Source: Hyphomicrobiales bacterium
GTDB taxonomy: Bacteria; Pseudomonadota; Alphaproteobacteria; Rhizobiales; Rhizobiaceae
Length of the DNA: 64,000 nt
Reading direction: 5' to 3'
Assembly: GCA_900471815.1 (NCBI GenBank)
Contig: UICE01000009.1
Location: forward strand, 1-64,000
The notes under the pieces were generated by a model. It did not search any database. It was not told the DNA's origin and saw only the letters and a list, made by a program, of their open reading frames with translations. Shown here in pieces: positions 1 to 64,000 of the stretch. The position numbers and the translations under genes are program-made. Numbering within the stretch: the first letter of the stretch is position 1; every line of letters begins with the position of its first letter.

Positions 1-236
1 ATTTCACCGGTCCATGCACCGGCATCATCCCAGTGCATGTTCTGCGCACCGACCTTGACGCTTGTGTCTTTCAACGCGGCTTTGACTTCACGCACCGCTG
101 TAAATGGCGGAATGACAAAGCGCTGAAACCGCTGATCGCGGCCTTCATCACCAGCAGCAAGAGCTTCGGCAAAGGCCAAAGCCTCCGCTAGCGTCTTGTT
201 CATCTTGAAACTCGTGCCAATCCAGAAATCGCTCAT
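1..236 (-). CDS. Triosephosphate-isomerase-family sugar phosphate isomerase (EryH/LerI-like), 3' part missing
   Basis: Only the first 78 or so codons lie in the window; the gene runs off the left edge. The N-terminus reads MSDFWIGTSFKMNKTLAEA, followed by a QNMHWDDAGAWTGE stretch, which match the substrate Asn/Lys region (GTSFKMNKT) and the QNMHW block of the triosephosphate isomerase fold. In Brucella the EryH (formerly TpiA2) paralogue interconverts tetrulose phosphates instead of triose phosphates; the neighbouring EryC- and EryB-like genes make that role more likely than central glycolysis. It starts by a 4-base ATGA overlap with the stop of the upstream epimerase gene, so the two are probably translationally coupled. 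Substrate is inferred from context only. Confidence 0.75.
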   Translation of the reverse strand, partial: MSDFWIGTSFKMNKTLAEALAFAEALAAGDEGRDQRFQRFVIPPFTAVREVKAALKDTSVKVGAQNMHWDDAGAWTGE

Positions 237-1177
237 TTCACTTTTCCCGAGTTTGCTCCATTGAACCCCGTGTCAATATAGGGCTCCCAGAACTGCACGG
301 ACTCGCGGATCATATCCACCACCATATGGTCGGTTGGTTCGCGCTCGCGAAACGATAGCTCAAGGCAGATTTCATTATCCGTGCCGCCGCCTCGACGCAC
401 CGTTTCAAGGAATTTTTCCGGTGTGATCCGGCCATCCTTGTTATGCGCTGCGATAAACGGCCAATGACCACCCTTGTTCATCGACGATTGTTTGATGTGG
501 ATGATCGGAGATTCCTTGGGGAAAGCTTCCGCCCAGGCATAGGGATCAATATCGGCAGGATTGCTCGATGTGACATCACCATGATCGATATCAACCATCA
601 TCAGAAGGGGAATTGGCAAGTCTGATGCTTGCAAGCGATCATGAAGCTCACGGCAAGCCGCGATCGTGTGGCCAAATTCGCGCCCGACCGACATAGGCTC
701 CCAAAAGAGATAGGTAAGGCCGGCAGCCTTTGCATGCGCTGCCACATCCCGCCAGCAATCAATGGCGATTTTCATCAATTCTTCGCGGCGTACCGGATCG
801 TCATAATCCTTATGGGTAAAGATCGCGAACTGCGTGCCGAGCGACGCCGCGCCAAGATCAGCAGAGATATTCGCAAATGTCTTGAACCAGTCGACATAAT
901 ATTGCCGGACATCCGCATCTGGATGACCAAAATGATTGAGACGCCCATATGGCCCTGTCATACCCGACGTGACATTCACACCCGTGCGCGAGAGCGCTTT
1001 CTGGAACTGCTTTACATGTTTGGAGATTGTCGGTTGCGGCCACGATGGATTGATGAATTCGTGCGTCAGCTGCACATAACCGATGCGAATTTTTTCTGCG
1101 ATTGTATCAATCAGATCATCGGCTTCAGCGAAGCGGTTCACCAAAGGATTGGTGTTGAGCGAGAGGGTGAAAGCCAT
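233..1177 (-). CDS. eryC: EryC-like tetrulose-phosphate epimerase, sugar isomerase/epimerase family
   Basis: A 314-residue TIM-barrel sugar isomerase/epimerase (xylose-isomerase-like). It resembles Brucella EryC, which epimerises erythrulose 1-phosphate at C3 in erythritol breakdown, including the N-terminal SLNTNPLVNRFAE block and the central FWEPMSVGREFG and DIDHGDVTS segments that would hold metal and substrate ligands. The open frame extends 20 codons further upstream into the HAD gene, but the ATG at 1177 has a GGTAGGAG ribosome site just upstream and gives the expected MAFTLSL start, so it is preferred. It lies 7 bases after the HAD gene and overlaps the next gene by ATGA. The exact sugar used here is inferred. 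Confidence 0.85.
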   Translation of the reverse strand: MAFTLSLNTNPLVNRFAEADDLIDTIAEKIRIGYVQLTHEFINPSWPQPTISKHVKQFQKALSRTGVNVTSGMTGPYGRLNHFGHPDADVRQYYVDWFKTFANISADLGAASLGTQFAIFTHKDYDDPVRREELMKIAIDCWRDVAAHAKAAGLTYLFWEPMSVGREFGHTIAACRELHDRLQASDLPIPLLMMVDIDHGDVTSSNPADIDPYAWAEAFPKESPIIHIKQSSMNKGGHWPFIAAHNKDGRITPEKFLETVRRGGGTDNEICLELSFREREPTDHMVVDMIRESVQFWEPYIDTGFNGANSGKVK

Positions 1178-1184
1178 TAGTCTC

Positions 1185-2033
1185 CTACCAGATAAAGCGG
1201 TCAATCGTGTAATCAGGCGATGCGCCATGTTCAGCAAAAAGGCTCTGCAACTGTTGCGTGTTTGAACCAGCCAATATGCCGGTCTTGACCAGCACGGATT
1301 TCAGTCCAGCCCCGGCGGCCCCGGCAACGTCATGCTCTATACTGTCACCGATGCAACAGACCCGCTCTGGGTTCGGATGACCGAGAAAGTCTATGGCAGC
1401 GGCATAAATATCGGCGAAAGGTTTGCCTATCCAGCGCACTGTGCCACCCAGTTCCTGATAAAGCTCCGCAATGCGGCCAGCGCCAAAGGCAGTGCCTTCA
1501 GCTGTCAGCATGATCTTATCCGGGTTGGTGCATAGACATGAAACGCCACGTCTTGCTGCCGGTTCCAGCAAGTTCCGGTAATAATCCAGATCATGGATAT
1601 CCCCTTCACTGGCAGCGATCAGAACAATATCCGCGTTCTCGCCAGTTGCCGTGCGTTCCAGATCAAGACCTCCCAGCGGCGACGTATCGCCATCACGGCT
1701 GATAAGCAGGCAGCGGCGAGCGGGCCCACCCTGTGCTTTTGTTGCTTCAGCGGCCAGCATCTGCCACGCCACCTCACCAGATGTGAGGAACCAGTCCCAA
1801 CTTGCAGGGTCAAAGCCTATTTTTGCCAGACGCCGGTCATTTTCAGCGGAGCGCTTTCCCGAATTGGATAGGATGATGATCCGAACGCCGGTCTGCTTCA
1901 GGGCGGCAAGCGCTGAATCCGCATTGGGATAGGGTCCGCGGCCATCGCGAAGCACCCCAAACTGGTCGATGAGGAAAGCGTCAAAACGCCCTTGCAGATC
2001 ACGTAGACCAGATAATTGTGTTGGCTGTGTCAT
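1185..2033 (-). CDS. HAD-superfamily (HAD-IIA, TIGR01459-like) sugar phosphatase
   Basis: A 282-residue haloacid dehalogenase-like hydrolase. Motif I is LIDQFGVLRDG with the nucleophile Asp near residue 20, motif II is IILSNSGKR, and the C-terminal metal motif is CCIGDSIEHD near residues 225-235. The second Asp of the usual DxD motif is replaced by Phe, which is usual for the TIGR01459-type subgroup (DVWGV) and not by itself a sign of inactivity. It probably dephosphorylates a sugar or sugar-acid phosphate in the polyol pathway or removes a toxic dead-end ester. It overlaps the upstream kinase gene by ATGA, so it belongs to the same operon. The substrate cannot be read from the sequence. Confidence 0.75.
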   Translation of the reverse strand: MTQPTQLSGLRDLQGRFDAFLIDQFGVLRDGRGPYPNADSALAALKQTGVRIIILSNSGKRSAENDRRLAKIGFDPASWDWFLTSGEVAWQMLAAEATKAQGGPARRCLLISRDGDTSPLGGLDLERTATGENADIVLIAASEGDIHDLDYYRNLLEPAARRGVSCLCTNPDKIMLTAEGTAFGAGRIAELYQELGGTVRWIGKPFADIYAAAIDFLGHPNPERVCCIGDSIEHDVAGAAGAGLKSVLVKTGILAGSNTQQLQSLFAEHGASPDYTIDRFIW

Positions 2034-3310
2034 AGAACACCCGCCGATTTTGCGCCCTGAATCGCAAGCCGTGCCGCACCCGCTGCCGCTTCTTCCGACA
2101 GGACGGGCGGCATGCGAACGCCAAGCTTGCGGGCTCGAATGGCGGACCAGACAACATTCTTCGCACCACCACCGACACTACGAACCGAGCGAAGCTCGGG
2201 TGCGCCAAGTCCCGCCAGGCGTCCATAAGCCATGTGCTCAATATTTGCGATGCCTTCAAAGATTGCTTTAAGGAACTGCGCATCACTGTCAGGACGCGGT
2301 TCCATACGCGGTTTCATCGCCGGATCATTGATGGGGAAACGCTCGCCATCACGCAGCAGCGGATAATAATCAAGGCCAGCGTCCGTTGCCGGGTCGATGG
2401 TGGCGGAGAGCCTTTCTATCTGCGCATTATCGAAATAATGCGCCAGCACATTGCCGCCCGTATTGGACGCGCCGCCAGCCAGCCACATATCGCCAATGCG
2501 GTGGCTATAGAGCCCGAACTCGGGCGCAAATAGAGGACGATCCGAGAGCACCTTGACCGTCAATGTTGTGCCAAGCGCGGTAACGCCATCGCCCGGCTGA
2601 TTGGCTCCTGTCGCCAGAAAGGACGCACAACCATCCGTCGTTCCCGCGACGATGATCACCGAGGGAGGCAAGTCAAATGCGGCAGCAGCTTGCGCAGAGA
2701 TGGTCGAAATCGGCAAACCCGCCGGCAGAACATGCGGCAGCATTTCCATATGGGTACGGGTACTACCTATCCAGAGCGGCCACCGCCGTTCGATAGGATC
2801 ATAGCCCGTTTTCAACGCGTTGTTTTCGTCGGAGACATTGTAAAGGCCGGTGAAATGCCCTGAAAGCCAGTCAGCCTGATGGATAATATGCGAAACACTG
2901 CGGATGGTTTGAAAATGCATAAGCTTGGCAAGGCCGGAAGTGGCTCCATGCGCTGCGCTGGATTCAGGCGCATTGGCCGCAATCGCGTCGAGAATAGCTC
3001 GGTCTGACACCGGATCATTATACATTAATGGCTCAGCCAGAGGCGCGCCGCTGGCATCGACCGGCAATACTGTGCCGGAAGTACCGTCTATACTAATCGC
3101 GCGGATCTGTTTGCGTTCAACCGACACGAGCACCTGTGACAGCGCCGACTGGACAGCAGACCACCAAGCCGCAGGATCGCGGTGATTTGGCGAGAAGGCG
3201 TCCAGACGGGCTGAAGCGCTGGCAACAACGTCAAACGAGGCAGTCATCACCACAGCGCGCGCGCCGGACGTGCCTATATCAATGCCGATGAACAGTGCTT
3301 CACCTGTCAT
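2030..3310 (-). CDS. FGGY-family carbohydrate kinase (second kinase of the operon)
   Basis: A 426-residue FGGY kinase. It has the N-terminal ATPase phosphate-1 motif GIDIGTSGARAVV (residues 9-21), an ISIDGTSGT segment, a TTDGCASFLATGA region in which the Asp is the likely catalytic base, and the C-terminal adenosine motif VGGGAKNVVW. At 426 residues it is shorter than glycerol or xylulose kinases (about 500), resembling the short ribulokinase/xylulokinase-like branch. It overlaps genes on both sides by ATGA. Because the operon already has an EryA-like kinase, this one may phosphorylate a ketose intermediate or an alternative substrate; that is inference. Confidence 0.8.
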   Translation of the reverse strand: MTGEALFIGIDIGTSGARAVVMTASFDVVASASARLDAFSPNHRDPAAWWSAVQSALSQVLVSVERKQIRAISIDGTSGTVLPVDASGAPLAEPLMYNDPVSDRAILDAIAANAPESSAAHGATSGLAKLMHFQTIRSVSHIIHQADWLSGHFTGLYNVSDENNALKTGYDPIERRWPLWIGSTRTHMEMLPHVLPAGLPISTISAQAAAAFDLPPSVIIVAGTTDGCASFLATGANQPGDGVTALGTTLTVKVLSDRPLFAPEFGLYSHRIGDMWLAGGASNTGGNVLAHYFDNAQIERLSATIDPATDAGLDYYPLLRDGERFPINDPAMKPRMEPRPDSDAQFLKAIFEGIANIEHMAYGRLAGLGAPELRSVRSVGGGAKNVVWSAIRARKLGVRMPPVLSEEAAAGAARLAIQGAKSAGVL

Positions 3311-4356
3311 TGCAATGCCTGACCTGCACGATTGAGTGTTTGCCGGTATTTCTCCGCATCCCAGCCAAGGAGCTCGGCATTTTCCTCATCTGTCAGGTAA
3401 TTCAGACGCGCGCCTTGCGGAATCCGGGAGGTAACGTCCGCAAGGCAGCGCGCCATGGCAAGAGCCCCTGATGTTGCTTCTTTCAACACCAGAACGCCCC
3501 TGCCGGGGAACAGGATCGCGGGCGGCAGCGCCATGCCCTCTTGCTGTTTCTCTTCGATGGTCAAAGCGGTATCCGTTGGCGAGGCGATCACCGAACCTTT
3601 CCCCAAAAAGATGACATGGTCCGGATAGAGACTGCCACCGGCCGCAATAAGGCAGCTGGTCAGATCAGTAGCCACGCGGTGAAACGATGCATCCTCGGGA
3701 AGTCTGTACTGACTATTGACTGCAAGGCGTTGCAGTGCGGCAATATCCGCGTCCGGTGCCTGACGCGGCGTGACAGACAAAAGGCGGGAGACCCGATAAA
3801 GCAGGACCTCCGCTTCATCGACTGTTTCGGCCGCAACCGCAAGACCATGATTGCCCAAAATGAGAACACATGTGTCTTCTTCCAGACGTTCGGCTATGGC
3901 ACGGGCCAGCGGCAATCCCGGGCGCGCATAGGGCACGAAGGCATAAGGAATATCGTCCAGACGCGAGGCAACCAAGGCAGGGCCATCGGCCTGAACAGCC
4001 AAGGCAATAGTCTCGACGCAATGAACATGCACCACCACCTTTTGCGGCATAAGCGCATGGACGGTGGTTTCAATCGATGGGCGCAGGCCGGAGGGATTGC
4101 GTTCGGCAATCACATAATCCTGCGCTTTCTCGGCAGAAGGATCATAGCGGCCCAGCGCATCCAGCAAAGGGTCCAGCGCGACAGGCACCATAATATCGGT
4201 ATTTCGCGCATTCATCAGCCAGAGGCCGGAGGCCTTGATCCAGAGCGTGCCACCTTCTTTGATGGATGTGTTGCCGCCTGCCGCCTGTACCAGCGCCGGA
4301 TCGGCACCAATACGGGCCGATAGGTCGAGCAGGGCTTCAAACTCCGCGCTTCTCAT
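3307..4356 (-). CDS. Class II aldolase/adducin-family protein, long form
   Basis: A 349-residue class II aldolase/adducin fold protein. The phosphate-binding block AAGGNTSIK lies near residue 26, the zinc-site histidines are in VVVHVHCVETIAL near residues 106-118, and the third histidine is in ILGNHGLAVAAE. The extra C-terminal 130 or so residues resemble the aldolase halves of rhamnulose-phosphate aldolase/dehydrogenase proteins more than the short FucA type. An upstream start at 4383 is possible, but ATG 4356 gives an ATGA overlap with the stop of the EryB-like gene, matching the other junctions of this operon. It probably cleaves a ketose phosphate; substrate unknown. Confidence 0.75.
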   Translation of the reverse strand: MRSAEFEALLDLSARIGADPALVQAAGGNTSIKEGGTLWIKASGLWLMNARNTDIMVPVALDPLLDALGRYDPSAEKAQDYVIAERNPSGLRPSIETTVHALMPQKVVVHVHCVETIALAVQADGPALVASRLDDIPYAFVPYARPGLPLARAIAERLEEDTCVLILGNHGLAVAAETVDEAEVLLYRVSRLLSVTPRQAPDADIAALQRLAVNSQYRLPEDASFHRVATDLTSCLIAAGGSLYPDHVIFLGKGSVIASPTDTALTIEEKQQEGMALPPAILFPGRGVLVLKEATSGALAMARCLADVTSRIPQGARLNYLTDEENAELLGWDAEKYRQTLNRAGQALQ

Positions 4357-5867
4357 GCCGCCACCTGCTGGCTTGTCCACCAATTCGTGAAAACCACGCG
4401 CTCTTCCTCAGTCATGTGCAAGCCGTGTTTGGTGCGCCGCTCCAGAACATCCTCTGGCCAAAGCGCCCATTCCGTTGTGCGCAAGAACTGCGCTTCCCGC
4501 TCATACAAAAGCTTGCTGAACCGTGTGCCCAGATCTGAAACAGATCGCGCCGAGCCAAGCAGGTCATGCATGCGCGTGCCGTAAAGCCGGGCGTAGTGCT
4601 TGGCAAGATCAAAGGGCAGCCAGGGATATTTGGCCCGCATATCACCCAGAAACTGTTCGAAATCCGCATTCGCCATGTCGCCTCCCGGAAGCTGCGCCTT
4701 GGCAGTCCACCCCGGGCGCATATTGGGGAAAAATGGCTTCAGGCGGTCAAGCGCATGTTCGGAAAGCTTGCGGAATGTTGTGATCTTGCCGCCGAACACC
4801 GAAAGTAGCGGTGCCTTGTTGTTGTCTGCATCGACTTCAAAAATATAGTCTCGGGTAACGGCGCTGGGGTTTTCCGCACTGTCATCATAGAGCGGACGCA
4901 CACCGGAAAAGCTATGGACAATGTCGGCTGGCACCAATTGTTGCTTGAAATAGCGGTTTACGGATTTCAGCAGATAGTCGATTTCATTGCTGTCGGCCGC
5001 CACATCTTCCGGATGCCCTTCATAAGGAATATCGGTGGTGCCGATCAACGCCAGATCATTTTCATAGGGATTGATGAAGATAACCCGTTTGTCCGGGTTC
5101 TGGACCAGATAGGCCTGCCGTCCTTCCCAGAATTTCGGTACAATAATGTGGCTGCCCTTGACCAGCCGGACACTGCGGCTGGAGTTCAAGCCTGCCACGC
5201 GCCGGATAATGTCATTGACCCATGGACCGGCGGTATTCACCACGCAGCGCGCCTTCACGGTTCTTTTGGTGCCCGAAGCCGTGTCGGTCATTTCAACGAT
5301 CCAGATACCCTCTTCGCGGCGGATCGAGCTGCATGCGGTTCGCGTATGGATTTCAGCGCCGCGGCCAGCGGCATCGAGCGCATTCAAAAGCACCAGCCGC
5401 GCATCATCAACCCAGCAATCGGAATATTCGAATGCCTTGCCATACTCGTCTTTCAACGGCGCACCTTCCGGGGCAGTCTTCAAATTAAGCGTGCGCGTTC
5501 CCGGCAAGCGTTTGCGCCCTCCAAGATGATCGTAAAGGAACAGGCCGAGACGCACGAGCCAGGCCGGACGATCTGCCGGATTATGTGGCAAGACAAAGCG
5601 CATTGGCCAGATAATATGCGGAGCGGATTCGAGCAGGACCTCGCGCTCGATCAGCGCCTCGCGCACCAGCCGGAATTCGTAATATTCGAGGTAACGCAGC
5701 CCACCATGGACAAGCTTGCCGGAGCGCGAACTTGTGCCCTGGGCGAGATCATCTTTTTCACAAAGGATGACTGACAGACCACGGCCTGCTGCGTCGCGCG
5801 CAATGCCCGCACCGTTGACACCGCCGCCGATAATGAACAGGTCGTAGATATCCGTGCCTTTGTTCAA
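4353..5867 (-). CDS. eryB: EryB-like FAD-dependent polyol-phosphate dehydrogenase (GlpD family)
   Basis: A 504-residue flavoprotein of the glycerol-3-phosphate dehydrogenase family. The FAD dinucleotide motif LFIIGGGVNGAGIARDAAGR sits at residues 9-28, followed by the GTSSRSGKLVHGGLRYLE signature. Its length and the blocks around EYYEFRLVREALIERE and RLVKGSHIIVP are very like Brucella EryB, which oxidises erythritol 1-phosphate to erythrulose 1-phosphate. A true GlpD cannot be excluded by eye, but the EryA/EryC/EryD-like neighbours argue for a polyol phosphate. The open frame starts far upstream, yet TTG 5867 has an AGGGGG ribosome site and makes a 4-base TTGA overlap with the aldolase stop, so it is taken as the start. 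Confidence 0.85.
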   Translation of the reverse strand: MNKGTDIYDLFIIGGGVNGAGIARDAAGRGLSVILCEKDDLAQGTSSRSGKLVHGGLRYLEYYEFRLVREALIEREVLLESAPHIIWPMRFVLPHNPADRPAWLVRLGLFLYDHLGGRKRLPGTRTLNLKTAPEGAPLKDEYGKAFEYSDCWVDDARLVLLNALDAAGRGAEIHTRTACSSIRREEGIWIVEMTDTASGTKRTVKARCVVNTAGPWVNDIIRRVAGLNSSRSVRLVKGSHIIVPKFWEGRQAYLVQNPDKRVIFINPYENDLALIGTTDIPYEGHPEDVAADSNEIDYLLKSVNRYFKQQLVPADIVHSFSGVRPLYDDSAENPSAVTRDYIFEVDADNNKAPLLSVFGGKITTFRKLSEHALDRLKPFFPNMRPGWTAKAQLPGGDMANADFEQFLGDMRAKYPWLPFDLAKHYARLYGTRMHDLLGSARSVSDLGTRFSKLLYEREAQFLRTTEWALWPEDVLERRTKHGLHMTEEERVVFTNWWTSQQVAA

Positions 5868-6541
5868 TGTTCTGCCCCCTGCGGTGAAGGCTTGTCCTGA
5901 AGTCCATAGCTCGCAAAGCCGCGACGGACACCTTCGATCTCTTCTGGAGGCAGAATGACGGCTCCGCCCAAAAGCAGCGCGTGGTAATATTGCTTGGCGA
6001 TTGTTTCCAGCTCGACAGCCGCCCACATAGCCTTTTCAAGGCTGCTACCCGTTGCAATCATACCGTGATTGGCCATCAGGCAGGCAGTGCGATCTTTCAA
6101 CGCCTTTAACACATTATCGGACAGTTCTTTTGTGCCATAGCGGGCATAGTCACACAGCCTGATATCGTCGCCGCCAAATGCCGCAACCATATAGTGGCAT
6201 GCCGGAATGGATTTATGGGCGATGGCAAGGATCGTTGAAAACGTCGCGTGGGTATGAACGACCGCGTTGATTTCAGGCCGTGTGCGCAGAATGTCGAGGT
6301 GAAAGCGCCATTCGGTGGAAGGTTTCTTTGGGCCTTGCCAAGAGCCATACTCGCCATCAAGCGGCATGGAGGCGATCATGTCCGGCGTCATCTCATCATA
6401 AGGAACGGCAGATGGCGTAATGAGCATGCGATTTTCAAAGCGCACACTGATATTGCCGGACGTGCCTTGATTTATGCCGGCTGCATTCATCTGGCGGCAA
6501 TGGTCGATAATCGATTGTCTGAGTTTTAATTCTTGCATCAT
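5864..6541 (-). CDS. Class II aldolase/adducin-family protein, FucA-like
   Basis: A 225-residue class II aldolase of the L-fuculose/L-ribulose phosphate type. It has the phosphate-binding NQGTSGNISVRF block (residues 24-35), the zinc ligands in VVHTHATFST (near residues 93-102) and the third histidine in LMANHGMIATG (near residue 155). Length matches FucA-type enzymes (about 215-230). It likely splits a ketose 1-phosphate into DHAP and a short aldehyde; with an EryA-like kinase and EryB-like dehydrogenase upstream in the pathway this would let the operon break down a phosphorylated C4 or C5 polyol. Two ATG codons are adjacent (6541, 6538) behind a GAGG site. Confidence 0.8.
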   Translation of the reverse strand: MMQELKLRQSIIDHCRQMNAAGINQGTSGNISVRFENRMLITPSAVPYDEMTPDMIASMPLDGEYGSWQGPKKPSTEWRFHLDILRTRPEINAVVHTHATFSTILAIAHKSIPACHYMVAAFGGDDIRLCDYARYGTKELSDNVLKALKDRTACLMANHGMIATGSSLEKAMWAAVELETIAKQYYHALLLGGAVILPPEEIEGVRRGFASYGLQDKPSPQGAEH

Positions 6542-6548
6542 GACGGCC

Positions 6549-7589
6549 TCAGCAGGGATTGACCGGCGGCAGGCCAGCTATATAGCGCCGTACCTCCTCT
6601 GCGGCCATTTCAGCCGCATAGGTGACCGTGCGCACGGATGCGCCTGCAATATGCGGCGTGAGCGTTACATTGGGCAGTTGCAGCAGTGGCCAATCGGCTG
6701 GAACCGGCTCCACGGCAAATGTTTCGAGCATTGCACTGCCAAGATGGCCACTGGTGAGCGCTTCATACAGCGCATCATAATCAACCAGCGGGCCGCGCGC
6801 AGTATTCACAAAAATCGCCCCCTGCTTCATCTTGGCAAAGGTCTCGGCATTCATGATGCCTTTGGTTTCTTCCGTCACACGCGGGTGGAGGGTTACAACA
6901 TCAGAACGGGAGAGCAGATCATCCAATGCAACATGTTCTACACCCGCATTGCGGTCATCAGCCGATAGCTGGACATAGGGATCGTGCACCAGAACTTTCG
7001 TGCCGAAAGCCCGCAACAGGCGAACGACCTTTGTGCCTATATTGCCATAACCGATAACGCCGACTGTCATTTCGGAAAGCTCGCGACCAGTCTTGTCAGC
7101 GCGGTACAACTCGCCGCGCCACTCACCCTTGCGCAGGGATTCATGGCCGCTGCGGATAAGCCGTGTTTCGGCTAATATTGCGCCAAGAGTAAATTCGGCA
7201 ACGGCGCTGGCATTGCGACCTGGCGTATTGACGACAAGGACACCCGCATCGCGGGCCGCCTTCATATCGATATTAACCGGACCACCGCGGGAAACCGCGA
7301 CAAACTTCAAATCCGGAAGACGCTCCAGCATACCCGCAGACATTGGAGCGAGCTGGGTGATGAAAAGCTCGGCATCGCCGATGAACTCGACAACCTCATC
7401 AGGATCACCCAGATATTCCTTCAGCCCGTCCATGCCCTTGACCGCGTAGCCATGTTCCATTGGAACATCCGGCCAGGGCTGTTGCAGCGTGCGAATATCG
7501 TGCTCGTCACCACATAGCTCCACGATCTTTTCCCGGAACACTTCCGGGAGCATGAACCTGTCGCCGATAATGGCTATTTTCTTGGTCAT
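6549..7589 (-). CDS. D-2-hydroxyacid dehydrogenase (SerA-like fold)
   Basis: A 346-residue NAD-dependent D-isomer 2-hydroxyacid dehydrogenase. The Rossmann motif VGVIGYGNIGTKVV is near residue 178, the catalytic Arg is in NTARGPLVDYDAL, and the Glu and His are in the MLETFAVEPVP and NVTLTPHIAGAS blocks. It could reduce or oxidise a two- to four-carbon hydroxyacid arising from polyol cleavage (for example glycolate/glyoxylate or a tetronate); this is inferred from position. The longer open frame is rejected because ATG 7589 has AGGAAG seven bases upstream and follows the kinase stop by 17 bases. Confidence 0.8.
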   Translation of the reverse strand: MTKKIAIIGDRFMLPEVFREKIVELCGDEHDIRTLQQPWPDVPMEHGYAVKGMDGLKEYLGDPDEVVEFIGDAELFITQLAPMSAGMLERLPDLKFVAVSRGGPVNIDMKAARDAGVLVVNTPGRNASAVAEFTLGAILAETRLIRSGHESLRKGEWRGELYRADKTGRELSEMTVGVIGYGNIGTKVVRLLRAFGTKVLVHDPYVQLSADDRNAGVEHVALDDLLSRSDVVTLHPRVTEETKGIMNAETFAKMKQGAIFVNTARGPLVDYDALYEALTSGHLGSAMLETFAVEPVPADWPLLQLPNVTLTPHIAGASVRTVTYAAEMAAEEVRRYIAGLPPVNPC

Positions 7590-7606
7590 TGCGGTCTTCC
7601 TATTCG

Positions 7607-9157
7607 TCAATTGCTGCTGGCTAGCATGTGCCATGTCGGTTGCAGCGCCAGCCTTGACTGGCGATAGGCCGGGAAAGCCTTTTCATAAATCAGGGACAGT
7701 TCTTCATCGGCAGCTTCCGGCTGGCGCTGGAAAGGCGTTACCCAATCTTTGACGCAATCTGCCATTGAGCCATAAATACCAAGTGATACGGCTGCGATCA
7801 TGGCCGCACCTGCGGCTCCTGCCTCCTCACGCTCGCTGGTCTGTACCGAGGCACCGAGAGCCCCGCCCAAAATTTTGCGCAGCGAAGCACTGCGCGCCGC
7901 GCCGCCCGTTATTCGAACCCGCTTTGGCAAAGGTCCCATCGCCGAGTAGCAATCGCGGGCAGCCAGCGCCAAACCATCAAACACAGAGCGCACAAGATCG
8001 CCGAACCTATGGCTCGAAGAAAAACCTATGAAGGAAGCACGGGCTGTCGCGTCAACAAAGGGACCCCGCTCACCCGCATCGGAAATATAGGGGTGATAAA
8101 TGACCGAAGCGGCTTTCGCATCGGCGAGCCAGGTCTCCACATAAGCGAGCAATTCCGTTTTCGACTTCTCAATCCCGACACTTTTGAAAAGGTCGCCGGC
8201 GACAGACAATACCCAATCAATATTGAGGGTTGCCGCCATATTGGACTGCATCTGCGCATATATTCCAGGGATCGGCATACACATTGTATACCCCGTCAGA
8301 TCGCGGTTCAGCTGCACATCGTCGGGGCTGGTCGCAAGGCGCATATGCATGCCGGTCGACCCGATGATCGAGCATCCCGTATCTGTTCCCGGTTCATAAA
8401 GCCCAGCACCAAGCGCGGTGCACGCCACGTCCACATAGCCCAGAACGACAGGCGTGCCTTCCAGCAAGCCCGTGCTTCGTGCAGCCTCGCCCTCAAGCTT
8501 GTGATGGGTTGTAGAGCCATCGACGATTTCCGGCAGAAGATATTTGAGTTTCTCCAGCCCAAGAAAGTCAATCACGCTGTCCGAATAGCTGCGGGTACGA
8601 AAATCGCCAAAGGTGAACACGGCCTCCGACGGATCGGTGGCGCGCTTGCCGGTTAATTTGAAATAGAGCCAGTCCTTGCAATGGAACGCCGTGGTCGCAC
8701 CGGCATAAAGCTCCGGAGCCTCATTCATCATCCAGCGCAATTGCGAACCCTGCTGGCAGGCGGCAAGCCCGCTGCCAGTATGGGTGAAGCGGCCAAGATC
8801 GCCGCGTTCCTTGCGCAGATTGTCAACTACATTACCGGCACGCGCATCAAGCCACAACCAGCCCTTGCCAACAGCCTCGCCATTCTTGTCGATCATCCAT
8901 GTCCCATCGCCCTGTCCCGTTACCGAGACAGCCACAGTGCGACTGGCCAGATTTTCAACCTTCCCGGCAAGTTCAAGCAGCGTCTTGGCTGCATCGGCCC
9001 AAGTGCGTGCCAGATCCTGCACAACCCCTGCCCTGCCGATAGTCTCATAGCTATTGGGGGTAGAGGCAAATGCGATCTGACGACCGGCAAGATCGAAGGC
9101 CACGGATTTGATGACGGAGGTTCCCGCATCAATCCCTATGAGGATATCGCGTGTCAT
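7607..9157 (-). CDS. eryA: EryA-like polyol kinase, FGGY family
   Basis: A 516-residue FGGY kinase with the N-terminal phosphate motif IGIDAGTSVIKSVAFDLAGR, the AVSVTGQGDGTW block and LGYVDVACTALGAG. Length and several blocks (HCKDWLYFKLTG, ATDPSEA.FTFG, IYHPYISDAGERGPF) closely resemble Brucella erythritol kinase EryA (about 519 residues), which makes erythritol 1-phosphate or 4-phosphate. Because Brucellaceae often carry a separate ery locus, this may be a paralogue with a related polyol substrate. GTG 9160 and ATG 9157 are both possible starts; ATG 9157 gives a TGATG-type overlap with the ATPase stop. Confidence 0.82.
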   Translation of the reverse strand: MTRDILIGIDAGTSVIKSVAFDLAGRQIAFASTPNSYETIGRAGVVQDLARTWADAAKTLLELAGKVENLASRTVAVSVTGQGDGTWMIDKNGEAVGKGWLWLDARAGNVVDNLRKERGDLGRFTHTGSGLAACQQGSQLRWMMNEAPELYAGATTAFHCKDWLYFKLTGKRATDPSEAVFTFGDFRTRSYSDSVIDFLGLEKLKYLLPEIVDGSTTHHKLEGEAARSTGLLEGTPVVLGYVDVACTALGAGLYEPGTDTGCSIIGSTGMHMRLATSPDDVQLNRDLTGYTMCMPIPGIYAQMQSNMAATLNIDWVLSVAGDLFKSVGIEKSKTELLAYVETWLADAKAASVIYHPYISDAGERGPFVDATARASFIGFSSSHRFGDLVRSVFDGLALAARDCYSAMGPLPKRVRITGGAARSASLRKILGGALGASVQTSEREEAGAAGAAMIAAVSLGIYGSMADCVKDWVTPFQRQPEAADEELSLIYEKAFPAYRQSRLALQPTWHMLASSN

Positions 9158-10281
9158 CACGCAAGCTCCTGACCGTGACTAATAGCGACGCCGGTTTCGC
9201 CGTTGAATACATGCAGGCTGGCCGGATCGAGACGAACCGCAATCGTATCGCCGATTGCCACATCCGTCCGATCATGCTCGACCAGTACCAACGATCCACC
9301 GGCAAAGTCTGCCGCAATATGGGTCTGGTCGCCCAGCCATTGATTGACCGAAACACGTGCATGAACGCCGCCTTCGCTACGGCGAACCGCATAGGGCCGA
9401 ATGCCAACAACGACTTTTTGGTGTTTTTTCAACTCTTCGCGCACGGCTGGCGAAAAGTCAGAAGCGGCATATTCCAGCTTCACACCTTGATTAAGACCGA
9501 AAGTAATCCTGGTGTCACTGTTCGAGACCGTCGCCTCGAAGACATTCATGGGCGGCTCACCGACAAAGGTGCCGGTGAACAGATTGGCCGGTCGCTCCTT
9601 GATCATTTGCGGTGTATCGAATTGCTGCAACTCACCGCCCTCCATGACGGCAATACGATCTGCAAGCGCATTCGCCTCGGTCTGGTCGTGGGTCACGAGG
9701 ATGGCGGTTAGTCCCCGCTCCTTGATATAGTGCTTGATACGGCCACGCAGCACCGCCCGCAATTGCGGCTCCAGCTGTCCCATTGGTTCATCAAGCAAAT
9801 GCAGATCGGCATCACGGATCAAGGCACGACCAAGGGAGGCGCGCTGCTGCTGACCACCGGAAATTGAACTTGGATAACGCCCAAGAATATCCTCGATCTC
9901 CAGAAGCTTGGCGATATAGGCGACCTTCTCTTCGACAACAGACTGCGAGAGCTTGGAAGACTTCAACGCGAAGGCGATATTTTCCTTCACTGTCAAAGGC
10001 GGATAGAGCGAATAGCCTTCAAAGGCCATGGCAACATTGCGCCGGACCGGGGCGAAGGTTTGAACCTCGCGGCCTTTCAGCGAAATGGTACCGCGCGATA
10101 CAGCTTCAAAACCGGCAACCATGCGCAATGTCGATGTCTTGCCGCAACCGGATGAGCCAAGGAGAGCGATAATCTCGCCCTTCTTCACATCCATGCTGAT
10201 GTTGCGAACCGCATGCACACCATGATCGATAGGACCATAGAATTTGTCGACATTTTTGATCAACAGAGCAGTATCACTCAT
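9157..10281 (-). CDS. CUT1 sugar ABC transporter ATPase with canonical catalytic residues
   Basis: A 374-residue UgpC/MalK-type ATPase. Walker A is GSSGCGKT (42-49), the signature is ISGGQ (140-144), Walker B ends in LLDEP with catalytic Glu165, and the H-loop is VTHDQ with His198. A TOBE-like C-terminal domain follows. The Q-loop Gln appears replaced by Glu (FEGYSLYP, residue 88) and the D-loop reads MGQLE. It energises import of the operon's sugar alcohol and probably pairs with the more divergent ATPase encoded just upstream, whose stop overlaps this start (ATGA). Confidence 0.88.
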   Translation of the reverse strand: MSDTALLIKNVDKFYGPIDHGVHAVRNISMDVKKGEIIALLGSSGCGKTSTLRMVAGFEAVSRGTISLKGREVQTFAPVRRNVAMAFEGYSLYPPLTVKENIAFALKSSKLSQSVVEEKVAYIAKLLEIEDILGRYPSSISGGQQQRASLGRALIRDADLHLLDEPMGQLEPQLRAVLRGRIKHYIKERGLTAILVTHDQTEANALADRIAVMEGGELQQFDTPQMIKERPANLFTGTFVGEPPMNVFEATVSNSDTRITFGLNQGVKLEYAASDFSPAVREELKKHQKVVVGIRPYAVRRSEGGVHARVSVNQWLGDQTHIAADFAGGSLVLVEHDRTDVAIGDTIAVRLDPASLHVFNGETGVAISHGQELA

Positions 10282-11390
10282 GCTGCCACTCCCTGCTCTG
10301 TCGTGCCTGCCTTGCGGATCAATGCGCCGCTGGCCTTGTCGAAAAGAAATGTGGTTTTGCCGTCGATAAGGATAAAAGCGGGCCCTGATACGGGGCCTGG
10401 TGTTCCCGCAGGACGGGAAACCAAAAGCTCGCGCTTGCCGACTGTTACGACCAGCGTGACAGTCTTTTCATTCAGCGGGGTTTCAGCCTCGACCTCAATG
10501 GGAACGGCACCCTTCACCGTGTCCTTGGCAAAGGTAATTGATTCCGGCCGGATGCCAATGACGCAAGCTTGTCCCACAACATTATCCGGCATACCCGGCA
10601 GAGGGACGCGCACCTTGGAAATCTCAACATAAATGCCACCAGCATCCTTTTGCGGCACGACATCAAGGAGGTTGATCGTCGGGTCGCCGAACAGGCTGGC
10701 AATCCCGATATCGGCAGGCGCATTATAGATCTCCTCCGGCGTTCCGATCTGGCGAATTTTGCCATTGGCCATGACTGCAATGCGGTCACCAAGTGCCATG
10801 GCTTCTTTATAGTCCTGCGTCACATAGACAACTGTCGCGCCTTGCGAAGCGAGAAGCCGAGGAAGCTCTAGCCGCATCTCAAAGCGGAGCTTCGCATCGA
10901 CATTGCGCAAAGGGTCATCCAGCAATAGCAGCGGCGGCGAACCAGCTAAGGCACGGGCCAGTGCAGTGCGTTGCTTCTGCCCGTTGGAAAGGGCCTTGGG
11001 ATGATGCGACAGCACATGGTCGATCTTGAGTAGTTTAGCCACTTTGCCCACACCCGCCTTGATCGCTTCGGCGGAAGAGCGGGTTGCTGTCAGAGGACTG
11101 GCGATATTGTCGTGAGCGCTCATATGCGGGAATAGCGCGAAATTTTGAAACGCCATGCCAATGCCGCGATGCTCCGCATCCACATCGGTCATGTCTTCGC
11201 CGCCAATCAGGATTTTTCCCTCATCTGGATCGATCACACCGGCGACGAGACGCAGGAGGACGGTCTTTCCGGCCCCGGACGGGCCGAACAGGACCAACGT
11301 CTCGCCATCTGCTACGTCAAGCGACAGGTCATCGAGAACCGTATTGGTCTTGTAGCGCTTGACGATGTTCTTGAGTTGTAAAGTGGTCAT
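10278..11390 (-). CDS. CUT1 sugar ABC transporter ATPase, degenerate catalytic site
   Basis: A 370-residue MalK-type ATPase with TOBE-like C-terminal region. Walker A (GPSGAGKT, 36-43) and the Q-loop (FQNFALFPH) are normal. The signature reads LSNGQ instead of LSGGQ (134-138), the catalytic Glu after Walker B is Asp (LLLLDDP, residue 159), and the H-loop His is Gln (VYVTQDYKEA, residue 192). It therefore probably forms one catalytically weak site in a heterodimer with the downstream ATPase. It follows the MalG-type permease by 4 bases. Confidence 0.87.
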   Translation of the reverse strand: MTTLQLKNIVKRYKTNTVLDDLSLDVADGETLVLFGPSGAGKTVLLRLVAGVIDPDEGKILIGGEDMTDVDAEHRGIGMAFQNFALFPHMSAHDNIASPLTATRSSAEAIKAGVGKVAKLLKIDHVLSHHPKALSNGQKQRTALARALAGSPPLLLLDDPLRNVDAKLRFEMRLELPRLLASQGATVVYVTQDYKEAMALGDRIAVMANGKIRQIGTPEEIYNAPADIGIASLFGDPTINLLDVVPQKDAGGIYVEISKVRVPLPGMPDNVVGQACVIGIRPESITFAKDTVKGAVPIEVEAETPLNEKTVTLVVTVGKRELLVSRPAGTPGPVSGPAFILIDGKTTFLFDKASGALIRKAGTTEQGVAA

Positions 11391-11394
11391 AGGA

Positions 11395-12252
11395 TTATCC
11401 CTTCACCGCGCCAAGCGAGAGCCCCTCGACGAGGTAGCGCTGTGCATAAAGAGCGAGCGCGAGCGTCGGAGTGACGGAAAGCACAATGGCCGCGGCGATC
11501 TGGCCGTACTGGATCCCGGATGAGGTAACAAAGGCGAGAGCGCCAACTGTGACCGGCTGTTTATCGGCAGATGCCAGGACCAGCGCGAAGACGAAATTAT
11601 TCCAGGCGAAAATAAAGGCGAGCAGGCCTGCTGCCGCAATGCCGGGACCAGCCAGAGGCAAGGCAATCTTGCGGAACGTGGCAAACCACGAGTGGCCCGC
11701 TATGCGATAGGCATATTCAACATCAGCCGAGATATCTTCGAAATAACCGCGCACAATCCACAGGATCAATGGCAGGCAGATCAACTGATAAACCCAGATG
11801 AGACCGAAATAAGTATCCGACAGACCAAGCCATTGGAAATACTGCGTTAGCGGCAGCAATACCAGAAGCGGCGGCGCGAAGCGGAAAGACAGCAGCGTGA
11901 AAGCAATATCTTCCGAGCCACGGAACCTGTGGCGGGCAAAGGCATAGGCCGCAGGGACGCCAAGCACCAGAGACAGTGCAACCGAGGTGACCGAGAGAAA
12001 GACCGAATTGCCGAGATTGCGCATGAAGGCAATATCAAGTGTACCAGCGGAGGTCGTCAGCTTGCCTGTAATGAGCGCTGCATAATTGGACAGTGTTGGC
12101 GTGAACACAATGGATGGCGGTATCTGCAAAATGGTCTCGTTCGTCTGGAACGACATAAGGAATATCCAGAGGATCGGGAACATGAAGAAGATAACGACCA
12201 GCGACAGCGCAAGGAAGCGCAGGGATTTTTCGAGTGTGGATGTGGTTTCCAT
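11395..12252 (-). CDS. CUT1 ABC transporter permease, MalG type
   Basis: A 285-residue inner-membrane permease with about six transmembrane segments, the first at residues 12-32. The EAA-type ATPase contact loop is in the region YAYRIAGHSWFATFRKIALP near residues 190-210, with the conserved Gly-x-x-x-x-x-x-x-x-Leu-Pro pattern slightly modified. The protein ends with VEGLSLGAVKG, typical of MalG-like subunits. It lies 10 bases after the MalF-type gene and forms the channel with it. Confidence 0.88.
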   Translation of the reverse strand: METTSTLEKSLRFLALSLVVIFFMFPILWIFLMSFQTNETILQIPPSIVFTPTLSNYAALITGKLTTSAGTLDIAFMRNLGNSVFLSVTSVALSLVLGVPAAYAFARHRFRGSEDIAFTLLSFRFAPPLLVLLPLTQYFQWLGLSDTYFGLIWVYQLICLPLILWIVRGYFEDISADVEYAYRIAGHSWFATFRKIALPLAGPGIAAAGLLAFIFAWNNFVFALVLASADKQPVTVGALAFVTSSGIQYGQIAAAIVLSVTPTLALALYAQRYLVEGLSLGAVKG

Positions 12253-12262
12253 AATGTACTCC

Positions 12263-13189
12263 TCACGCCTCGCCGCGAGCGCGTTCGCGCAGCCGCAGCC
12301 AGTTCTTGATGAAGATATTGGAGAGCAGGTAGGTGATCGCCCAAAGGATGACCATCAGAGCCGCTGACCGTCCAACATTCGTCGACTGGAAGAAGTTCAG
12401 GTAGGCTTCGACCTGAAACACCGTCAGCGCGTTGCCGGGGCCGCCCTGCGTCATGGCATAGATGATGTCGAACTGCTGAATGGAGTCGAGCAGGCGGAAC
12501 AGCGTCGCGGTCAAAATATAGGGCGTCAGCATCGGCAAGGTAATGCGGAAGAACACGAAGGTGCGCGGCACACCATCAAGCGCGGCAGCTTCGAAGGGTT
12601 GGGTCGGCAGCGAGCGCAGACCGGCCAAAAGCAGGATCATGATAAAGGGCGTATAGACCCAGATATCGACCAGCACGACCGTCAGGAGCGCCGTATCGGG
12701 CGATGAGGCCCAACGGAAATTATGCAGCCCGACCCAACTTGCCAGATAGCTGAGAATGCCGAAACCCGGATTGGTCATCAGCTTCCACATCAGCGCCGCG
12801 AGCGCTGGCGCAATCATCAGTGGCAGGAGAAGCATGATCGAAATGAAATTATTGACGCGGGAGCGCTTTTGCAAAAGCAAGGCAATGCCAAGTCCGAGCA
12901 AAAGCTCCAACGTTACAGTGATACCGGCATAGAGCAGCGATATTTTCAGCGTGTTCCAGAAGCCCGGATCATTGAACAGAAAGTTATAATAGTTCTCGCC
13001 CCAGTTGAACTGGCGGCTCCATGGCTGGCTCAACCGGTAGCGCTGAAATGAATAAATGACGGCGGTGACGAACGGAATCAGAATACCGATGCAGACAAGC
13101 AATGCTGGCAGACTCAGCACATAGGGAAGCATCTTCCTGCTGATTCTGAACCTTGAAGCCGGCTTTCTGGGAATGGATGGTGAAGCCAA
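12263..13189 (-). CDS. CUT1 ABC transporter permease, MalF type
   Basis: A 308-residue inner-membrane permease with about six transmembrane helices, the first at residues 23-45 (YVLSLPALLVCIGILIPFVT). The EAA loop EAAALDGVPRTFVFFRITLP near residues 208-227 is well conserved. It is the partner channel subunit of the MalG-type permease. It is separated from the binding-protein gene by about 90 bases that hold a strong hairpin. Confidence 0.9.
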   Translation of the reverse strand: MASPSIPRKPASRFRISRKMLPYVLSLPALLVCIGILIPFVTAVIYSFQRYRLSQPWSRQFNWGENYYNFLFNDPGFWNTLKISLLYAGITVTLELLLGLGIALLLQKRSRVNNFISIMLLLPLMIAPALAALMWKLMTNPGFGILSYLASWVGLHNFRWASSPDTALLTVVLVDIWVYTPFIMILLLAGLRSLPTQPFEAAALDGVPRTFVFFRITLPMLTPYILTATLFRLLDSIQQFDIIYAMTQGGPGNALTVFQVEAYLNFFQSTNVGRSAALMVILWAITYLLSNIFIKNWLRLRERARGEA

Positions 13190-13236
13190 TTTAAAGCTCC
13201 TTATTATTTAGGGCAATTACGCTTGTCGCGCACCGG

Positions 13237-13265
13237 AATACCCGGCACTTTGGGTGCCGGGTATT
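13237..13265 (-). promoter_or_regulatory. Intercistronic hairpin between binding-protein and permease genes
   Basis: A perfect 12-bp inverted repeat (arms AATACCCGGCAC and GTGCCGGGTATT) with a 5-base loop lies between the stop of the solute-binding-protein gene and the permease start. No T-run follows it on the minus strand. Hairpins here in sugar ABC operons commonly protect the upstream binding-protein message and lower downstream expression; that role is inferred. Confidence 0.7.
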
Positions 13266-13278
13266 GGCGGGATGAAGA

Positions 13279-14721
13279 TCAGCCGAGGCCTGCTTCCTTG
13301 AGCTGACGATCAATGCTCTGAGCAAGCTGGTCCAGACCCTCATCAATCGGCACTTCCTTGGCGACCATCTTCTGGAGCGTCGAGGCCCATTCGGTGGTAA
13401 CGTCGAAGAAGAGCGGTTGCGGCGTGAACTTGATGCTTGCGCCAGCGGCCGATGCGTCGAACATTTCGACATAGCCCGGATATTTGCTGTTCAGCTTCTC
13501 GCGGAACATTTCATCCTTCCAGATCGATTGGCGAACCGGATCAACAAAGTCCATCTTGGTTGCGCCGAACAATGCATGCTCTGGACCAGAAGCCCATTGC
13601 AGGAAGTACCAGGTTGCGTCCTTGTCCTTGGAGAAATTGGACATGGCCAGCGACCAGATCCAGATATTCGGCGTCGATGCCTTGGCTTCCGGATTGGCTG
13701 TGAACGCCGCATAAGAAAGCTTCCCGGCCATCTTGTTGTCGCCGCCATTCATGAAGTATCCGAGGCAATCAGCATCGAAAATCATGGCAGAAGCACCGGC
13801 GCCAAGATCCGTACCTACCTGATACCAGGTATAGGTGGACCAATCCTTCGGGCCGCTTTCCTGAATCATCTGCACCCACTTGGTGTGGTACGCTTTTGAC
13901 TCCGCCGTGTTCATGGCTGCTGAAAGCTTGCCGTCGGCAGAAACGTTCAGGTCCTTCTGGTTGAAGTTGGCATAGCCGGACAGAAAGCCCGGATGAATCG
14001 TTGCCCATGAGCGTGAACCGCGCACGCCGATGCCGTAAATGCCGCCAATATCCTTTTGAAGCTTGGCAGAAGTTGCGATCATCTCATCAATATTGCCCGG
14101 AACCTCGACTCCGGCTTTCTTAAACATATCGCGGTTATAGGTGATGTTGTTCTGTTCGAACGCCCATGGAATACACCATTGTTTGGCGTCTTCCGAACCA
14201 AGTGCGCCGCCTGGAATCCCGTTCCATGCGCAGGAGTTTTTCACGCCGGGCAGGAAGTCGTTCCATGCATAGTTCGGATTGGTTTTCTCCGGATCGTTGA
14301 TCCATTCCTTCAGATCGGTGATCCAGCCCGCAGGACCATAGGTCCACGTCATATAGGCACCGGTCATGAACGCATCATATTCGGTCGAACCCGATGACAG
14401 AGCTGCCGTTACCTTGTCGAAATAGACGTCTTCCGGAAATACATCATATTTGACGTCGATACCCGTCAGATCCTTGAAATTCTGAAGATTTGCGATCATC
14501 GCATCCGCATAGGGATGCTTGTTCAAAAGCAGCTTCAGAGACTTGCCGGAATGCTTCTTCCAGTCAAAATCGGCTGCCTGCGCATTGGTCGACATCATAT
14601 TCATCAATGTGCCGGCGCTGGCCGCAGTAATGCCCATTGTGCCCAGCCCCTTTAACAGGCCGCGACGGTCAACCGATCCGCGCAGGAAAGCGCTGATAAG
14701 GTCTTTTTCCTTGTCATGCAT
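13279..14721 (-). CDS. Extracellular solute-binding protein, family 1, Tat-type signal
   Basis: A 480-residue periplasmic substrate-binding protein of the CUT1 type. The N-terminus holds a twin-arginine pattern (VDRRGLLKGLG, residues 17-27), then a hydrophobic stretch and an AQA-like cleavage site near residue 49, suggesting Tat export. Aromatic-rich segments (TWYQVGTDLGAG, YFLQWASG) fit a sugar or polyol ligand. It is preceded by a strong AAGGAGG ribosome site and lies 94 bases after the EryD-like regulator gene. The ligand is unknown; the enzymes suggest a C4 or C5 polyol. Confidence 0.88.
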   Translation of the reverse strand: MHDKEKDLISAFLRGSVDRRGLLKGLGTMGITAASAGTLMNMMSTNAQAADFDWKKHSGKSLKLLLNKHPYADAMIANLQNFKDLTGIDVKYDVFPEDVYFDKVTAALSSGSTEYDAFMTGAYMTWTYGPAGWITDLKEWINDPEKTNPNYAWNDFLPGVKNSCAWNGIPGGALGSEDAKQWCIPWAFEQNNITYNRDMFKKAGVEVPGNIDEMIATSAKLQKDIGGIYGIGVRGSRSWATIHPGFLSGYANFNQKDLNVSADGKLSAAMNTAESKAYHTKWVQMIQESGPKDWSTYTWYQVGTDLGAGASAMIFDADCLGYFMNGGDNKMAGKLSYAAFTANPEAKASTPNIWIWSLAMSNFSKDKDATWYFLQWASGPEHALFGATKMDFVDPVRQSIWKDEMFREKLNSKYPGYVEMFDASAAGASIKFTPQPLFFDVTTEWASTLQKMVAKEVPIDEGLDQLAQSIDRQLKEAGLG

Positions 14722-14815
14722 TGGTCTTCTCCTCCTTTTTATCGGGTATTATGGACCGGATACCCCACCGGTATTTCCTCCTGGATGCGATTTCCCGCAC
14801 CCTTTCCGACATGCG

Positions 14816-15778
14816 TCAGATAACGTTGGCGACAAGCTGTTGTGCCGTTTTCTCGTCTGTTATCAGTCCGTTAAGGCACCGGCTTTCGAGCACTGCCCGA
14901 ATGGCCCGCACCTTCATCCTGCCACCTGCAACGGCAATCAATCGCTGCTTTTTCAGGTCCTCCCGGCTCAATGTGAATGTGCGATCAGACAAGGTTGTCT
15001 GTATCGCCTGACCGGCATCATCGAAGAAATGGCCGAGAAGCTCTCCCGCTCCTCCCGCATTCTTAATGTCCTCAATCTCGCTTTTCTCGATCATGCCCGT
15101 TGAAACCAGCGAGGCTTCGCGCTCAGCAGTGCCGATACCGACCATTGAGAGATTGGCGCTTTTTGCCATGTCGAATATTTCGCGCACGCCGCGCTGACTG
15201 AACAAGACATCCATGTCTTCGACCGTATTGGCAAAGAACGGAACAGGCATGACATAGGCCTCTGCACCAATACGCTCTGCCAGCCTATGGATAACATCGT
15301 GCGGATTGGCGGAAAACTTTCGGGTCAAGCCGCCAAGCAGCGAGACGAAACGCACATTGTTGCTGGCTATGCGCGGCAGATAATCAACGCAGGCCGCAAG
15401 CGTCCGCCCATGCCCCATGCCAATAAGAAGTTCGCCATCACGCTCGATTTCACGCTTAAGAAATTGAGCTCCGGCAATGCCAAGAGCCTTTAGCGGCAGT
15501 TCCTCAGGATCAAAATCTGGAACTACTTCGCAGTAATCGAGCCCGTAACGGGTGGACAGCTTTTGCTCCAGCTCGACGCATTCTGAAACTTCGCCATCAA
15601 TATAGACTTTTACCAACCCTTCCTGATTGGCCTTCATGATCAGACGATGGGCTTTGAGCGATGTTAGGCCGAGACGCTTTGCAACCTCGGACTGGGTCAA
15701 ACCACCGGCGTAATGGAGCCAGGCAGCGCGCGCTGCCATGCTGGACTCTTCTTCGCGAAGAGAACTGCCACTCACCAT
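14816..15778 (-). CDS. eryD: EryD-like SorC-family transcriptional regulator
   Basis: A 320-residue SorC/DeoR-type sugar-binding regulator. The helix-turn-helix is GLTQSEVAKRLGLTSLKAHRLI near residues 24-46 and the effector domain has IGMGHGRTLAA and FVSLLGGLTRKFSANPHDV blocks that closely resemble Brucella EryD, the erythritol-responsive repressor. The open frame extends upstream to 15847; ATG 15778 is favoured because GGTGGAG lies 8 bases before it (15784 is a second option). It heads the operon and sits just downstream of a promoter overlapped by a palindrome, so it probably represses itself and the whole operon until the phosphorylated polyol appears. Confidence 0.85.
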   Translation of the reverse strand: MVSGSSLREEESSMAARAAWLHYAGGLTQSEVAKRLGLTSLKAHRLIMKANQEGLVKVYIDGEVSECVELEQKLSTRYGLDYCEVVPDFDPEELPLKALGIAGAQFLKREIERDGELLIGMGHGRTLAACVDYLPRIASNNVRFVSLLGGLTRKFSANPHDVIHRLAERIGAEAYVMPVPFFANTVEDMDVLFSQRGVREIFDMAKSANLSMVGIGTAEREASLVSTGMIEKSEIEDIKNAGGAGELLGHFFDDAGQAIQTTLSDRTFTLSREDLKKQRLIAVAGGRMKVRAIRAVLESRCLNGLITDEKTAQQLVANVI

Positions 15779-15821
15779 TGCCATGTCTCCACCCTGAGCA
15801 ATTTTGATATTTTTATCTCTT

Positions 15822-15857
15822 AGTGAAAATAATTTCACTTGCTGCAAAATTTGTCAA
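15822..15857 (-). promoter_or_regulatory. Promoter with palindromic operator for the EryD-like regulator operon
   Basis: On the minus strand a perfect -35 TTGACA (15852-15857) is followed after 17 bases by AATTAT (15829-15834) as a -10 box. A perfect palindrome AGTGAAAATAATTTCACT (15822-15839, 7-bp arms, 4-base spacer) covers the -10. This is the usual layout of a repressor-blocked promoter and the adjacent EryD-like protein is the obvious binder; binding itself is inferred. Confidence 0.65.
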
Positions 15858-16270
15858 GCGAGAGAAATTGAGTTTGGACCTTCCGATAGTCGGGATCGGA
15901 CTGGGCAACCTTCATGCAAGAGCGTTTTAGAAAGGAATAGCGAAGCGTTTCAGGGGCTTCCCGCAATGCACGCAACAATCGGGGCGCCTTTCACCCGGAA
16001 CATAAATTTTTGGAAAGAGCGTTGGTGGATGCGCGGTGGCGCGGAAAACAGCCTGGCATATTGATGCGATGACCTTTACAAATCACCACTCTCCAAAAGC
16101 ATAGCCTCTTTATTAATCTCAAATGCTTAAATTTAAGTCTCATTTATTCGACAAGAATATTTTCAAGTAAATCAATAGCAAATCTTCACTATACGAACTT
16201 CGTTGACCTTGAGTTGCCCCATAAACTAGGGAGTTAAAAGTATTATTATACATCGCTATTGGGGGAACTT
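15858..16270. other. Intergenic region between the polyol operon and the lipoprotein gene
   Basis: About 410 bases between divergently transcribed genes. The right half (16080-16260) is AT-rich. It must hold the promoter of the lipoprotein gene, but no convincing -35/-10 pair with normal spacing was seen. No open frame with protein-like composition was noticed. Confidence 0.5.
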
Positions 16271-16579
16271 ATGCGAAATATTATATTTATCAGCTGCATC
16301 GCACTGATGTTGGCTGGGTGTCAGACTGCGCAGGAATCCGCTGTGGAAGCAAAGCAAACATGTGATTCCGCCGGATTGAAATCGGGTTCGAAAGCGCATC
16401 GGCGTTGCGTATCCGCAAGTTATGAGCAAAACCGCCGGCAATCCAACGAGGCCGGAAATGCCGCGGCTCTTGGGGCCGCAGTGGGCGTTCTCGGGGGCGT
16501 AGCGCTCGGAGTTGCAGCCGAGCGGAATCATTACCCAGGCTATTATCGGCGTTGTGGTCCCTGGGGTTGCTATTACTAA
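16271..16579 (+). CDS. Small outer-surface lipoprotein with glycine-zipper-like segment
   Basis: A 102-residue protein with a lipoprotein signal (MRNIIFISCIALMLAGC; lipobox LAGC, Cys17). The mature part contains an Ala/Gly-rich stretch, NAAALGAAVGVLGGVALGVA, like the glycine-zipper helices of small envelope lipoproteins, and ends in an aromatic Tyr/Cys-rich tail. ATG 16271 follows a GGGGGAA site and is preferred to the upstream start at 16259. Function is not recognised; envelope location is inferred from the signal. Confidence 0.7.
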   Translation: MRNIIFISCIALMLAGCQTAQESAVEAKQTCDSAGLKSGSKAHRRCVSASYEQNRRQSNEAGNAAALGAAVGVLGGVALGVAAERNHYPGYYRRCGPWGCYY

Positions 16580-16977
16580 GAATACATCGAAAGCCGGTGC
16601 ATCTTGCGCAAGCCAATTGGTTTGAATGACAAGTTGCACGGCTGACGAAATGAGATACTCAGCCTGCGTGCGATTGATAAGCAATCATGCGCAGGCGACC
16701 AGACCAGTTTTAAGGCTACAATTTTCAAGAAAACAATTTCCGCGACAAGCCGCCGCTGAATTGCGGCCTGCCATTTTTTTACATGGATGCCTCCGCAAGC
16801 GCGTACTTCAAAAGCATACAAACATCCACAGTAGTGAACTTGCACTAATGGCTTAACGCCAAGCCCCTTCCCTATACTTTGAATCAGTGAGCCGGGATGC
16901 GGTATAAGAGTTGTTTGCTCTGAATGCCGTTGCCCGGCTGACACATGTAGATTCGACAGACTTCGAGGGGCAGCATC
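16580..16977. other. Intergenic region upstream of the autotransporter gene
   Basis: Nearly 400 bases without a convincing gene. Several frames are open in part but none has a start with a ribosome site or a recognisable domain. It probably carries the autotransporter promoter; no clear boxes could be assigned by eye. Confidence 0.45.
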
Positions 16978-19900
16978 TTGAGCATTACCAGACCGAAAAC
17001 ATTGAAACGCAATCTCCTGAGCACAACAACTTTGGCGCACATGCGCACAGGCATCGTTTCGGGACTGACCCTCTCGACACTTATATTGGGGGCAAGTTTC
17101 ACTCCAGCGCAGGCGCAGACACAATGCGTGACGACAGGCACGGGCAGCAACGCGATTACCAACTGCACTTTGGCCTCGGGTGCTGATAATTGGACATCTG
17201 CAAACGGAACGAATGGCGCTATCAACGGCGATTTGCGCGTGGGCACTGTCAACGGCGTTCAAGCGGACTTGCTGATTTCGGGCGTCAAAGCTTACAGCAG
17301 AAATGGCTATATCGGCCAAGGCGGCAGCCGGGACAATCCATACTCCGGCGTTGTGACCGTTTCGGGACCCGGTGCAGAATGGAACCTTACAGGTGACCTC
17401 CTCTATATTGGCGGCTTGGGAAATACCTACGGCAAGGGCAAGTTGATTATTGAGAATGGCGGCAAGGTTGATGTCAATTCTTTACAATTGAGCAGCGCTA
17501 TTTTCGATGGTTCGCAAGGCGTTCTGGTCGTTACGGGCGAAGGTTCAATTCTCAACGCCAACGAATTTACCGGCCTTGATGGATCTGACGCGATTACTGA
17601 TCCGATCTCAGTTCTGGACAAGGGGAAGATCATCACCAATACTGTTTCTTTAAACAGGCAAGGTGGCGCCGCACTCGTCAGTGGTGCTGGCTCCCAATGG
17701 CTGAACAGCGGTCACATGGCAAACCGCAGCGGACTAAGGGTTGAAAACGGCGGCGAGGTCAAGACCAAGTCGTTGCTCCTTGAGTCAGTGAGCAAGGTGA
17801 CAGGACAAGGGTCTCTCCTCCACGTCGATGAGACATTTGTTCAAGACGCAGATTTCGGTGAAGGTGGAACAATCATTTCCGATGGCGGGCGTCTTGAAGC
17901 TGCAAACATCTTGGTTGACGTGGGATCCATCGGCCTCGAAAGCGGTGGTCTTGTAACCACCAAGTCGATGAGGGTGAACGATCTGGGCTCTCTGTCTGTC
18001 GCCGGTGACGGCTCGTTGCTCGATATTGACGGCAAACTGACAGCCGAGGGATTTGTCACTGTTTCGGATGGAGGGCTCGTAAAAACCACAAGCGGGATGA
18101 GCCTCAATAGCATTCTCTTTATCGGCGGCGGCGTCAAAAAAGATCAAAACGGAAATACCGTGCTGGCCGATGCAAAAGCCGCTGGCCGGATAGATTCAGA
18201 AACGGCCATCAAATTCGTGAATGACCCGCTTTCCAATAACAAGCTGGTCTTCAACCATACAAACAGCGGATACATGTTCTCCAACACGCTGACCGGTGGC
18301 GGTCAGATTGACGCCTATTCGGGCGAAACAATTGTGACAGGTGATCTTTCGCAGTTTTATACCGGAAATGGCGGTGATGGCACCATCAATGTGGATGGCA
18401 AGAACGCGAAACTTGTCATCAAGAGCAATATGGACACGACCAATCTTGACCAGGATGTGGGAGAGCAAAGCCAATCAAAATTCGCTGTTAAAAGTGGCAC
18501 GTTGATTGTCGATGGCATTGCGGGGCGCACCTATAAAACGACCTCTGGCGCGGACGAATTCACGCGTTACAGCAATGACATTCAGGTTTGGGGTGCCCAG
18601 TCCAACAATGAAAATGCCGATCGTGATCCTACCCTTTTCGGACGACTTGGGGGTTCGGGTACGGTTGGTTCCGTCACGCTGGAAACGAACGCACGAATTG
18701 CTCCAGGCAACAACTCGGCTGGAACACTGACTGTCATGGGTGCGCTGGAGTTTCAGGACGGCTCGGTCTATGAGGCCGACGTCGCAGGCAACGGCACAAG
18801 CGATAAGATCGTCGTCAAAGATATTGGTCCAAATGCGGTTATCGGGCTTTTCCGGCCCAGCGGCGTAGCTCAAATCGGAAATAATGTGAATGTCGAGGTC
18901 AATGCCCTCGATTCTGCAACGAGTTACCAGAACGGCCAGACCTATACGATACTGACGGCAGAGAAAGGCATTGATGGGCAATTTGCTCAAGCCGTGTCGA
19001 AATCAGCATTTCTGGACGTGTCACTGGATCAAAAGGCAAACCAGGTTGATCTGAAGATCGCAGTCAAGAGCACCGGCCCGGGACCAGGCAATCCGGGTGA
19101 ACCGGGCAATCCAGGTGGCCCAGGCGACCCGGGAGGCCCCACCGAACCCAAGCCGGGTGAACCTGGACCGGGAAAACCAACACAGCCAGGTCCGATCAAC
19201 CATATATTCCAGACAGTCGCGCAGACAGACAATCAGTACAACACGGCAGGAGCCTTGGGCAGCCTTGCCCAAAGCGGTCCATCACTAGCGCTATTCAATC
19301 GGATAGCGTCTTTGAGTGCCGACAACGCCCGTGTTGCTTACAATCAATTGTCTGGCGAGGTGCATGCCTCAACCAAGACGGCGTTGATCAATGACAGCCA
19401 CCAACTGCGCAATGCCATCAATGACCGTATCCGCGCAGCCTTTGGCGATGTGGCTGCAGTGGATGTGCCCGTCATGGGCTATGGCCCGGACGCCAAGGCG
19501 CTTGCACCGGCAGATGTGCCGGTAATGGCTGCGTGGGGGCAGGCATTTGGGGCATGGAGCGAGACAAAGTCAAATGGCAATGCGTCAAAGCTCGACCAGT
19601 CGACCGGCGGTTTTGTTACCGGCTTTGATGCTGCTCTTGATGAAAGCTGGCGTCTGGGTGTGATGGCAGGATACAGCCGTTCCAGCTTCGATATGGACGG
19701 CCGAGGCTCGTCCGGCGACAGCGATAATTATCATGTCGGTGTCTATGGCGGTGGTCATTGGGGTGCCGTGTCCTTGCGGTCCGGCCTTGGCTATAGCTGG
19801 CACTCGATCGAAACGTCTCGCACGGCAGCTTTCTCCGGCTTCGAAGAACATCTGAGCGCTGATTATGATGCGGCTACATTCCAGGCCTTTGGTGAACTGG

Positions 19901-20343
19901 GCTACCGGATCGACACAAAAAGGGTCGCGTTTGAGCCCTTTGCCAATCTGGCACATGTCCGCGTGAAGACCGATGGCTTCAGCGAAACAGGCGGCATTGC
20001 CGGACTGAGGGCGCACAGCGAGACAACCGACACGACCTTCACTACATTGGGTCTACGGGCGTCGGCTCCCTTTTCGCTGGGAGCAACGGATGTCGAGATA
20101 CGCGGCACGCTCGGCTGGCAGCACGCCTTCGGCGATATCACACCATCCTCGACACTTGCCTTTGCTACCGGCAATGCCTTCTCGACAGCAGGCGTACCGA
20201 TTGCCGAGGATACGGCTCTTGTCGAGGCAGGCGTTGACTTCAAGCTCAGCCACCGGGCCACGCTGGGCGTGAGCTATACCGGCCAGTTCGGCTCCGGCCT
20301 GACCCAGAATGCCGTCGATGCGAAGCTCGGCGTAAAATTCTGA
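16978..20343 (+). CDS. Type Va autotransporter with collagen-like Pro/Gly linker
   Basis: A 1121-residue autotransporter. A long N-terminal extension precedes a signal peptide ending near TPAQAQ (about residue 47). The passenger consists of beta-helix-like repeats rich in Gly, Asn and Asp (NGGKVDVNS, SDGGRLEAAN and similar). A Gly-Pro-rich linker with GxP-type repeats lies at about residues 700-740, before a C-terminal 12-strand beta-barrel (about 820-1121) ending in Phe (LGVKF). TTG 16978 follows an AGGGG site; ATG 17041 is an alternative start giving a short signal peptide. It probably acts at the cell surface as an adhesin, like Brucella autotransporters. Its stop overlaps the next gene (TGATG). 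Confidence 0.85.
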   Translation: MSITRPKTLKRNLLSTTTLAHMRTGIVSGLTLSTLILGASFTPAQAQTQCVTTGTGSNAITNCTLASGADNWTSANGTNGAINGDLRVGTVNGVQADLLISGVKAYSRNGYIGQGGSRDNPYSGVVTVSGPGAEWNLTGDLLYIGGLGNTYGKGKLIIENGGKVDVNSLQLSSAIFDGSQGVLVVTGEGSILNANEFTGLDGSDAITDPISVLDKGKIITNTVSLNRQGGAALVSGAGSQWLNSGHMANRSGLRVENGGEVKTKSLLLESVSKVTGQGSLLHVDETFVQDADFGEGGTIISDGGRLEAANILVDVGSIGLESGGLVTTKSMRVNDLGSLSVAGDGSLLDIDGKLTAEGFVTVSDGGLVKTTSGMSLNSILFIGGGVKKDQNGNTVLADAKAAGRIDSETAIKFVNDPLSNNKLVFNHTNSGYMFSNTLTGGGQIDAYSGETIVTGDLSQFYTGNGGDGTINVDGKNAKLVIKSNMDTTNLDQDVGEQSQSKFAVKSGTLIVDGIAGRTYKTTSGADEFTRYSNDIQVWGAQSNNENADRDPTLFGRLGGSGTVGSVTLETNARIAPGNNSAGTLTVMGALEFQDGSVYEADVAGNGTSDKIVVKDIGPNAVIGLFRPSGVAQIGNNVNVEVNALDSATSYQNGQTYTILTAEKGIDGQFAQAVSKSAFLDVSLDQKANQVDLKIAVKSTGPGPGNPGEPGNPGGPGDPGGPTEPKPGEPGPGKPTQPGPINHIFQTVAQTDNQYNTAGALGSLAQSGPSLALFNRIASLSADNARVAYNQLSGEVHASTKTALINDSHQLRNAINDRIRAAFGDVAAVDVPVMGYGPDAKALAPADVPVMAAWGQAFGAWSETKSNGNASKLDQSTGGFVTGFDAALDESWRLGVMAGYSRSSFDMDGRGSSGDSDNYHVGVYGGGHWGAVSLRSGLGYSWHSIETSRTAAFSGFEEHLSADYDAATFQAFGELGYRIDTKRVAFEPFANLAHVRVKTDGFSETGGIAGLRAHSETTDTTFTTLGLRASAPFSLGATDVEIRGTLGWQHAFGDITPSSTLAFATGNAFSTAGVPIAEDTALVEAGVDFKLSHRATLGVSYTGQFGSGLTQNAVDAKLGVKF

Positions 20344-20876
20344 TGCGTCTGCAGCATCTGACTTTCGGGGTGGCGGCGAGTATACTCGCTGCCACTCCGC
20401 TTCATGCGCAGACAGACGCAACCAAGCCAGCAGCCGCCCCTTCATCTCTTGCGGAAACCTATGAAGACTGGAGCGTGAATTGCGAGGTTCGGGAGGCCAA
20501 ACGCCATTGCATCCTGTTTCAACAACAAATGCACAAGAACGGCCAACGGGTTCTGACACTCGAATTCACGCCCGAAGGCGAAACCGGGCTGAAGGGCAAT
20601 CTCGCCCTGCCCTTCGGCCTTTATCTTGAGAAAGGTGTCTCGTTCCGTATTGATGATAGCCCAGCGGGAAAGCCATCGCGGTTCCGCACCTGTATGCCGG
20701 GAGGCTGCATTGTCCCGCTGACATTCACCGGCGCCACCGCCAATGTGTTGCGTAAAGGAAAGGTTTTGAACCTCGGCGTTTTTGCCAGCGATACAGAAAA
20801 GGACCTCACCTTCGCGGTATCGCTCAAAGGCTTCGAAACCGCCCTCAAACGAACAGTCGAGCTTCAGCGGCAATAG
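20343..20876 (+). CDS. Invasion-associated locus B (IalB) family periplasmic protein
   Basis: A 177-residue exported protein with signal peptide ending near LHAQ (residue 22). The mature domain matches the IalB family: YEDWSVNCEV near the start, CILFQQQ, FRTCMPGGCIVPL near residues 117-129, and SLKGFETAL near the end. The paired cysteines are kept. Its ATG overlaps the stop of the autotransporter gene, so the two are co-translated and may work together at the envelope; such coupling is a context-based inference. IalB is linked to host-cell invasion in Bartonella, but many free-living relatives have paralogues of unknown role. Confidence 0.85.
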   Translation: MRLQHLTFGVAASILAATPLHAQTDATKPAAAPSSLAETYEDWSVNCEVREAKRHCILFQQQMHKNGQRVLTLEFTPEGETGLKGNLALPFGLYLEKGVSFRIDDSPAGKPSRFRTCMPGGCIVPLTFTGATANVLRKGKVLNLGVFASDTEKDLTFAVSLKGFETALKRTVELQRQ

Positions 20877-20908
20877 CAGGTTTGTCCAAGGTTTATCCGG
20901 ACTTGCGG

Positions 20909-21556
20909 CTATGCTCGACTGTCGAAACCTCCAATAACTGCCTTGGCGGCTGCTGCCGATCTAGAGCTTACATTCAAAACCCGCAAAAGCGCCGATACAT
21001 GAATGCTTACGGTGTAGGGAGAAATGTCCAGTTTCCGGCCAATTTCTTTGTTGGTTTTTCCCTCTGCAATCAACCGCAAGACTTCGCGTTGCCGTGCTGT
21101 GAGAAAAGAAAAGTCAGATCGATGGCTGCTGGGAGATGATGTTACCGACGATGATCGTTTGATAACAAACTCTCCGTCTTCGATGCTGCGTATCGCGGCG
21201 CTTACTTCGTCAGGCATCACGGCTTTGCTGATAAAGCCATTCGCGCCCATGTCGGCAATTCGGTCGATTATTGCCGCATCATCCAGCATTGACAGAAGGA
21301 TTATGGAAGAATCCCTGAATTCCTGCCGTAAATCCGCGATTGATCTGGCAGGATCGAGACCAGGAAAAACCCACTCAAGAATAAATGTGCTTGGCGCTGG
21401 TCCGGTGCGGGCCAAGGCCAACATTTCACCCAGGCTGCCCGCTTCCTGCACTTCAGCAAATGGATAAAGGCGTTGGACAATGCGGCGCAACCCTTCGCGA
21501 AACAGTGGATGATCATCCGCTATAATCGTTCGACTTTTTTCTGGTCGTTCCGTCAC
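20909..21556 (-). CDS. LuxR-type response regulator with Glu at the phospho-acceptor site
   Basis: A 215-residue NarL/FixJ-type regulator: receiver domain (1-120) and C-terminal LuxR helix-turn-helix ([20 protein letters not shown]... [13 protein letters not shown], 150-205). The receiver keeps the acidic pair DD (14-15), a Ser in ILLSML and a Lys in ISKAV, but the phospho-acceptor Asp is Glu61 (FILEWVFPG where LLDLNMPG is usual). Glu there often mimics phosphorylation. GTG 21556 is taken as start; the longer frame reaches 21658 but begins with an unlike hydrophobic stretch. It is divergent from the kinase gene at 21768. Confidence 0.8.
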
Positions 21557-21767
21557 ATTTATTCCACAGGCGTTATGGGCTTCGATCAAGAATTGAAATG
21601 CCCCCGATAATAACGGCGCGGGGAAGCACCATACACAAACGGCTACCGCAAAACCCAACGGGGAAGAATCGCCTTTCTACCAACGACGCCGCTATCGTAC
21701 GAAGCGCTTGGCTTTTCTATGAACGGCTGCTTTTGATCGACGAGCGGTTCTCGACACGAGGGACGCA

Positions 21768-22874
21768 TTGGAAGATAAAGAGCATATGGGGCAAGTGAGC
21801 GAAGCAAAATTGGCGGATGGTGGGTTCTATGGTGCCAAGGTGCGCAGTGCCACGGTTTGGCTCGGCATTTTTTACTGGTCAACCGAGTTTATCATCAGCA
21901 GCATATTGTGGGGAATTCTCGGCGTCGACCCCCTCGAATCTGCTATAGGAAAACTCATTTTGATGCTGTTCAGCATCGCAATGACATTCGCGATTTCCTT
22001 CATCATTTACCGGCTGCACAATGTGCATCTGGCGGTCAAAATCATGACCTGTTTCACGTTGTCCCTCCTTGCCGCCGTGATCAACGCCTACATCGATTTT
22101 GCGATATATTATGTCTACATGTTGCCTCAAACGGTTACATTCAACTGGACGAATTTCGGTTACACCCTGGTTTATGGCATGTCTGTTTTCCTGGGCTGGT
22201 CCTGCCTCTTCGTCGCCTTGCTCTACAGCTTCGAGATAAGGGAAAACGAGCGGCGTCTGGCTGCATCGCGTGAGGAAGCCCTGTCAGCTCAGATGCGGGC
22301 CTTGCGATACCAGGTAAACCCGCATTTCCTTTTCAACACGCTCAATTCGATTGCGGGTCTGGTTGAAGAAGGAAATACGGTGGGAGCAGGCCGCATGGTT
22401 TTATCCCTCTCATCGTTCTTGCGCACCACCCTGGAGCTTGATCCCCTCAACGATGTAAGACTGGCGGACGAGCTGACATTGCAAACCGGCTATTTAAATA
22501 TTGAAGGGGAGCGCTTTTCGGATCGCATGAAGGTGCGTGTCGATGTGGCACGGGAATTGGAGAATGCGCTCGTCCCGAGCCTCATCCTGCAGCCGCTCAT
22601 CGAAAATGCCGTCAAGCATGGCGTCAGCGACAAGCCTGGAATGGTCGAGATTTTGATCAGCGCCGGTCGCGTTGGCGAGGTTCTGAACCTTTCCGTCGAG
22701 AATGATGTTTCTGATGCACCAAATCCGCGCCGTACGCACGGCATGGGAATAGGGTTGAAAAACGTTGCCCATCGCATGGAAACCCGCTTTCCGGGTGCAG
22801 GCTCGTGCGTGGCGGGATATATCACCCCGAGCCGCTTCAAGGCCTCCCTGACCATGCCTTTGAGGCTCGCATGA
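21768..22874 (+). CDS. LytS/YehU-type membrane sensor histidine kinase
   Basis: A 368-residue kinase with four predicted transmembrane helices in the first 150 residues, then the His_kinase (PF06580-type) domain with the phospho-acceptor motif QVNPHFLFNTLNSI (His186) and a HATPase domain with LQPLIENAVKHG and HGMGIGLKNV. No extracytoplasmic domain is obvious, so it may sense membrane state or a small ligand. TTG 21768 has GAGG six bases upstream; ATG 21786 is an alternative. Its stop overlaps the start of the LytTR regulator (ATGA), marking a two-component pair. Confidence 0.88.
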   Translation: MEDKEHMGQVSEAKLADGGFYGAKVRSATVWLGIFYWSTEFIISSILWGILGVDPLESAIGKLILMLFSIAMTFAISFIIYRLHNVHLAVKIMTCFTLSLLAAVINAYIDFAIYYVYMLPQTVTFNWTNFGYTLVYGMSVFLGWSCLFVALLYSFEIRENERRLAASREEALSAQMRALRYQVNPHFLFNTLNSIAGLVEEGNTVGAGRMVLSLSSFLRTTLELDPLNDVRLADELTLQTGYLNIEGERFSDRMKVRVDVARELENALVPSLILQPLIENAVKHGVSDKPGMVEILISAGRVGEVLNLSVENDVSDAPNPRRTHGMGIGLKNVAHRMETRFPGAGSCVAGYITPSRFKASLTMPLRLA

Positions 22875-23644
22875 AGGACCTTTCGGTACTCATCGTTGAC
22901 GACGAACCATTGGCGCGCCGGAGGTTGGTTCGCATGCTCGATGCCCTGCCGGGATTTCGGACAATAGGAGAAGCAGGCGACGTCCGTCAGGCCTATGACC
23001 ATGCCCGTGAGTTAATGCCCGACATCATGCTACTCGATATTCAGATGCCGGGTGGCAGCGGGTTCGATGTGCTTGAACAACTGGGAACAGATGTGCCCGT
23101 CATTATCTTCGTGACGGCATTTGATCATCACGCTCTTCGCGCTTTCGACGCAAGCGCGGTCGACTATGTGACCAAGCCCATAGAACCATCCCGGTTGCAT
23201 TCTGCTATGGTTCGCGCTCGCCTTGCCGTCGAGGCACGCAATAGTGTCGAACGTGTCGAAGAACTTCAGGAAACAATTCTTGCCCTGCGCCTGGCTTTGC
23301 GCAAAGACGAGGCGCGGCAGACCGATCTTTGGCTCAAGCATCAAGGCGATGCCATTCGGCTGCCGCTGGAAAAGATAAATTGGATCGAAGCCGACCGGGA
23401 CTATGTACGGATACACACCACGGATCGATATTTTCTACACCATGAAAGCCTTGCATCAATGGAACGGCGGCTTGACGCTTCCGAGTTCATGCGCATTCAT
23501 CGTGGCGCAATCGTGCGTCGGAACTGCATTGCCAAACTGAAGCAAGCGCCCTTCTCGGCATTGATTGCGGTTTTGGTCGACGGTAGCGAAATTCGGGTCG
23601 GTCGGACATACTCAAGAACCGTCCGCATGTTCGCAGGCACTTGA
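22871..23644 (+). CDS. LytTR-family response regulator
   Basis: A 257-residue regulator. The receiver domain has the acidic pair in VDDEP (10-13), phospho-acceptor Asp56 in LLDIQMPGG, Thr in FVTAFD and Lys in YVTKPIEP. A linker with coiled-coil character is followed by a C-terminal LytTR DNA-binding domain (about 150-257) with INWIEADRDYVRIHT and FMRIHRGAIVRRNCI. ATG 22871 overlaps the kinase stop and gives the standard MKDLSVLIVDDEP start; the earlier start at 22805 is rejected. Partner of the kinase upstream. Confidence 0.9.
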   Translation: MKDLSVLIVDDEPLARRRLVRMLDALPGFRTIGEAGDVRQAYDHARELMPDIMLLDIQMPGGSGFDVLEQLGTDVPVIIFVTAFDHHALRAFDASAVDYVTKPIEPSRLHSAMVRARLAVEARNSVERVEELQETILALRLALRKDEARQTDLWLKHQGDAIRLPLEKINWIEADRDYVRIHTTDRYFLHHESLASMERRLDASEFMRIHRGAIVRRNCIAKLKQAPFSALIAVLVDGSEIRVGRTYSRTVRMFAGT

Positions 23645-23738
23645 GACTTACCTGATAGGGCGCCGAGAAGGTCTGATCCTCCGGTCGAACTTGTAAAGAT
23701 CGGCAAGACAAAGGCCGCTCAATTGTTTAACACGTCCC

Positions 23739-23885
23739 GAGCCGGTGGTCGGACCTGCTGGATATCTCGAGATCATCGAAATGATGCGCGTCGGCTTTCC
23801 TGACATCCAGTGGACTCTAGAGGAAACGATCGCCGAAGGCGACAATGTTGCGGCTCGCTTCACCTATGCTGGGACAACATCGCTG
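23739..23885 (+). pseudogene. Remnant of a SnoaL-like (polyketide-cyclase-like) gene
   Basis: About 49 codons read PVVGPAGYLEIIEMMRVGF and on to VAARFTYAGT, matching the middle of SnoaL-like small-molecule cyclase-family proteins (usually 130-150 residues). Upstream residues and everything after YAGT are unlike the family, so both ends are missing. It marks a rearranged junction at the left edge of the island. Confidence 0.6.
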
Positions 23886-23928
23886 TTAACACGCTGCTCG
23901 ATCCCGCTCTACTCTTCAGTACGCGCCT

Positions 23929-23943
23929 TCACTCCCATTCTAT
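23929..23943. repeat. Possible degenerate attachment-site copy of the guaA 3' end
   Basis: TCACTCCCATTCTAT here matches TCATTCCCATTCGAT at 53366-53380, the last codons and stop of guaA, at 13 of 15 positions and in the same orientation. The 3' end of guaA is a known integration site for genomic islands. The two copies bracket the defence genes. The match is short and imperfect, so it may be chance. Confidence 0.35.
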
Positions 23944-24167
23944 TATTTTTTATGCCCTAAGCATTTGTTTTTATTGACAAAAATTTATTCTGGTGCTTCA
24001 TATACCGCAGACGGGAACGTCAAAAAGTTAGCCTGTTGATTTTACAGGTTTTTTCAGCGCAATTGCGTTCTAAAAATTCTGTGGACTATCGATATCTATC
24101 GGCCATCTCACGTGCGCTGGTGACCGGGAAAGGTCGAATCTAATCCTCCAATTAAGTACCGTCAGAA

Positions 24168-24207
24168 CCATTGAATCGGTACATTATCCTGATCATTGAT
24201 TCAATGG
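24168..24207. repeat. Inverted repeat upstream of the truncated island gene
   Basis: CCATTGAATC (24168-24177) and GATTCAATGG (24198-24207) form a perfect 10-bp inverted repeat with a 20-base spacer, ending 5 bases before the ATG of the following gene remnant. It could be an operator or a hairpin; no further support. Confidence 0.5.
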
Positions 24208-24211
24208 ATCG

Positions 24212-24779
24212 ATGGCACGAGGTTACGCGCATTGTGCGCCGAAAACAGAGGCTGAGAAGTTGAAGACGGTTTCTCGCGAGGAGCTTTATGAGCAGGTCTG
24301 GTCCAAGCCCATGACCAAAGTTGCCGCAGATTATGGCGTCACGGGTACGGCATTGAAGAAGACCTGCGATCGCCACCGCATTCCCACACCGGAACGCGGA
24401 TACTGGGCCAAACTCGAACACGGCAAACGGGTCCAAAAACAACCACTGCCGCCTATGGCCGAGCGACATCTAGCCGTGGTGAGGATCGCCGGAAGTTCTG
24501 AGCAGCACCTGTCCCCGAAGGTGCGCGAAGCCAAAGGAAAAAGCCCGAGACAAGTTAGACAAGCATGCCGCGACTCAACTGACGCCAACTGCTGCGCCGG
24601 ATTTGGCGCCCATCATCGTTGAATCGCCATCCTTGGCTGCCACACGGCGCGCGACCTCAAAAGCGCGTCCGGACGATTGGGGGTTTGCTACCGTTCGGTC
24701 CAAAGGTATTGTTCCTCTTAAAGTCGCTCCTGCGTCCATTGAACGGGGAATTCGCGTCTTGAGTCAGTTGTTTATCTAA
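24212..24779 (+). pseudogene. Frameshifted and truncated island-associated hypothetical gene
   Basis: The start encodes VSREELYEQVWSKPMTKVAA, ALKKTCDRHRIPTPERGYWA and KQPLPPM, a pattern familiar from hypothetical proteins of genomic islands with a helix-turn-helix-like N-terminus. The first frame stops at 24622, but from about 24540 the protein-like reading continues in another frame (KARDKLDKHAATQLTPTAAP and on to IERGIRVLSQLFI) until TAA 24777-24779. One extra base in the run at about 24532-24542 explains the shift. The second part then ends where the helicase gene begins on the other strand, so the 3' end was probably also lost. Confidence 0.65.
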
Positions 24780-27700
24780 GCACCCCTACCACTAGGTGCG
24801 GCGTCGGCCGCCTTCTTTTGCACTAGGCGGAATGGGCATAGGTCAAGGGTTAGCTCTTGGAGTACGGCGAGGAGCTCGGGCTCACTCTTGGCCAGGATCT
24901 CAAGCAGGTCCTCTTGATTCGGCTGACCGAGCGCAAGCCGATAGAGAAAGCGCTGCTCTCGAAGCACCTTGTAGCGATGCACGTCGCGGCCAAAGGGGCG
25001 CTCAAAAATCTGCCGCGTCGCCCGTGCCTCGGGTAGAATCCACCACGGGCTTAGTCCGCCCTTCTCAGCCAATCGCGCCTCAGCGAGGCTGGCGAGGCGA
25101 CTCCATGGCGACGCTGCAGCCGCACAATCGGCGAACACGTCTTCTTCCAACACCAAGCCTAGTCGGCGCCGAATGGAGAGGCCGCCATAGCGCTGAATCC
25201 GCCCTTCCCGCTGCTCCAGGTCGAGGGGGTTGGACGGGAGATCCCAATGAAGAACGCGAGAACACCAGGTGTGAAAATCCAACCCCTCCTGGCCGACAGA
25301 GGTGGTCGCTAGAATATGCGGCCAGAAGGGAGAGTTGAAGCTCTGACGAATCTCATCAGGCCGGACCGGGCCGAGATCTTCCTCGATTTCTGGCGCTGGC
25401 GCGCCCACTTTCGGGGATGGAGCCGCCTCGGTCTCGCCGAAAGGCATAGCCGCATGACAGCGAAGGCGCAATCGCTCAGAGTTGCCAAGCGCGTGGAAGC
25501 TAAAGCCGCCAGTAATGAGGCGGAGTGACGATTGTAAATCCTTAGCGAGGGCCTCGACGCCCTGATGGGACGCACTGCGAATCCAGAGGTGCTCGTCGAG
25601 CACGCTCTCCAAATTGCCCGCAAAGGTCGCCGTCAAAAGACCATCGATAGCGCTGGTGCCACCCATCGCAGAAAGCAGTATGGGATTGTCAAGATAGGAG
25701 CGCAGGCCCTGCCAGCTAAGTCTGACGACGCAAGGGTAAGTGTCAAGATTGAGCGTATCGACCGCATGACGCCACAGTGCCCTCCCCGCGATGATCCCCG
25801 GCGCGGCGATGGCGTAGGTGACGAGATCCTCCAACTCGCGGGGCGAAATCCAGCTCAGAGGTTCCGCTTCGCGCCAAGCCTGAACAGAGGCCTTAGCCAA
25901 TCGGTCATGCCCAACGACGGCTTCCCATGCGTTTGCGGAGCGTTCAGCCAGACCGGCGCATTGCTCAATTCCGGAGAGAATACGTCCAATCGATCGACGC
26001 CGCTTCCGCTTCTCCGCGCTCGAGCGGACCACGTCTATCTTGAGCGAATGTAGGGCCTCTTTGATCCCCTTTCGCACCCAGCGACGCACACCCGCACGAG
26101 ATCGATCGGGCGCGGTCGCTGGGTCGGTGTTCCGGATCAGCCAGATTGAGGGATGGAAGGCGGCCATAATCGGTCCTGGCGGCCCTGATAGTTTGATCTT
26201 CCTTCGAGCGTAAGCCTTCTCATAACCCCCGCGCCGGTCGATCCAGCGCGCCTCGACTCCGAAACTCAATAAGCTGGTGACGGCTGGCGGCGTCGCCTTG
26301 AAGCGGCTGAACATGAGAAGCTTCGTCTCTTGGCTTTGCTCAGCCCACGCGCCGCTCAAGTCCCACCACGGAAGTGAAGGCGATATCCACGGTAAAGCGA
26401 GCTTCTCCGTCGGCGCTGTGGCAGCCAGAGCTCTCAACTTCGCATCCGGCCAAGTCACAAGGGCCAAGTCGTCACGGCGCCTCCGCGTCAGCGCTATCAA
26501 GCCGCGCGTCGGTTTGAAGATGCGATCACGCGAAATGGCATAGCGTTGACCAAGGGCCTGAGCCGGTAGCGGCACGGAGGACCAGTACGCCAGGGCGTCA
26601 GCTTTGCGCTTCGCATCGCTCGAGCGAACGAGGTGGCGATAAACAGCGACGTCAGCGACTTCTGAAGCAGCGGGCAGGCGATGGAGGTCCGGTTCAAGGT
26701 TGCCGGGGCCTCGCATGAAGGCATGTCTTTCGGTCCGCCCGATGACTGGCGATAGCAGCGCCTGAAGTTGATCTCGCAAAGCGGCAGCCTGCGCGGCGAT
26801 CCGCGTCCACTCCGCTGCCGGCGCCTGCACAAGAAGCCGCAGCGTGTCACCGAACTCTTTGAAGTGCGCTTGCGCCTCGACCTTGATCTCGGCTCCCGCC
26901 AGAAAGTCGATCAGGTCGAAGAACTCTCGGTGCGCATGGGCGCCTCGGCTTTCCTCCCACCGTGACGCGAACAGTTTGTAAGGCGTTGCCGACAATAGGA
27001 GGAGCGCCGGCGGCCTCTTGCCATTGCCTTTGAGCAACTGCGTCATCAGGGGATCCAGTGGCGCTTCGCCTTTGATTAGATCGCGATACTTCTGAAACTC
27101 GTCCAGAATAATGATGTCTGGGGGCTGATGGATCAGGCAGGCCAGGCAAAGCGCCCTGCGAAGGCGACCGATAAACGCTCGCTGGTTGACCAGAGCCAGA
27201 TCGACGACGCGGCCGACGAACGATGGCGCCGAGCCCGTTGCCTCTAGGTCTGCAAATTCTCGTTGGAGGGCGTCCCGATATCGAGCGACAAGACCCGGCG
27301 CCGCGTCCTTGATGCGTTTGCGCGCGACCGCCAAGGCTCCTGACCATCCTGAGGTCGCCTGGAGGCGGAGGAAGTTCGCTGGGAGCTTGGCGAGCACGGA
27401 CGGATAAGCCTTCAGAAGAAGCTGCTCGACAAAGGCCCGTTCGACAGCTTTCCCGCCATTTAGGCTGGCCCGGCTGGCTCGAGGAAACGAGGTGTCGGGC
27501 GACAAGGCGTATATGGCGACCGGCGCATCCGGCGGCACACTGACAGCCACGAGGGAAAGACGATCTGGCGTTCGAACCGCCTTCTTCAGCTCAGCTTTCT
27601 CCAGAAACTCAACAACCCGAGGCTTGTTCTGGTGCGCAACTGCTGAGCCATTGGCGATGTAATAGACGACCAAAGGACGTCCCGCCTTGCGGCTCAACGC

Positions 27701-27841
27701 CTTAACCACATCGCGCGCGACAACGGTTTTGCCCAGGCCGACTTCATCGGCCACCAGATAGCGACGGCGGCCGCCTTTGATAGCGAAGGCGGCAAGCGCG
27801 GCCTTCACGGTCGCCGTTTGAAACTCCCGCGCCAACCTCAC
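24776..27841 (-). CDS. Superfamily 2 (SNF2-like) helicase of a three-gene defence-like cassette
   Basis: A 1021-residue helicase. Walker A is in VADEVGLGKT (30-39), motif II is IIILDEFQKY at about residue 265, motif III is LLLLSATPYK, and the C-terminal half has VGQEGLDFHTWC and motif VI EQREGRIQRYGG at about 860-900. The large region between the two halves is not recognised. GTG 27841 is taken as start because GTGA overlaps the stop of the PLD gene; the longer frame adds 85 residues of low-complexity shadow. With the PLD nuclease and DUF6361-like genes it forms one operon. ATP-driven DNA translocation coupled to the nuclease is the likely role; no named system was recognised. Confidence 0.8.
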   Translation of the reverse strand: MRLAREFQTATVKAALAAFAIKGGRRRYLVADEVGLGKTVVARDVVKALSRKAGRPLVVYYIANGSAVAHQNKPRVVEFLEKAELKKAVRTPDRLSLVAVSVPPDAPVAIYALSPDTSFPRASRASLNGGKAVERAFVEQLLLKAYPSVLAKLPANFLRLQATSGWSGALAVARKRIKDAAPGLVARYRDALQREFADLEATGSAPSFVGRVVDLALVNQRAFIGRLRRALCLACLIHQPPDIIILDEFQKYRDLIKGEAPLDPLMTQLLKGNGKRPPALLLLSATPYKLFASRWEESRGAHAHREFFDLIDFLAGAEIKVEAQAHFKEFGDTLRLLVQAPAAEWTRIAAQAAALRDQLQALLSPVIGRTERHAFMRGPGNLEPDLHRLPAASEVADVAVYRHLVRSSDAKRKADALAYWSSVPLPAQALGQRYAISRDRIFKPTRGLIALTRRRRDDLALVTWPDAKLRALAATAPTEKLALPWISPSLPWWDLSGAWAEQSQETKLLMFSRFKATPPAVTSLLSFGVEARWIDRRGGYEKAYARRKIKLSGPPGPIMAAFHPSIWLIRNTDPATAPDRSRAGVRRWVRKGIKEALHSLKIDVVRSSAEKRKRRRSIGRILSGIEQCAGLAERSANAWEAVVGHDRLAKASVQAWREAEPLSWISPRELEDLVTYAIAAPGIIAGRALWRHAVDTLNLDTYPCVVRLSWQGLRSYLDNPILLSAMGGTSAIDGLLTATFAGNLESVLDEHLWIRSASHQGVEALAKDLQSSLRLITGGFSFHALGNSERLRLRCHAAMPFGETEAAPSPKVGAPAPEIEEDLGPVRPDEIRQSFNSPFWPHILATTSVGQEGLDFHTWCSRVLHWDLPSNPLDLEQREGRIQRYGGLSIRRRLGLVLEEDVFADCAAAASPWSRLASLAEARLAEKGGLSPWWILPEARATRQIFERPFGRDVHRYKVLREQRFLYRLALGQPNQEDLLEILAKSEPELLAVLQELTLDLCPFRLVQKKAADAAPSGRGA

Positions 27842-29646
27842 GATGGCACCCCCAACCCCTCTTCGCAGACGGCCCACATCTGCCCGAACAGCAGAAGCTC
27901 CGTGTGGCCGTCGGGATCGGTCGTCCGCGTATGCTCTAGAAGCGCCGGCAAATACGTGCTGATCCTGTGCTGAACGGCTTTGTATGTGGCGGGCGACCGG
28001 CACCAGGTGCTGAATATTTCTTCTTGGGTCGGCAGGTCCGCCGTCCAGATCGGCGCCGCCTCGCCGGTTTGGCTTCGAGATAGCTCGTCCGTCGTCCAAT
28101 CTGGTTCATCTGGCGGAGCCGCGGCGCCGCGCATGGTGTCAGCTACCCAAAGCAAAAATTCGCGGGCCCCCATCGAGCGCATAAAGGCGGCTCTGTCTCG
28201 CTCAACGCCAAACGGAGGTGCGGCCCTCGCCTGCACAGTCCAACCGCAGCTCACGTCGCCCAACGTTAGCCGTAGCTGCACCAATTCCGTCAGGTCCGCC
28301 GTTTGAACGTGGCCGAGATCAAGCTCAGCTTGATTGGCCGGCCACGTCTCCAAATTGCCGGTGATCAGCCCAGCTTCCAGCCGGATGCGGGTGTCCGACG
28401 GGTGAAGGACGGACGGGTGGCGCAATCGGATGCTTTCATTGTTCCATAAGATCTCTCCGTTCCAATGAGCGGAGACTTCGGCGCGCGCGCGCTCGAGCTC
28501 GTCCTTGTGTGCCTCGACGTCCTTCAGCACGGCACCGTCTTCCCACCGGATCGGCCGCGCCTCTGCGACAAGGCTCATGAGGCCAGCCTCGACCGCCTCG
28601 TCGACGGAAAGCTCGGCAATGATCTCGACGTTACGTCCGGTCCAAGCGCGTTGAGTGGCGTTCGCGCTGCCCATCCAAAGACGCCGCCGATCGCCTTGGC
28701 GGATATGCAGGAGTTTGGCATGCAGGCCCTGGCCGAGCTCTTCGCCCTCGTCCGCCGTAGAGGCGGGCATCGGATCGATGGAATCCGACACCTCAAACGC
28801 GGTCGGCGGATAGTCGGGCGCATCCAGCGACAGAGAGTCTCCGAAGAGGCGACAGGTTGCGGCGAGCCGTTCGACTTCAAACCGTGTCGACAGCAGTTGA
28901 CGCTTGCCGCCGCGACAGTCGGTCTTAGCCACATGGCGAAGGAAGCCAGCGTCCAAGAAGGGGCTCACCACTGTGAGCGCGTCGACTGCCTTGGGAAGGG
29001 CCGGCAGGGTCCACTCGCCTTTCCCCGTGCTGATGATGAGGCGGTCCACCCGGACCCCGGCTGGAGCCTTCCATTTGAGCGCCGTGATCTCAGCCGCCAG
29101 CTGGCGCGCTGACACGCCTGGCAGTTCGGCACGTTCGGCCAAGGCGGCGGCGATTTCGTCAACGCCTGGGACCCGACGTCCCTGTCCGCCTGGCCGTGCG
29201 ATCAGCAAAAGGCCGAGATCGCGGTTCTCCTGGGCCGTGAGATTACGACTGCCAATCCACAAGCGCCACTCGACGGCCTTGTCTGAAGAGACCTTCACCA
29301 AAGCCACTTTAGGATGCCAACTTTGGCGACGCTCGTCGAAGGCAACGTCACGCAAAAACTGATCCAGGACGCCCGTCAGGCGAGGTGTTCGCGCCATCTT
29401 GGCGAGGCGGCCTCTCTGAATGACAACCCGAAACTTGCCCCTTGCCGCTTCGACCGCATCGGCGAGATCACGACGGGCGGCCGGGCGATCCTCATCGTCG
29501 CGTCCAACAAGAGCAAGCAAGGTCGCGACGATGGAAACCGGATCGGCTGAATACGCGGCGATAATTGCCAAATCCGCCATCCAACCCGGTTCTGGACGCA
29601 ATGCATCCAGATAACTGGTCACCCGCCAAGGCACCGGTCCGCTCAT
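27838..29646 (-). CDS. Two-HKD phospholipase-D-like protein (probable nuclease)
   Basis: A 602-residue protein with two PLD half-motifs: HPK at 111-113 followed by GSRN (132-135), and HAK at 309-311 followed by GSAN (326-329). The HxK pairs would make one active site. The Asp of the classical HxKx4D is not at the usual spacing, as is common in helicase-associated PLD nucleases such as the BfiI-like and Snf2-linked groups. The C-terminal 250 residues are not recognised. It overlaps both neighbours (ATGA, GTGA), so it is made together with the helicase and the DUF6361-like protein. It is more than twice as long as DrmC of DISARM. Confidence 0.78.
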   Translation of the reverse strand: MSGPVPWRVTSYLDALRPEPGWMADLAIIAAYSADPVSIVATLLALVGRDDEDRPAARRDLADAVEAARGKFRVVIQRGRLAKMARTPRLTGVLDQFLRDVAFDERRQSWHPKVALVKVSSDKAVEWRLWIGSRNLTAQENRDLGLLLIARPGGQGRRVPGVDEIAAALAERAELPGVSARQLAAEITALKWKAPAGVRVDRLIISTGKGEWTLPALPKAVDALTVVSPFLDAGFLRHVAKTDCRGGKRQLLSTRFEVERLAATCRLFGDSLSLDAPDYPPTAFEVSDSIDPMPASTADEGEELGQGLHAKLLHIRQGDRRRLWMGSANATQRAWTGRNVEIIAELSVDEAVEAGLMSLVAEARPIRWEDGAVLKDVEAHKDELERARAEVSAHWNGEILWNNESIRLRHPSVLHPSDTRIRLEAGLITGNLETWPANQAELDLGHVQTADLTELVQLRLTLGDVSCGWTVQARAAPPFGVERDRAAFMRSMGAREFLLWVADTMRGAAAPPDEPDWTTDELSRSQTGEAAPIWTADLPTQEEIFSTWCRSPATYKAVQHRISTYLPALLEHTRTTDPDGHTELLLFGQMWAVCEEGLGVPS

Positions 29647-30848
29647 GATCGGGGCCCACGAAGATCAGACAGCAGTGCGCTTACCGAGCCCCAGCGATAG
29701 TGAAGCGGGTAGCCGACTGGATGATCGCTGGCCTCCCACTCGGCACGTCGAGTTCGCGCGTGTGCGGTATCGGGTAGTCGTGAGCGCAGACCTTTGCGAC
29801 CCTCGGCCGCTTCGTAGGAGCCGACCAGACCAGTCGGGTCAGTCGCCCCCTCGTGGACCCAGTCCAGCGTCTGAGCGAGCAAGGTGCGAAGTTGCGGCGT
29901 CAAGACACCGATATCATTCTCTACCAGATGTAGGTTGGCACTAGTTAGCTCAGAGGTCGCGCGTGCGCCATGATCCTTGAGCAGCTGATTCAGTTGGGCG
30001 CGGTGCAACCGCGGCGTCTCGCGACCATCTAGGTGTTCGCGGCGATCCTCCACGAGGGCGGCATAGACTCCCCGACCAATCGCGGCGAGTGCGGCCAAAG
30101 AGCGCGCGCGACGGAGAGGCGCAGCATCCGGGCCGGCGAGGCTGATGATTGCCTTGTCCCAAAGCGAAGGCGGCGGATCTATCTTGTGACGCGCCAGCTG
30201 ACTGAGAAGCGACATATGTCTCAGAGGCTCAGGCGCTGGGATATGGCTCAACCGCTCGCGGAGAAACTCCCGCTCTTCGTCTCTCAGATTGAAGGATAAC
30301 GGCGTAGCCGCCGACCAGTCCTTGGGGGGGTGGGGCAACGCGACAAAGGGGGCCTCGACCTCGTTGAGCGGGCGATCCTCGTCATCCATCGTCGGGCGTG
30401 AAGCGGAGAGGCGGGCGTGAACAGTCCTGCGGTTGGGAACTCGATTGCGTTCGTCACGCCGCAAGATGCCCCAGGCGCCCAAGGCTGACCAATAGGTGCT
30501 GGAAGGCGGCTGATCTGCAAGTTGAGGCCAGGTGAGACCGCCGATCACACCATGTTCCCCACGATCCTTCAGCCGTTTTGCAAGTCCGGTCTCAGCCCGC
30601 TTCAGCGCGTCCTGAGCGCTCGCTGAAGGCTTTCCAGCCTGATCCAGAAACTGCCAAGGTACGAAAAGCGCGTATCTCAGGCGGGTGTGCAGTACCGAGG
30701 TGCCCGGAAAGAAGCGGTCAGCATATCGCTGGTGGAGAAGCAGAAAACCCACCTCGTCGCGCACGCCTTGCCCTTTTTCGCTCAGCTGCGCGCGGGCCCG
30801 GGCTAGAGCCATGGGCGTAAGGCTTACCCAACCGAATGCAGACTCCAA
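29643..30848 (-). CDS. DUF6361-like protein
   Basis: A 401-residue protein whose N-terminus (MESAFGWVSLTP, then RDEVGFLLLHQRYADRFFPG and TRLRYALFVPW) resembles DUF6361 proteins, which I recall as neighbours of PLD and helicase genes in defence islands. No catalytic motif was recognised; the rest is mostly helical. The open frame starts at 30905, but TTG 30848 sits directly behind a GGGGAGGGGCAGAGGG ribosome site and matches the family's usual start, so it is chosen. First gene of the three-gene operon. Role unknown; it may recognise the invader or regulate the PLD-helicase pair. Confidence 0.65.
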   Translation of the reverse strand: MESAFGWVSLTPMALARARAQLSEKGQGVRDEVGFLLLHQRYADRFFPGTSVLHTRLRYALFVPWQFLDQAGKPSASAQDALKRAETGLAKRLKDRGEHGVIGGLTWPQLADQPPSSTYWSALGAWGILRRDERNRVPNRRTVHARLSASRPTMDDEDRPLNEVEAPFVALPHPPKDWSAATPLSFNLRDEEREFLRERLSHIPAPEPLRHMSLLSQLARHKIDPPPSLWDKAIISLAGPDAAPLRRARSLAALAAIGRGVYAALVEDRREHLDGRETPRLHRAQLNQLLKDHGARATSELTSANLHLVENDIGVLTPQLRTLLAQTLDWVHEGATDPTGLVGSYEAAEGRKGLRSRLPDTAHARTRRAEWEASDHPVGYPLHYRWGSVSALLSDLRGPRS

Positions 30849-30941
30849 CCCTCTGCCCCTCCCCGAAGCGTTAGCGCGATCGAGTCGCACGCTCGATTCG
30901 GACAAGGTTAAGTTGTAAGGTCGGACGGCAACATTAGCTAG

Positions 30942-31409
30942 AGGGGTAAAACCCAGCGACCTCCGTCATGCGCGGTCATCGGAACCACTGACGAATTATT
31001 CACCGCGAAAGCAAAGGGCAACCAACCATCACTCACAACGTGGCTGGGAGTCCTCTTCGACGAACCGTATGCCAATGAGGCGAAGACCGGTACGTTCGGT
31101 TACAATTCGGATCAATCTTTATCTTTCACCGTGTCAGGGGAAATGTTCCAAAAAAATATTGCCCGTTTGCCACCGCCCACCGCCGTTTCGAGGACCCCTG
31201 CGCCCATCCAATCGTTCAAACAAGATATAACTGCTTCAAAAAACACGCAAATTCTTCCTTCCGGTAAGAAAATTCCGACTCAGGCACACAATTTTGTGTG
31301 GTTTCAGCAGCTATCGGGGACAATCGACCCTCTCAACAGAATTTTCCGCCGAGCCGTCATCTTGGCGTTGGCGATTAAAAGTACCGTCAGTCCCGTCCAT
31401 CCGCGCTAA
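30942..31409 (+). other. Open, protein-like frame without a start: probable gene remnant
   Basis: From the codon after a stop at 30939 to the stop at 31409 this frame reads as plausible protein (VIGTTDELFTAKAKGNQPS, LGVLFDEPYANEAKTGTFGY, FKQDITASKNTQ) but has no start codon before GTG 31131. It fills the gap between the DUF6361-like gene and drmB. The family was not recognised. It could be a 5'-truncated gene; chance openness is not excluded. Confidence 0.3.
31377..31390. repeat. Middle copy of a short recurring sequence (AAAAGTACCGTCAG)
   Basis: AAGTACCGTCAG also occurs at 24154-24165, and AAAAGTACCGTCA at 53161-53173 as one arm of a palindrome, all in the same orientation. The three places are the left edge of the island, the gap between cassette (a) and DISARM, and the right edge. 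Repeats of 12-13 bases occur by chance in 64 kb, so only the placement is suggestive. Confidence 0.3.
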
Positions 31410-31554
31410 GGATAAACCGCCGATAGAGGGCCACACTGCTGTTTGGTATGCCGAGGGGGTCGGGCCCGCCCTTCTTAGCATAGTAGTTCCATTCAGGTAT
31501 ATTCGCCGTATTTAGCACTATCTTCGCCCGCTTGCTCGTCTCAAGGAATTTCAA
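31387..31554 (-). CDS. Possible small protein overlapping the drmB stop
   Basis: A 55-residue frame from TTG 31554 (MKFLETSKRAKIVLNTANIP, then EWNYYAKKGGPDPLGIPNSS) begins 14 bases inside drmB and ends exactly at the repeated AGTACCGTCA sequence. Its composition is protein-like, but no ribosome site is clear. It could be the 5' remainder of a truncated downstream gene, for instance where drmC would stand, but no DrmC motif is visible. Confidence 0.25.
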   Translation of the reverse strand: MKFLETSKRAKIVLNTANIPEWNYYAKKGGPDPLGIPNSSVALYRRFILSADGRD

Positions 31555-33412
31555 CGCACGCGAAACGCGAGCCAACAACGGTCGGGACAAGGAGTCCGCG
31601 GTCGAGCCGTGTATTACGGGCTTCGCACGATGTCTCCGGTATGAGCAAACACGCATGGCATGCGGCACCATGAAGGTGTCTGTCGTCGTGGTCACCATCG
31701 GGAGAGTGCTCAGCGCAGATTGGATCGTTCGAGCATAACTCCAGTCGCTTCATTGCACGGGTCAGCAGCTCGCCAACACGGTGCGTCATACCGCTGAGCC
31801 CGCCAAGAGTTCCTTGGCCACCGGCCGTAGACGTGTAGATCAGCAGTCCATATCGATCGGCTTGCCCGGCACCGCTGGAATATACACGCTCTTTCAAGGA
31901 TGAGAGCGGGTAGCCGCATTCTAATGAAAGCTCGGACATCAGCGCGTGGGAGAGAGAATGGACGGCCCAGTACGCAATTCCTAAATGGGAAGGAGGTCGA
32001 CCGAACCGTTCGGCGTCGAGCCTTTCCCCCTCTTTCAAGACCAGCGTCCGCTCGCCCACTGCAGCCTGATTGCGCCATAGGTTTATAAAGTCAGGGTTCA
32101 CGTGAAGAAAGATGCCCTCGCCGAACTGCTCTATCGCCGGGAGCCATTCGACGTTCCGAGCAAGGTCAGCTCCGTCAACAGCGAGTTGGATTTCATCCAA
32201 CTCGCTCTCCGCAGCTGTTGGAGGCGGCTCAAGGCGGGTAAACCCATATAGGCAGGTTACTTCTCGAAGCCGATGAACCTTGACGACCCCCGTTAGAAAA
32301 TCCCTCCAAGGCTGATCCAGCTCCAGTTCGTCAATGGACATGGTTTCGGCGAAGAGGTGCGACGCAGGACCGTCGTGTCCAATAAATCGAGCGCCAGACG
32401 CCAGGATGTCGAACTCGGCAATGCGAGGATTTGTAGATGCAGGAGCGTCTCCGGCTTCCTCATCAAGCGCCCTCAAAATGTCTGCGTCTGAAAATTCTGA
32501 AAATGCTTCCTTGGTATGCGGCAAACTGCGAAGGACATCTATGAAGTTTGGCAACGCTCGGATCGAGTCGATGGTCGGTCGATGTTCCTGAACCGTTTGT
32601 CGAACGCGGCTATCCGAATTAGTCAGCGAAATGACCGTGACAGTCTGAGCGAAATAGGTGTTGGTGGCAGACCGAGGTAGAAGGCGCAGATCAATGCCGC
32701 ATTCTTCGTCGTGCAGTCTCTGCGGCTGGAGCCACGGACTTTCTGCGCGACAAGTGCCGAGGAACTTCGGCTTGTAGAGGTCCGCCATGGTCAGCATCGA
32801 ACCGCAGGTGCAGCGGACAGAGATATCCGACGGATCAGAGCTAACGCCACGCTCAACCCAGTACATCGGTTTGCGACAAGCCTCGTCGCCGTTGCGATGA
32901 ACTAGATATCGCCAGCCAATGTCCTGGAGATGTCCTTTTGTGCAGGCGGCGACGAAGCGGATGGGATTCACCTCGCGGCGCTTACCGCGATCATCCTTGT
33001 AGGAAAGCTTCCCACCCTTGGTCACAGTCAGATGGTCAAACTCAACCATCCGTCGGCGCTTCTCCATGTTGGTCGCTGCCATATCGCCATCGCCATCAGA
33101 GGAGTTGCCATCCTCGTCTACGGTAAACCAGCTCGGGAAGAGCAGGACTTCGACACCGGGTGCGCGGTCATCACGCCGCTCCTCGTCTTGTTCTGGCGGC
33201 TGGCGCAGGCCGGAGAACGTCGGGCTTAGCTTGCCGCCCAACTGATCACGAAGAAGGGCAATGAGCCGATCCTCGGCAACTGTCTTCATGTGGGAGCCAT
33301 AGCGCCATCCCTGTAACCCCGACACGATCACGGCCTGATCCGGCAGATCGAGCATAGCGCCTGGGCCATAGGTCAAAAGCAATTGGCTAAAGCTTTGTGT
33401 GATGTCTGCCAT
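31541..33412 (-). CDS. drmB: DISARM protein DrmB (DUF1998 domain)
   Basis: A 623-residue protein. The N-terminus has the family block TYGPGAMLDLPDQAVIVSG (14-32). A cysteine cluster in the middle (CTKGH, CTCGSML, GTCRAES) suggests a zinc site. The DUF1998 domain follows with SLSHALMSELSLECGYPLSS and YGLLIYTSTAGGQGTLGGL, and the end has CSNDPICAEH and CHACLLIPETSCEARN. In DISARM, DrmB binds DrmA and the complex clears incoming unmethylated phage DNA. It starts 11 bases after drmA behind a GGGAAG site, so both are one unit. Confidence 0.88.
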   Translation of the reverse strand: MADITQSFSQLLLTYGPGAMLDLPDQAVIVSGLQGWRYGSHMKTVAEDRLIALLRDQLGGKLSPTFSGLRQPPEQDEERRDDRAPGVEVLLFPSWFTVDEDGNSSDGDGDMAATNMEKRRRMVEFDHLTVTKGGKLSYKDDRGKRREVNPIRFVAACTKGHLQDIGWRYLVHRNGDEACRKPMYWVERGVSSDPSDISVRCTCGSMLTMADLYKPKFLGTCRAESPWLQPQRLHDEECGIDLRLLPRSATNTYFAQTVTVISLTNSDSRVRQTVQEHRPTIDSIRALPNFIDVLRSLPHTKEAFSEFSDADILRALDEEAGDAPASTNPRIAEFDILASGARFIGHDGPASHLFAETMSIDELELDQPWRDFLTGVVKVHRLREVTCLYGFTRLEPPPTAAESELDEIQLAVDGADLARNVEWLPAIEQFGEGIFLHVNPDFINLWRNQAAVGERTLVLKEGERLDAERFGRPPSHLGIAYWAVHSLSHALMSELSLECGYPLSSLKERVYSSGAGQADRYGLLIYTSTAGGQGTLGGLSGMTHRVGELLTRAMKRLELCSNDPICAEHSPDGDHDDRHLHGAACHACLLIPETSCEARNTRLDRGLLVPTVVGSRFACVEIP

Positions 33413-33423
33413 GATTCTTCCCG

Positions 33424-36400
33424 CTACTCGAACATGCGGCCGTCAGGCCTTCTGATCTTCAGTAGCGCTACCGGTTCGGTATCGCGCATCGATCGCGCCG
33501 CGATGAAGAAATTATTTCCGCGTAGGCCCAAGCTGTCTTGAAGAAGCCGCTGGACTGGCTCAGCTTTCGCGTAGACGAAGCGATCCCCGTTCTCCGTCTG
33601 CCTGTCGGCAATCGATATCCACGCATCGCGCAGTTCATCGAGCCGAACTAGGCATCTGTCGACCAATTCTTGCTCGAGCTCTGCCACCGCCATCTTTTCT
33701 TCAACGATTTTGCGGACCTCGGCGTAGGCAGCTGGATTGTCCTTCAGCCGGTCAACGAAATCGTTCCGGCTCAGGTCAGGCTCCACGTGGCGCGCGCCGG
33801 CCACCAGTGTTGCGGCAAGCGCACGGTCGAGAGCTCGCGGAGAGAACGGCGTGACGCTGGTCGCCTCAACAGCGCGATAGAAGCTCATGTGGAAGGCACG
33901 GAACTGTTCGTAATGCGTCCGGTCTCGAGGCTTGTGGATGTTGAGGAGCGTGATGACGAGACCGGGCTTGGAGGCTTCGCGGCCGACGCGGGATGTCGCC
34001 TGAATGTATTCGGCAGCGGTCTTCGGCTGTCCCTGCACGACCATCAAACCGAGGCGGCCGATATCCAGACCCACAGAGATCATGTTGGTGGCCAGTGCGA
34101 CATCGACCGCGTTCTTGTCCAAGACCGGATAGCCAAGCCGTGTGCGTGCCTCCGACACTTGGTCGGTGCTGTAACGCGATGTCAGCTCCTGCACTTCACG
34201 CAGAGTCCGGTCGGCGAACGGCTGGCCGCTTGGCTGTTTGCGAACGCGACTGGTACCGTAGCTGGTGAGGTGCGCCCGCACTTCATCCTCGACGATACGC
34301 CGCGCGCCGCCGAGTTCTCGGAGAGCGTTGAAGTAGCAGAGCGCAGTCAGATATGGGTCGGCAGGATCATTTTCCTTGCCAGTCGAAAGCGCCGCGGCGC
34401 CGGAGAGGATGGTCTGTAACGCGCGAAGATAAACCAGTTTCGGCCCGCGCCCTGGTGACGCGATCCCGGCATAGATGCGCGACGGGGTTTCCCGATCGAC
34501 CGTAGCAAAGAAGGAGTCGTGGCGACTGATGCCCGGAGGTGGGAAGATCGCCGTCTTCGAGCGACCGAAGAGGTTCTTGATCTGGGTTTCCGCACGTCGG
34601 ACCGTGGCCGTGGACGCCACGATCTTCGGGCCACGACGCTCGCCATTGATCTGGCGCGAGGCCAGCAGATCGAATGCCGTCTCGTAGAGGCCAGCGATGG
34701 TGCCGAGCGGCCCGGAGATCAAATGCAATTCGTCCTGGATGATCAGGTCGATAGGCCTCAGTTCCCGTGACATCCGGGTTCCCTCGCTCTCACCGGCACC
34801 GTAGAACCCGGAATAATCCGAGCGTGTGACGTGACCGAAGAATGCCCCAGCACGCCCCTCCCAGGGAACGCTGGCAAACTTGTCGACGGTGGCGATCATG
34901 AAGGCCGGAAGACGACGATAAATCTCATCATCGACGACGACGATCGGCAGCCGATCAGCACCAGAGAACTCGCAGTCCAGATTGTCGCAACGAATATCCA
35001 GGCGTTGCGGCTTCGTGAGGTTCGGGTGGATCTGGAAACTGTTCTTGTTGAAACGCTCACCACACCAGGGGCAGTTCTTCATCGGGACCGGTGCAGGCCC
35101 ATTTCGGCTGCGGTGCTCCGCCAACCAGGCAACGGCTGTACTTGGGTTCTTGTTCTTTGCATCACCGAGCGCGTTGGGGGTCGCGCCACCGCCAACCCAG
35201 AGGCCGATCTCGATGGGCCAGGTGCCGAGCTCGGGAGTGGCCTTTCGCTCCAATTCAAGCGCGCAGACGAGACCGGCCGCGCGTTGCAGCTGGTCGAGTG
35301 TCAGAAGCCGAAGCGTATAACGCATCACGACCGACAGCCCCGCACCTTCAAGGTCGGGATTGGCCAGACGGCGACGGACGATGGCGAAGGCGGCGAGGCC
35401 CAGATAGGCTTCGGTCTTGCCGCCACCTGTCGGAAAGAATAGCAGATCGACAATCGGGCGATCTTCGTGACCGGGGTCAGCCAAGCCGTCGAGGTTGAGA
35501 AGGATGAAGGCAAGCTGGAACAAGCGCCAGGTCGGCGCGCGTTGCGCGGTCAGCGGCTTCTTGTTGTCGGCTGCGGCCCGCTGGCGGTTCGCCCGCGCCA
35601 TCACCTTGTTCATGATGCGGAAGGCTTCGCGGCTCGCCGGGTCATTCACCATACGATCGATGCCGCCTTCGATGCGGCGGCAGGCCCCGCGGATTTTCAC
35701 CAGACAGTCGCGTGCGACATCCTGACGGCGCGCTCCTGAGACGTTGGAAATTAACCCTTCCTGCGCGACGGCCCATTTGGCATATGCCACTGGCAAGGCG
35801 GAAAGTGCGGCCTTCAGGCCGGCAACACTCCCCGCCGCCTTTTCCAGTTCTTCCATGCTCCGCTCCACACCGGGAACTGGAATGTCGGCACCGAGCTTTT
35901 CCACCTCCTGGGTCGGGATGGGATTGGTGAAGACGGTGACGATCTGACCATTCTCGTTAGGCGCGCACCAGTCAGCGGAGGTGTTGTGACCCACTGCAAA
36001 GGAGCAGACATCGCGATAGTGGAGGTCGGCAAGGCGCTCATCGAAATCCTGGGCATCGTAGGATGCACGGTCGTCCCGGGGGGCAAAGCCATCGACGGCA
36101 TGAAGTTCGACGCGGGCCTGGAAGCAGAAGGCGATGTCGCCGAAGCGGCGATATGTTTCGGGGCGTGCGTTTACCAGAAAAACGGAGACTGCCAGAACAT
36201 CGTCCCGGATGCCATCGATACCTGCCGTCTGGGCCGGCCGAATGGTAACCACAAGTTCAAGACCTCCGCCGGGCACCTGCGGAGCCGCACTTTCCGGCAC
36301 GACGATCCGCTGGGGAATACCTTCCTGCAATCTAACCAGATCGATGGTCAGGCGTTCTTCGCGCGGAATCCTGCGCCAATCCAGTGAACTTTTTGGTGGC

Positions 36401-36957
36401 TCCTTCGGGTGCTCACCGGCCTGGACGGCTTTTTCTCTTTCGTCGGGCAGAAACACGGCTTTGTCGAGCGGCGGCTCGGTGACGTAGTCTCCCCAGGTGA
36501 CGCGAGCTTGAAGCGTCTTCGCCGAACGCGGCAGCAACACTGTCAGTCCCAGTGAAGAGGGAACAAAGGAACGCATCGGCGGCCGCTCGCTCGCGCCGTC
36601 ATCGACGGCGCTGCCGGAGCCAGGTGCGCCCTGTTCCATACCCTCGGCCGAGCGCAGCGCATCGAGCTGGGCTTCTGCCTTTTCGTCGTCGGCAGCGCCA
36701 TTTCCGAGAATTTTCTCGGCACGGCGTTCACGGTTGTGCTTGCGGCGGGGGGCGAGAAAGCCGGTCAGGTACCAAGTGGCGGGACTGGTACCGGAAATGA
36801 TCTCCCTGTCGAGATCAGGATCGAGGTCCGGATGCGCTCCGACCAGATCGCGGCGCAACAGGTCCATCAAGCGTTCACGAACTTCGACGGCGGTTGCCGG
36901 CTTGGGGAGGATGCTTAGCGCATCTTGCGACGATGCCGTGGTCGTATTGCTCGACAT
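33424..36957 (-). CDS. drmA: DISARM helicase DrmA
   Basis: A 1177-residue superfamily 2 helicase. Walker A is DLLFFPTGGGKTEAYLG (about residue 505), motif II is IIQDELHLISG (about 740), motif III is VASTATVRRAE (about 780), and the C-terminal helicase half has LATNMISVGLDIGRLG and QATSRVGRE (about 990). A CPWCGERF / CDNLDCEF zinc-binding insertion lies between the halves. This arrangement, beside a DUF1998 partner, identifies DrmA, the DNA-scanning motor of DISARM. ATG 36957 shares a base with the stop of the PIN gene (TAATG), so translation is coupled to it; a 16-residue longer frame is rejected. Confidence 0.9.
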   Translation of the reverse strand: MSSNTTTASSQDALSILPKPATAVEVRERLMDLLRRDLVGAHPDLDPDLDREIISGTSPATWYLTGFLAPRRKHNRERRAEKILGNGAADDEKAEAQLDALRSAEGMEQGAPGSGSAVDDGASERPPMRSFVPSSLGLTVLLPRSAKTLQARVTWGDYVTEPPLDKAVFLPDEREKAVQAGEHPKEPPKSSLDWRRIPREERLTIDLVRLQEGIPQRIVVPESAAPQVPGGGLELVVTIRPAQTAGIDGIRDDVLAVSVFLVNARPETYRRFGDIAFCFQARVELHAVDGFAPRDDRASYDAQDFDERLADLHYRDVCSFAVGHNTSADWCAPNENGQIVTVFTNPIPTQEVEKLGADIPVPGVERSMEELEKAAGSVAGLKAALSALPVAYAKWAVAQEGLISNVSGARRQDVARDCLVKIRGACRRIEGGIDRMVNDPASREAFRIMNKVMARANRQRAAADNKKPLTAQRAPTWRLFQLAFILLNLDGLADPGHEDRPIVDLLFFPTGGGKTEAYLGLAAFAIVRRRLANPDLEGAGLSVVMRYTLRLLTLDQLQRAAGLVCALELERKATPELGTWPIEIGLWVGGGATPNALGDAKNKNPSTAVAWLAEHRSRNGPAPVPMKNCPWCGERFNKNSFQIHPNLTKPQRLDIRCDNLDCEFSGADRLPIVVVDDEIYRRLPAFMIATVDKFASVPWEGRAGAFFGHVTRSDYSGFYGAGESEGTRMSRELRPIDLIIQDELHLISGPLGTIAGLYETAFDLLASRQINGERRGPKIVASTATVRRAETQIKNLFGRSKTAIFPPPGISRHDSFFATVDRETPSRIYAGIASPGRGPKLVYLRALQTILSGAAALSTGKENDPADPYLTALCYFNALRELGGARRIVEDEVRAHLTSYGTSRVRKQPSGQPFADRTLREVQELTSRYSTDQVSEARTRLGYPVLDKNAVDVALATNMISVGLDIGRLGLMVVQGQPKTAAEYIQATSRVGREASKPGLVITLLNIHKPRDRTHYEQFRAFHMSFYRAVEATSVTPFSPRALDRALAATLVAGARHVEPDLSRNDFVDRLKDNPAAYAEVRKIVEEKMAVAELEQELVDRCLVRLDELRDAWISIADRQTENGDRFVYAKAEPVQRLLQDSLGLRGNNFFIAARSMRDTEPVALLKIRRPDGRMFE

Positions 36958-37466
36958 TACTTCCCCTCGAACTGCGCAAGTTGCGCCAACGTCTGATCCA
37001 GCCACTTTTGTGTATAGGGGGCCCTAAGGTCCAGCCTTAGCTTGAAGCCGACGTCGCCGAGCAATCTCTCAAGCGACACCAGACGTTCCCGGAGGCCAAG
37101 GCGAATGCCGATCCGGAGACTGGCCTTGTCCGGGCCACACAACACCCAAGCATCTTTGCGGCTGATAGCATGTGCCCAGAGCGCGCGTTCGCCATCGTCG
37201 AGGTAAGCGATTGACGGGTCTATTGTCACCGCCTGCGCGCGAGCAACATCATGAACGGCATGAACCGCCGCGAGCGTTTTGGTCAGAACTTCACTGTCAA
37301 TCTGCTCTTCTGGTCGACGCTGCTGGTAGCCGGTCTGCGTCTCGATGAAACAGTCGCCGACGGTTTCAACGGCGTAGCCACCACAGAGCGCTTTCCACGC
37401 GGAAACGCGCCAACACTCGATGATGACATTGGTGTCAACGAGAACAGGACCATGGTGTCGTGCCAT
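36957..37466 (-). CDS. PIN-domain protein embedded in the DISARM operon
   Basis: A 169-residue PIN-like nuclease. The N-terminal acidic strand is VLVDTNVIIECWR (Asp11, Asn13, Glu17), a middle acidic group is YLDDGERALWAHA (Asp90, Asp91, Glu93), and a C-terminal GPDKASLR (Asp113) completes the usual acidic set. PIN proteins are metal-dependent RNases, frequent as toxins. It lies 6 bases after the XRE-ImmA/IrrE gene and is translationally coupled to drmA. The pair with the regulator resembles a toxin with its regulator, but within DISARM it may be an effector. A GAGG site precedes ATG. Confidence 0.7.
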   Translation of the reverse strand: MARHHGPVLVDTNVIIECWRVSAWKALCGGYAVETVGDCFIETQTGYQQRRPEEQIDSEVLTKTLAAVHAVHDVARAQAVTIDPSIAYLDDGERALWAHAISRKDAWVLCGPDKASLRIGIRLGLRERLVSLERLLGDVGFKLRLDLRAPYTQKWLDQTLAQLAQFEGK

Positions 37467-37472
37467 GCAGCC

Positions 37473-38579
37473 TCACAGCTCGTAAGGCGCGTCAACGCCA
37501 TGAGATACGAACAGCTCGGCAAGATCGTCAATGGCGAGACCGAGGATCGAGGCAATCCGGCGCATCGAGGTTTGGCCTTCATCCAAAGCGGCAGCAACGA
37601 TCTTAACAAATGGCTTAGAGAAAAGTGGGGGCACTTCCGGCTTACCAGGTTTCGCCTGGCCATTGTTTCTCAGGCCTGCGTCGGAAATTGCGTCACTCTG
37701 TGCTCGACTCAGACGGCCCATACCGACTAGCCGCCAACGTAGCGCCTGGGATGTCACCAGCAACTCGTCTGCCACCTCATTGAGGTGATCGACTAATCTT
37801 TCGTCGGTCAGACTTCTCCATTCACCAAACCGATCCAGCACTGCTCCCGGCATCAGGAGCGCCGACGCAAAATTGTCCGCCAGTTGCTCAACGCGACTGC
37901 GCTTCTTCGGCATGGCCTCCTCGATGTGTTCGGGCGGCATTTTCTCCCACGTCAGGATATGAAAGAGCTCGTGAGCGAGATCGAAATGACGTCGCCCGGT
38001 GATCTCATTGCGATTGATGAGCACGACATCCAGTTCGGGCAGGCGACAGGCCGCACCCGAAACACCTTCGATCGGGTCGACCATCAGGACCAGAATGCCT
38101 AGCTTTTCTGCCATGACATCAGCCAGCCGGCGCGCAGGCACTTCTCCAAGATTGCATTCAGCGGCGAAACGTTCGCCAGCAGCACTCGCATCATCAAAAC
38201 TCGACTGCTTCGAGAGACTGAGTGCTGGCCGCATGAGTGGAGGCTTGTGGCCGGTCTGGCGGGCAAGGGTACGGAATGCCGCGATCAAACGACCCGCCGA
38301 CTCTTCATAACCGCGCAGCCGGTTGCCATCGACCCCCGTCTGTCGCCAAGAGAACCGACCTTCGCCAGCCAGCAGAAAGGGATCAGTGAAATAATCGATC
38401 GACACGCCGAAGACTTGGGCGGCACGCAACAGTTCGTCCGCAGCGACCTTGCGATCGCCCGTTTCGATAGCCGACAAAGTTTGGCGGTCCTTGAAACCGA
38501 ATTGCTCGGCCAAGTCTTCCTGCGACAGTCTACGCTGTTCGCGGAGCGATTTGATGCGTGCGCCGATGGTAGTGGTCAT
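37473..38579 (-). CDS. XRE-family regulator with ImmA/IrrE metallopeptidase domain
   Basis: A 368-residue protein. An XRE helix-turn-helix covers residues 5-62 (IKSLREQRRLSQEDLAEQFG... DRQTLSAIETG). An ImmA/IrrE (DUF955) peptidase domain follows with the zinc motif HELFH (203-207) and the downstream EQLADNFASALLMP block holding the probable third ligand Glu. Fused regulators of this type often repress their own promoter and lose grip by cleavage or induction under DNA damage or phage infection. GGAGTATTTC lies before ATG 38579. A perfect inverted repeat just upstream is its likely operator. It is the first gene of an inner unit running through PIN, drmA and drmB. Confidence 0.85.
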   Translation of the reverse strand: MTTTIGARIKSLREQRRLSQEDLAEQFGFKDRQTLSAIETGDRKVAADELLRAAQVFGVSIDYFTDPFLLAGEGRFSWRQTGVDGNRLRGYEESAGRLIAAFRTLARQTGHKPPLMRPALSLSKQSSFDDASAAGERFAAECNLGEVPARRLADVMAEKLGILVLMVDPIEGVSGAACRLPELDVVLINRNEITGRRHFDLAHELFHILTWEKMPPEHIEEAMPKKRSRVEQLADNFASALLMPGAVLDRFGEWRSLTDERLVDHLNEVADELLVTSQALRWRLVGMGRLSRAQSDAISDAGLRNNGQAKPGKPEVPPLFSKPFVKIVAAALDEGQTSMRRIASILGLAIDDLAELFVSHGVDAPYEL

Positions 38580-38601
38580 GAAATACTCCTTGGCCTCATG
38601 T

Positions 38602-38629
38602 AGTCTTGCAAAATCATTATTGCAAGACT
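38602..38629. promoter_or_regulatory. Inverted repeat upstream of the XRE-ImmA/IrrE gene (candidate operator)
   Basis: AGTCTTGCAA (38602-38611) and TTGCAAGACT (38620-38629) form a perfect 10-bp inverted repeat with an 8-base spacer, 23 bases upstream of the XRE gene start, with a third half-like TCTTGCGAAG just beyond. On the minus strand TTGCAA and TACATG at 17-base spacing could be a weak promoter within it. It sits in the only gap (72 bases) of the DISARM gene chain. Confidence 0.6.
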
Positions 38630-38651
38630 TTCTTGCGAAGTCGATTCCGCA

Positions 38652-39299
38652 TTACGCCACTTTTCCGGCTTCAATCAGACGAGTTGCAACGTCTTCGTTG
38701 TAATATGTGGGCGCTGCGGCAAGTGCCATGCAAAATCGATCCGCGAGCAACGACCCGATGCGTCTCATGTCCGCTTCGTAAAAATGGAGATCGAGTTTTC
38801 GATTGGAGTTCTGCGTTTCATTGAATTGGACGCGAAAACCGCTCAGCCAAGTTTGGTCGCCGCGATTGCCTGTCTTGTGGAGCGGTCGGATCGTACGGCC
38901 GTCTCCATGTCCAAATGCGTCGCGTAACCACTTGACGAAGTTCTCAACTGGCATGTCCTTGAAGTCGCCGTTGATCGGATTCGCTGCAATTCCTTCATGC
39001 TCGACTAACACGATAAATCGAGGCTCTTGGAGCGGCAAAGACCATGGCTGCGAGGTGATGACTTCGTTCCCGAGGAGTTGCCTAAATTTGTGGGCGGCCT
39101 GATCAGCGGCATCAGCGAAGTTTACGTCGCCGGCGTTGTTCCCTGCCACCCAGCCCCGGTTCTTCGTCCATAACAATACCGTACTGAAAAGCGCAAAGGT
39201 CTGGGTCACGTTGAACTTTGTTTCGGGCGGTTGGTCCAGCATCGCCTTTAGCCGATTGATGATAGCCCATTCGACCTGCGCATTTGTTATCCCACCCAT
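38652..39299 (-). CDS. HEPN-like protein in the DISARM operon
   Basis: A 215-residue mostly helical protein with FVKWLRDAFGHGDGRTIRP near residues 121-139; Arg126 and His131 give the Rx4H signature of HEPN RNases, in the setting seen in pEK499_p136-type HEPN proteins. The segment ILVEHEGI is replaced by FIVLVEHEGIAA, otherwise unassigned. It begins directly after the drmMI stop (TAA then ATG), with GGAG further up, so it is co-transcribed with drmD and drmMI. HEPN RNases act as abortive-infection effectors or toxins. Assignment rests on one short motif and helical context. Confidence 0.6.
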   Translation of the reverse strand: MGGITNAQVEWAIINRLKAMLDQPPETKFNVTQTFALFSTVLLWTKNRGWVAGNNAGDVNFADAADQAAHKFRQLLGNEVITSQPWSLPLQEPRFIVLVEHEGIAANPINGDFKDMPVENFVKWLRDAFGHGDGRTIRPLHKTGNRGDQTWLSGFRVQFNETQNSNRKLDLHFYEADMRRIGSLLADRFCMALAAAPTYYNEDVATRLIEAGKVA

Positions 39300-42200
39300 T
39301 TAGCCGGCATCTCCCTCAATAACGTCCTCGTCGGCCATCGCAGAGCCTTTCGGTGCAATACCCAGCCGAACCTCTTCCGCATGCCGCTCGGCGTTCAGTG
39401 CGAGCAAGCGGGCCAGCACACGATCACGGCCTTCAGCGTTCCAAAAGTAGCGGCCCTGATATGTGTGGTCGTCCTCCGTCTTGTCGGTCAAGAATTCGGA
39501 ACGAAGTTCATCCGCAAGGTCGTGCCATCCATAGGCTCGCAAAACGGCGCGATCCAATTCCTCGTGCAGGATTCGCAAGCGTTCGACGGGGCCGCTTAAC
39601 TCACTAACCAGGTGGAAGCGGTTGTAGGTTTTAGTCATTCCTTCATTCGCATCAACCATAAGCCTCGCCCGTTGGTCATGGTAATTCTCACCTGTTGTTA
39701 AACACTCCGTATCCGTCAAAAAATTAAGAGGAAAAGGGAATGTCTCTAAACAATCCGACGCAGTATAGCGAACCCTATCCTCGAGTGTCGAAGAGAAGAA
39801 GCGCGCCCAAGTTTCATGTACACGAGATTGTAGCACCGAGAAGGTGGATGCGTGATTTTCTGCAACAACGATTACTGTCTTAATGAAAACTGGTCCAGTA
39901 TTTGCAAAACGAAAAGCTATGTGCGGGCTCACTTCAGCGTGTACTATGCATCGATCAATTTTTGAAAGTTGCTTGTAAAGCTCGGGCCTGGGCGCTTGAT
40001 ACGCCCACCATTTTTTCTTCAGCGGCTTGTTGTTGCTGTTTTCAGGTAGCCTTTCCCTTTCAGGCCTGACCTTTTCGCTTATGATTTTGAATATGTTTGG
40101 CAGTCGATTTAAGTCTTCCTCCGAACTTATCGCGGAAGTGTCGATTATCCACTTTGAGGGCTTTAGGTCGGGGTCTTGATTTAGGTCTATGCCGCCCACC
40201 ATACGGAAAGCGAACCTTGCCTCCTTTTCGGAATCCAGGATTGGTTGAAGCGAAGATATCGGATTAGCCTTGGCATCGGCGTCGTCGAAAACAAAGCCCT
40301 GGCCGTATGGCTGTGAACCCTTAGAAAAATAGGGAGTGGCGGTAAGGCGATGAGGCGAACTGTCAAAGTTTCCGGGGACTAGATAGGCGCTTATCCTGTC
40401 AACGGTGGCTCCATTATACCGCACTCGGACATGTGGCCCTTTTCGAATATGCACCACGGATACTATTACTGCCGCCTCTCCGGGCCATGGCAAACGTTTT
40501 TGAACCTCATAGATGGTTCCTTTGCTTGCCAATATCGGTTGAAGAGAGCTTTCACGCGTATCTCCCTGCGAGATTGTTTTTGTCCCGATCAACCCGAGGC
40601 AGCCTCCATCTCTCAGAACCGAATAGGCTCGTCTGAAAAAGAATCCCACCAGATCGCATTGATGTTTGGAATCGGTGAACCGATTCAAAGCAAACTGGAA
40701 ATACGTGGCACCATTAATCTGAGATGTTCGTGATCCGCTCAAGAAAGGCGGATTTCCAACAATTGCATCGAACCCCGAATTGTTGCGTCCGAATACCTCC
40801 GGAAACTCAATCTCCCAATGAAACGATCGCCAGCCTTGCTCAGCCCGGAAGGCCTGCGCCTTCGCCTCCAGCAGTTCCCAGCGTGGCTGAAGATGGCCGC
40901 CGATCCAGCTTTCGACCTTGGCCCGCTCCATCTCACGCGCCTTCGGCTTATCAGCGGCGAAGAAGGCTGCAATGACGGCATCGCCCACGATGCGTGCCGG
41001 CTCCACCTCCGTTTCGACACGGCGGAAGCGAGATTCCTGCACGGCACGCGTAATATCGTCCGGCGCATTCCGGATCGCCTCGCGTCCTTCCTGGGCTCGG
41101 TCTACTGCCTCCTTGATCATACTGCGGAAAAGCGGCAGGCCTAGCTTCGAGGCGTCCCAATGGGCGGCCTCTATCTCGTGGCGCGTCAAGCCAACGAGGC
41201 TATCACCGCTCTTGATAGCGTGGTCGAGGAAGGTGAATTCGTGATCCCGCGCCAGAGTCGCCAGCCAAAGCGACAGACGCGCCAAGTCCACCGCCATCGG
41301 GTTGCGGTCAACGCCATAGAGGCATTTCTGGGCGACCAGACGCCGGGCATGCAGCGCCTCATCCTCATCCGGCGGAATGGTTGGCTTTTCCGCCCCATAC
41401 ATATTCCACGCCTGCTCCAGCCGTGCACCGAGCTGGCGGCAGGCTTCCACCAGGAATGCACCAGAACCGCATGCCGGATCGCAGACCTTGAGCGACAACA
41501 CGGCCTCGGGCGAGGCCTTGGAGCCGATTCGCTCGAAGGCTGGCTCCAACGCATGGCGAACGATCGGCTCTGTCAGCGAACGTGGCGTGTAGTGCGAACC
41601 TGACCTTCGGCGTTCCTCGGTCGGCTGCAGATATGGCGTCCCTAGACCGATGGCGGACCCGTCAGGCGTGGCGCGAAGGTCGATCAGGCCACCGAAGGCA
41701 TCGAGTAGCGCCGGGACATCGGCTGCCTCCTTTACGCCCTTCGCCTGTTTGGCCGACAACTTGATGGCGCGATCCTTCAGCCATTTCTGACGGTCATTCG
41801 GCTTCTGGGCGAGAAGCGTATCAAGGCCGATGAAGGTCGGCAGCTTCTTTTCGTCGCGCAGCGCAATCATCTGCTCTTCAGCTCGCAGAGCGGTGAAGCC
41901 CATCACCGTCTCGTATACCGAACCAATGCTTTCGACATCGAGGGAGCGATAGGACAGACGTTCGCGGATTTTCTCGCCCGACAGGCTTCGAGCTTCCACC
42001 GTCATCAGCCCATGCAGAATGCGCAGGATACAGCCATCCGAAATCGGCAGGACCTTCGCGTCATCCTTGGTGCTGCCCTTGTCTCGCCCTTCGAGGAACG
42101 GGAAGACGTTGGGATCGAACAGCTTGCCGCCTCGGCGGGCGACCCAATCGCCATGGCCTTCATGAATGATGCGGAAGACGGCGAGAAGCTGACCCCAGCC

Positions 42201-43247
42201 GCCGCGGCGCTCGTCCATCGTATCCGGATTAAGCGCTTCGTCGGTGAGAAGCTTGGCGTACAGTGTCTTGATCGAATAGCCCCCCTCCCACAGGGTCTTC
42301 AATTGCAGATCGGGCGACGAGGGCAAGAGGTCGCGATCTTCCGCGTAAAGCAGGAAAACGAGTCGCATCAGGCAGGTGAGCAGGCCTTCGTAGAGATGAT
42401 GCGACTCCGTTTCTGCTAACCCTTCGATGCGTTCCAGATCAGCCTGGTGAACACCGCGCAACAGTTCGTGCAGCGCGCCGAGAACCTGTCCCGACAGCTT
42501 TTCCGAAACCTCGTTCTGGGCTTCCCGCGACGCTTTGAGAACCGGACGAAGCCGCTTGTCGGGAGCGCCGGTGAACAGCGCGTTGCGACCGAGGCAAAGC
42601 TTGAGGCCAGCCAGCATGGGCCGTCCTTCGACCCGCCCGAGGGCGGCCAGCGGCCAGGATATCCAGCCTGCCGTTTCCCCGCGCGGCGCATAAACAAGAC
42701 GCAGAGTGCCCCGTGCGACGAGCAGACCGACGCCGACGCCGGTTTCACGCAGCAGGCGTTCCAGCCGCTGGTGCGGGCTTGCTTCCCATTCGCTATCGCC
42801 GAACTGGCCTCGACCATCGGCATCCAGGCTCGAATGGACTGAGACCAGCATCTGCGCCGGAACGCCCTCTTCCGTCACGTCGTTCCAGAGAACGACCATG
42901 TCCGGTGTGAGCAGGGTTTCATGTTCGGGAACCACTCGTGTCAGATCGACAGACACGGATGGGCCCGCTGGACTGCCGGCGACCAGCTTGGCGGGCCAAT
43001 TGAGCACAGTCTCAAGGAAGCTCCAGGTATTGCGCAGCACGAAGAACTTGTCGTCCTCTCGCTGGGCTTCAGGAGACAGCTCCAGCGCTTCGGCAACCGC
43101 CTCGGTGTCCAGAGGCGTCTGTCGGATCGGTGTCAGGCCCTTGTCCCGGAGAACGCTGGGTCCAACAACCAGACCTTCGGGCTGAAGGTAATTCAGCCAT
43201 TCCGTGGTTTCATCTGCACGTGCATAAAAATTCATGGGACTGCTCAA
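39300..43247 (-). CDS. drmMI: DISARM class 1 adenine methyltransferase DrmMI
   Basis: A 1315-residue N6-adenine DNA methyltransferase of the Eco57I/type IIG-like group. The AdoMet motif VCDPACGSGAFLVEACRQLG is at about residue 590, the substrate motif is VGNPPFLSGSR at about 833, and a specificity-like region fills the C-terminal part. Its size and place directly after the SNF2 helicase match DrmMI, which marks host DNA so that DISARM spares it. It overlaps drmD by ATGA. Confidence 0.87.
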   Translation of the reverse strand: MSSPMNFYARADETTEWLNYLQPEGLVVGPSVLRDKGLTPIRQTPLDTEAVAEALELSPEAQREDDKFFVLRNTWSFLETVLNWPAKLVAGSPAGPSVSVDLTRVVPEHETLLTPDMVVLWNDVTEEGVPAQMLVSVHSSLDADGRGQFGDSEWEASPHQRLERLLRETGVGVGLLVARGTLRLVYAPRGETAGWISWPLAALGRVEGRPMLAGLKLCLGRNALFTGAPDKRLRPVLKASREAQNEVSEKLSGQVLGALHELLRGVHQADLERIEGLAETESHHLYEGLLTCLMRLVFLLYAEDRDLLPSSPDLQLKTLWEGGYSIKTLYAKLLTDEALNPDTMDERRGGWGQLLAVFRIIHEGHGDWVARRGGKLFDPNVFPFLEGRDKGSTKDDAKVLPISDGCILRILHGLMTVEARSLSGEKIRERLSYRSLDVESIGSVYETVMGFTALRAEEQMIALRDEKKLPTFIGLDTLLAQKPNDRQKWLKDRAIKLSAKQAKGVKEAADVPALLDAFGGLIDLRATPDGSAIGLGTPYLQPTEERRRSGSHYTPRSLTEPIVRHALEPAFERIGSKASPEAVLSLKVCDPACGSGAFLVEACRQLGARLEQAWNMYGAEKPTIPPDEDEALHARRLVAQKCLYGVDRNPMAVDLARLSLWLATLARDHEFTFLDHAIKSGDSLVGLTRHEIEAAHWDASKLGLPLFRSMIKEAVDRAQEGREAIRNAPDDITRAVQESRFRRVETEVEPARIVGDAVIAAFFAADKPKAREMERAKVESWIGGHLQPRWELLEAKAQAFRAEQGWRSFHWEIEFPEVFGRNNSGFDAIVGNPPFLSGSRTSQINGATYFQFALNRFTDSKHQCDLVGFFFRRAYSVLRDGGCLGLIGTKTISQGDTRESSLQPILASKGTIYEVQKRLPWPGEAAVIVSVVHIRKGPHVRVRYNGATVDRISAYLVPGNFDSSPHRLTATPYFSKGSQPYGQGFVFDDADAKANPISSLQPILDSEKEARFAFRMVGGIDLNQDPDLKPSKWIIDTSAISSEEDLNRLPNIFKIISEKVRPERERLPENSNNKPLKKKWWAYQAPRPELYKQLSKIDRCIVHAEVSPHIAFRFANTGPVFIKTVIVVAENHASTFSVLQSRVHETWARFFSSTLEDRVRYTASDCLETFPFPLNFLTDTECLTTGENYHDQRARLMVDANEGMTKTYNRFHLVSELSGPVERLRILHEELDRAVLRAYGWHDLADELRSEFLTDKTEDDHTYQGRYFWNAEGRDRVLARLLALNAERHAEEVRLGIAPKGSAMADEDVIEGDAG

Positions 43248-46200
43248 TTCGTCGCGGGCCAGAGATAGACGATGCCGAGCGGCTCCAACTGCCGCGCCTT
43301 CACTTCATATCCGTCCTTGACCTTCTGGGGTTCGGTATCGAGGTCTCCTTGTAGGCGAAGCAGTTTCTGATCCCAGGTACGGCGATCAGCCTCCATCTGC
43401 CGCATCTCCTTTTCCGACTGCTGCCGCTGCTCCTCCGTCGAAAAGTCGAAAGCGAACTGGTCTATCGGCTTCTTCTCACGCATCGCCTCGCGCACCTTTT
43501 GAATCTGACGCGTGAGCAAATCGGCCATCGCCTCCGCCTCGCGGCGACCGTTCTCAGTGAGCTCTGTCAAAGCCGCCTTTTCCGAGGCTTCGGCGCGGGT
43601 ATCCAAGTATGGTCTGAGGTCGCGAATATCGAGTTCTACAGTTTTTTCAAGACGATCGACGACGCTCTGGATCGGCGTGCGCCCTGTGCGCAAGGCATCA
43701 TCCAACTGGGCGATGGTCGTCATTTCGCCAGCTTCGGCGAACGGCGACAGAGGAGCCTCATCTCGGCGAACATCGCGCCAGGCGGCGGTGATGGGGATGA
43801 TTTCTTCATGCAGCCGGCGCGCACCGGGACCGAACAGCGACAGCCGACCAATCAAGACGACACGCGGTTGCGCGCCAGGGCCGATGATGGCGGTAACCCT
43901 GCCGATATTGGAGCGGAAGCCTTGCGACGAGAACCGGGAGATGAGCCGCTTGACCAGACGGTGCTCCAGATGGAGCTGGACCACGTCCTGTGGCTCTGGC
44001 TGCCCCTCCTTTACATAGGGAGGTTCAAAGACGAGACCGCGAACCGGTGTTTTTTGCCTCCACCGCTCCCGTTCATAGGGATGTCCGGGACGCCCCGGAC
44101 GCAGTTCGTCAAAGAGCGTTGCCCAACTGCGATCCTTTGCGAAAGCCGAATGGTTCGGATCAAGCGCCAGAGCCTCGGGCACGCTGAAGTGGCCAGGCGA
44201 CAGGGACGCATGATTGTCTTTCAAGGCAATCTCAACCACCTGCCGGATTTCGGCTCCATCGACGCCGACGCGCTTACGTGCCTGCTCAAGCAGGCGCTGA
44301 AGTCGTTCCTGCTCTTCCTTCAACCGGCCCAGACGTTTTTCCTGTTCGTCGCCGAGTTCCTTTTCTGCGGTCGTGACCTGGGTCGAGTTTTCGGCATCAA
44401 TCTCGGCGGAGATACGTTCCGCTTCGCCACGGCGGATACCGTCTCGTGACAGGCGCTTCTCAATGGTCTGACGAAGCACCTCACCGGAGGCACCAAGCTC
44501 CTTTCGGATGACCTCGGTCTTGCGCACCAGGGCATCAAGAACACGGTCCTCCTCACGCTGGGTGTAAAAGAAGTAGCTGCAATTCACGGTCTTCGAAGGC
44601 TGTAACTTTCGGTCAATTCGGCCATTTCGCTGTTCCAAACGAGAGGGGTTCCACGGCAGATCGACGTGGATCAGGTCATGGCATCGCGCCTGTAGATTTA
44701 GGCCTTCCCGTGCTGCATCCGTACAGACCAGAATGCGCACCGGCTCCTGATCAAACGGCGCATTGAAGGCAATCTTGATACGGTCACGCTCCTCAAGGCT
44801 GGTCTGACCAGTGAACACAAGGATGCGGCCGTCGAGGTCAATCTTGTTGCGGCTTCGCTTGAGAAGGCCTTCCCTCAATCGATCCACGAGCCAGCGACGC
44901 GTATCGTCCCATTCGGTGAACAGAATGAGACGACGATCACGCCATTGGTATGCGCCATCCAGCATCTCGGTCTCGGCCCAATCCAGGACCGCCTCTATGC
45001 GACCGTCAGGACCGTCCTTCGCGGGACTGGAAATTGCCAGCATTTGATCGACATGGGCAATTGCAGCATCAATATCCCCGAGCTCTGAGCGCGCTTCGAC
45101 CGTCGCCATATCGATGAGATCGTTGTCTTCGGCCAGATCAATGACCTCGTCTCCAGCGACAACGGCTTCCTCGCGCTTGCGATTGAGCGTCTTGCGATGT
45201 GTCCTCAATGTTCTGTCGAATGCAGCAATCGAGGAGAACAGACGTTGCTGGAGATTAGCAAACAGGAAACGCGCCCGCGAGCCGCCGCTGGATGACGACC
45301 GGTATTCGTCCAGCATTGCTGCTAGCGTGAGCTCAGGGGCGTTGGCAGGCAAGTTCTCAATTTTGATCGGCTTGACGATGCGCTCTGGGAAAGGCTGTCC
45401 CAAAAGTCGAAGGTCCTCTTTCAGTCGGCGAACCATGACTGGTTCCAGTTCCTTCGCATCGACGTTAATGCCTCTGGTGAAGCGTTGCGGGTCCAGGATT
45501 TCCAGAAGCGTCGCGAAAGAGTTCGAATGGCCATTATGCGGCGTCGCCGACAGAAAAAGGCGATGTTCGAAGCGACCCGCGATCTGTCGTACGGCGCGGG
45601 TCATCTGGCTTTCGGTTGCCCAAACGGTACCAGATGAAGGTGCCGCGTGGTGGGCTTCATCGAGAATCAGCAGAGACCTCGCACGGAACTCGCCCAGCAG
45701 GTCACGAAGCCCCGACATGTAGGTCTCGTCTGACAACACGCTGTGAGAAACCAGGAACCGTGAACCCACACTCCAAGGGTTGGCGGAGAAGCCTCGCGTG
45801 CGACGCGTCTCCAGCAAATATTCGCGGTCTACGATCGTGAAATCCAAACCGAATTTCTGCGACAGCTCGTCCTGCCATTGAAGTAGCATCGACGCGGGGG
45901 CTGCAACGACAACGATTTCGACCCTTCGTCTGAGGAGAAGTTCTCTAACGATCAACCCCGCCTCAACCGTTTTACCTAGACCGACATCGTCAGCGATGAG
46001 CAGGTTCACTCGGGGCAAGTCTAAGGCTTTGGCCAAAGGAAGCAATTGATAAGCATCGAGGCGGATACCCGCCCGAAACGGGGCTTGAAACAGCTTGCGA
46101 TCGGCCGCTGACGCGGTACGCCATTCAGTTGCCCTCAGAAACGCACCGAGGCGCTCCGGCCCCTCAAACTTGGTCTGAAACAGCGCTGACCAATCATTGG

Positions 46201-46408
46201 GATCAATAACCTGTTGATCGACTTCTGACCCGAGGGTAACCCGAAGAGCTTCACCCTGCGCATCGTCCTCAACTGATATGAGATCGAGGAAAGGTATTGT
46301 TCCAAGCCTACCACTCTGTTCAACGACCCAGCTCTTCGAACGGATTCGCACAAACGTTCCGGGCAATAAATTGTTGTGAGAGTCAGTGATGGTTTTAATG
46401 TTGTTCAA
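43244..46408 (-). CDS. drmD: DISARM class 1 SNF2-like helicase DrmD
   Basis: A 1054-residue SNF2-type helicase: Walker A ADDVGLGKTVEAGL (about residue 143), motif II LLILDEAHHAAP (about 249), motif III FLSATPHNGHSNS (about 288) and motif VI LEQRNGRIDR (about 596). A coiled-coil-rich stretch with many Glu and Arg follows (about 640-730). This is the class 1 marker of DISARM and lies first in the operon, as in described class 1 loci. TTG 46408 is the start, with GAGGG six bases upstream. It overlaps drmMI by ATGA. Confidence 0.87.
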   Translation of the reverse strand: MNNIKTITDSHNNLLPGTFVRIRSKSWVVEQSGRLGTIPFLDLISVEDDAQGEALRVTLGSEVDQQVIDPNDWSALFQTKFEGPERLGAFLRATEWRTASAADRKLFQAPFRAGIRLDAYQLLPLAKALDLPRVNLLIADDVGLGKTVEAGLIVRELLLRRRVEIVVVAAPASMLLQWQDELSQKFGLDFTIVDREYLLETRRTRGFSANPWSVGSRFLVSHSVLSDETYMSGLRDLLGEFRARSLLILDEAHHAAPSSGTVWATESQMTRAVRQIAGRFEHRLFLSATPHNGHSNSFATLLEILDPQRFTRGINVDAKELEPVMVRRLKEDLRLLGQPFPERIVKPIKIENLPANAPELTLAAMLDEYRSSSSGGSRARFLFANLQQRLFSSIAAFDRTLRTHRKTLNRKREEAVVAGDEVIDLAEDNDLIDMATVEARSELGDIDAAIAHVDQMLAISSPAKDGPDGRIEAVLDWAETEMLDGAYQWRDRRLILFTEWDDTRRWLVDRLREGLLKRSRNKIDLDGRILVFTGQTSLEERDRIKIAFNAPFDQEPVRILVCTDAAREGLNLQARCHDLIHVDLPWNPSRLEQRNGRIDRKLQPSKTVNCSYFFYTQREEDRVLDALVRKTEVIRKELGASGEVLRQTIEKRLSRDGIRRGEAERISAEIDAENSTQVTTAEKELGDEQEKRLGRLKEEQERLQRLLEQARKRVGVDGAEIRQVVEIALKDNHASLSPGHFSVPEALALDPNHSAFAKDRSWATLFDELRPGRPGHPYERERWRQKTPVRGLVFEPPYVKEGQPEPQDVVQLHLEHRLVKRLISRFSSQGFRSNIGRVTAIIGPGAQPRVVLIGRLSLFGPGARRLHEEIIPITAAWRDVRRDEAPLSPFAEAGEMTTIAQLDDALRTGRTPIQSVVDRLEKTVELDIRDLRPYLDTRAEASEKAALTELTENGRREAEAMADLLTRQIQKVREAMREKKPIDQFAFDFSTEEQRQQSEKEMRQMEADRRTWDQKLLRLQGDLDTEPQKVKDGYEVKARQLEPLGIVYLWPATN

Positions 46409-46507
46409 GTCTAACCCTCGATCTTATCTACCGATGAGACAGGCAATTCTCAGCCGGTTCACACAACACGGTTTTAGCGGAACATTCCACAAATGGCTTT
46501 CGATAAC

Positions 46508-46681
46508 TTAAACGTGTCGCTGATTCTTGGCGCAACCCCAAGGGACGTTGTGTTCCGGATTGGCCGGATCAACGGATGCGCCGCCGCTGCCCTCTTTCCA
46601 GGATGTCTCCGCCGGCTTCTCCGACTGAACGACATCGATCCCATCCACGGATTTTGATGGGTCATCACCGTCCTTGATCAA
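46508..46681 (-). CDS. Possible small hypothetical protein or gene remnant upstream of drmD
   Basis: A 57-residue frame from TTG 46681 (MIKDGDDPSKSVDGIDVVQS, then ETSWKEGSGGASVDPANPEH and VPWGCAKNQRHV). The composition is protein-like and the frame stays open further upstream to 46749 without a start, so it may be the 3' end of a lost gene. It points toward drmD, 99 bases before it. No family recognised. Confidence 0.3.
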   Translation of the reverse strand: MIKDGDDPSKSVDGIDVVQSEKPAETSWKEGSGGASVDPANPEHNVPWGCAKNQRHV

Positions 46682-46847
46682 ACCGGCTCTTGACCTTAAG
46701 CCGCCCCGACCGATCGGTGCAACGCCCGGAGACTGTTCAAAGCGAACCTGTCATTCTTAACGCCGTTGCGGTTTACGCCCGAAGTAGAGTCTGATACCCA
46801 TTCTCTTTAACAAGATCGGGTATCAGACTCGATCTACGAAGGTAGAC
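46682..46847. other. Divergent promoter region between the DISARM side and the methyltransferase operon
   Basis: Together with 46409-46507 this short spacer separates leftward DISARM genes from rightward methyltransferase genes. Its main structure is a 13-bp inverted repeat at 46787-46830. TTTACG and TACCCA at 17-base spacing before 46800 could be a weak rightward promoter; no better pair was seen. Confidence 0.4.
46787..46830. promoter_or_regulatory. Thirteen-bp inverted repeat upstream of the MerR-like gene (candidate operator)
   Basis: GAGTCTGATACCC (46787-46799) and GGGTATCAGACTC (46818-46830) are perfect inverted copies separated by 18 bases, ending 17 bases before the ATG of the regulator-like gene. 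Such a dyad suits autoregulation of a methyltransferase operon by its own regulator; it could also form a leader hairpin. Confidence 0.6.
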
Positions 46848-47390
46848 ATGCGCTTTGTAAAGACCCCTGTTGCCGCGCAGCTTACGGGGCTCTCGACAGT
46901 AACCCTGCGAGAGTGGACGAGTCGACGCGCCCTCATTCCAGCCGACCTTCCGCCGAAGGGAAAAGGCTCGGCGGCTGGCTTCACATGGCAAACCATTCTG
47001 CTGCTCCGTATCGCGGTATTGCTGCGTGAGCGTTTTCATTTTGAGCTTCAGCCGCATCAAAACCTGTTTGCCAGTCTCAAAGCGGGTTTCCAGCGCACCT
47101 CCTTCATCGCTCTTTGGGGTAAGTCACTTATCCTCCAAGGCGAAAACGGTTGGTCTCTTGTAGAAGATGAAGCCGGCCCTCCACTGGCTGAAGATGCGGT
47201 CGTGCTTCGCCTGCAACCTCATCTTGAGGCTTTGTCGGTTGGCTTCTCGCTACCCCACCCCACCAAGTCGTTGGGACAACTAGAATTGTTCCCCCCACGG
47301 TCGATTGCGACACCTCCAAGTGAGAACGCCGCTGCTGCACCTGTCAAACCTCATCATGCGGCAGTGCACGCGCGCCGGAGGTCAGCTTGA
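46848..47390 (+). CDS. MerR-like helix-turn-helix protein heading a methyltransferase operon
   Basis: A 180-residue protein with an N-terminal MerR-type winged-helix pattern: KTPVAAQLTGLSTVTLREWT (5-24), then SRRALIPADLPP and a wing-like KGSAAGFTWQTILLLRIAVL. Residues 60-180 carry no recognised domain and the tail is Pro/Ala-rich. Its stop overlaps the TTG of the methyltransferase (TTGA). A perfect 13-bp dyad lies immediately upstream. It likely controls expression of the methylase and nuclease, as a controller protein would. Confidence 0.65.
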   Translation: MRFVKTPVAAQLTGLSTVTLREWTSRRALIPADLPPKGKGSAAGFTWQTILLLRIAVLLRERFHFELQPHQNLFASLKAGFQRTSFIALWGKSLILQGENGWSLVEDEAGPPLAEDAVVLRLQPHLEALSVGFSLPHPTKSLGQLELFPPRSIATPPSENAAAAPVKPHHAAVHARRRSA

Positions 47391-50300
47391 CCAGCGCTGC
47401 CTACAAACAGGCGCTAGAGGCTACGGGATATCTTGCCTCCAATGGCCTGCCCGCGCCGGGGTTGGTGCCGGCAGACGACCCGCGCGCAGCTAAGATGCGT
47501 GCGGTATTTTCGGACGAGCGAGTCGGATTGCAGGCGGATGCGGTCTTCTCGGCTCAGAACGCACCTACCAGCATCTTCAAGGATGCAGGGGAAGCGGAGC
47601 CTTCCGACGAGGATCTTCGCCGGTGGCATGAAGCGGCATGGAACGTGGGCGTCGCGCCACTGCTGTGGATTGTCACGCCTACGGATGTCCGTCTTTACGA
47701 CTGCTATGCTTCGCCCGAGCGGACTGACGAACAAGCGGGACATGCGCCGCAAGCCCTGGATCGTTTCGTTCTGCAGTCTGGCGAGCGCCTTCGCGCGCTC
47801 GACGTTCAATGTGGTCGCATTGCCACAGAAACGGGAGCATTCTGGAGCAGTCCGATCGGGTCGAAAATTAACCGGCGACATCGAGTTGACAGAGAGTTGC
47901 TGGCTGAGATTTCAGCGTTAGAGGACCGCTTAACCGCTCTCGGCAATCCGGAAACTGATCAAGCCGTGGCCTACGCGCGCGACATCGCTCAGCGTTTTAT
48001 CGGGCGCTGCATCTTCACTTGGTATCTGCTGGATCGGGGAATTGCCCAACCCTTTTTGCCACCTGACTTGCCTGCAGACCTAAGTGCAATTTTCGCTACG
48101 CCATCGAATGCATTCGCTCTCTTTGATTGGTTGCGGACGACCTTCAACGGCGACCTGTTCCCGATGGATGATCCCGGGGCTGAGCGCGAACAGCTAACAC
48201 TTCAGCATCTGGAGCTGATCCGCGATTTTGTGGAAGGGCGAAGCTTGATTCCAGAGCGTCTTGGACAGGGGCGTCTCTTCCGCTTCCGATTTAACGCTAT
48301 TCCGGTGGATCTCATCAGCTCGATCTACCAACAGTTCGCCCGAACGAGCGCGGCGGACGAGGCGCGATCGCAAGGACTTCATTATACGCCCGTTGAGCTC
48401 GTACACCTTACGCTCGATCCCATTTTTGAAGGCTTGTCGCCGCACGCCGCTGTTATCGATCCAGCATGTGGGTCGGGAGCTTTCCTCGTGGAAGCTTTTC
48501 GCCGACTAGTCTGGCGCGCGGCCGAAGGGAAGCCCGCCAGCCGGGAACTCGTCCGGCGTATCCTCTATGGCCAGCTTTTCGGCGTCGATATCAATCGCGC
48601 AGCGCTTGGTATCGCTGCGTTCAGCCTATATCTCGCCGCTCTTGAGCTCGATGAGCAGCCGGTCAGTGACATCCGCGACCTCAGGTTCGATCGTTTGATC
48701 GACACCACGCTTTTCGAAGCAGATTCTCTTGGCGAGGACCTTCCCACGCAGATCACCAGCCGCTCTTTCGACGCAGTGGTCGGCAATCCTCCGTGGACGT
48801 TTGTAAAGAAAGAGGACGGTACCGAAAGGCGGCGCTCTTCCGACACATCAACTCTGCGTCCTAGGCGAAGTCCAGACCAAGCATTTCTCTCACTGGGCGC
48901 AGAGCTCGCCGGACAATACGGCCGAGTCGGCATGGTGATGAAGGCGACACCTTTTTTCTCTAAAGATGTTCACGCTGTCGCAGCGCGTAACCATCTCTTG
49001 GAACGCCTCGCACCTGTTGCACTGATCAATCTCTCTTATCTTCGTCGCGAAGAGCTTTTCCCCGATGCGCTCGGTCCCGCGTTGTTATTTTTTGCCCGCT
49101 GCGCGCTCGGTCCTCAGGCAGACCGCATGCTTGTCGGTTCAATTCCATGGACGCCAGACTTCCGACGGACAGGGGTTTTCGGGCTCGGGCCGGGAGAAAT
49201 CCGTTCTGTCCCGCTCAAACGGGTGCTGGCAACCCCGCCCTTCCTAAAAGCGGCGACGTTCGGAACCGTTCGTGACGGCTGGCTAATCGAGCGGCTGGAA
49301 AAGGATTTCCCACGGTTTGACGCGCTGCTGCAGGCGCTGGGACGCGATCCTTCTGACAATCGAGGCCAAGGTTTCCAGGTCCGCGGTGATCCAAATACGC
49401 CGCCGGCCGGCTATCGAGAACTGAAAGTCGTCACACCCGAGAAATTCTCGGCATTCCGTCTCGACTATGCATCGCTCGATGAATTTACGCATAAAACGCT
49501 ACATCGTCCGCGCCGCGAGTCGATTTTTGTCGGCCCAATCCTGCTCTGTTCGAAGGTAGGCAATGCCTCGGGCGTTGAGCGTGGACGCTACAGCGCTGCC
49601 GTTAGTCCGCATGACGTGTTGTACACACAAAACTTCTACGGCGTGTCCTTCGCAGGTGCAGATGTAAAATACGCTTTCGCGCTCAGCGGAATATTCAACT
49701 CCAGCCTCACTGCCTTCCAGCTGGCCCTTGGCGGCCCAACCTGGGGCCTTGAGCGCCCGACCGTCGAGCCTCATGACCTCCTGTCGCTGCGTATTCCCGA
49801 TCTCACCATGGTCGATCCGACCCTCCTCGCCGAGCTGATTGATGCCGAGAAGAAGGCCGCAGCCGACCCATCGAGCTCGGCCTGCCTCAACGCGCTCGAT
49901 GAAGTGGTTTTTGATCTATACGACTTGGACCCGGACGAGCGGACTGTCGCCCGCGATAGCATTGAACGCGCACGGTACCTAGTTTTCGAGAATCGAAGTG
50001 AGCGCGCCGGTCTTATCACTCCACCGGATGCGGGCGCCTTGCGAGCTTATGCAGGCCAGGTCGCGCAAACCGTCGACGCATATCTTCGCGCTCGCAACGA
50101 GCGCCATCTGGAAGCTGTTATCTATCCGGCGCGTCTAACCAAAACTGATCTGGCTTCCGGTGTCCCGGGTATTACAGCCGTTCGGTTCGTCATGGCGAAA
50201 GGCGGACCCGGGGCCGAACCCGTGGTCCGAGACGGCGATCCGGCCGAACTCGACGCTTTGGGCGCACTTTTGCGTGGCCAGTTTGATGTTTCGATACCGC

Positions 50301-50467
50301 CCTATCTCAACGAACGGCGGCAAATTCGGCTTTATGGATTAGATGATCTCTTCATTCTGAAGCCCAGCGAAGTCCGAAACTGGACCCGGACGGCTGGTTT
50401 GAACGACGCCGATGTCATCCTCGCCGATCACTGGCTGCGGGGAGGTAACGCCGTTGCTCACGCCTGA
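47387..50467 (+). CDS. N6-adenine DNA methyltransferase, Eco57I/type IIG-like
   Basis: A 1026-residue protein. The AdoMet motif AVIDPACGSGAFLVEAF is at about residue 357 and the catalytic motif VVGNPPWTFVKK at about 466. The N-terminal 250 residues include WIVTPTDVRLYDCY, a block seen in type IIG-like proteins, but no clear nuclease site. The C-terminal half is a probable DNA-recognition region. TTG 47387 has CCGGAGG directly upstream. The nuclease gene that follows overlaps it by 14 bases, making a restriction-modification-like pair. It is not DrmMI, which is present separately. Confidence 0.8.
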   Translation: MTSAAYKQALEATGYLASNGLPAPGLVPADDPRAAKMRAVFSDERVGLQADAVFSAQNAPTSIFKDAGEAEPSDEDLRRWHEAAWNVGVAPLLWIVTPTDVRLYDCYASPERTDEQAGHAPQALDRFVLQSGERLRALDVQCGRIATETGAFWSSPIGSKINRRHRVDRELLAEISALEDRLTALGNPETDQAVAYARDIAQRFIGRCIFTWYLLDRGIAQPFLPPDLPADLSAIFATPSNAFALFDWLRTTFNGDLFPMDDPGAEREQLTLQHLELIRDFVEGRSLIPERLGQGRLFRFRFNAIPVDLISSIYQQFARTSAADEARSQGLHYTPVELVHLTLDPIFEGLSPHAAVIDPACGSGAFLVEAFRRLVWRAAEGKPASRELVRRILYGQLFGVDINRAALGIAAFSLYLAALELDEQPVSDIRDLRFDRLIDTTLFEADSLGEDLPTQITSRSFDAVVGNPPWTFVKKEDGTERRRSSDTSTLRPRRSPDQAFLSLGAELAGQYGRVGMVMKATPFFSKDVHAVAARNHLLERLAPVALINLSYLRREELFPDALGPALLFFARCALGPQADRMLVGSIPWTPDFRRTGVFGLGPGEIRSVPLKRVLATPPFLKAATFGTVRDGWLIERLEKDFPRFDALLQALGRDPSDNRGQGFQVRGDPNTPPAGYRELKVVTPEKFSAFRLDYASLDEFTHKTLHRPRRESIFVGPILLCSKVGNASGVERGRYSAAVSPHDVLYTQNFYGVSFAGADVKYAFALSGIFNSSLTAFQLALGGPTWGLERPTVEPHDLLSLRIPDLTMVDPTLLAELIDAEKKAAADPSSSACLNALDEVVFDLYDLDPDERTVARDSIERARYLVFENRSERAGLITPPDAGALRAYAGQVAQTVDAYLRARNERHLEAVIYPARLTKTDLASGVPGITAVRFVMAKGGPGAEPVVRDGDPAELDALGALLRGQFDVSIPPYLNERRQIRLYGLDDLFILKPSEVRNWTRTAGLNDADVILADHWLRGGNAVAHA

Positions 50468-51146
50468 CATTCCATTTGGAGTTCCCGCTTTCGCGCTGTC
50501 GGGTGATCAGATTGCCACCGTTCTCGACCTTCTTTGCAGAGGGTGCGACGAGGCAAAGCCACACCTCACCCCTGGCATGCTCGAAGTACCGACCACGATC
50601 GTCGTCCGAAAGGCAATGCGTCGAGTTAAGAAATCGCTCGGGCTGACCAACCTACAGATACGGGGTGAGCACGAGCTAGAAAATATGGCAAACGATGACC
50701 CGACCATCCTGGGTCGGATCGACATTACTTTGCAATTTTTGCATCAGTTCGGCGATGAAGACGCATACGTTGCTGTTGAATGTAAGCGTGTTGACTCAGG
50801 TGATACTAGTCTGAACGGGAGTTATGTAGCTAAAGGTGTCGAGCGGTTTGCCGCTGGCCGGTACGCTGCAGGCCATGAATGGGGCTTCATGCTCGGCTAT
50901 GTGCTGGCCCTTCCGGCTTCTACCATTGTTGATGCCGTAGATGCGCGCATTCGAAAAACCTACGGCGAGTCGGCTGGGTTGACGGCCGAGGCTTCACATT
51001 CCCTGGCGCTGGCAGTCCTTGAAGGCGCGTTGGTTCAGAACGGCAGCCATGTTATCCGGCTGAAGCATGTTTTCGTCGATATGACGCCGGCGGCGCCCAC
51101 CACATCGAGCTCTGCGGCCGCCGACGGCGAGCCGGTCGTCCAGTAG
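50454..51146 (+). CDS. Probable PD-(D/E)xK restriction nuclease
   Basis: A 230-residue protein with a PD-(D/E)xK-like site: ILGRIDITLQF (Asp90) and, one strand later, AYVAVECKRVD (Glu109, Lys111). The rest is mixed alpha/beta with no second domain. The frame opens at 50412, but TTG 50454 has GGGGAGG seven bases upstream and is chosen. It is translationally tied to the methyltransferase gene, so it probably cuts DNA that the methylase has not marked. The family name was not recognised. Confidence 0.65.
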   Translation: MLTPDIPFGVPAFALSGDQIATVLDLLCRGCDEAKPHLTPGMLEVPTTIVVRKAMRRVKKSLGLTNLQIRGEHELENMANDDPTILGRIDITLQFLHQFGDEDAYVAVECKRVDSGDTSLNGSYVAKGVERFAAGRYAAGHEWGFMLGYVLALPASTIVDAVDARIRKTYGESAGLTAEASHSLALAVLEGALVQNGSHVIRLKHVFVDMTPAAPTTSSSAAADGEPVVQ

Positions 51147-51215
51147 CGGCTTGCTGTCGTCCGGCTAGATCACCCTCACGCGGGGCTAAGCGTCTCGTTC
51201 CTTCAATCATGCCCC

Positions 51216-53096
51216 CTATTTGTTCTCACCTGGAGAGTTTGAAGCCTCAGCGCTGCCCATAAAGACCGCGCATCGGTCACGGACGAGGGCAATCACCTTG
51301 TCTTGTGCAGTCTTCGCCGCCTCGGACTCAGCCGCGAATGCGGGCAGGCGCAGCGTCTTAGTGCATTCGGACAGGTGCCCGGCAAGTTCGCCAATAGCCG
51401 CCTCGGCATCGCCGACCGTCAGACCGATCGTTCGGGCCAGCGCGAGGAAGTCGTGGCGGGTCAGGCGATCATCCTTGCCGTTCAGCTTCAAGGCCATGCG
51501 GTCGCCGCCAAGACCCGGAAAGACACGAGTGGTGACAGCGTCGTAGAGCGGCGCAAAACGCACCATTGTGAAGGCCTTGGCTTCCGCCTCCGCCGTCTTT
51601 AGTATCGCGAGGTTTTTCAAGTGCATGTCGCCGTCGGCAATCAACCAGGCGAAGACAGCGCGACGGAATAGAATGTCGAGATCCGCGGCGGGATCGGTCG
51701 AAAGCGGGCGCAGGCCCCGCGCCATACGCTCGATTGTTCCATCATATTTTGCCGAAGCTGGAAGGTCCAAGATAGAGCAGAAATCCTCCATCGCCAGACG
51801 ACGGTCGTCTTGAGGGCCGCGCCGGATATCGAACCGCTCAACGACCAGAGCCGGCGCCAAGCCGTCGGGCATCTCGATCAGGGCCGCGTCGGGCACCTCG
51901 AACCCGGCGGCGCGGCCAAGCTCCAGGCAGAGCCATTCCACAATTGGCAGCGTCTCGAAGCCTGCCGTCCCTGCAGGCTTGAGAATGTGGGTGAAGGGTT
52001 GGTCGATGGCCGGAACGAGGGCGCCATCTGGCGTTAGGCTCATCGGCGCTTTGATCTGAACGCCCGACAGGCGTGGTGTTTCGGCACGCGCGAAGATGCG
52101 CGCCAGGTTCTGTTCGAAGGTCTCCTCGATCTCGCCACGCCCCGGTCCGGCATAAACGCCAGTGAAGCGGCCAGCGTCGAGGAAGCCAGCGAGTGCGGTG
52201 GTGAGCACATCGGCAGGCAATGCCGCCAATTCCTCGCGTGCCTGGACGATGACGATGTTGGACATATAGCGTCGGCCGCGCCGTAGCGCCTCGCGTTCGT
52301 CGCGTTCATGGAGGACTTGGGCAAGCCAGCCCTCGGGCAGTAGCGACTCGATGAACGCCGGCAGCTTGCCCGGCGTCGTCTCGCGCACTAGCGCCGGACC
52401 AACGCGTCTCTGAGCCTTCCAGCGCCATTCGAAACCATCATGGAGCAGGCGGCCCAGAGGTTCGCCGTGCCAGGCGACCAGAAGATCGAGCGCCGCCTTG
52501 TTGACGGGGACCTTCGCCGCGCCGGGCTGGGCCAACAGAAAGCGTTCGGCGCCCTCTCCCTCGCGATACCATTCATTCTCGCGCGCCAGCGCCCAGACTG
52601 CATCAGCCGCCGCTCGTGGCGTTCCATGCTCCTCGACCAACCGGGCCGCCATCAGGGCGCGCATCTCGGCGGTCACGGCACTGGCGTGCTCGCTTCGCAG
52701 GCGAAAGGCTTCAAGGAAGCGTTGGCGTGGCGACGACGCGGCGACCCGCAGCTCTCCCAGATCATCACCAATCACCGCGATTGCCGTCGAAGGGTGTGCC
52801 GGCGCCTGGTTCTGAACGATCTCCAGCATGCGCAACCGCGTGCGCTGGTTGCGGCGACCACTGATGAACAGGCGTCCGTCTGGTGTGGGCGCGAGCAGAA
52901 CCGCGCTTGCCGACGAGAGATAGGCGTTAGGATAGAGATAGTGGGCGATGCGGACAGCATGACCCAGGATGGTGGCCTCAGCATCACCATCGTGATCGAC
53001 ATAAACGCCCCGGACGAGCTGAATCAGCTCTCCAGCCTGCGCGCGCTGATGCGCCCGCTTGGCGTCGATCGTTTCTCCCACAAGGTGGATAGCCAA
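51216..53096 (-). CDS. AbiEi-like antitoxin domain fused to a HipA-like kinase
   Basis: A 626-residue fusion. Residues 1-190 resemble AbiEi-type antitoxins: a winged-helix start and LIQLVRGVYVDHDGD (25-38), then SSASAVLLAP and VIGDDLGELRVAA. Residues 200-260 look like the HipA N-subdomain (LLPEGWLAQVL). The kinase part has LSGVQIKAP (343-351, where HipA carries its autophosphorylated Ser), THILKP (369-374), VVERFD, LIADGDMHLKNLAIL with catalytic Asp490 and Asn495, and APLYD (515-519). Key catalytic residues are kept, so it may be an active Ser/Thr kinase toxin carrying its own regulator. No HipB gene is adjacent. The start is TTG 53096. Confidence 0.75.
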   Translation of the reverse strand: MAIHLVGETIDAKRAHQRAQAGELIQLVRGVYVDHDGDAEATILGHAVRIAHYLYPNAYLSSASAVLLAPTPDGRLFISGRRNQRTRLRMLEIVQNQAPAHPSTAIAVIGDDLGELRVAASSPRQRFLEAFRLRSEHASAVTAEMRALMAARLVEEHGTPRAAADAVWALARENEWYREGEGAERFLLAQPGAAKVPVNKAALDLLVAWHGEPLGRLLHDGFEWRWKAQRRVGPALVRETTPGKLPAFIESLLPEGWLAQVLHERDEREALRRGRRYMSNIVIVQAREELAALPADVLTTALAGFLDAGRFTGVYAGPGRGEIEETFEQNLARIFARAETPRLSGVQIKAPMSLTPDGALVPAIDQPFTHILKPAGTAGFETLPIVEWLCLELGRAAGFEVPDAALIEMPDGLAPALVVERFDIRRGPQDDRRLAMEDFCSILDLPASAKYDGTIERMARGLRPLSTDPAADLDILFRRAVFAWLIADGDMHLKNLAILKTAEAEAKAFTMVRFAPLYDAVTTRVFPGLGGDRMALKLNGKDDRLTRHDFLALARTIGLTVGDAEAAIGELAGHLSECTKTLRLPAFAAESEAAKTAQDKVIALVRDRCAVFMGSAEASNSPGENK

Positions 53097-53124
53097 TGGA
53101 ATTATCCCGCATTTCAGATGCGCG

Positions 53125-53154
53125 TTAATCGCACACCTCGGGTCGATCGGTCAA
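53125..53154 (-). promoter_or_regulatory. Possible promoter of the AbiEi-HipA gene
   Basis: On the minus strand TTGACC (53149-53154) and GATTAA (53125-53130) are separated by 18 bases, 29 bases before the start codon. The palindrome at 53162-53201 lies just upstream of this -35 box. Confidence 0.4.
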
Positions 53155-53161
53155 GATGAAA

Positions 53162-53201
53162 AAAGTACCGTCACGAGCCTCATTGAGCGTGACGGTACTT
53201 T
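53162..53201. promoter_or_regulatory. Fourteen-bp palindrome between the AbiEi-HipA gene and guaA
   Basis: AAAGTACCGTCACG (53162-53175) and CGTGACGGTACTTT (53188-53201) are perfect inverted copies with a 12-base spacer. It may be the operator bound by the AbiEi-like domain, since AbiEi binds inverted repeats upstream of its own operon. A role at the island end is an alternative. No T-tract typical of a terminator is present. Confidence 0.55.
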
Positions 53202-53365
53202 GAAAAATTCGTTCGGGCAATATACGTGAGGTCTGTCACGCAGGCCGCCAACGTCAAACTATGTGTGCCGATAGCTGCCGAATGTTCATGGACATTTTTA
53301 TTTTTGTTTTCAACAGCTTACGTCGTGCCGTGGCGTAAAATCGGCGGCGTTTGGATGGGCCTGAA

Positions 53366-54928
53366 TCATTCCCATTCGATTGTGCCTGGGGGCTTCGATG
53401 TCACGTCATAAACGACGCGGTTAATGCCTTTAACCTCATTGATAATCCGAGTCGCCGCCTGACCGAGGAAGTTCATATCATAGTGATAGAAATCCGCCGT
53501 CATGCCATCGACCGATGTCACCGCGCGCAGGGCGCAGACAAATTCGTAGGTGCGTCCATCACCCATGACGCCAACAGTTTGTACGGGCAAGAGAACAGCG
53601 AAAGCCTGCCAGATCACATCATAGAGTCCGGCCTTGCGGATTTCATCGAGATAGACGGCATCTGCTTCACGCAGGATTTCAAGCTTCTCGCGGGTAATGC
53701 CGCCCGGGCAACGGATTGCCAGACCTGGACCCGGGAAAGGATGACGGCCAATGAAATGATCCGGCAGGCCAAGCTCCTTACCGAGCACACGCACTTCATC
53801 CTTGAAAAGTTCGCGCAGAGGCTCGACGAGCTTCATATTCATGCGTTCAGGCAAGCCGCCAACATTGTGATGCGACTTGATCGTCACCGAAGGACCGCCG
53901 GTGAAGGAAACGCTTTCAATCACATCTGGATAGAGCGTGCCTTGAGCAAGGAAATCCGCGCCGCCAAGTTTCTTGGCTTCTTCCTCGAAGACTTCAATGA
54001 AGAGCCGGCCGATCGTCTTGCGTTTCTTTTCCGGATCACTTTCGCCCTCGAGCGCGTCAATGAAACGATCTTGTGCATTCACAAGAATAAGCGGCAGATT
54101 ATAGTGCTCGCGGAACATGCTGACGACATCTGCCGCCTCGCCCTTACGCATCAGACCATGGTCCACAAGGATGCATGTAAGCTGATCGCCAACCGCTTCG
54201 TGGATGAGCAGAGCCGCTACGGACGAATCAACCCCGCCTGATAGGGCGCAGATGACTTTCTTGTCACCAACCTGCTTGCGAATGAGATCGACCGCCTTTT
54301 CGCGGTAGGCCGACATGGACCAATCACCCTCAATCCCTGCAATACGATGGACAAAGTTCTGGAGGAGCTTTGCGCCATCAGGCGTATGCACGACTTCAGG
54401 ATGAAACTGCACGGCGTAATATTTTCTGGCTTCGTCTGCGATGGCGGCGAAAGGCGCGCCAGTCGAGGTGCCGACAACCTTGAAGCCTTCAGGAATCGAG
54501 ACGACACGATCGCCATGGCTCATCCAAACCTGATGACGCGTGCCCTTGGCCCATATACCGTCGAATAGCGCGCATTCTTCTTGGATATCAAGAAAAGCGC
54601 GGCCGAATTCGCGATGATGCCCGCTTTCAACCTTGCCGCCAAGCTGTGCGCACATGGTCTGTTCGCCGTAGCAGATGCCAAGAACCGGGACATTGGAATC
54701 GAATACATCCTGCGGCGCGCGCGGGCTGCCAATATCGACAGTTGAATGCGGGCTGCCGGAAAGAATGACTGCTTTAGGCTTGATGCGGTGGAACGCTTCC
54801 TGAGCTGATTGGAAGGGAACGATCTCGGAATAGACACCGGCTTCGCGAACGCGACGCGCAATCAGCTGAGTTACCTGGCTGCCGAAATCGACGATGAGGA
54901 CTGTATCGGGATGAGTGGGAGTGTTCAT
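53366..54928 (-). CDS. guaA: GMP synthase (glutamine-hydrolysing)
   Basis: A 520-residue enzyme converting XMP to GMP with glutamine and ATP. The N-terminal class I glutamine amidotransferase domain has the nucleophile in [18 protein letters not shown] (about Cys87) and QFHPEVVHT. The synthase domain has the PP-motif [14 protein letters not shown] at about residue 230, and the dimerisation domain ends with [10 protein letters not shown]. It is full-length and intact. Its 3' end faces the defence island, and this end of guaA is a known integration target. Confidence 0.97.
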
Positions 54929-55165
54929 GGCGGGCCTTTAAAGCAAATGTCGGTTAGGCGCAATGGGTTGTCAAAGCTTACTGACAAACTGATTCCGATT
55001 GTTAACAGGGTGGATTAATAGCACTGGTGTTTTCTTTTGCATCCATTACGAGAGGCAACTGGAAGCCAGTTTCTCCGACGAAGATATTTTAGATTTCCCA
55101 ACGAAAGAACTTCTCAATGCAATGAAGCAATGGGTTTCAGAAAGGAAGCCTGTTGAAATGTTGCA

Positions 55166-55804
55166 TTATAAATTGATTGTTCCATCCTCAATTGCATCAG
55201 CCATGGTCTCAACGGCTACTGCAAGTTTCTCATCGATCACATGGAGATATTCAGTCCAATCCCCGAGATGCTGAAGCTCCTCTGCGCCATCGGAAATTCC
55301 ACGCAGACCGATCAAAGGGAGATTGAAACGATGGCAGGCACGAAGGATGGAGAACGTCTCCATTTCCACCATATCCGCGTCAACTAGATCATAGGCTTTG
55401 CCCGAGACGATGTTGGCACCACTGGACAGTGTCGCTTCCTTTATACCCGGAATGCGATAATCGAGTGGGAGCTTCACCGGCAGGTCAAGAAATGGCGTGG
55501 CACCCTTGATAAACCCTAGCGGCGAGGCATCCATGTCCCGATAGGACACACTGGTCGCCTGATAGATTTCGGTCTGTTCAAGAATGCGGGATCCGGCAGA
55601 ACCCAACGATACGACCAAATCCGGCAAGGACGATGTGGCCCCCAAATGTGCGAGAACGGACGAAACGCTGACGGCCGATTCCACGGGGCCGACGCCAGTG
55701 ATCAGCGGCGTAAACAGTTTTTGCAAGTGATGGCCATATTCGGCAGTTGCTGCCATGGCAAACAAAACACGTTTGCCAGCAATAGGGGTGACATAATCAA
55801 ACAT
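55166..55804 (-). CDS. 5'-methylthioadenosine/S-adenosylhomocysteine nucleosidase-like protein
   Basis: A 212-residue phosphorylase-superfamily protein. TGVGPVESAVSVSSVLA, VSLGSAGS, DMVEMETFSILRA (155-170) and LRGISDGAEE near residue 178 match the MTA/SAH nucleosidase pattern; Glu in the MVEMET block and Asp in SDG are the expected ribose-binding and catalytic residues. It hydrolyses the adenine-ribose bond of methylthioadenosine or adenosylhomocysteine and feeds salvage and methyl-cycle recycling. It lies one base from tspO, transcribed the same way. Confidence 0.82.
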   Translation of the reverse strand: MFDYVTPIAGKRVLFAMAATAEYGHHLQKLFTPLITGVGPVESAVSVSSVLAHLGATSSLPDLVVSLGSAGSRILEQTEIYQATSVSYRDMDASPLGFIKGATPFLDLPVKLPLDYRIPGIKEATLSSGANIVSGKAYDLVDADMVEMETFSILRACHRFNLPLIGLRGISDGAEELQHLGDWTEYLHVIDEKLAVAVETMADAIEDGTINL

Positions 55805-55805
55805 T

Positions 55806-56264
55806 TCAGCCTGCCGGGTTCAGCCAATAAAGGGAAGCGTTAAGCAGGGTCGCGAAGGCCACCCATGCCAGATAAGGGAGAAACAGAATTGCCGATGTGC
55901 GCTCTGTTCTCCAGCTCACTTTGATGAAGCCTATAATCGAAATCAGCAGAAGCACGATGACGACCAGTGCAAGACCCATTTGCTGGAGCCCGAAAAAACT
56001 CGGCGACCAAAGAAAATTGAATAGAAGTTGTGCCCACCAGAATTGCTGGGGGGATGCCAGACCACGATCCCATACACGCCAGCCAGCAAGAGCGATAATG
56101 ACGTAAAGAACTGTCCAGACGGGGGCAAAAAGCCAGTTCGGCGGATTGAATGATGGCTTGACCAGACTGGCATACCATTCACCCGGAAGGGTTATGTAAC
56201 CAATTGCAAGCCCACCACCAACGACTAAAACCAAAAACAGCAAAAGCACCATGGAACGAGACAT
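55806..56264 (-). CDS. tspO: TspO/MBR-family tryptophan-rich membrane protein
   Basis: A 152-residue protein with five hydrophobic helices and the family features: PGEWYASLVKPSFNPPNW near residues 27-44, VWTVLY, LLFNFLWSPSFFG and YLAWVAFATLLNASLYWLN near the C-terminus. TspO proteins bind porphyrins and other hydrophobic ligands and influence stress or tetrapyrrole metabolism. Confidence 0.93.
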   Translation of the reverse strand: MSRSMVLLLFLVLVVGGGLAIGYITLPGEWYASLVKPSFNPPNWLFAPVWTVLYVIIALAGWRVWDRGLASPQQFWWAQLLFNFLWSPSFFGLQQMGLALVVIVLLLISIIGFIKVSWRTERTSAILFLPYLAWVAFATLLNASLYWLNPAG

Positions 56265-56302
56265 AGGAATATTCCTGTGAATGACTTGCGCCGGTTGTAG
56301 CC

Positions 56303-57592
56303 TTATTTTTCCCGCCTGAGAACCGAAATGAAGAAGCCATCGGTTGATGTTGAAAACGGAGAGAGGATCGTGGTTCCATCTTTAAACAATGGTCTGAGGT
56401 CCTTGTCTTCAGACACAGCCTGGCTCCAGATCGGCTGGCTGTCGATGACGCCGTATTCGGGGTTTGCCGCTAGAAATGCCGAAACCTGATTGCCGTTTTC
56501 GGGAGCGAAAAGCGAACAGGTAATGTAGACCAAACGTCCACCCGGCTTCACATAAGCCTTGGCGGCATCCAACACCTGGCGCTGCTCAACTTCGCGCCGC
56601 TCCAGCTGTTGCTCGCTCAATCGCCATTTTGCATCCGGCCTGCGCCGCCATGTTCCCGAACCGGTGCATGGCGCGTCAACAAGAACCAGATCCATCTGGC
56701 CTTCCAGCGGAACGAGATCGCTTATATTGGCATGGGCCTGTGCGTTGCGTACCCCTGCCCGCTTGAGGCGGTCAAATATAGGTGCCAAACGCGCGCGTTC
56801 CGCATCATAGGCGTGGATCTGTCCCTTATTATTCATCTCGGCAGCCAGGGCAAGCGTCTTGCCGCCTGCACCGGCGCAGTAGTCCAGCACCTGTTCGCCT
56901 GGCTTAGCATTGCTGAGCTTGGCTGCAATCTGCGAGCCCAAGTCCTGCACCTCGAACAATCCGCGCTGGAAGGCTGGCTCAGCCTGTACGTTTGGATGAC
57001 GACCCATGGCGCGTAAAGGCGGCACACGAATAGCCGTTTCCAGCAGCGGCGCGGGATTAGCTCCAGCGCGTGCCAGTTCTTTCAGCACCTTTTCGCGGTC
57101 AGCCTTCAACGTATTGACGCGAAGATCAACAGGAGGCCGGTCGCTCAATGCTGCCGCTTCTTCCACCCATTTATCGCCGAAGATCGCCTGGAAATGTGGC
57201 ACGCACCATTCCGGCACATCGGCACGAATATGATCGGGGGCAGACACCAAATCACGCGATTCCCAAATAGCCAAACGATCTGCATCGAGAGGTTCTGGAG
57301 CAAACTTGTCGCCTTCAAGCGCGGCATTGATATCTTCAATATTCAGTTCGGCATCGGACAGCAGAACACCAAAAGCGATATGGCGTGCCGCATCGCTATC
57401 CATGCGCCAACCGAGCGACAATTTCCGGCGCAGCGCATCATAGACAATATTACCAATGACAGCACGGTCACCAGCTCCGGCGAAACGATGCGACAACCCC
57501 CAATCCTTCAAAGCATCCGAGGCGGGACGCTTGCGATTTTCAATATCTTCGAGAACTTCGATTGCCGCCTGCAGGCGTCCGCCAAGTCGCAT
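56303..57592 (-). CDS. RsmB/NOP-family rRNA cytosine-C5 methyltransferase
   Basis: A 429-residue RNA m5C methyltransferase. An N-terminal NusB-like helical part is followed by the AdoMet-binding VLDYCAGAGGKTLALAAEM (about residues 237-255), motif IV DAPCTGSGTWRR with one Cys, and motif VI YITCSLFAPENG with the catalytic Cys. Substrate is probably 16S rRNA, but family members differ. Located near guaA as in relatives. Confidence 0.9.
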   Translation of the reverse strand: MRLGGRLQAAIEVLEDIENRKRPASDALKDWGLSHRFAGAGDRAVIGNIVYDALRRKLSLGWRMDSDAARHIAFGVLLSDAELNIEDINAALEGDKFAPEPLDADRLAIWESRDLVSAPDHIRADVPEWCVPHFQAIFGDKWVEEAAALSDRPPVDLRVNTLKADREKVLKELARAGANPAPLLETAIRVPPLRAMGRHPNVQAEPAFQRGLFEVQDLGSQIAAKLSNAKPGEQVLDYCAGAGGKTLALAAEMNNKGQIHAYDAERARLAPIFDRLKRAGVRNAQAHANISDLVPLEGQMDLVLVDAPCTGSGTWRRRPDAKWRLSEQQLERREVEQRQVLDAAKAYVKPGGRLVYITCSLFAPENGNQVSAFLAANPEYGVIDSQPIWSQAVSEDKDLRPLFKDGTTILSPFSTSTDGFFISVLRREK

Positions 57593-57654
57593 ATGAATTC
57601 CTTGTTAGCCTTAGAGCTTTTCCAACTCTTTCACTGTCGCATACATGGCTGCGA

Positions 57655-57687
57655 CAATAAAAGAAAGCCGGGGCTTACACCCCGGCT
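57655..57687 (-). terminator. Rho-independent terminator of katA
   Basis: On the minus strand AGCCGGGG, a 6-base loop and CCCCGGCT form a perfect 8-bp GC-rich stem (57666-57687) followed by TTTCTTTTATT. It lies 27 bases after the katA stop. Confidence 0.85.
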
Positions 57688-57713
57688 CGCTATTGTTCGC
57701 GGTTCATGTCGGC

Positions 57714-59210
57714 CTATTCGGCAGCGACGTCTTTTTCCTCGTTGGAGATAGCATTGGCCTCATAGCCATGTGCCTCTTTCAAAGCGGCACGCACACCGGC
57801 TTCATAATCCGGGTGAACACGGGCGAAATGCACCAACTGGCGCTCGATGATCTCGCTTGGAACGCCGCCCATTGCCGCAGCAATGTTAGAGAAGAGTCGC
57901 GAGCGCTGACCAGCATCGAAGAGGTTGAACAATGCGGTTACCTGACCGTAATCATCATTGCCGATGCGGTGGTTGAAGCGGTCCGCATCGCCCGAAAGCT
58001 TCAGCGGCGGCTCTTTGGCCGAAGGCTGTTCTACTGCACCGGAAAAGCTGTTGGGCTCATAATAAGCATCCACATTGCCGGTTTTCTGGCCGAAGAAATT
58101 CATCTGGCCATCCTTGTGATAGTGATGGACAGGGCATTTCGGCTGGTTAACCGGAAGCGCCTCATAATGCGTGCCAAGACGATAGCGATGGGCGTCAGCA
58201 TAGGAGAAAACACGTGCCTGCAACATCTTGTCAGGTGAGTGGCCGATGCCCGGAACAACGTTTGATGGCGAGAAAGCAGCCTGTTCGATTTCGGCGAAAT
58301 AATTGTCCGCATTGCGGTTGAGTTCCATCACACCAATTTCAATCGGCGGGAATTCACCATGCGGCCAGACCTTGGTCAGATCAAATGGATTATAGCTCGT
58401 ACGTTCGGCTTCAGCTTCGGTCATGACCTGAACCTGAACAGTCCATTTGGGAAATTCACCGCGCTCAATACCGCCGAAGAGTTCTTCCTGATAGGTTTCA
58501 CGAGATTTGCCGATAAGGGTTTCAGCTTCCGCATTGGTGTAAAACTTGTGGCCTTGCTGGGTCTTGAAGTGGAACTTGACCCAGAAACGTTCACCGGAAT
58601 CGTTCCAGAAAGAATAGGTATGGGAGCCGTAGCCATTCATATACATCGGCGCGACTGGCAGGCCGCGATCCGACATGAGAATTGTTACCTGGTGCAGACT
58701 TTCGGGTGAAAGCGACCAGAAGTCCCACATGGCAGTGGCAGAACGCAGATTGGTGCGTGGATGACGCTTCTGCGTGTGAATGAAATCCGGGAACTTCAGT
58801 GGATCGCGAACGAAGAATACCGGCGTATTATTGCCGACGAGATCCCAATTGCCTTCGCTTGTATAGAACTTCAACGCAAAACCGCGCACATCACGCTCAG
58901 CATCGGCAGCACCAAGCTCACCAGCAACAGTCGAGAAACGCAGAAGCAATGGAGTTTCTGCACCGGGCTGCAGAGCCTTGGCTTTGGTGTAACGCGAAAT
59001 ATCGCCGGTGATCTTCAATGTACCAAATGCGCCCCAACCTTTGGCATGAACCACGCGCTCAGGAATGCGCTCGCGATTCTGATGCGCGAGCTTTTCAAGC
59101 AGCTGATAATCATCAAGCAGTACCGGACCACGCTCACCTGCAGTTCTGGAATTCTGATTGTCCGATACCGGTGCACCGGCGGTTGTCGTCAATGTTGGAC
59201 GGTCAGCCAT
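57714..59210 (-). CDS. katA: Monofunctional haem catalase KatA
   Basis: A 498-residue small-subunit clade 3 catalase that converts hydrogen peroxide to water and oxygen. The catalytic His is in [17 protein letters not shown] (about residue 56), Asn in [12 protein letters not shown] region, and the haem ligand Tyr in [14 protein letters not shown] (about residue 338). Full length. It is divergent from oxyR with a shared 135-base control region and has its own terminator. Confidence 0.97.
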
Positions 59211-59280
59211 GGGGCTTCTCCCTTGATTGTCTCGAGCTTTGAAATGATCGGCGCAGCTTCAGCTGACCTCTGATTCCAGA

Positions 59281-59345
59281 ATAGAACTATTCCAATCATA
59301 GTTTCCAATTGTATTTAGAATTATTATTGATAGGATTTACCTATC
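59281..59345. promoter_or_regulatory. OxyR-type binding elements between katA and oxyR
   Basis: The spacer holds several ATAG/CTAT tetrads. The best is GATAGGATTTACCTATC (59329-59345), with ATAG and CTAT 11 bases apart as in OxyR sites, ending right at the oxyR ATG. Further ATAG/CTAT lie at 59281-59290 and 59298-59301. This fits OxyR autorepression and katA activation. Confidence 0.65.
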
Positions 59346-60275
59346 ATGTTTTCTGTAAGGCAAATGCGCTATTTTGATATCCTCGCCACCACGCTGCACT
59401 TTCGCAAGGCAGCAGAGGCGGCGCGTATATCGCAGCCTGCTCTCTCAGCCCAAATAGCGGAAATGGAGACGCGACTTGGTACGACATTGTTTGAGCGGAC
59501 CCGTCGCTCGGTTGTTTTGACAGATATGGGTCGCAAATTGCTGCCTAAAATCCAGAGCATTCTTGATGAAATCCGCTCATTGGAAGATCTGGCATTGGAA
59601 AAGCGCGGCACTTTGCTGGGTCGCCTGCGTCTCGGAATCATTCCAACCATAGCGCCCTACCTGCTGCCGATACTCATTCCGCACCTGCACGACAACTATC
59701 CGGATCTTTCCATTGAACTGCGCGAAGCTTTAACCTCGAAGCTGGTGGAGGATTTGCGGCTTGGTGATCTCGATGTCCTGATCGCCGCGCTGCCTATCGA
59801 TGGCGAGGGCACAGTCTCGATGCCGCTTTTCCGTGATCGTTTTCTGATCGCCACATCGAGCAACGACACGGATATTCTTTCATCGCCCATGACGCAGGAG
59901 AATGTTGCTGTTGAGCGCCTGCTGCTGCTGGAAGAAGGCCACTGCCTGCGCGATCAGGCCTTGGCTGTATGTACCAGCGTCAAGCAAAGACAACTCGTCA
60001 ATTATGGCGCGACCAGTCTGGCGACATTATTGCAGATGGTCAGTCACGGCATGGGTCTCACATTGATTCCGGAAATAGCCGTTCGGACCGAGGCTGGCCG
60101 CAATAATGTAAGGATTTCATCTTTTGCCGCTCCTGAACCCGCCCGTGAAATAGGGTTGATCTGGCGAAAGCAGAGCAAACGACGCGAAGATTTTGAGGCG
60201 CTTGCGGCTGTCATCATGGATTGCGGCCGCAAATTGACCGTTTCAGAAAAAGAATTGGCTGATTTGGTGGCTTAA
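59346..60275 (+). CDS. oxyR: OxyR peroxide-responsive LysR-type regulator
   Basis: A 309-residue LysR-type regulator with N-terminal helix-turn-helix (FRKAAEAARISQPALSAQIA, about 18-37) and the redox motif GHCLRDQALAVC: Cys200 and Cys209 correspond to the disulfide-forming pair of OxyR. It senses hydrogen peroxide and activates the divergent katA. It ends two bases from the convergent MAPEG gene. Confidence 0.93.
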   Translation: MFSVRQMRYFDILATTLHFRKAAEAARISQPALSAQIAEMETRLGTTLFERTRRSVVLTDMGRKLLPKIQSILDEIRSLEDLALEKRGTLLGRLRLGIIPTIAPYLLPILIPHLHDNYPDLSIELREALTSKLVEDLRLGDLDVLIAALPIDGEGTVSMPLFRDRFLIATSSNDTDILSSPMTQENVAVERLLLLEEGHCLRDQALAVCTSVKQRQLVNYGATSLATLLQMVSHGMGLTLIPEIAVRTEAGRNNVRISSFAAPEPAREIGLIWRKQSKRREDFEALAAVIMDCGRKLTVSEKELADLVA

Positions 60276-60277
60276 AC

Positions 60278-60703
60278 TTAAACCACTGGTGGCAGCAGAA
60301 GGTGCATTGCCAGCATGATCCAAAGAACGCCATTGAGAATAAAGCCCAATACGAAAATCGGCTGCCGATAACGAAGCCGGTTCGTCGTGACGTGAATAAA
60401 CGTATGAGCCAGCCGCGCGCCGACAAAGAGCCAGGCGATGACCACAGCGAGATATGATACGCCGTTAACCACATAGAGTGACAGGCAAACGACATAGAAC
60501 AACAGTGGCACTTCGTAGAGATTGCCCAGGTTGCGGATCGTCGTTGCGCTGATTTCCGGCTCGCTCGTTGGAATGATGAACTCTTGAATCTTTGCCTGAC
60601 CGCTCATGACCGCCCGCCGGCGCCGAAGAAAAAGCAGTAAATAAACGCAATAGATCAGAAAGGTCAAAGTGATCATGGGCCAGAAAATTTGTGTCTGTGA
60701 CAT
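60278..60703 (-). CDS. MAPEG-family membrane protein
   Basis: A 141-residue protein with four hydrophobic helices and the MAPEG pattern NLYEVPLLFYVVC and RLAHTFIHVTTNRLRYR near residues 100-118. ATG 60703 follows AGGAG and replaces the longer frame beginning at 60760. Bacterial MAPEG proteins are mostly of unknown role, some with glutathione-linked activity. Confidence 0.85.
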   Translation of the reverse strand: MSQTQIFWPMITLTFLIYCVYLLLFLRRRRAVMSGQAKIQEFIIPTSEPEISATTIRNLGNLYEVPLLFYVVCLSLYVVNGVSYLAVVIAWLFVGARLAHTFIHVTTNRLRYRQPIFVLGFILNGVLWIMLAMHLLLPPVV

Positions 60704-60789
60704 GGCGTTCTCCTGCTGTCCGGAATGTTCCCAATAAAGGAGACTGCGGAAATTCTCCATCGTCCCTATGCATAATTTACTGACGGTGC

Positions 60790-61707
60790 TTATGTGCGGG
60801 AATTGACCATATGCAAGCCCGGTATCGATCTCATTTCCGCCAAAAGATATTCGACGAACAGCTTGATCTTGCGTGGCAGGAAACGCCCGCTGGCATATAC
60901 GGCATGGATGTCCATCGGCGCATATCCATAATCCGGCAATATGCGAACCAACTTTCCACCATTGATCAAGGGTTGAACAAGCGGCAGCTGTGCGGCACCA
61001 ATACCAAGGCCTGCGCAGAGAGCGTCATTGAGCACAAATGCGTTATTGGCGAGGAAAACAGACCTGATTGCCGCATCGACCGAACCATCTGGCCCTATCA
61101 AAGGCACCATTTCTCCCGGCGGGGACCAAATGAAACGGACAAACCCGTGCTTGACGAGATCATCCGGCGTGACCGGGCTGCCATGTGTGGTGATGTAGTC
61201 TGGAGAGGCGACCAGAACCCTGTCAAATGAGCCGAGTTTACGTGCAATCAAGTCAGATGATTTCATTGCGCCGAACCGGATAGCCACGTCGACATTATCG
61301 GTGATCAGATCGGCAATGCGGTCGTCGAGGACCAGTTCAGACCGCAAATCCGGATGCTGCTGCTGGAAATTGATTACAAAGCGAGCGAGGTACATTTGGC
61401 CAAAGCCGACGGGCGCGTGGATGCGCAAACTACCTCGTAACGCAGTGGAATAGGCGGTGGCGCCCTCTTCCGCTTCATCCACCGCATGCAATATTTCAAG
61501 GGCGCGCCGATAGTAGGTTTCGCCTCCCTCAGTCACGACAAGCTGACGCGTCGAACGATGAAAAAGGCTGATACCCAGATGACGTTCAAGAGCAGCGATC
61601 TGCTGGCTGACGGCGGGCTGTGTCAGGCCAAGCTCACGTGCAGCCGCGGACAGAGTTCCAAGCTCTGCGACGCGCACGAAAGTTTTCATCGCCGATAACC
61701 GATCCAT
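60790..61707 (-). CDS. LysR-type transcriptional regulator
   Basis: A 305-residue LysR-type regulator. The helix-turn-helix is TLSAAARELGLTQPAVSQQIAALE near residues 17-40, followed by a periplasmic-binding-like effector domain. ATG 61707 follows GAGG. It is divergent from the reductase gene at 61810, so it probably controls it; the ligand is unknown. Confidence 0.9.
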   Translation of the reverse strand: MDRLSAMKTFVRVAELGTLSAAARELGLTQPAVSQQIAALERHLGISLFHRSTRQLVVTEGGETYYRRALEILHAVDEAEEGATAYSTALRGSLRIHAPVGFGQMYLARFVINFQQQHPDLRSELVLDDRIADLITDNVDVAIRFGAMKSSDLIARKLGSFDRVLVASPDYITTHGSPVTPDDLVKHGFVRFIWSPPGEMVPLIGPDGSVDAAIRSVFLANNAFVLNDALCAGLGIGAAQLPLVQPLINGGKLVRILPDYGYAPMDIHAVYASGRFLPRKIKLFVEYLLAEMRSIPGLHMVNSRT

Positions 61708-61809
61708 CACTAACCTCAAAGTTTCTCTTATGAATCATATCATTATTGACGCCCTACACAAACAATTCTGCATGGATGATATTCCCTCCAGCAAAATGGA
61801 GCGGTTCAA

Positions 61810-62868
61810 ATGACGGAAAAAACGAAGCAGGCAGTTGTTGTCGGTGCCAATGGCATTATCGGTAGCAATCTTATTGCGCATCTGGTCGAGCTTGGCGATT
61901 GGGATATTGTTGGTCTGTCACGGCGAGGCGGTGAGACGGTAGGGAAAGTCAGTCATATCGCCGTCGATCTTCTTAATGCGGCAGAGGCAAAAGCCAAGCT
62001 TTCCCATCTGACCAATATCACTCACATATTTTATGCGGCCTACCAGGATCGTCCAAGCTGGGCCGAGCTGGTCGCGCCCAATCTGGCAATGCTGGTCAAT
62101 GTGGTGAATGCAATCGAGCCGATTGCGCCTAGCCTTGAGCATATCAGTCTCATGCAAGGCTATAAGGTCTATGGTGCACATCTGGGCCCGTTCAAAACGC
62201 CGGCACGCGAAACCGACGCCAATCACATGCCGCCGGAATTCAACATCGACCAGCAGGATTTCCTTGAAGCCTTGCAAAAGGGCAAAAGCTGGAACTGGTC
62301 GGCATTACGCCCTTCTGTGGTTATCGGCTTTGCTCTGGGTAATCCCATGAATCTGGCGTCGGTCATTGCTGTCTATGCGTCCATGTCGAAGGAGCTTGGT
62401 ATTCCATTGCGCTTTCCAGGAAAGCCCGGCGCCTATGATAGCTTGCTGGAAATGACCGATGCAGGGCTTCTGGCACGCGCAACTGTTTTCATCGCGACTA
62501 ATCCGCAATGCGGCAATCAGGCCTTCAACATCAATAATGGCGATTTATTCCGTTGGAGCGAATTATGGCCCAGAATTGCGCAATATTTCGGCTTGGATGT
62601 TGCCCCACCTTTGCCCATGTCACTTAATGTCATCATGGCTGACAAAGCGAAACTGTGGGAGCAGATGGTGGAAAAACACGGTCTTGCGCCAACGCCCTAT
62701 TCCGACGTCTCCGCGTGGGGCTTTGGCGATTTCGTTTTCGGCTGGGATTATGATTTCTTTGCCGACGGGACAAAACTGCGGCGCGCCGGCTTTCATGAGT
62801 ATATCGACACGGAGGAAATGTTTCTGCGTGTCTTCGATGATCTGAAGGCACGCAAAATTATCCCATAA
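61810..62868 (+). CDS. PRISE-like extended short-chain dehydrogenase/reductase
   Basis: A 352-residue NAD(P)H-dependent reductase. The dinucleotide motif VVVGANGIIGSNLI is at residues 9-22 and the active-site region MQGYKVYGAHLGPF (about 114-127) and PSVVIGFALGNPMNL match the progesterone 5-beta-reductase/iridoid synthase-like group, whose bacterial members reduce activated alkenes or enones. Divergent from a LysR gene. Confidence 0.8.
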   Translation: MTEKTKQAVVVGANGIIGSNLIAHLVELGDWDIVGLSRRGGETVGKVSHIAVDLLNAAEAKAKLSHLTNITHIFYAAYQDRPSWAELVAPNLAMLVNVVNAIEPIAPSLEHISLMQGYKVYGAHLGPFKTPARETDANHMPPEFNIDQQDFLEALQKGKSWNWSALRPSVVIGFALGNPMNLASVIAVYASMSKELGIPLRFPGKPGAYDSLLEMTDAGLLARATVFIATNPQCGNQAFNINNGDLFRWSELWPRIAQYFGLDVAPPLPMSLNVIMADKAKLWEQMVEKHGLAPTPYSDVSAWGFGDFVFGWDYDFFADGTKLRRAGFHEYIDTEEMFLRVFDDLKARKIIP

Positions 62869-62870
62869 GA

Positions 62871-64000
62871 TCAGGCGGCGTCTTCAGCTGCCTTTAATAC
62901 GGCTGCGCGCTTGCGGCGCGCAGTATGGTTCTGTGCCACGACCGGTGCGGTTTCTTCGCCTTTCTGCACGTGGACAGTTGGGACAGGCAGTTCAATGTTG
63001 TTTTCCTTGAAAGCCTTGCGCACGGCGATGAAGAATTTGCGCTTCATTGCGAAGGCTCCGCCAGGTTTTGTCGTCATCTTCATACGCAGCACTATGCCGT
63101 ACTCGCCAAATTCCTGAATACCCTGCATTTTGATTGGTTCAATGACCCAAGGGGCAAATTCTGGATCAGTTGCAAGCTCAGCTCCCACACGTTTGATCAA
63201 CTTTCGCGCAGCTTCAATATCTGTGTCAAAGCCTACGGTGATATTGAACTTGTCCATCGTCCAATCGCGGCTCTGGTTCTGCACTGCTCCCAACTCGCCG
63301 AAGGGTATGGTGAAAACCGGACCACGATGGTGGCGAAGCTTGATCGAGCGGAGGCTGAAACTTTCAACCGTGCCCATATATTTCCCGCTGCTAATATACT
63401 CGCCAATACGGAACGCATCGTCGAGCAGGTAGAACACGCCGGAAATAACATCCTTCACCACGGTTTGCGCACCAAAGCCAATGGCGACGCCGACGACGCC
63501 CGCGCCCGCAATCAACGGCCCGATCTGAATACCAATCGAAGAGAGGATCATCAGGATTGCCATGATCAGAAGAGAAGCGAACAGAATATTGGAAATGATC
63601 GGCAACAGAGTACGCAACCGTGCCTGCTGCGGATCGATCTCGGCATGTTCTTCCTGTGCGTGATGATGGACACCAAGCTTGCGCTCGATCAATGCCTTTA
63701 TGATGCTCCAGCCGAAGTCTGCAGCAAGAGCGATGACCAGCGTATTGACAATACCGCGAACAATCAGCGTCGTTGTCGGGTTTTGGAGGTTCTGCATGCT
63801 GGACATGCCGACGCCCCACATGCGGGCCGTAATGAATATGGCAAGCAAGATCAACGCGACGCGAATGCCGCGATCAACGACCGCAAGCGTAACGGCGGGA
63901 ACAGTTGCGCCCCCTGCTTCGGCTGTTGCGGGCCGCAATATGAAATGGACCGCCTTGTGCGCTATGATGACGAGCAGCGGGATCACGAATGCAAGCGCGA
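62871..64000 (-). CDS. MscS-family mechanosensitive channel, N-terminus outside the window
   Basis: At least 375 residues, open to the right edge of the window. Several membrane helices precede the pore helix AGAGVVGVAIGFGAQTVVKD and the beta domain with YISSGKYMGTVESFSLRSIKLR, the MscS hallmarks. The C-terminal domain is followed by a basic Arg/Lys/Ala-rich tail. It opens under membrane tension during hypo-osmotic shock. Convergent with and 2 bases from the PRISE gene. Confidence 0.92.
   Translation of the reverse strand, partial: ALAFVIPLLVIIAHKAVHFILRPATAEAGGATVPAVTLAVVDRGIRVALILLAIFITARMWGVGMSSMQNLQNPTTTLIVRGIVNTLVIALAADFGWSIIKALIERKLGVHHHAQEEHAEIDPQQARLRTLLPIISNILFASLLIMAILMILSSIGIQIGPLIAGAGVVGVAIGFGAQTVVKDVISGVFYLLDDAFRIGEYISSGKYMGTVESFSLRSIKLRHHRGPVFTIPFGELGAVQNQSRDWTMDKFNITVGFDTDIEAARKLIKRVGAELATDPEFAPWVIEPIKMQGIQEFGEYGIVLRMKMTTKPGGAFAMKRKFFIAVRKAFKENNIELPVPTVHVQKGEETAPVVAQNHTARRKRAAVLKAAEDAA

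What the first reader, a model, noticed from the sequence alone, without database searches (positions are those of the whole stretch)
31541..46408. Class 1 DISARM operon carrying an embedded HEPN / XRE-ImmA-IrrE / PIN cassette
Seen: drmD and drmMI overlap, then a HEPN-like gene starts directly after drmMI, then an XRE-ImmA/IrrE gene, a PIN gene and drmA are linked by gaps of 6 bases or an overlap, ending in drmB. Known: class 1 DISARM consists of drmD, drmMI, drmA, drmB and drmC. Inference: three extra genes, two of them RNase-like, have become part of the system, so it may pair DNA exclusion with an RNase-based shutdown under a damage-responsive regulator.
Basis: partly seen in the sequence, partly recalled or inferred. 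Interest (0 to 1): 0.72.

Follow-up and report, generated by a model that had tools for sequence, protein, structure and literature searches.

The report
Toxin-like regulator pair inside DISARM operon
In one lineage of a bacterial anti-phage system called DISARM, a two-gene module that looks like a toxin and its controlling repressor sits, with its own DNA control site, directly in front of the two core defence genes, so the same switch probably governs both; a third extra gene beside it is a separate, swappable part.

Summary
The operon is real: a class 1 DISARM without drmC (drmD, drmMI, HEPN-like, XRE-ImmA, PIN, drmA, drmB). The three extra genes are not one cassette. XRE-ImmA and PIN form a conserved pair (adjacent in 85 of 86 loci examined) found also where no drmA follows (48 of 86). 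In 38 of 86 it stands before drmA, mostly with a 4- or 1-base PIN/drmA overlap. So XRE-PIN-drmA-drmB is probably a separately controlled unit. When loci are drawn by drmA rather than by PIN, 6 of 7 drmA genes of 50% identity or more in an order-level sample carry the pair and 0 of 9 below. PIN has a VapC-like predicted fold and conserved acids. The HEPN-like gene comes and goes; its fold is unproven. Best reading: a predicted Xre-COG2856/PIN toxin-antitoxin module adopted as switch and second-tier RNase of DISARM. Toxicity, repression and damage sensing are inferred. Six searches showed no description of it in print.

The parts
43244..46408 (-). drmD, SNF2-like helicase (1054 aa, TTG start)
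   Evidence: NCBIfam NF038317 984 bits, cut-off 610; PADLOC DrmD
39300..43247 (-). drmMI, MmeI/Eco57I-like adenine methyltransferase (1315 aa)
   Evidence: PADLOC DrmMI 1141 bits; Eco57I and MmeI domains
38652..39299 (-). HEPN-like ORF (215 aa) with invariant R126-x4-H131; accessory, exchangeable; starts on the base after the drmMI stop
   Evidence: homologues in 7 other pair loci; fold not confirmed
38602..38629 (.). Predicted operator: perfect inverted repeat AGTCTTGCAA-n8-TTGCAAGACT in the 72-base gap before XRE
   Evidence: conserved before XRE in 77 of 78 loci; profile
38631..38637 (-). Third half-site CGCAAGA next to the palindrome
   Evidence: in 71 aligned sites G, C and A of GCAA are the letter in 65, 65 and 61, the last A in 37
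37473..38579 (-). XRE-ImmA/IrrE protein (368 aa): Cro/C1 HTH plus M78 peptidase domain with HExxH; predicted autorepressor and antitoxin
   Evidence: Pfam HTH_3 and Peptidase_M78; H203, E204, H207 in 76, 76 and 77 of 77
36957..37466 (-). PIN-like predicted RNase toxin (169 aa)
   Evidence: AF2 pLDDT 93; Foldseek to P. horikoshii VapC4 5h4h E 3.1e-4, prob 1.00; conserved acids
33424..36957 (-). drmA helicase (1177 aa from the ATG overlapping the PIN stop)
   Evidence: NCBIfam NF038325 1112 bits, cut-off 950; start read
31541..33412 (-). drmB (DrmB family, MZB domain)
   Evidence: NCBIfam NF038324 511 bits, cut-off 240; MZB

Best explanation
A toxin-antitoxin-like pair of the Xre-COG2856/PIN type has become a regular part of one, mainly alphaproteobacterial, class 1 DISARM lineage. 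It stands, with its own operator, directly before drmA. Shown: gene order, operator conservation, conserved active-site residues, predicted PIN fold, co-inheritance with drmA. Inferred: the XRE-ImmA protein represses the XRE-PIN-drmA-drmB unit by binding the palindrome and holds the PIN RNase in check. When its ImmA domain is triggered (ssDNA or another sign of infection, by analogy with CapH+CapP and PprI-DdrO) or when the protein is lost, repression ends, DrmAB rises and PIN may be freed. drmD-drmMI(-HEPN) has no such operator and is probably expressed on its own, so methylation would precede the restriction arm. PIN would then be a fallback RNase that stops the cell if the DrmAB arm or the repressor is lost. 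The HEPN-like gene is a separate optional add-on of the first unit.
For: Adjacency: XRE next to PIN in 85 of 86 loci, the exception cut by the contig end. PIN-drmA spacing -4 in 22, -1 in 4, +5 in 4, +8 and +41 in one each of 38; the other 6 have a broken or decayed drmA. Operator: 77 of 78 at 3 of 14 mismatches or fewer, against 1.6% of 1560 shuffles, 1.5% of 780 random windows and 2 of 19 drmD upstreams; present with DISARM (33 of 34) and without (44 of 44). It is the only site with 0-1 mismatches in the 4.6-Mb genome. Separate unit: 8 of 30 loci have at least one predicted reverse-strand ORF between drmMI and XRE in a mechanical ORF list, and a reverse DUF2188 gene is annotated there in L033 and L034. 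PIN acids D11, E42, D90, E93 in 33 of 33 DISARM rows and 76-78 of 78 overall; HExxH kept. VapC-like fold. The DISARM label needs 4 changes on the XRE tree, shuffled mean 25. XRE and PIN distances follow DrmA, r 0.90 and 0.88, 0 of 999 permutations. Drawn by drmA: pair in 6 of 7 loci at 50% identity or more.
Against: No experiment: toxicity, repression, protease activity and any effect on phage are untested. The lineage also has pair-less members: P. marcusii L129 and Sphingomonas L131 with intact-looking junctions, L130 with another ORF there, and L157/L181, whose drmD looks broken; so the pair is not essential. In 48 of 86 loci no drmA follows the pair, so it may be a selfish addiction module. 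Some PIN genes are broken (ORF under 140 aa in 8 of 86: L061, L062, L078 and the five Mesorhizobium loci; L062 and L078 lie near a contig end). Correlated distances could reflect linkage on mobile DNA, and the loci are not independent samples. The motif was read off the window and four plasmid loci before the test. The promoter itself is unresolved: a simple scan gave a sigma-70-like match on the - strand at 38644-38616 overlapping the palindrome, with 0.7 expected by chance in the stretch. It predicted no terminator in the HEPN-XRE gap, so read-through from drmMI is possible.
Confidence: 0.58

Rival explanations
1. Passenger addiction module: XRE-PIN only stabilises the DISARM operon or its plasmid by post-segregational killing and plays no part in defence or its control.
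For: No drmA follows the pair in 48 of 86 loci; the five loci found first are on plasmids. Type II TA pairs commonly do this (established knowledge).
Against: A tail-to-head overlap with drmA kept across a whole lineage, an operator at the head of the unit that holds drmA, and clustering on the tree go beyond what addiction needs.
Confidence: 0.2
2. Establishment timer: XRE-ImmA works like a controller protein of restriction-modification systems, delaying drmAB until drmMI has methylated the new host; PIN is a minor part.
For: The operator separates drmMI from drmAB, and the 19 drmD upstreams tested lack a good site. Controller proteins with this role are mentioned in PMC13373217 (passage seen).
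Against: The same operator stands before pairs without drmA (44 of 44), where no drmMI waits, so it evolved for the pair. A timer does not explain the kept PIN active site or the kept HExxH.
Confidence: 0.12
3. PIN is the DISARM nuclease, replacing the phospholipase-D nuclease DrmC, and acts on DNA or RNA handed over by DrmAB.
For: Of 34 pair loci only L033 matches the drmC queries, and only through its own upstream PLD gene; 10 of 20 pair-less loci match, 7 of these being sources of the queries. Limits: L045 and L101 have no drmB match, and L048, L049, L052, L076 hold under 700 bases after drmB.
Against: Ten of the 20 pair-less loci also lack drmC, seven of them with DrmA close to the pair lineage (L129-L132, L148, L149, L181), so drmC absence does not depend on PIN. 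PIN occurs without any DrmA.
Confidence: 0.07
4. Three unrelated insertions with no functional meaning, or an annotation artefact.
For: The HEPN-like gene does come and go.
Against: Pair, operator and overlap recur in many species, and XRE-PIN follow drmA.
Confidence: 0.03

Closest known systems
Class 1 DISARM (drmD, drmMI, drmA, drmB, drmC)
   Same: All core genes but drmC, in the usual order; DrmD, DrmA and DrmB over curated cut-offs.
   Different: XRE-ImmA/PIN and a HEPN-like gene stand between drmMI and drmA; drmC absent; a predicted second control site precedes drmA.
Xre-COG2856 fusion with PIN, a predicted type II toxin-antitoxin system (Makarova 2009, PMC2701414; passages seen)
   Same: Xre-Zn-peptidase fusion gene in one predicted operon with a PIN gene; the passages predict a toxin-antitoxin role and name phage and plasmid carriers.
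   Different: Joined by overlap to drmA; a conserved three-half-site operator, reported here; this PIN is too divergent for a significant Pfam PIN call in most members (4 of 34 match PF01850, best E 0.0016).
CapH+CapP and CapW/BrxR regulators of immune operons (PMC13373217, passages seen)
   Same: A repressor, in CapH+CapP with a protease, encoded beside an immune operon; the passage names DISARM among operons with such regulators.
   Different: Here HTH and peptidase are one protein and the second gene is a PIN RNase, so the regulator is also a toxin-antitoxin-like pair; it sits inside the operon.
[quoted passage not shown]
   Same: A toxin-antitoxin module nested in a DNA-targeting defence operon with a dedicated repressor.
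   Different: Different toxin, host system and regulator; here the antitoxin-like protein itself is the predicted repressor of the host operon.

Membership tests
Class 1 DISARM | drmD, drmMI, drmA and drmB together | tested here: met
   curated cut-offs passed for DrmD, DrmA, DrmB; DrmMI by PADLOC.
Class 1 DISARM | drmC (PLD nuclease) | tested here: not met
   No match in the operon or 6.5 kb after drmB. DrmC is said to be dispensable and often missing from annotated operons (PMC9142583, passage), so this does not exclude membership.
Xre-COG2856/PIN toxin-antitoxin | Xre HTH fused to M78 peptidase, followed by a PIN gene, as a mobile pair | tested here: met
   85 of 86 adjacent; no drmA after it in 48 of 86.
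Xre-COG2856/PIN toxin-antitoxin | PIN fold and acidic active site | tested here: met
   Predicted fold and residue conservation.
Xre-COG2856/PIN toxin-antitoxin | Toxicity neutralised by the partner | not testable with these tools
   Needs expression assays.
CapH+CapP-type damage regulators | Repressor plus ssDNA-activated metallopeptidase controlling an adjacent immune operon | tested here: inconclusive
   PADLOC capP 58 bits and capH 29 bits, RmrA better at 80; predicted operator present; ssDNA response untested.
HEPN ribonucleases | R-x4-6-H motif in an all-helical fold | tested here: inconclusive
   Motif in 9 of 9; model pLDDT 76 with helices and a beta insert; best PDB match E 0.97; no HEPN match in Pfam. 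The motif as a HEPN mark is recalled knowledge.

The most novel reading that the evidence does not exclude
The drmMI-drmA junction of class 1 DISARM is a socket into which different self-contained shut-down modules are plugged (XRE-ImmA/PIN; an AAA ATPase with a DUF4435 protein resembling PARIS; an MqsA antitoxin with a SecB chaperone), so that the DNA-exclusion arm is guarded: if DrmAB or its repressor is disabled by a phage, an RNA- or growth-targeting effector is released.
Probability: 0.22. Interest if true: 0.8.

Novelty: new variant of a known kind. Interest (0 to 1): 0.56.

Why it matters
If true, it gives DISARM a built-in switch and a second line of defence, and shows how a free-living toxin-antitoxin pair becomes the control unit of an immune operon. 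The conserved 24-base site makes the idea directly testable, and it points to a junction where other defence modules may be nested.

Tried and rejected
One cassette of three genes: rejected, because HEPN and XRE-PIN have different distributions. Operator also before drmD: rejected for the 19 loci tested, 2 at 3 mismatches and none better. A wider regulon in the own genome: no other site with 0-1 mismatches; 30 sites with 2 mismatches against 9 for the reversed pattern, an excess I did not follow up. A second PIN copy in the genome: none at E 0.01. HEPN by family or fold: nothing found. Neighbours of pairs without drmA: mixed ORFs, no common one seen by eye (not tested by clustering). PIN and HEPN against PDB sequences: nothing useful. 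PIN as replacement of DrmC: kept only as a weak rival. G+C content of the extra genes (53-58%) does not stand out from drmD, drmMI and drmB (57%; drmA 61.5%), so it neither shows nor excludes recent entry.

Rows dropped before counts: L102-L105 (near-copies of L101); L055, L070, L073 (under 130 bases before XRE), leaving 78 of 85; PIN rows under 140 aa and XRE rows under 320 aa, leaving 78 and 77; all but 16 loci with six full-length genes; DrmA under 1000 aa. One search kept 80 of 114 relatives. Of 53 plasmid records with a drmA match I looked at 21. G545 has drmA cut by the contig end and cannot be scored.

Full report
What is there. On the - strand of the window a class 1 DISARM operon runs drmD, drmMI, HEPN-like, XRE-ImmA, PIN, drmA, drmB. 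DrmD, DrmA and DrmB pass the curated NCBIfam cut-offs and DrmMI has 1141 bits in PADLOC. No drmC was found. drmMI and the HEPN-like gene abut, XRE and PIN are 6 bases apart, and the PIN stop shares one base with the drmA start. They hold a perfect inverted repeat, AGTCTTGCAA-n8-TTGCAAGACT, found once in the window and never in 100 shuffles.

The pair. A search with an alignment of six PIN proteins gave 114 relatives in the species-level genome collection, of which 80 were kept. With the window and five plasmid loci I examined 86. An XRE-ImmA gene stands directly before PIN in 85 of 86, gap -4 to 16 bases; the contig of L075 begins at PIN. In 38 of 86 a drmA match follows: 34 of 80 genome contigs, 3 of 5 plasmid loci and the window. 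PIN and drmA overlap by 4 bases in 22, by 1 in 4, and are 5 apart in 4, 8 in one and 41 in one; the remaining six are five near-identical Mesorhizobium loci with a decayed drmA and a 112-residue PIN, and L076 with a broken drmA. In 48 of 86 no drmA match was found (44 of these hold at least 1500 bases downstream; L110 has a drmB-like match some 8.5 kb away on the other strand), so the pair also lives without DISARM.

The operator. Within 120 bases before XRE, TCTTGCA-n10/11-TGCAAGA with at most 3 of 14 mismatches occurs in 77 of 78 loci (29 perfect, 33 with one mismatch), in 33 of 34 with DISARM and 44 of 44 without. Controls: 1.6% of 1560 dinucleotide shuffles, 1.5% of 780 random windows from the same loci (some of which may fall on the real site), and 2 of 19 drmD upstream regions, both at 3 mismatches. 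The motif had been read from the window and plasmid loci first, and the loci are related, so the percentages are not probabilities. The one miss, L071, has a shortened XRE (241 aa). The profile of 71 aligned sites shows a third half-site, GCAA, 5 bases before the palindrome, and a TTATAT-like stretch just after it. In the host genome only the DISARM copy has 0 or 1 mismatches. The site thus belongs to the pair, whether or not drmA follows. Because the pair overlaps drmA, the site sits at the head of XRE-PIN-drmA-drmB. In 8 of 30 loci with drmMI on the contig a mechanical ORF list shows a reverse-strand ORF between drmMI and XRE (L033, L040, L046, L048, L049, L050, L054, L059), some of which may be spurious; a reverse DUF2188 gene is annotated there in L033 and L034. 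That speaks for two transcription units in those loci. The exact promoter is not resolved.

The proteins. The PIN model (33 sequences, pLDDT 93, pTM 0.87) matches PIN proteins of Pyrococcus, VapC4 among them (best E 1.9e-4; VapC4 5h4h 3.1e-4, prob 1.00). D11, E42, D90, E93 and D113 are kept in 76-78 of 78 rows; in DISARM rows the first four in 33 of 33 and D113 in 32 of 33. XRE-ImmA keeps HExxH in 76-77 of 77 and E231 in 76 of 77. So neither looks inactivated in the DISARM loci that have full-length copies. PIN is broken or short in 8 of 86 loci, five of them the Mesorhizobium remnants. The HEPN-like protein has an R-x4-H motif in 9 of 9 homologues, but its model (8 sequences, pLDDT 76) finds no solved fold (best E 0.97) and no HEPN family in Pfam. 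HEPN remains a motif-based label.

History. On the XRE tree (77 rows, quick method) the DISARM label needs 4 changes against a shuffled mean of 25; well supported branches force at least 2. Across 16 loci with six full-length genes, XRE and PIN distances follow those of DrmA (r 0.90 and 0.88; 0 of 999 permutations), less tightly than drmD and drmB do (0.99). On a DrmA tree of 52 rows the pair needs 4 changes, shuffled mean 16.6, but pair rows were mostly found through PIN, so the sample is biased towards them. Loci drawn through drmA instead: in 397 genomes of the order there are 16 drmA-like matches at E 1e-100 or better in 15 genomes; the pair is in 6 of 7 with 50% identity or more (window included) and 0 of 9 below, which may include other DrmA kinds. 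In 398 genomes of the phylum, 3 of 11 matching genomes have it, all above 50%; one further match above 50%, G545, is cut by the contig end. In 385 of the class, the window alone of 8 matching genomes has it. So the pair marks one DrmA lineage and is sometimes lacking even there: L157 at 71% identity and plasmids L129, L130 and L131 have none.

The HEPN-like gene. It lies after drmMI in 8 of 30 pair loci with drmMI on the contig, and in 4 of 6 pair loci of the order sample. In 397 genomes it occurs in 5, four times in this place; the fifth is near repABC-type genes. A distant relative (28-35%) sits in a type I restriction operon of Salipiger abyssi pPABY8. The nearest relatives of the window (Rhizobium L038, L039; S. 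meliloti L032) have 91%, 89% and 92% identical XRE but an unrelated gene instead, a 162-residue protein with a hydrophobic tail in L039 and L032 (in L038 its frame is damaged). DNA similarity stops 39-45 bases before the end of drmMI and resumes 12-14 bases after the HEPN-like stop. The same comparison shows drmMI changed in its recognition region (20-55% identity over residues 841-1140, against over 90% for most of the first 780 residues in L038). HEPN is therefore an exchangeable add-on.

The junction in other class 1 loci. Of 21 plasmid loci inspected out of 53 with a drmA match, 19 have drmMI upstream of drmA: 3 carry the pair, 8 have no gene between (four with a 4-base overlap), 8 have other genes. 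Two cyanobacterial ones have an AAA ATPase and a second gene which in L133 is DUF4435-like (AriA 91 bits, PtuA 107, AriB 25), recalling PARIS; in L136 the second gene is annotated only as hypothetical. One (Thiodictyon) is annotated with an MqsA antitoxin and SecB, beside an IS element. Others look like unrelated insertions (XisH/XisI, YfbU). This is a lead for a socket, not a proof.

How it probably works. XRE-ImmA as autorepressor and antitoxin, PIN as RNase, with drmAB under the same switch and drmD-drmMI outside it, is the reading that needs fewest extra assumptions. Makarova 2009 predicted Xre-COG2856 fusions with PIN as toxin-antitoxin systems (PMC2701414, passages). CapH+CapP, a repressor and a ssDNA-activated protease, control immune operons, and a 2026 paper lists DISARM among operons with such regulators (PMC13373217, passages). 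A toxin-antitoxin system embedded in a type I restriction system under a dedicated repressor has been described (PMC12255303, passages). What the trigger is, whether PIN kills, and whether either changes phage resistance are not known. The statement that ssDNA or damage is the trigger is analogy.

Literature. Searches for DISARM with drmMI and drmA (3 papers), with PIN domain and XRE (none), with toxin-antitoxin, operon and embedded, with nested, with PIN and restriction-modification (12 of 19 listed) and with HEPN gave no listing that describes this arrangement. I read section 8 and passages of PMC12458937 and passages of PMC2701414, PMC9142583, PMC13373217 and PMC12255303; all other papers I saw as listings only. 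The library lacks most subscription papers, the original DISARM paper probably among them (it was not in the listings).

Noticed in passing
window 24776-30905 (-): A zacABC-like three-gene set (PADLOC ZacA 266, ZacB 342, ZacC 821 bits) follows drmB directly: two predicted defence systems in a row.
   Followed up: partly
window 46848-53096: Upstream on the + strand a predicted type IIG/N6 methyltransferase (47387-50467) with a 180-residue ORF of no known family before it, and a HipA_C protein (51216-53096, -): the DISARM lies in a defence-island-like stretch.
   Followed up: partly
window drmMI 39300-43247, about residues 841-1200: The recognition region of DrmMI is swapped relative to L038 and L039 while drmD and drmA stay 93-95% identical: a likely specificity change within the operon.
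   Followed up: partly
L133:7802-9785, L136:7857-9784: AAA_15 ATPase plus DUF4435-like gene, PARIS-like, between drmMI and drmA in Nostocales plasmids; L133 scored, L136 by annotation and position only.
   Followed up: partly
L134:8359-9836: A small ORF, MqsA antitoxin and SecB chaperone (annotation) before drmA in Thiodictyon, like a toxin-antitoxin-chaperone set; no PADLOC match.
   Followed up: partly
L101-L105 about 8883-13066: Near-identical Mesorhizobium remnants: XRE-ImmA full length, PIN shortened to 112 aa, drmA decayed. The repressor seems kept longest.
   Followed up: no
L043: Contig labelled Streptomyces sp. AcH 505 carries an alphaproteobacterial-type DISARM with the pair; possibly contamination.
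   Followed up: no
L033:10582-10785, L034:8571-8774, L046:7712-7927, L050:8582-8797: A small DUF2188 gene in reverse between drmMI and XRE recurs in several loci; role unknown.
   Followed up: no
own genome: 30 sites with 2 mismatches to the operator half-site pattern, against 9 for the reversed pattern; the excess is unexplained.
   Followed up: no
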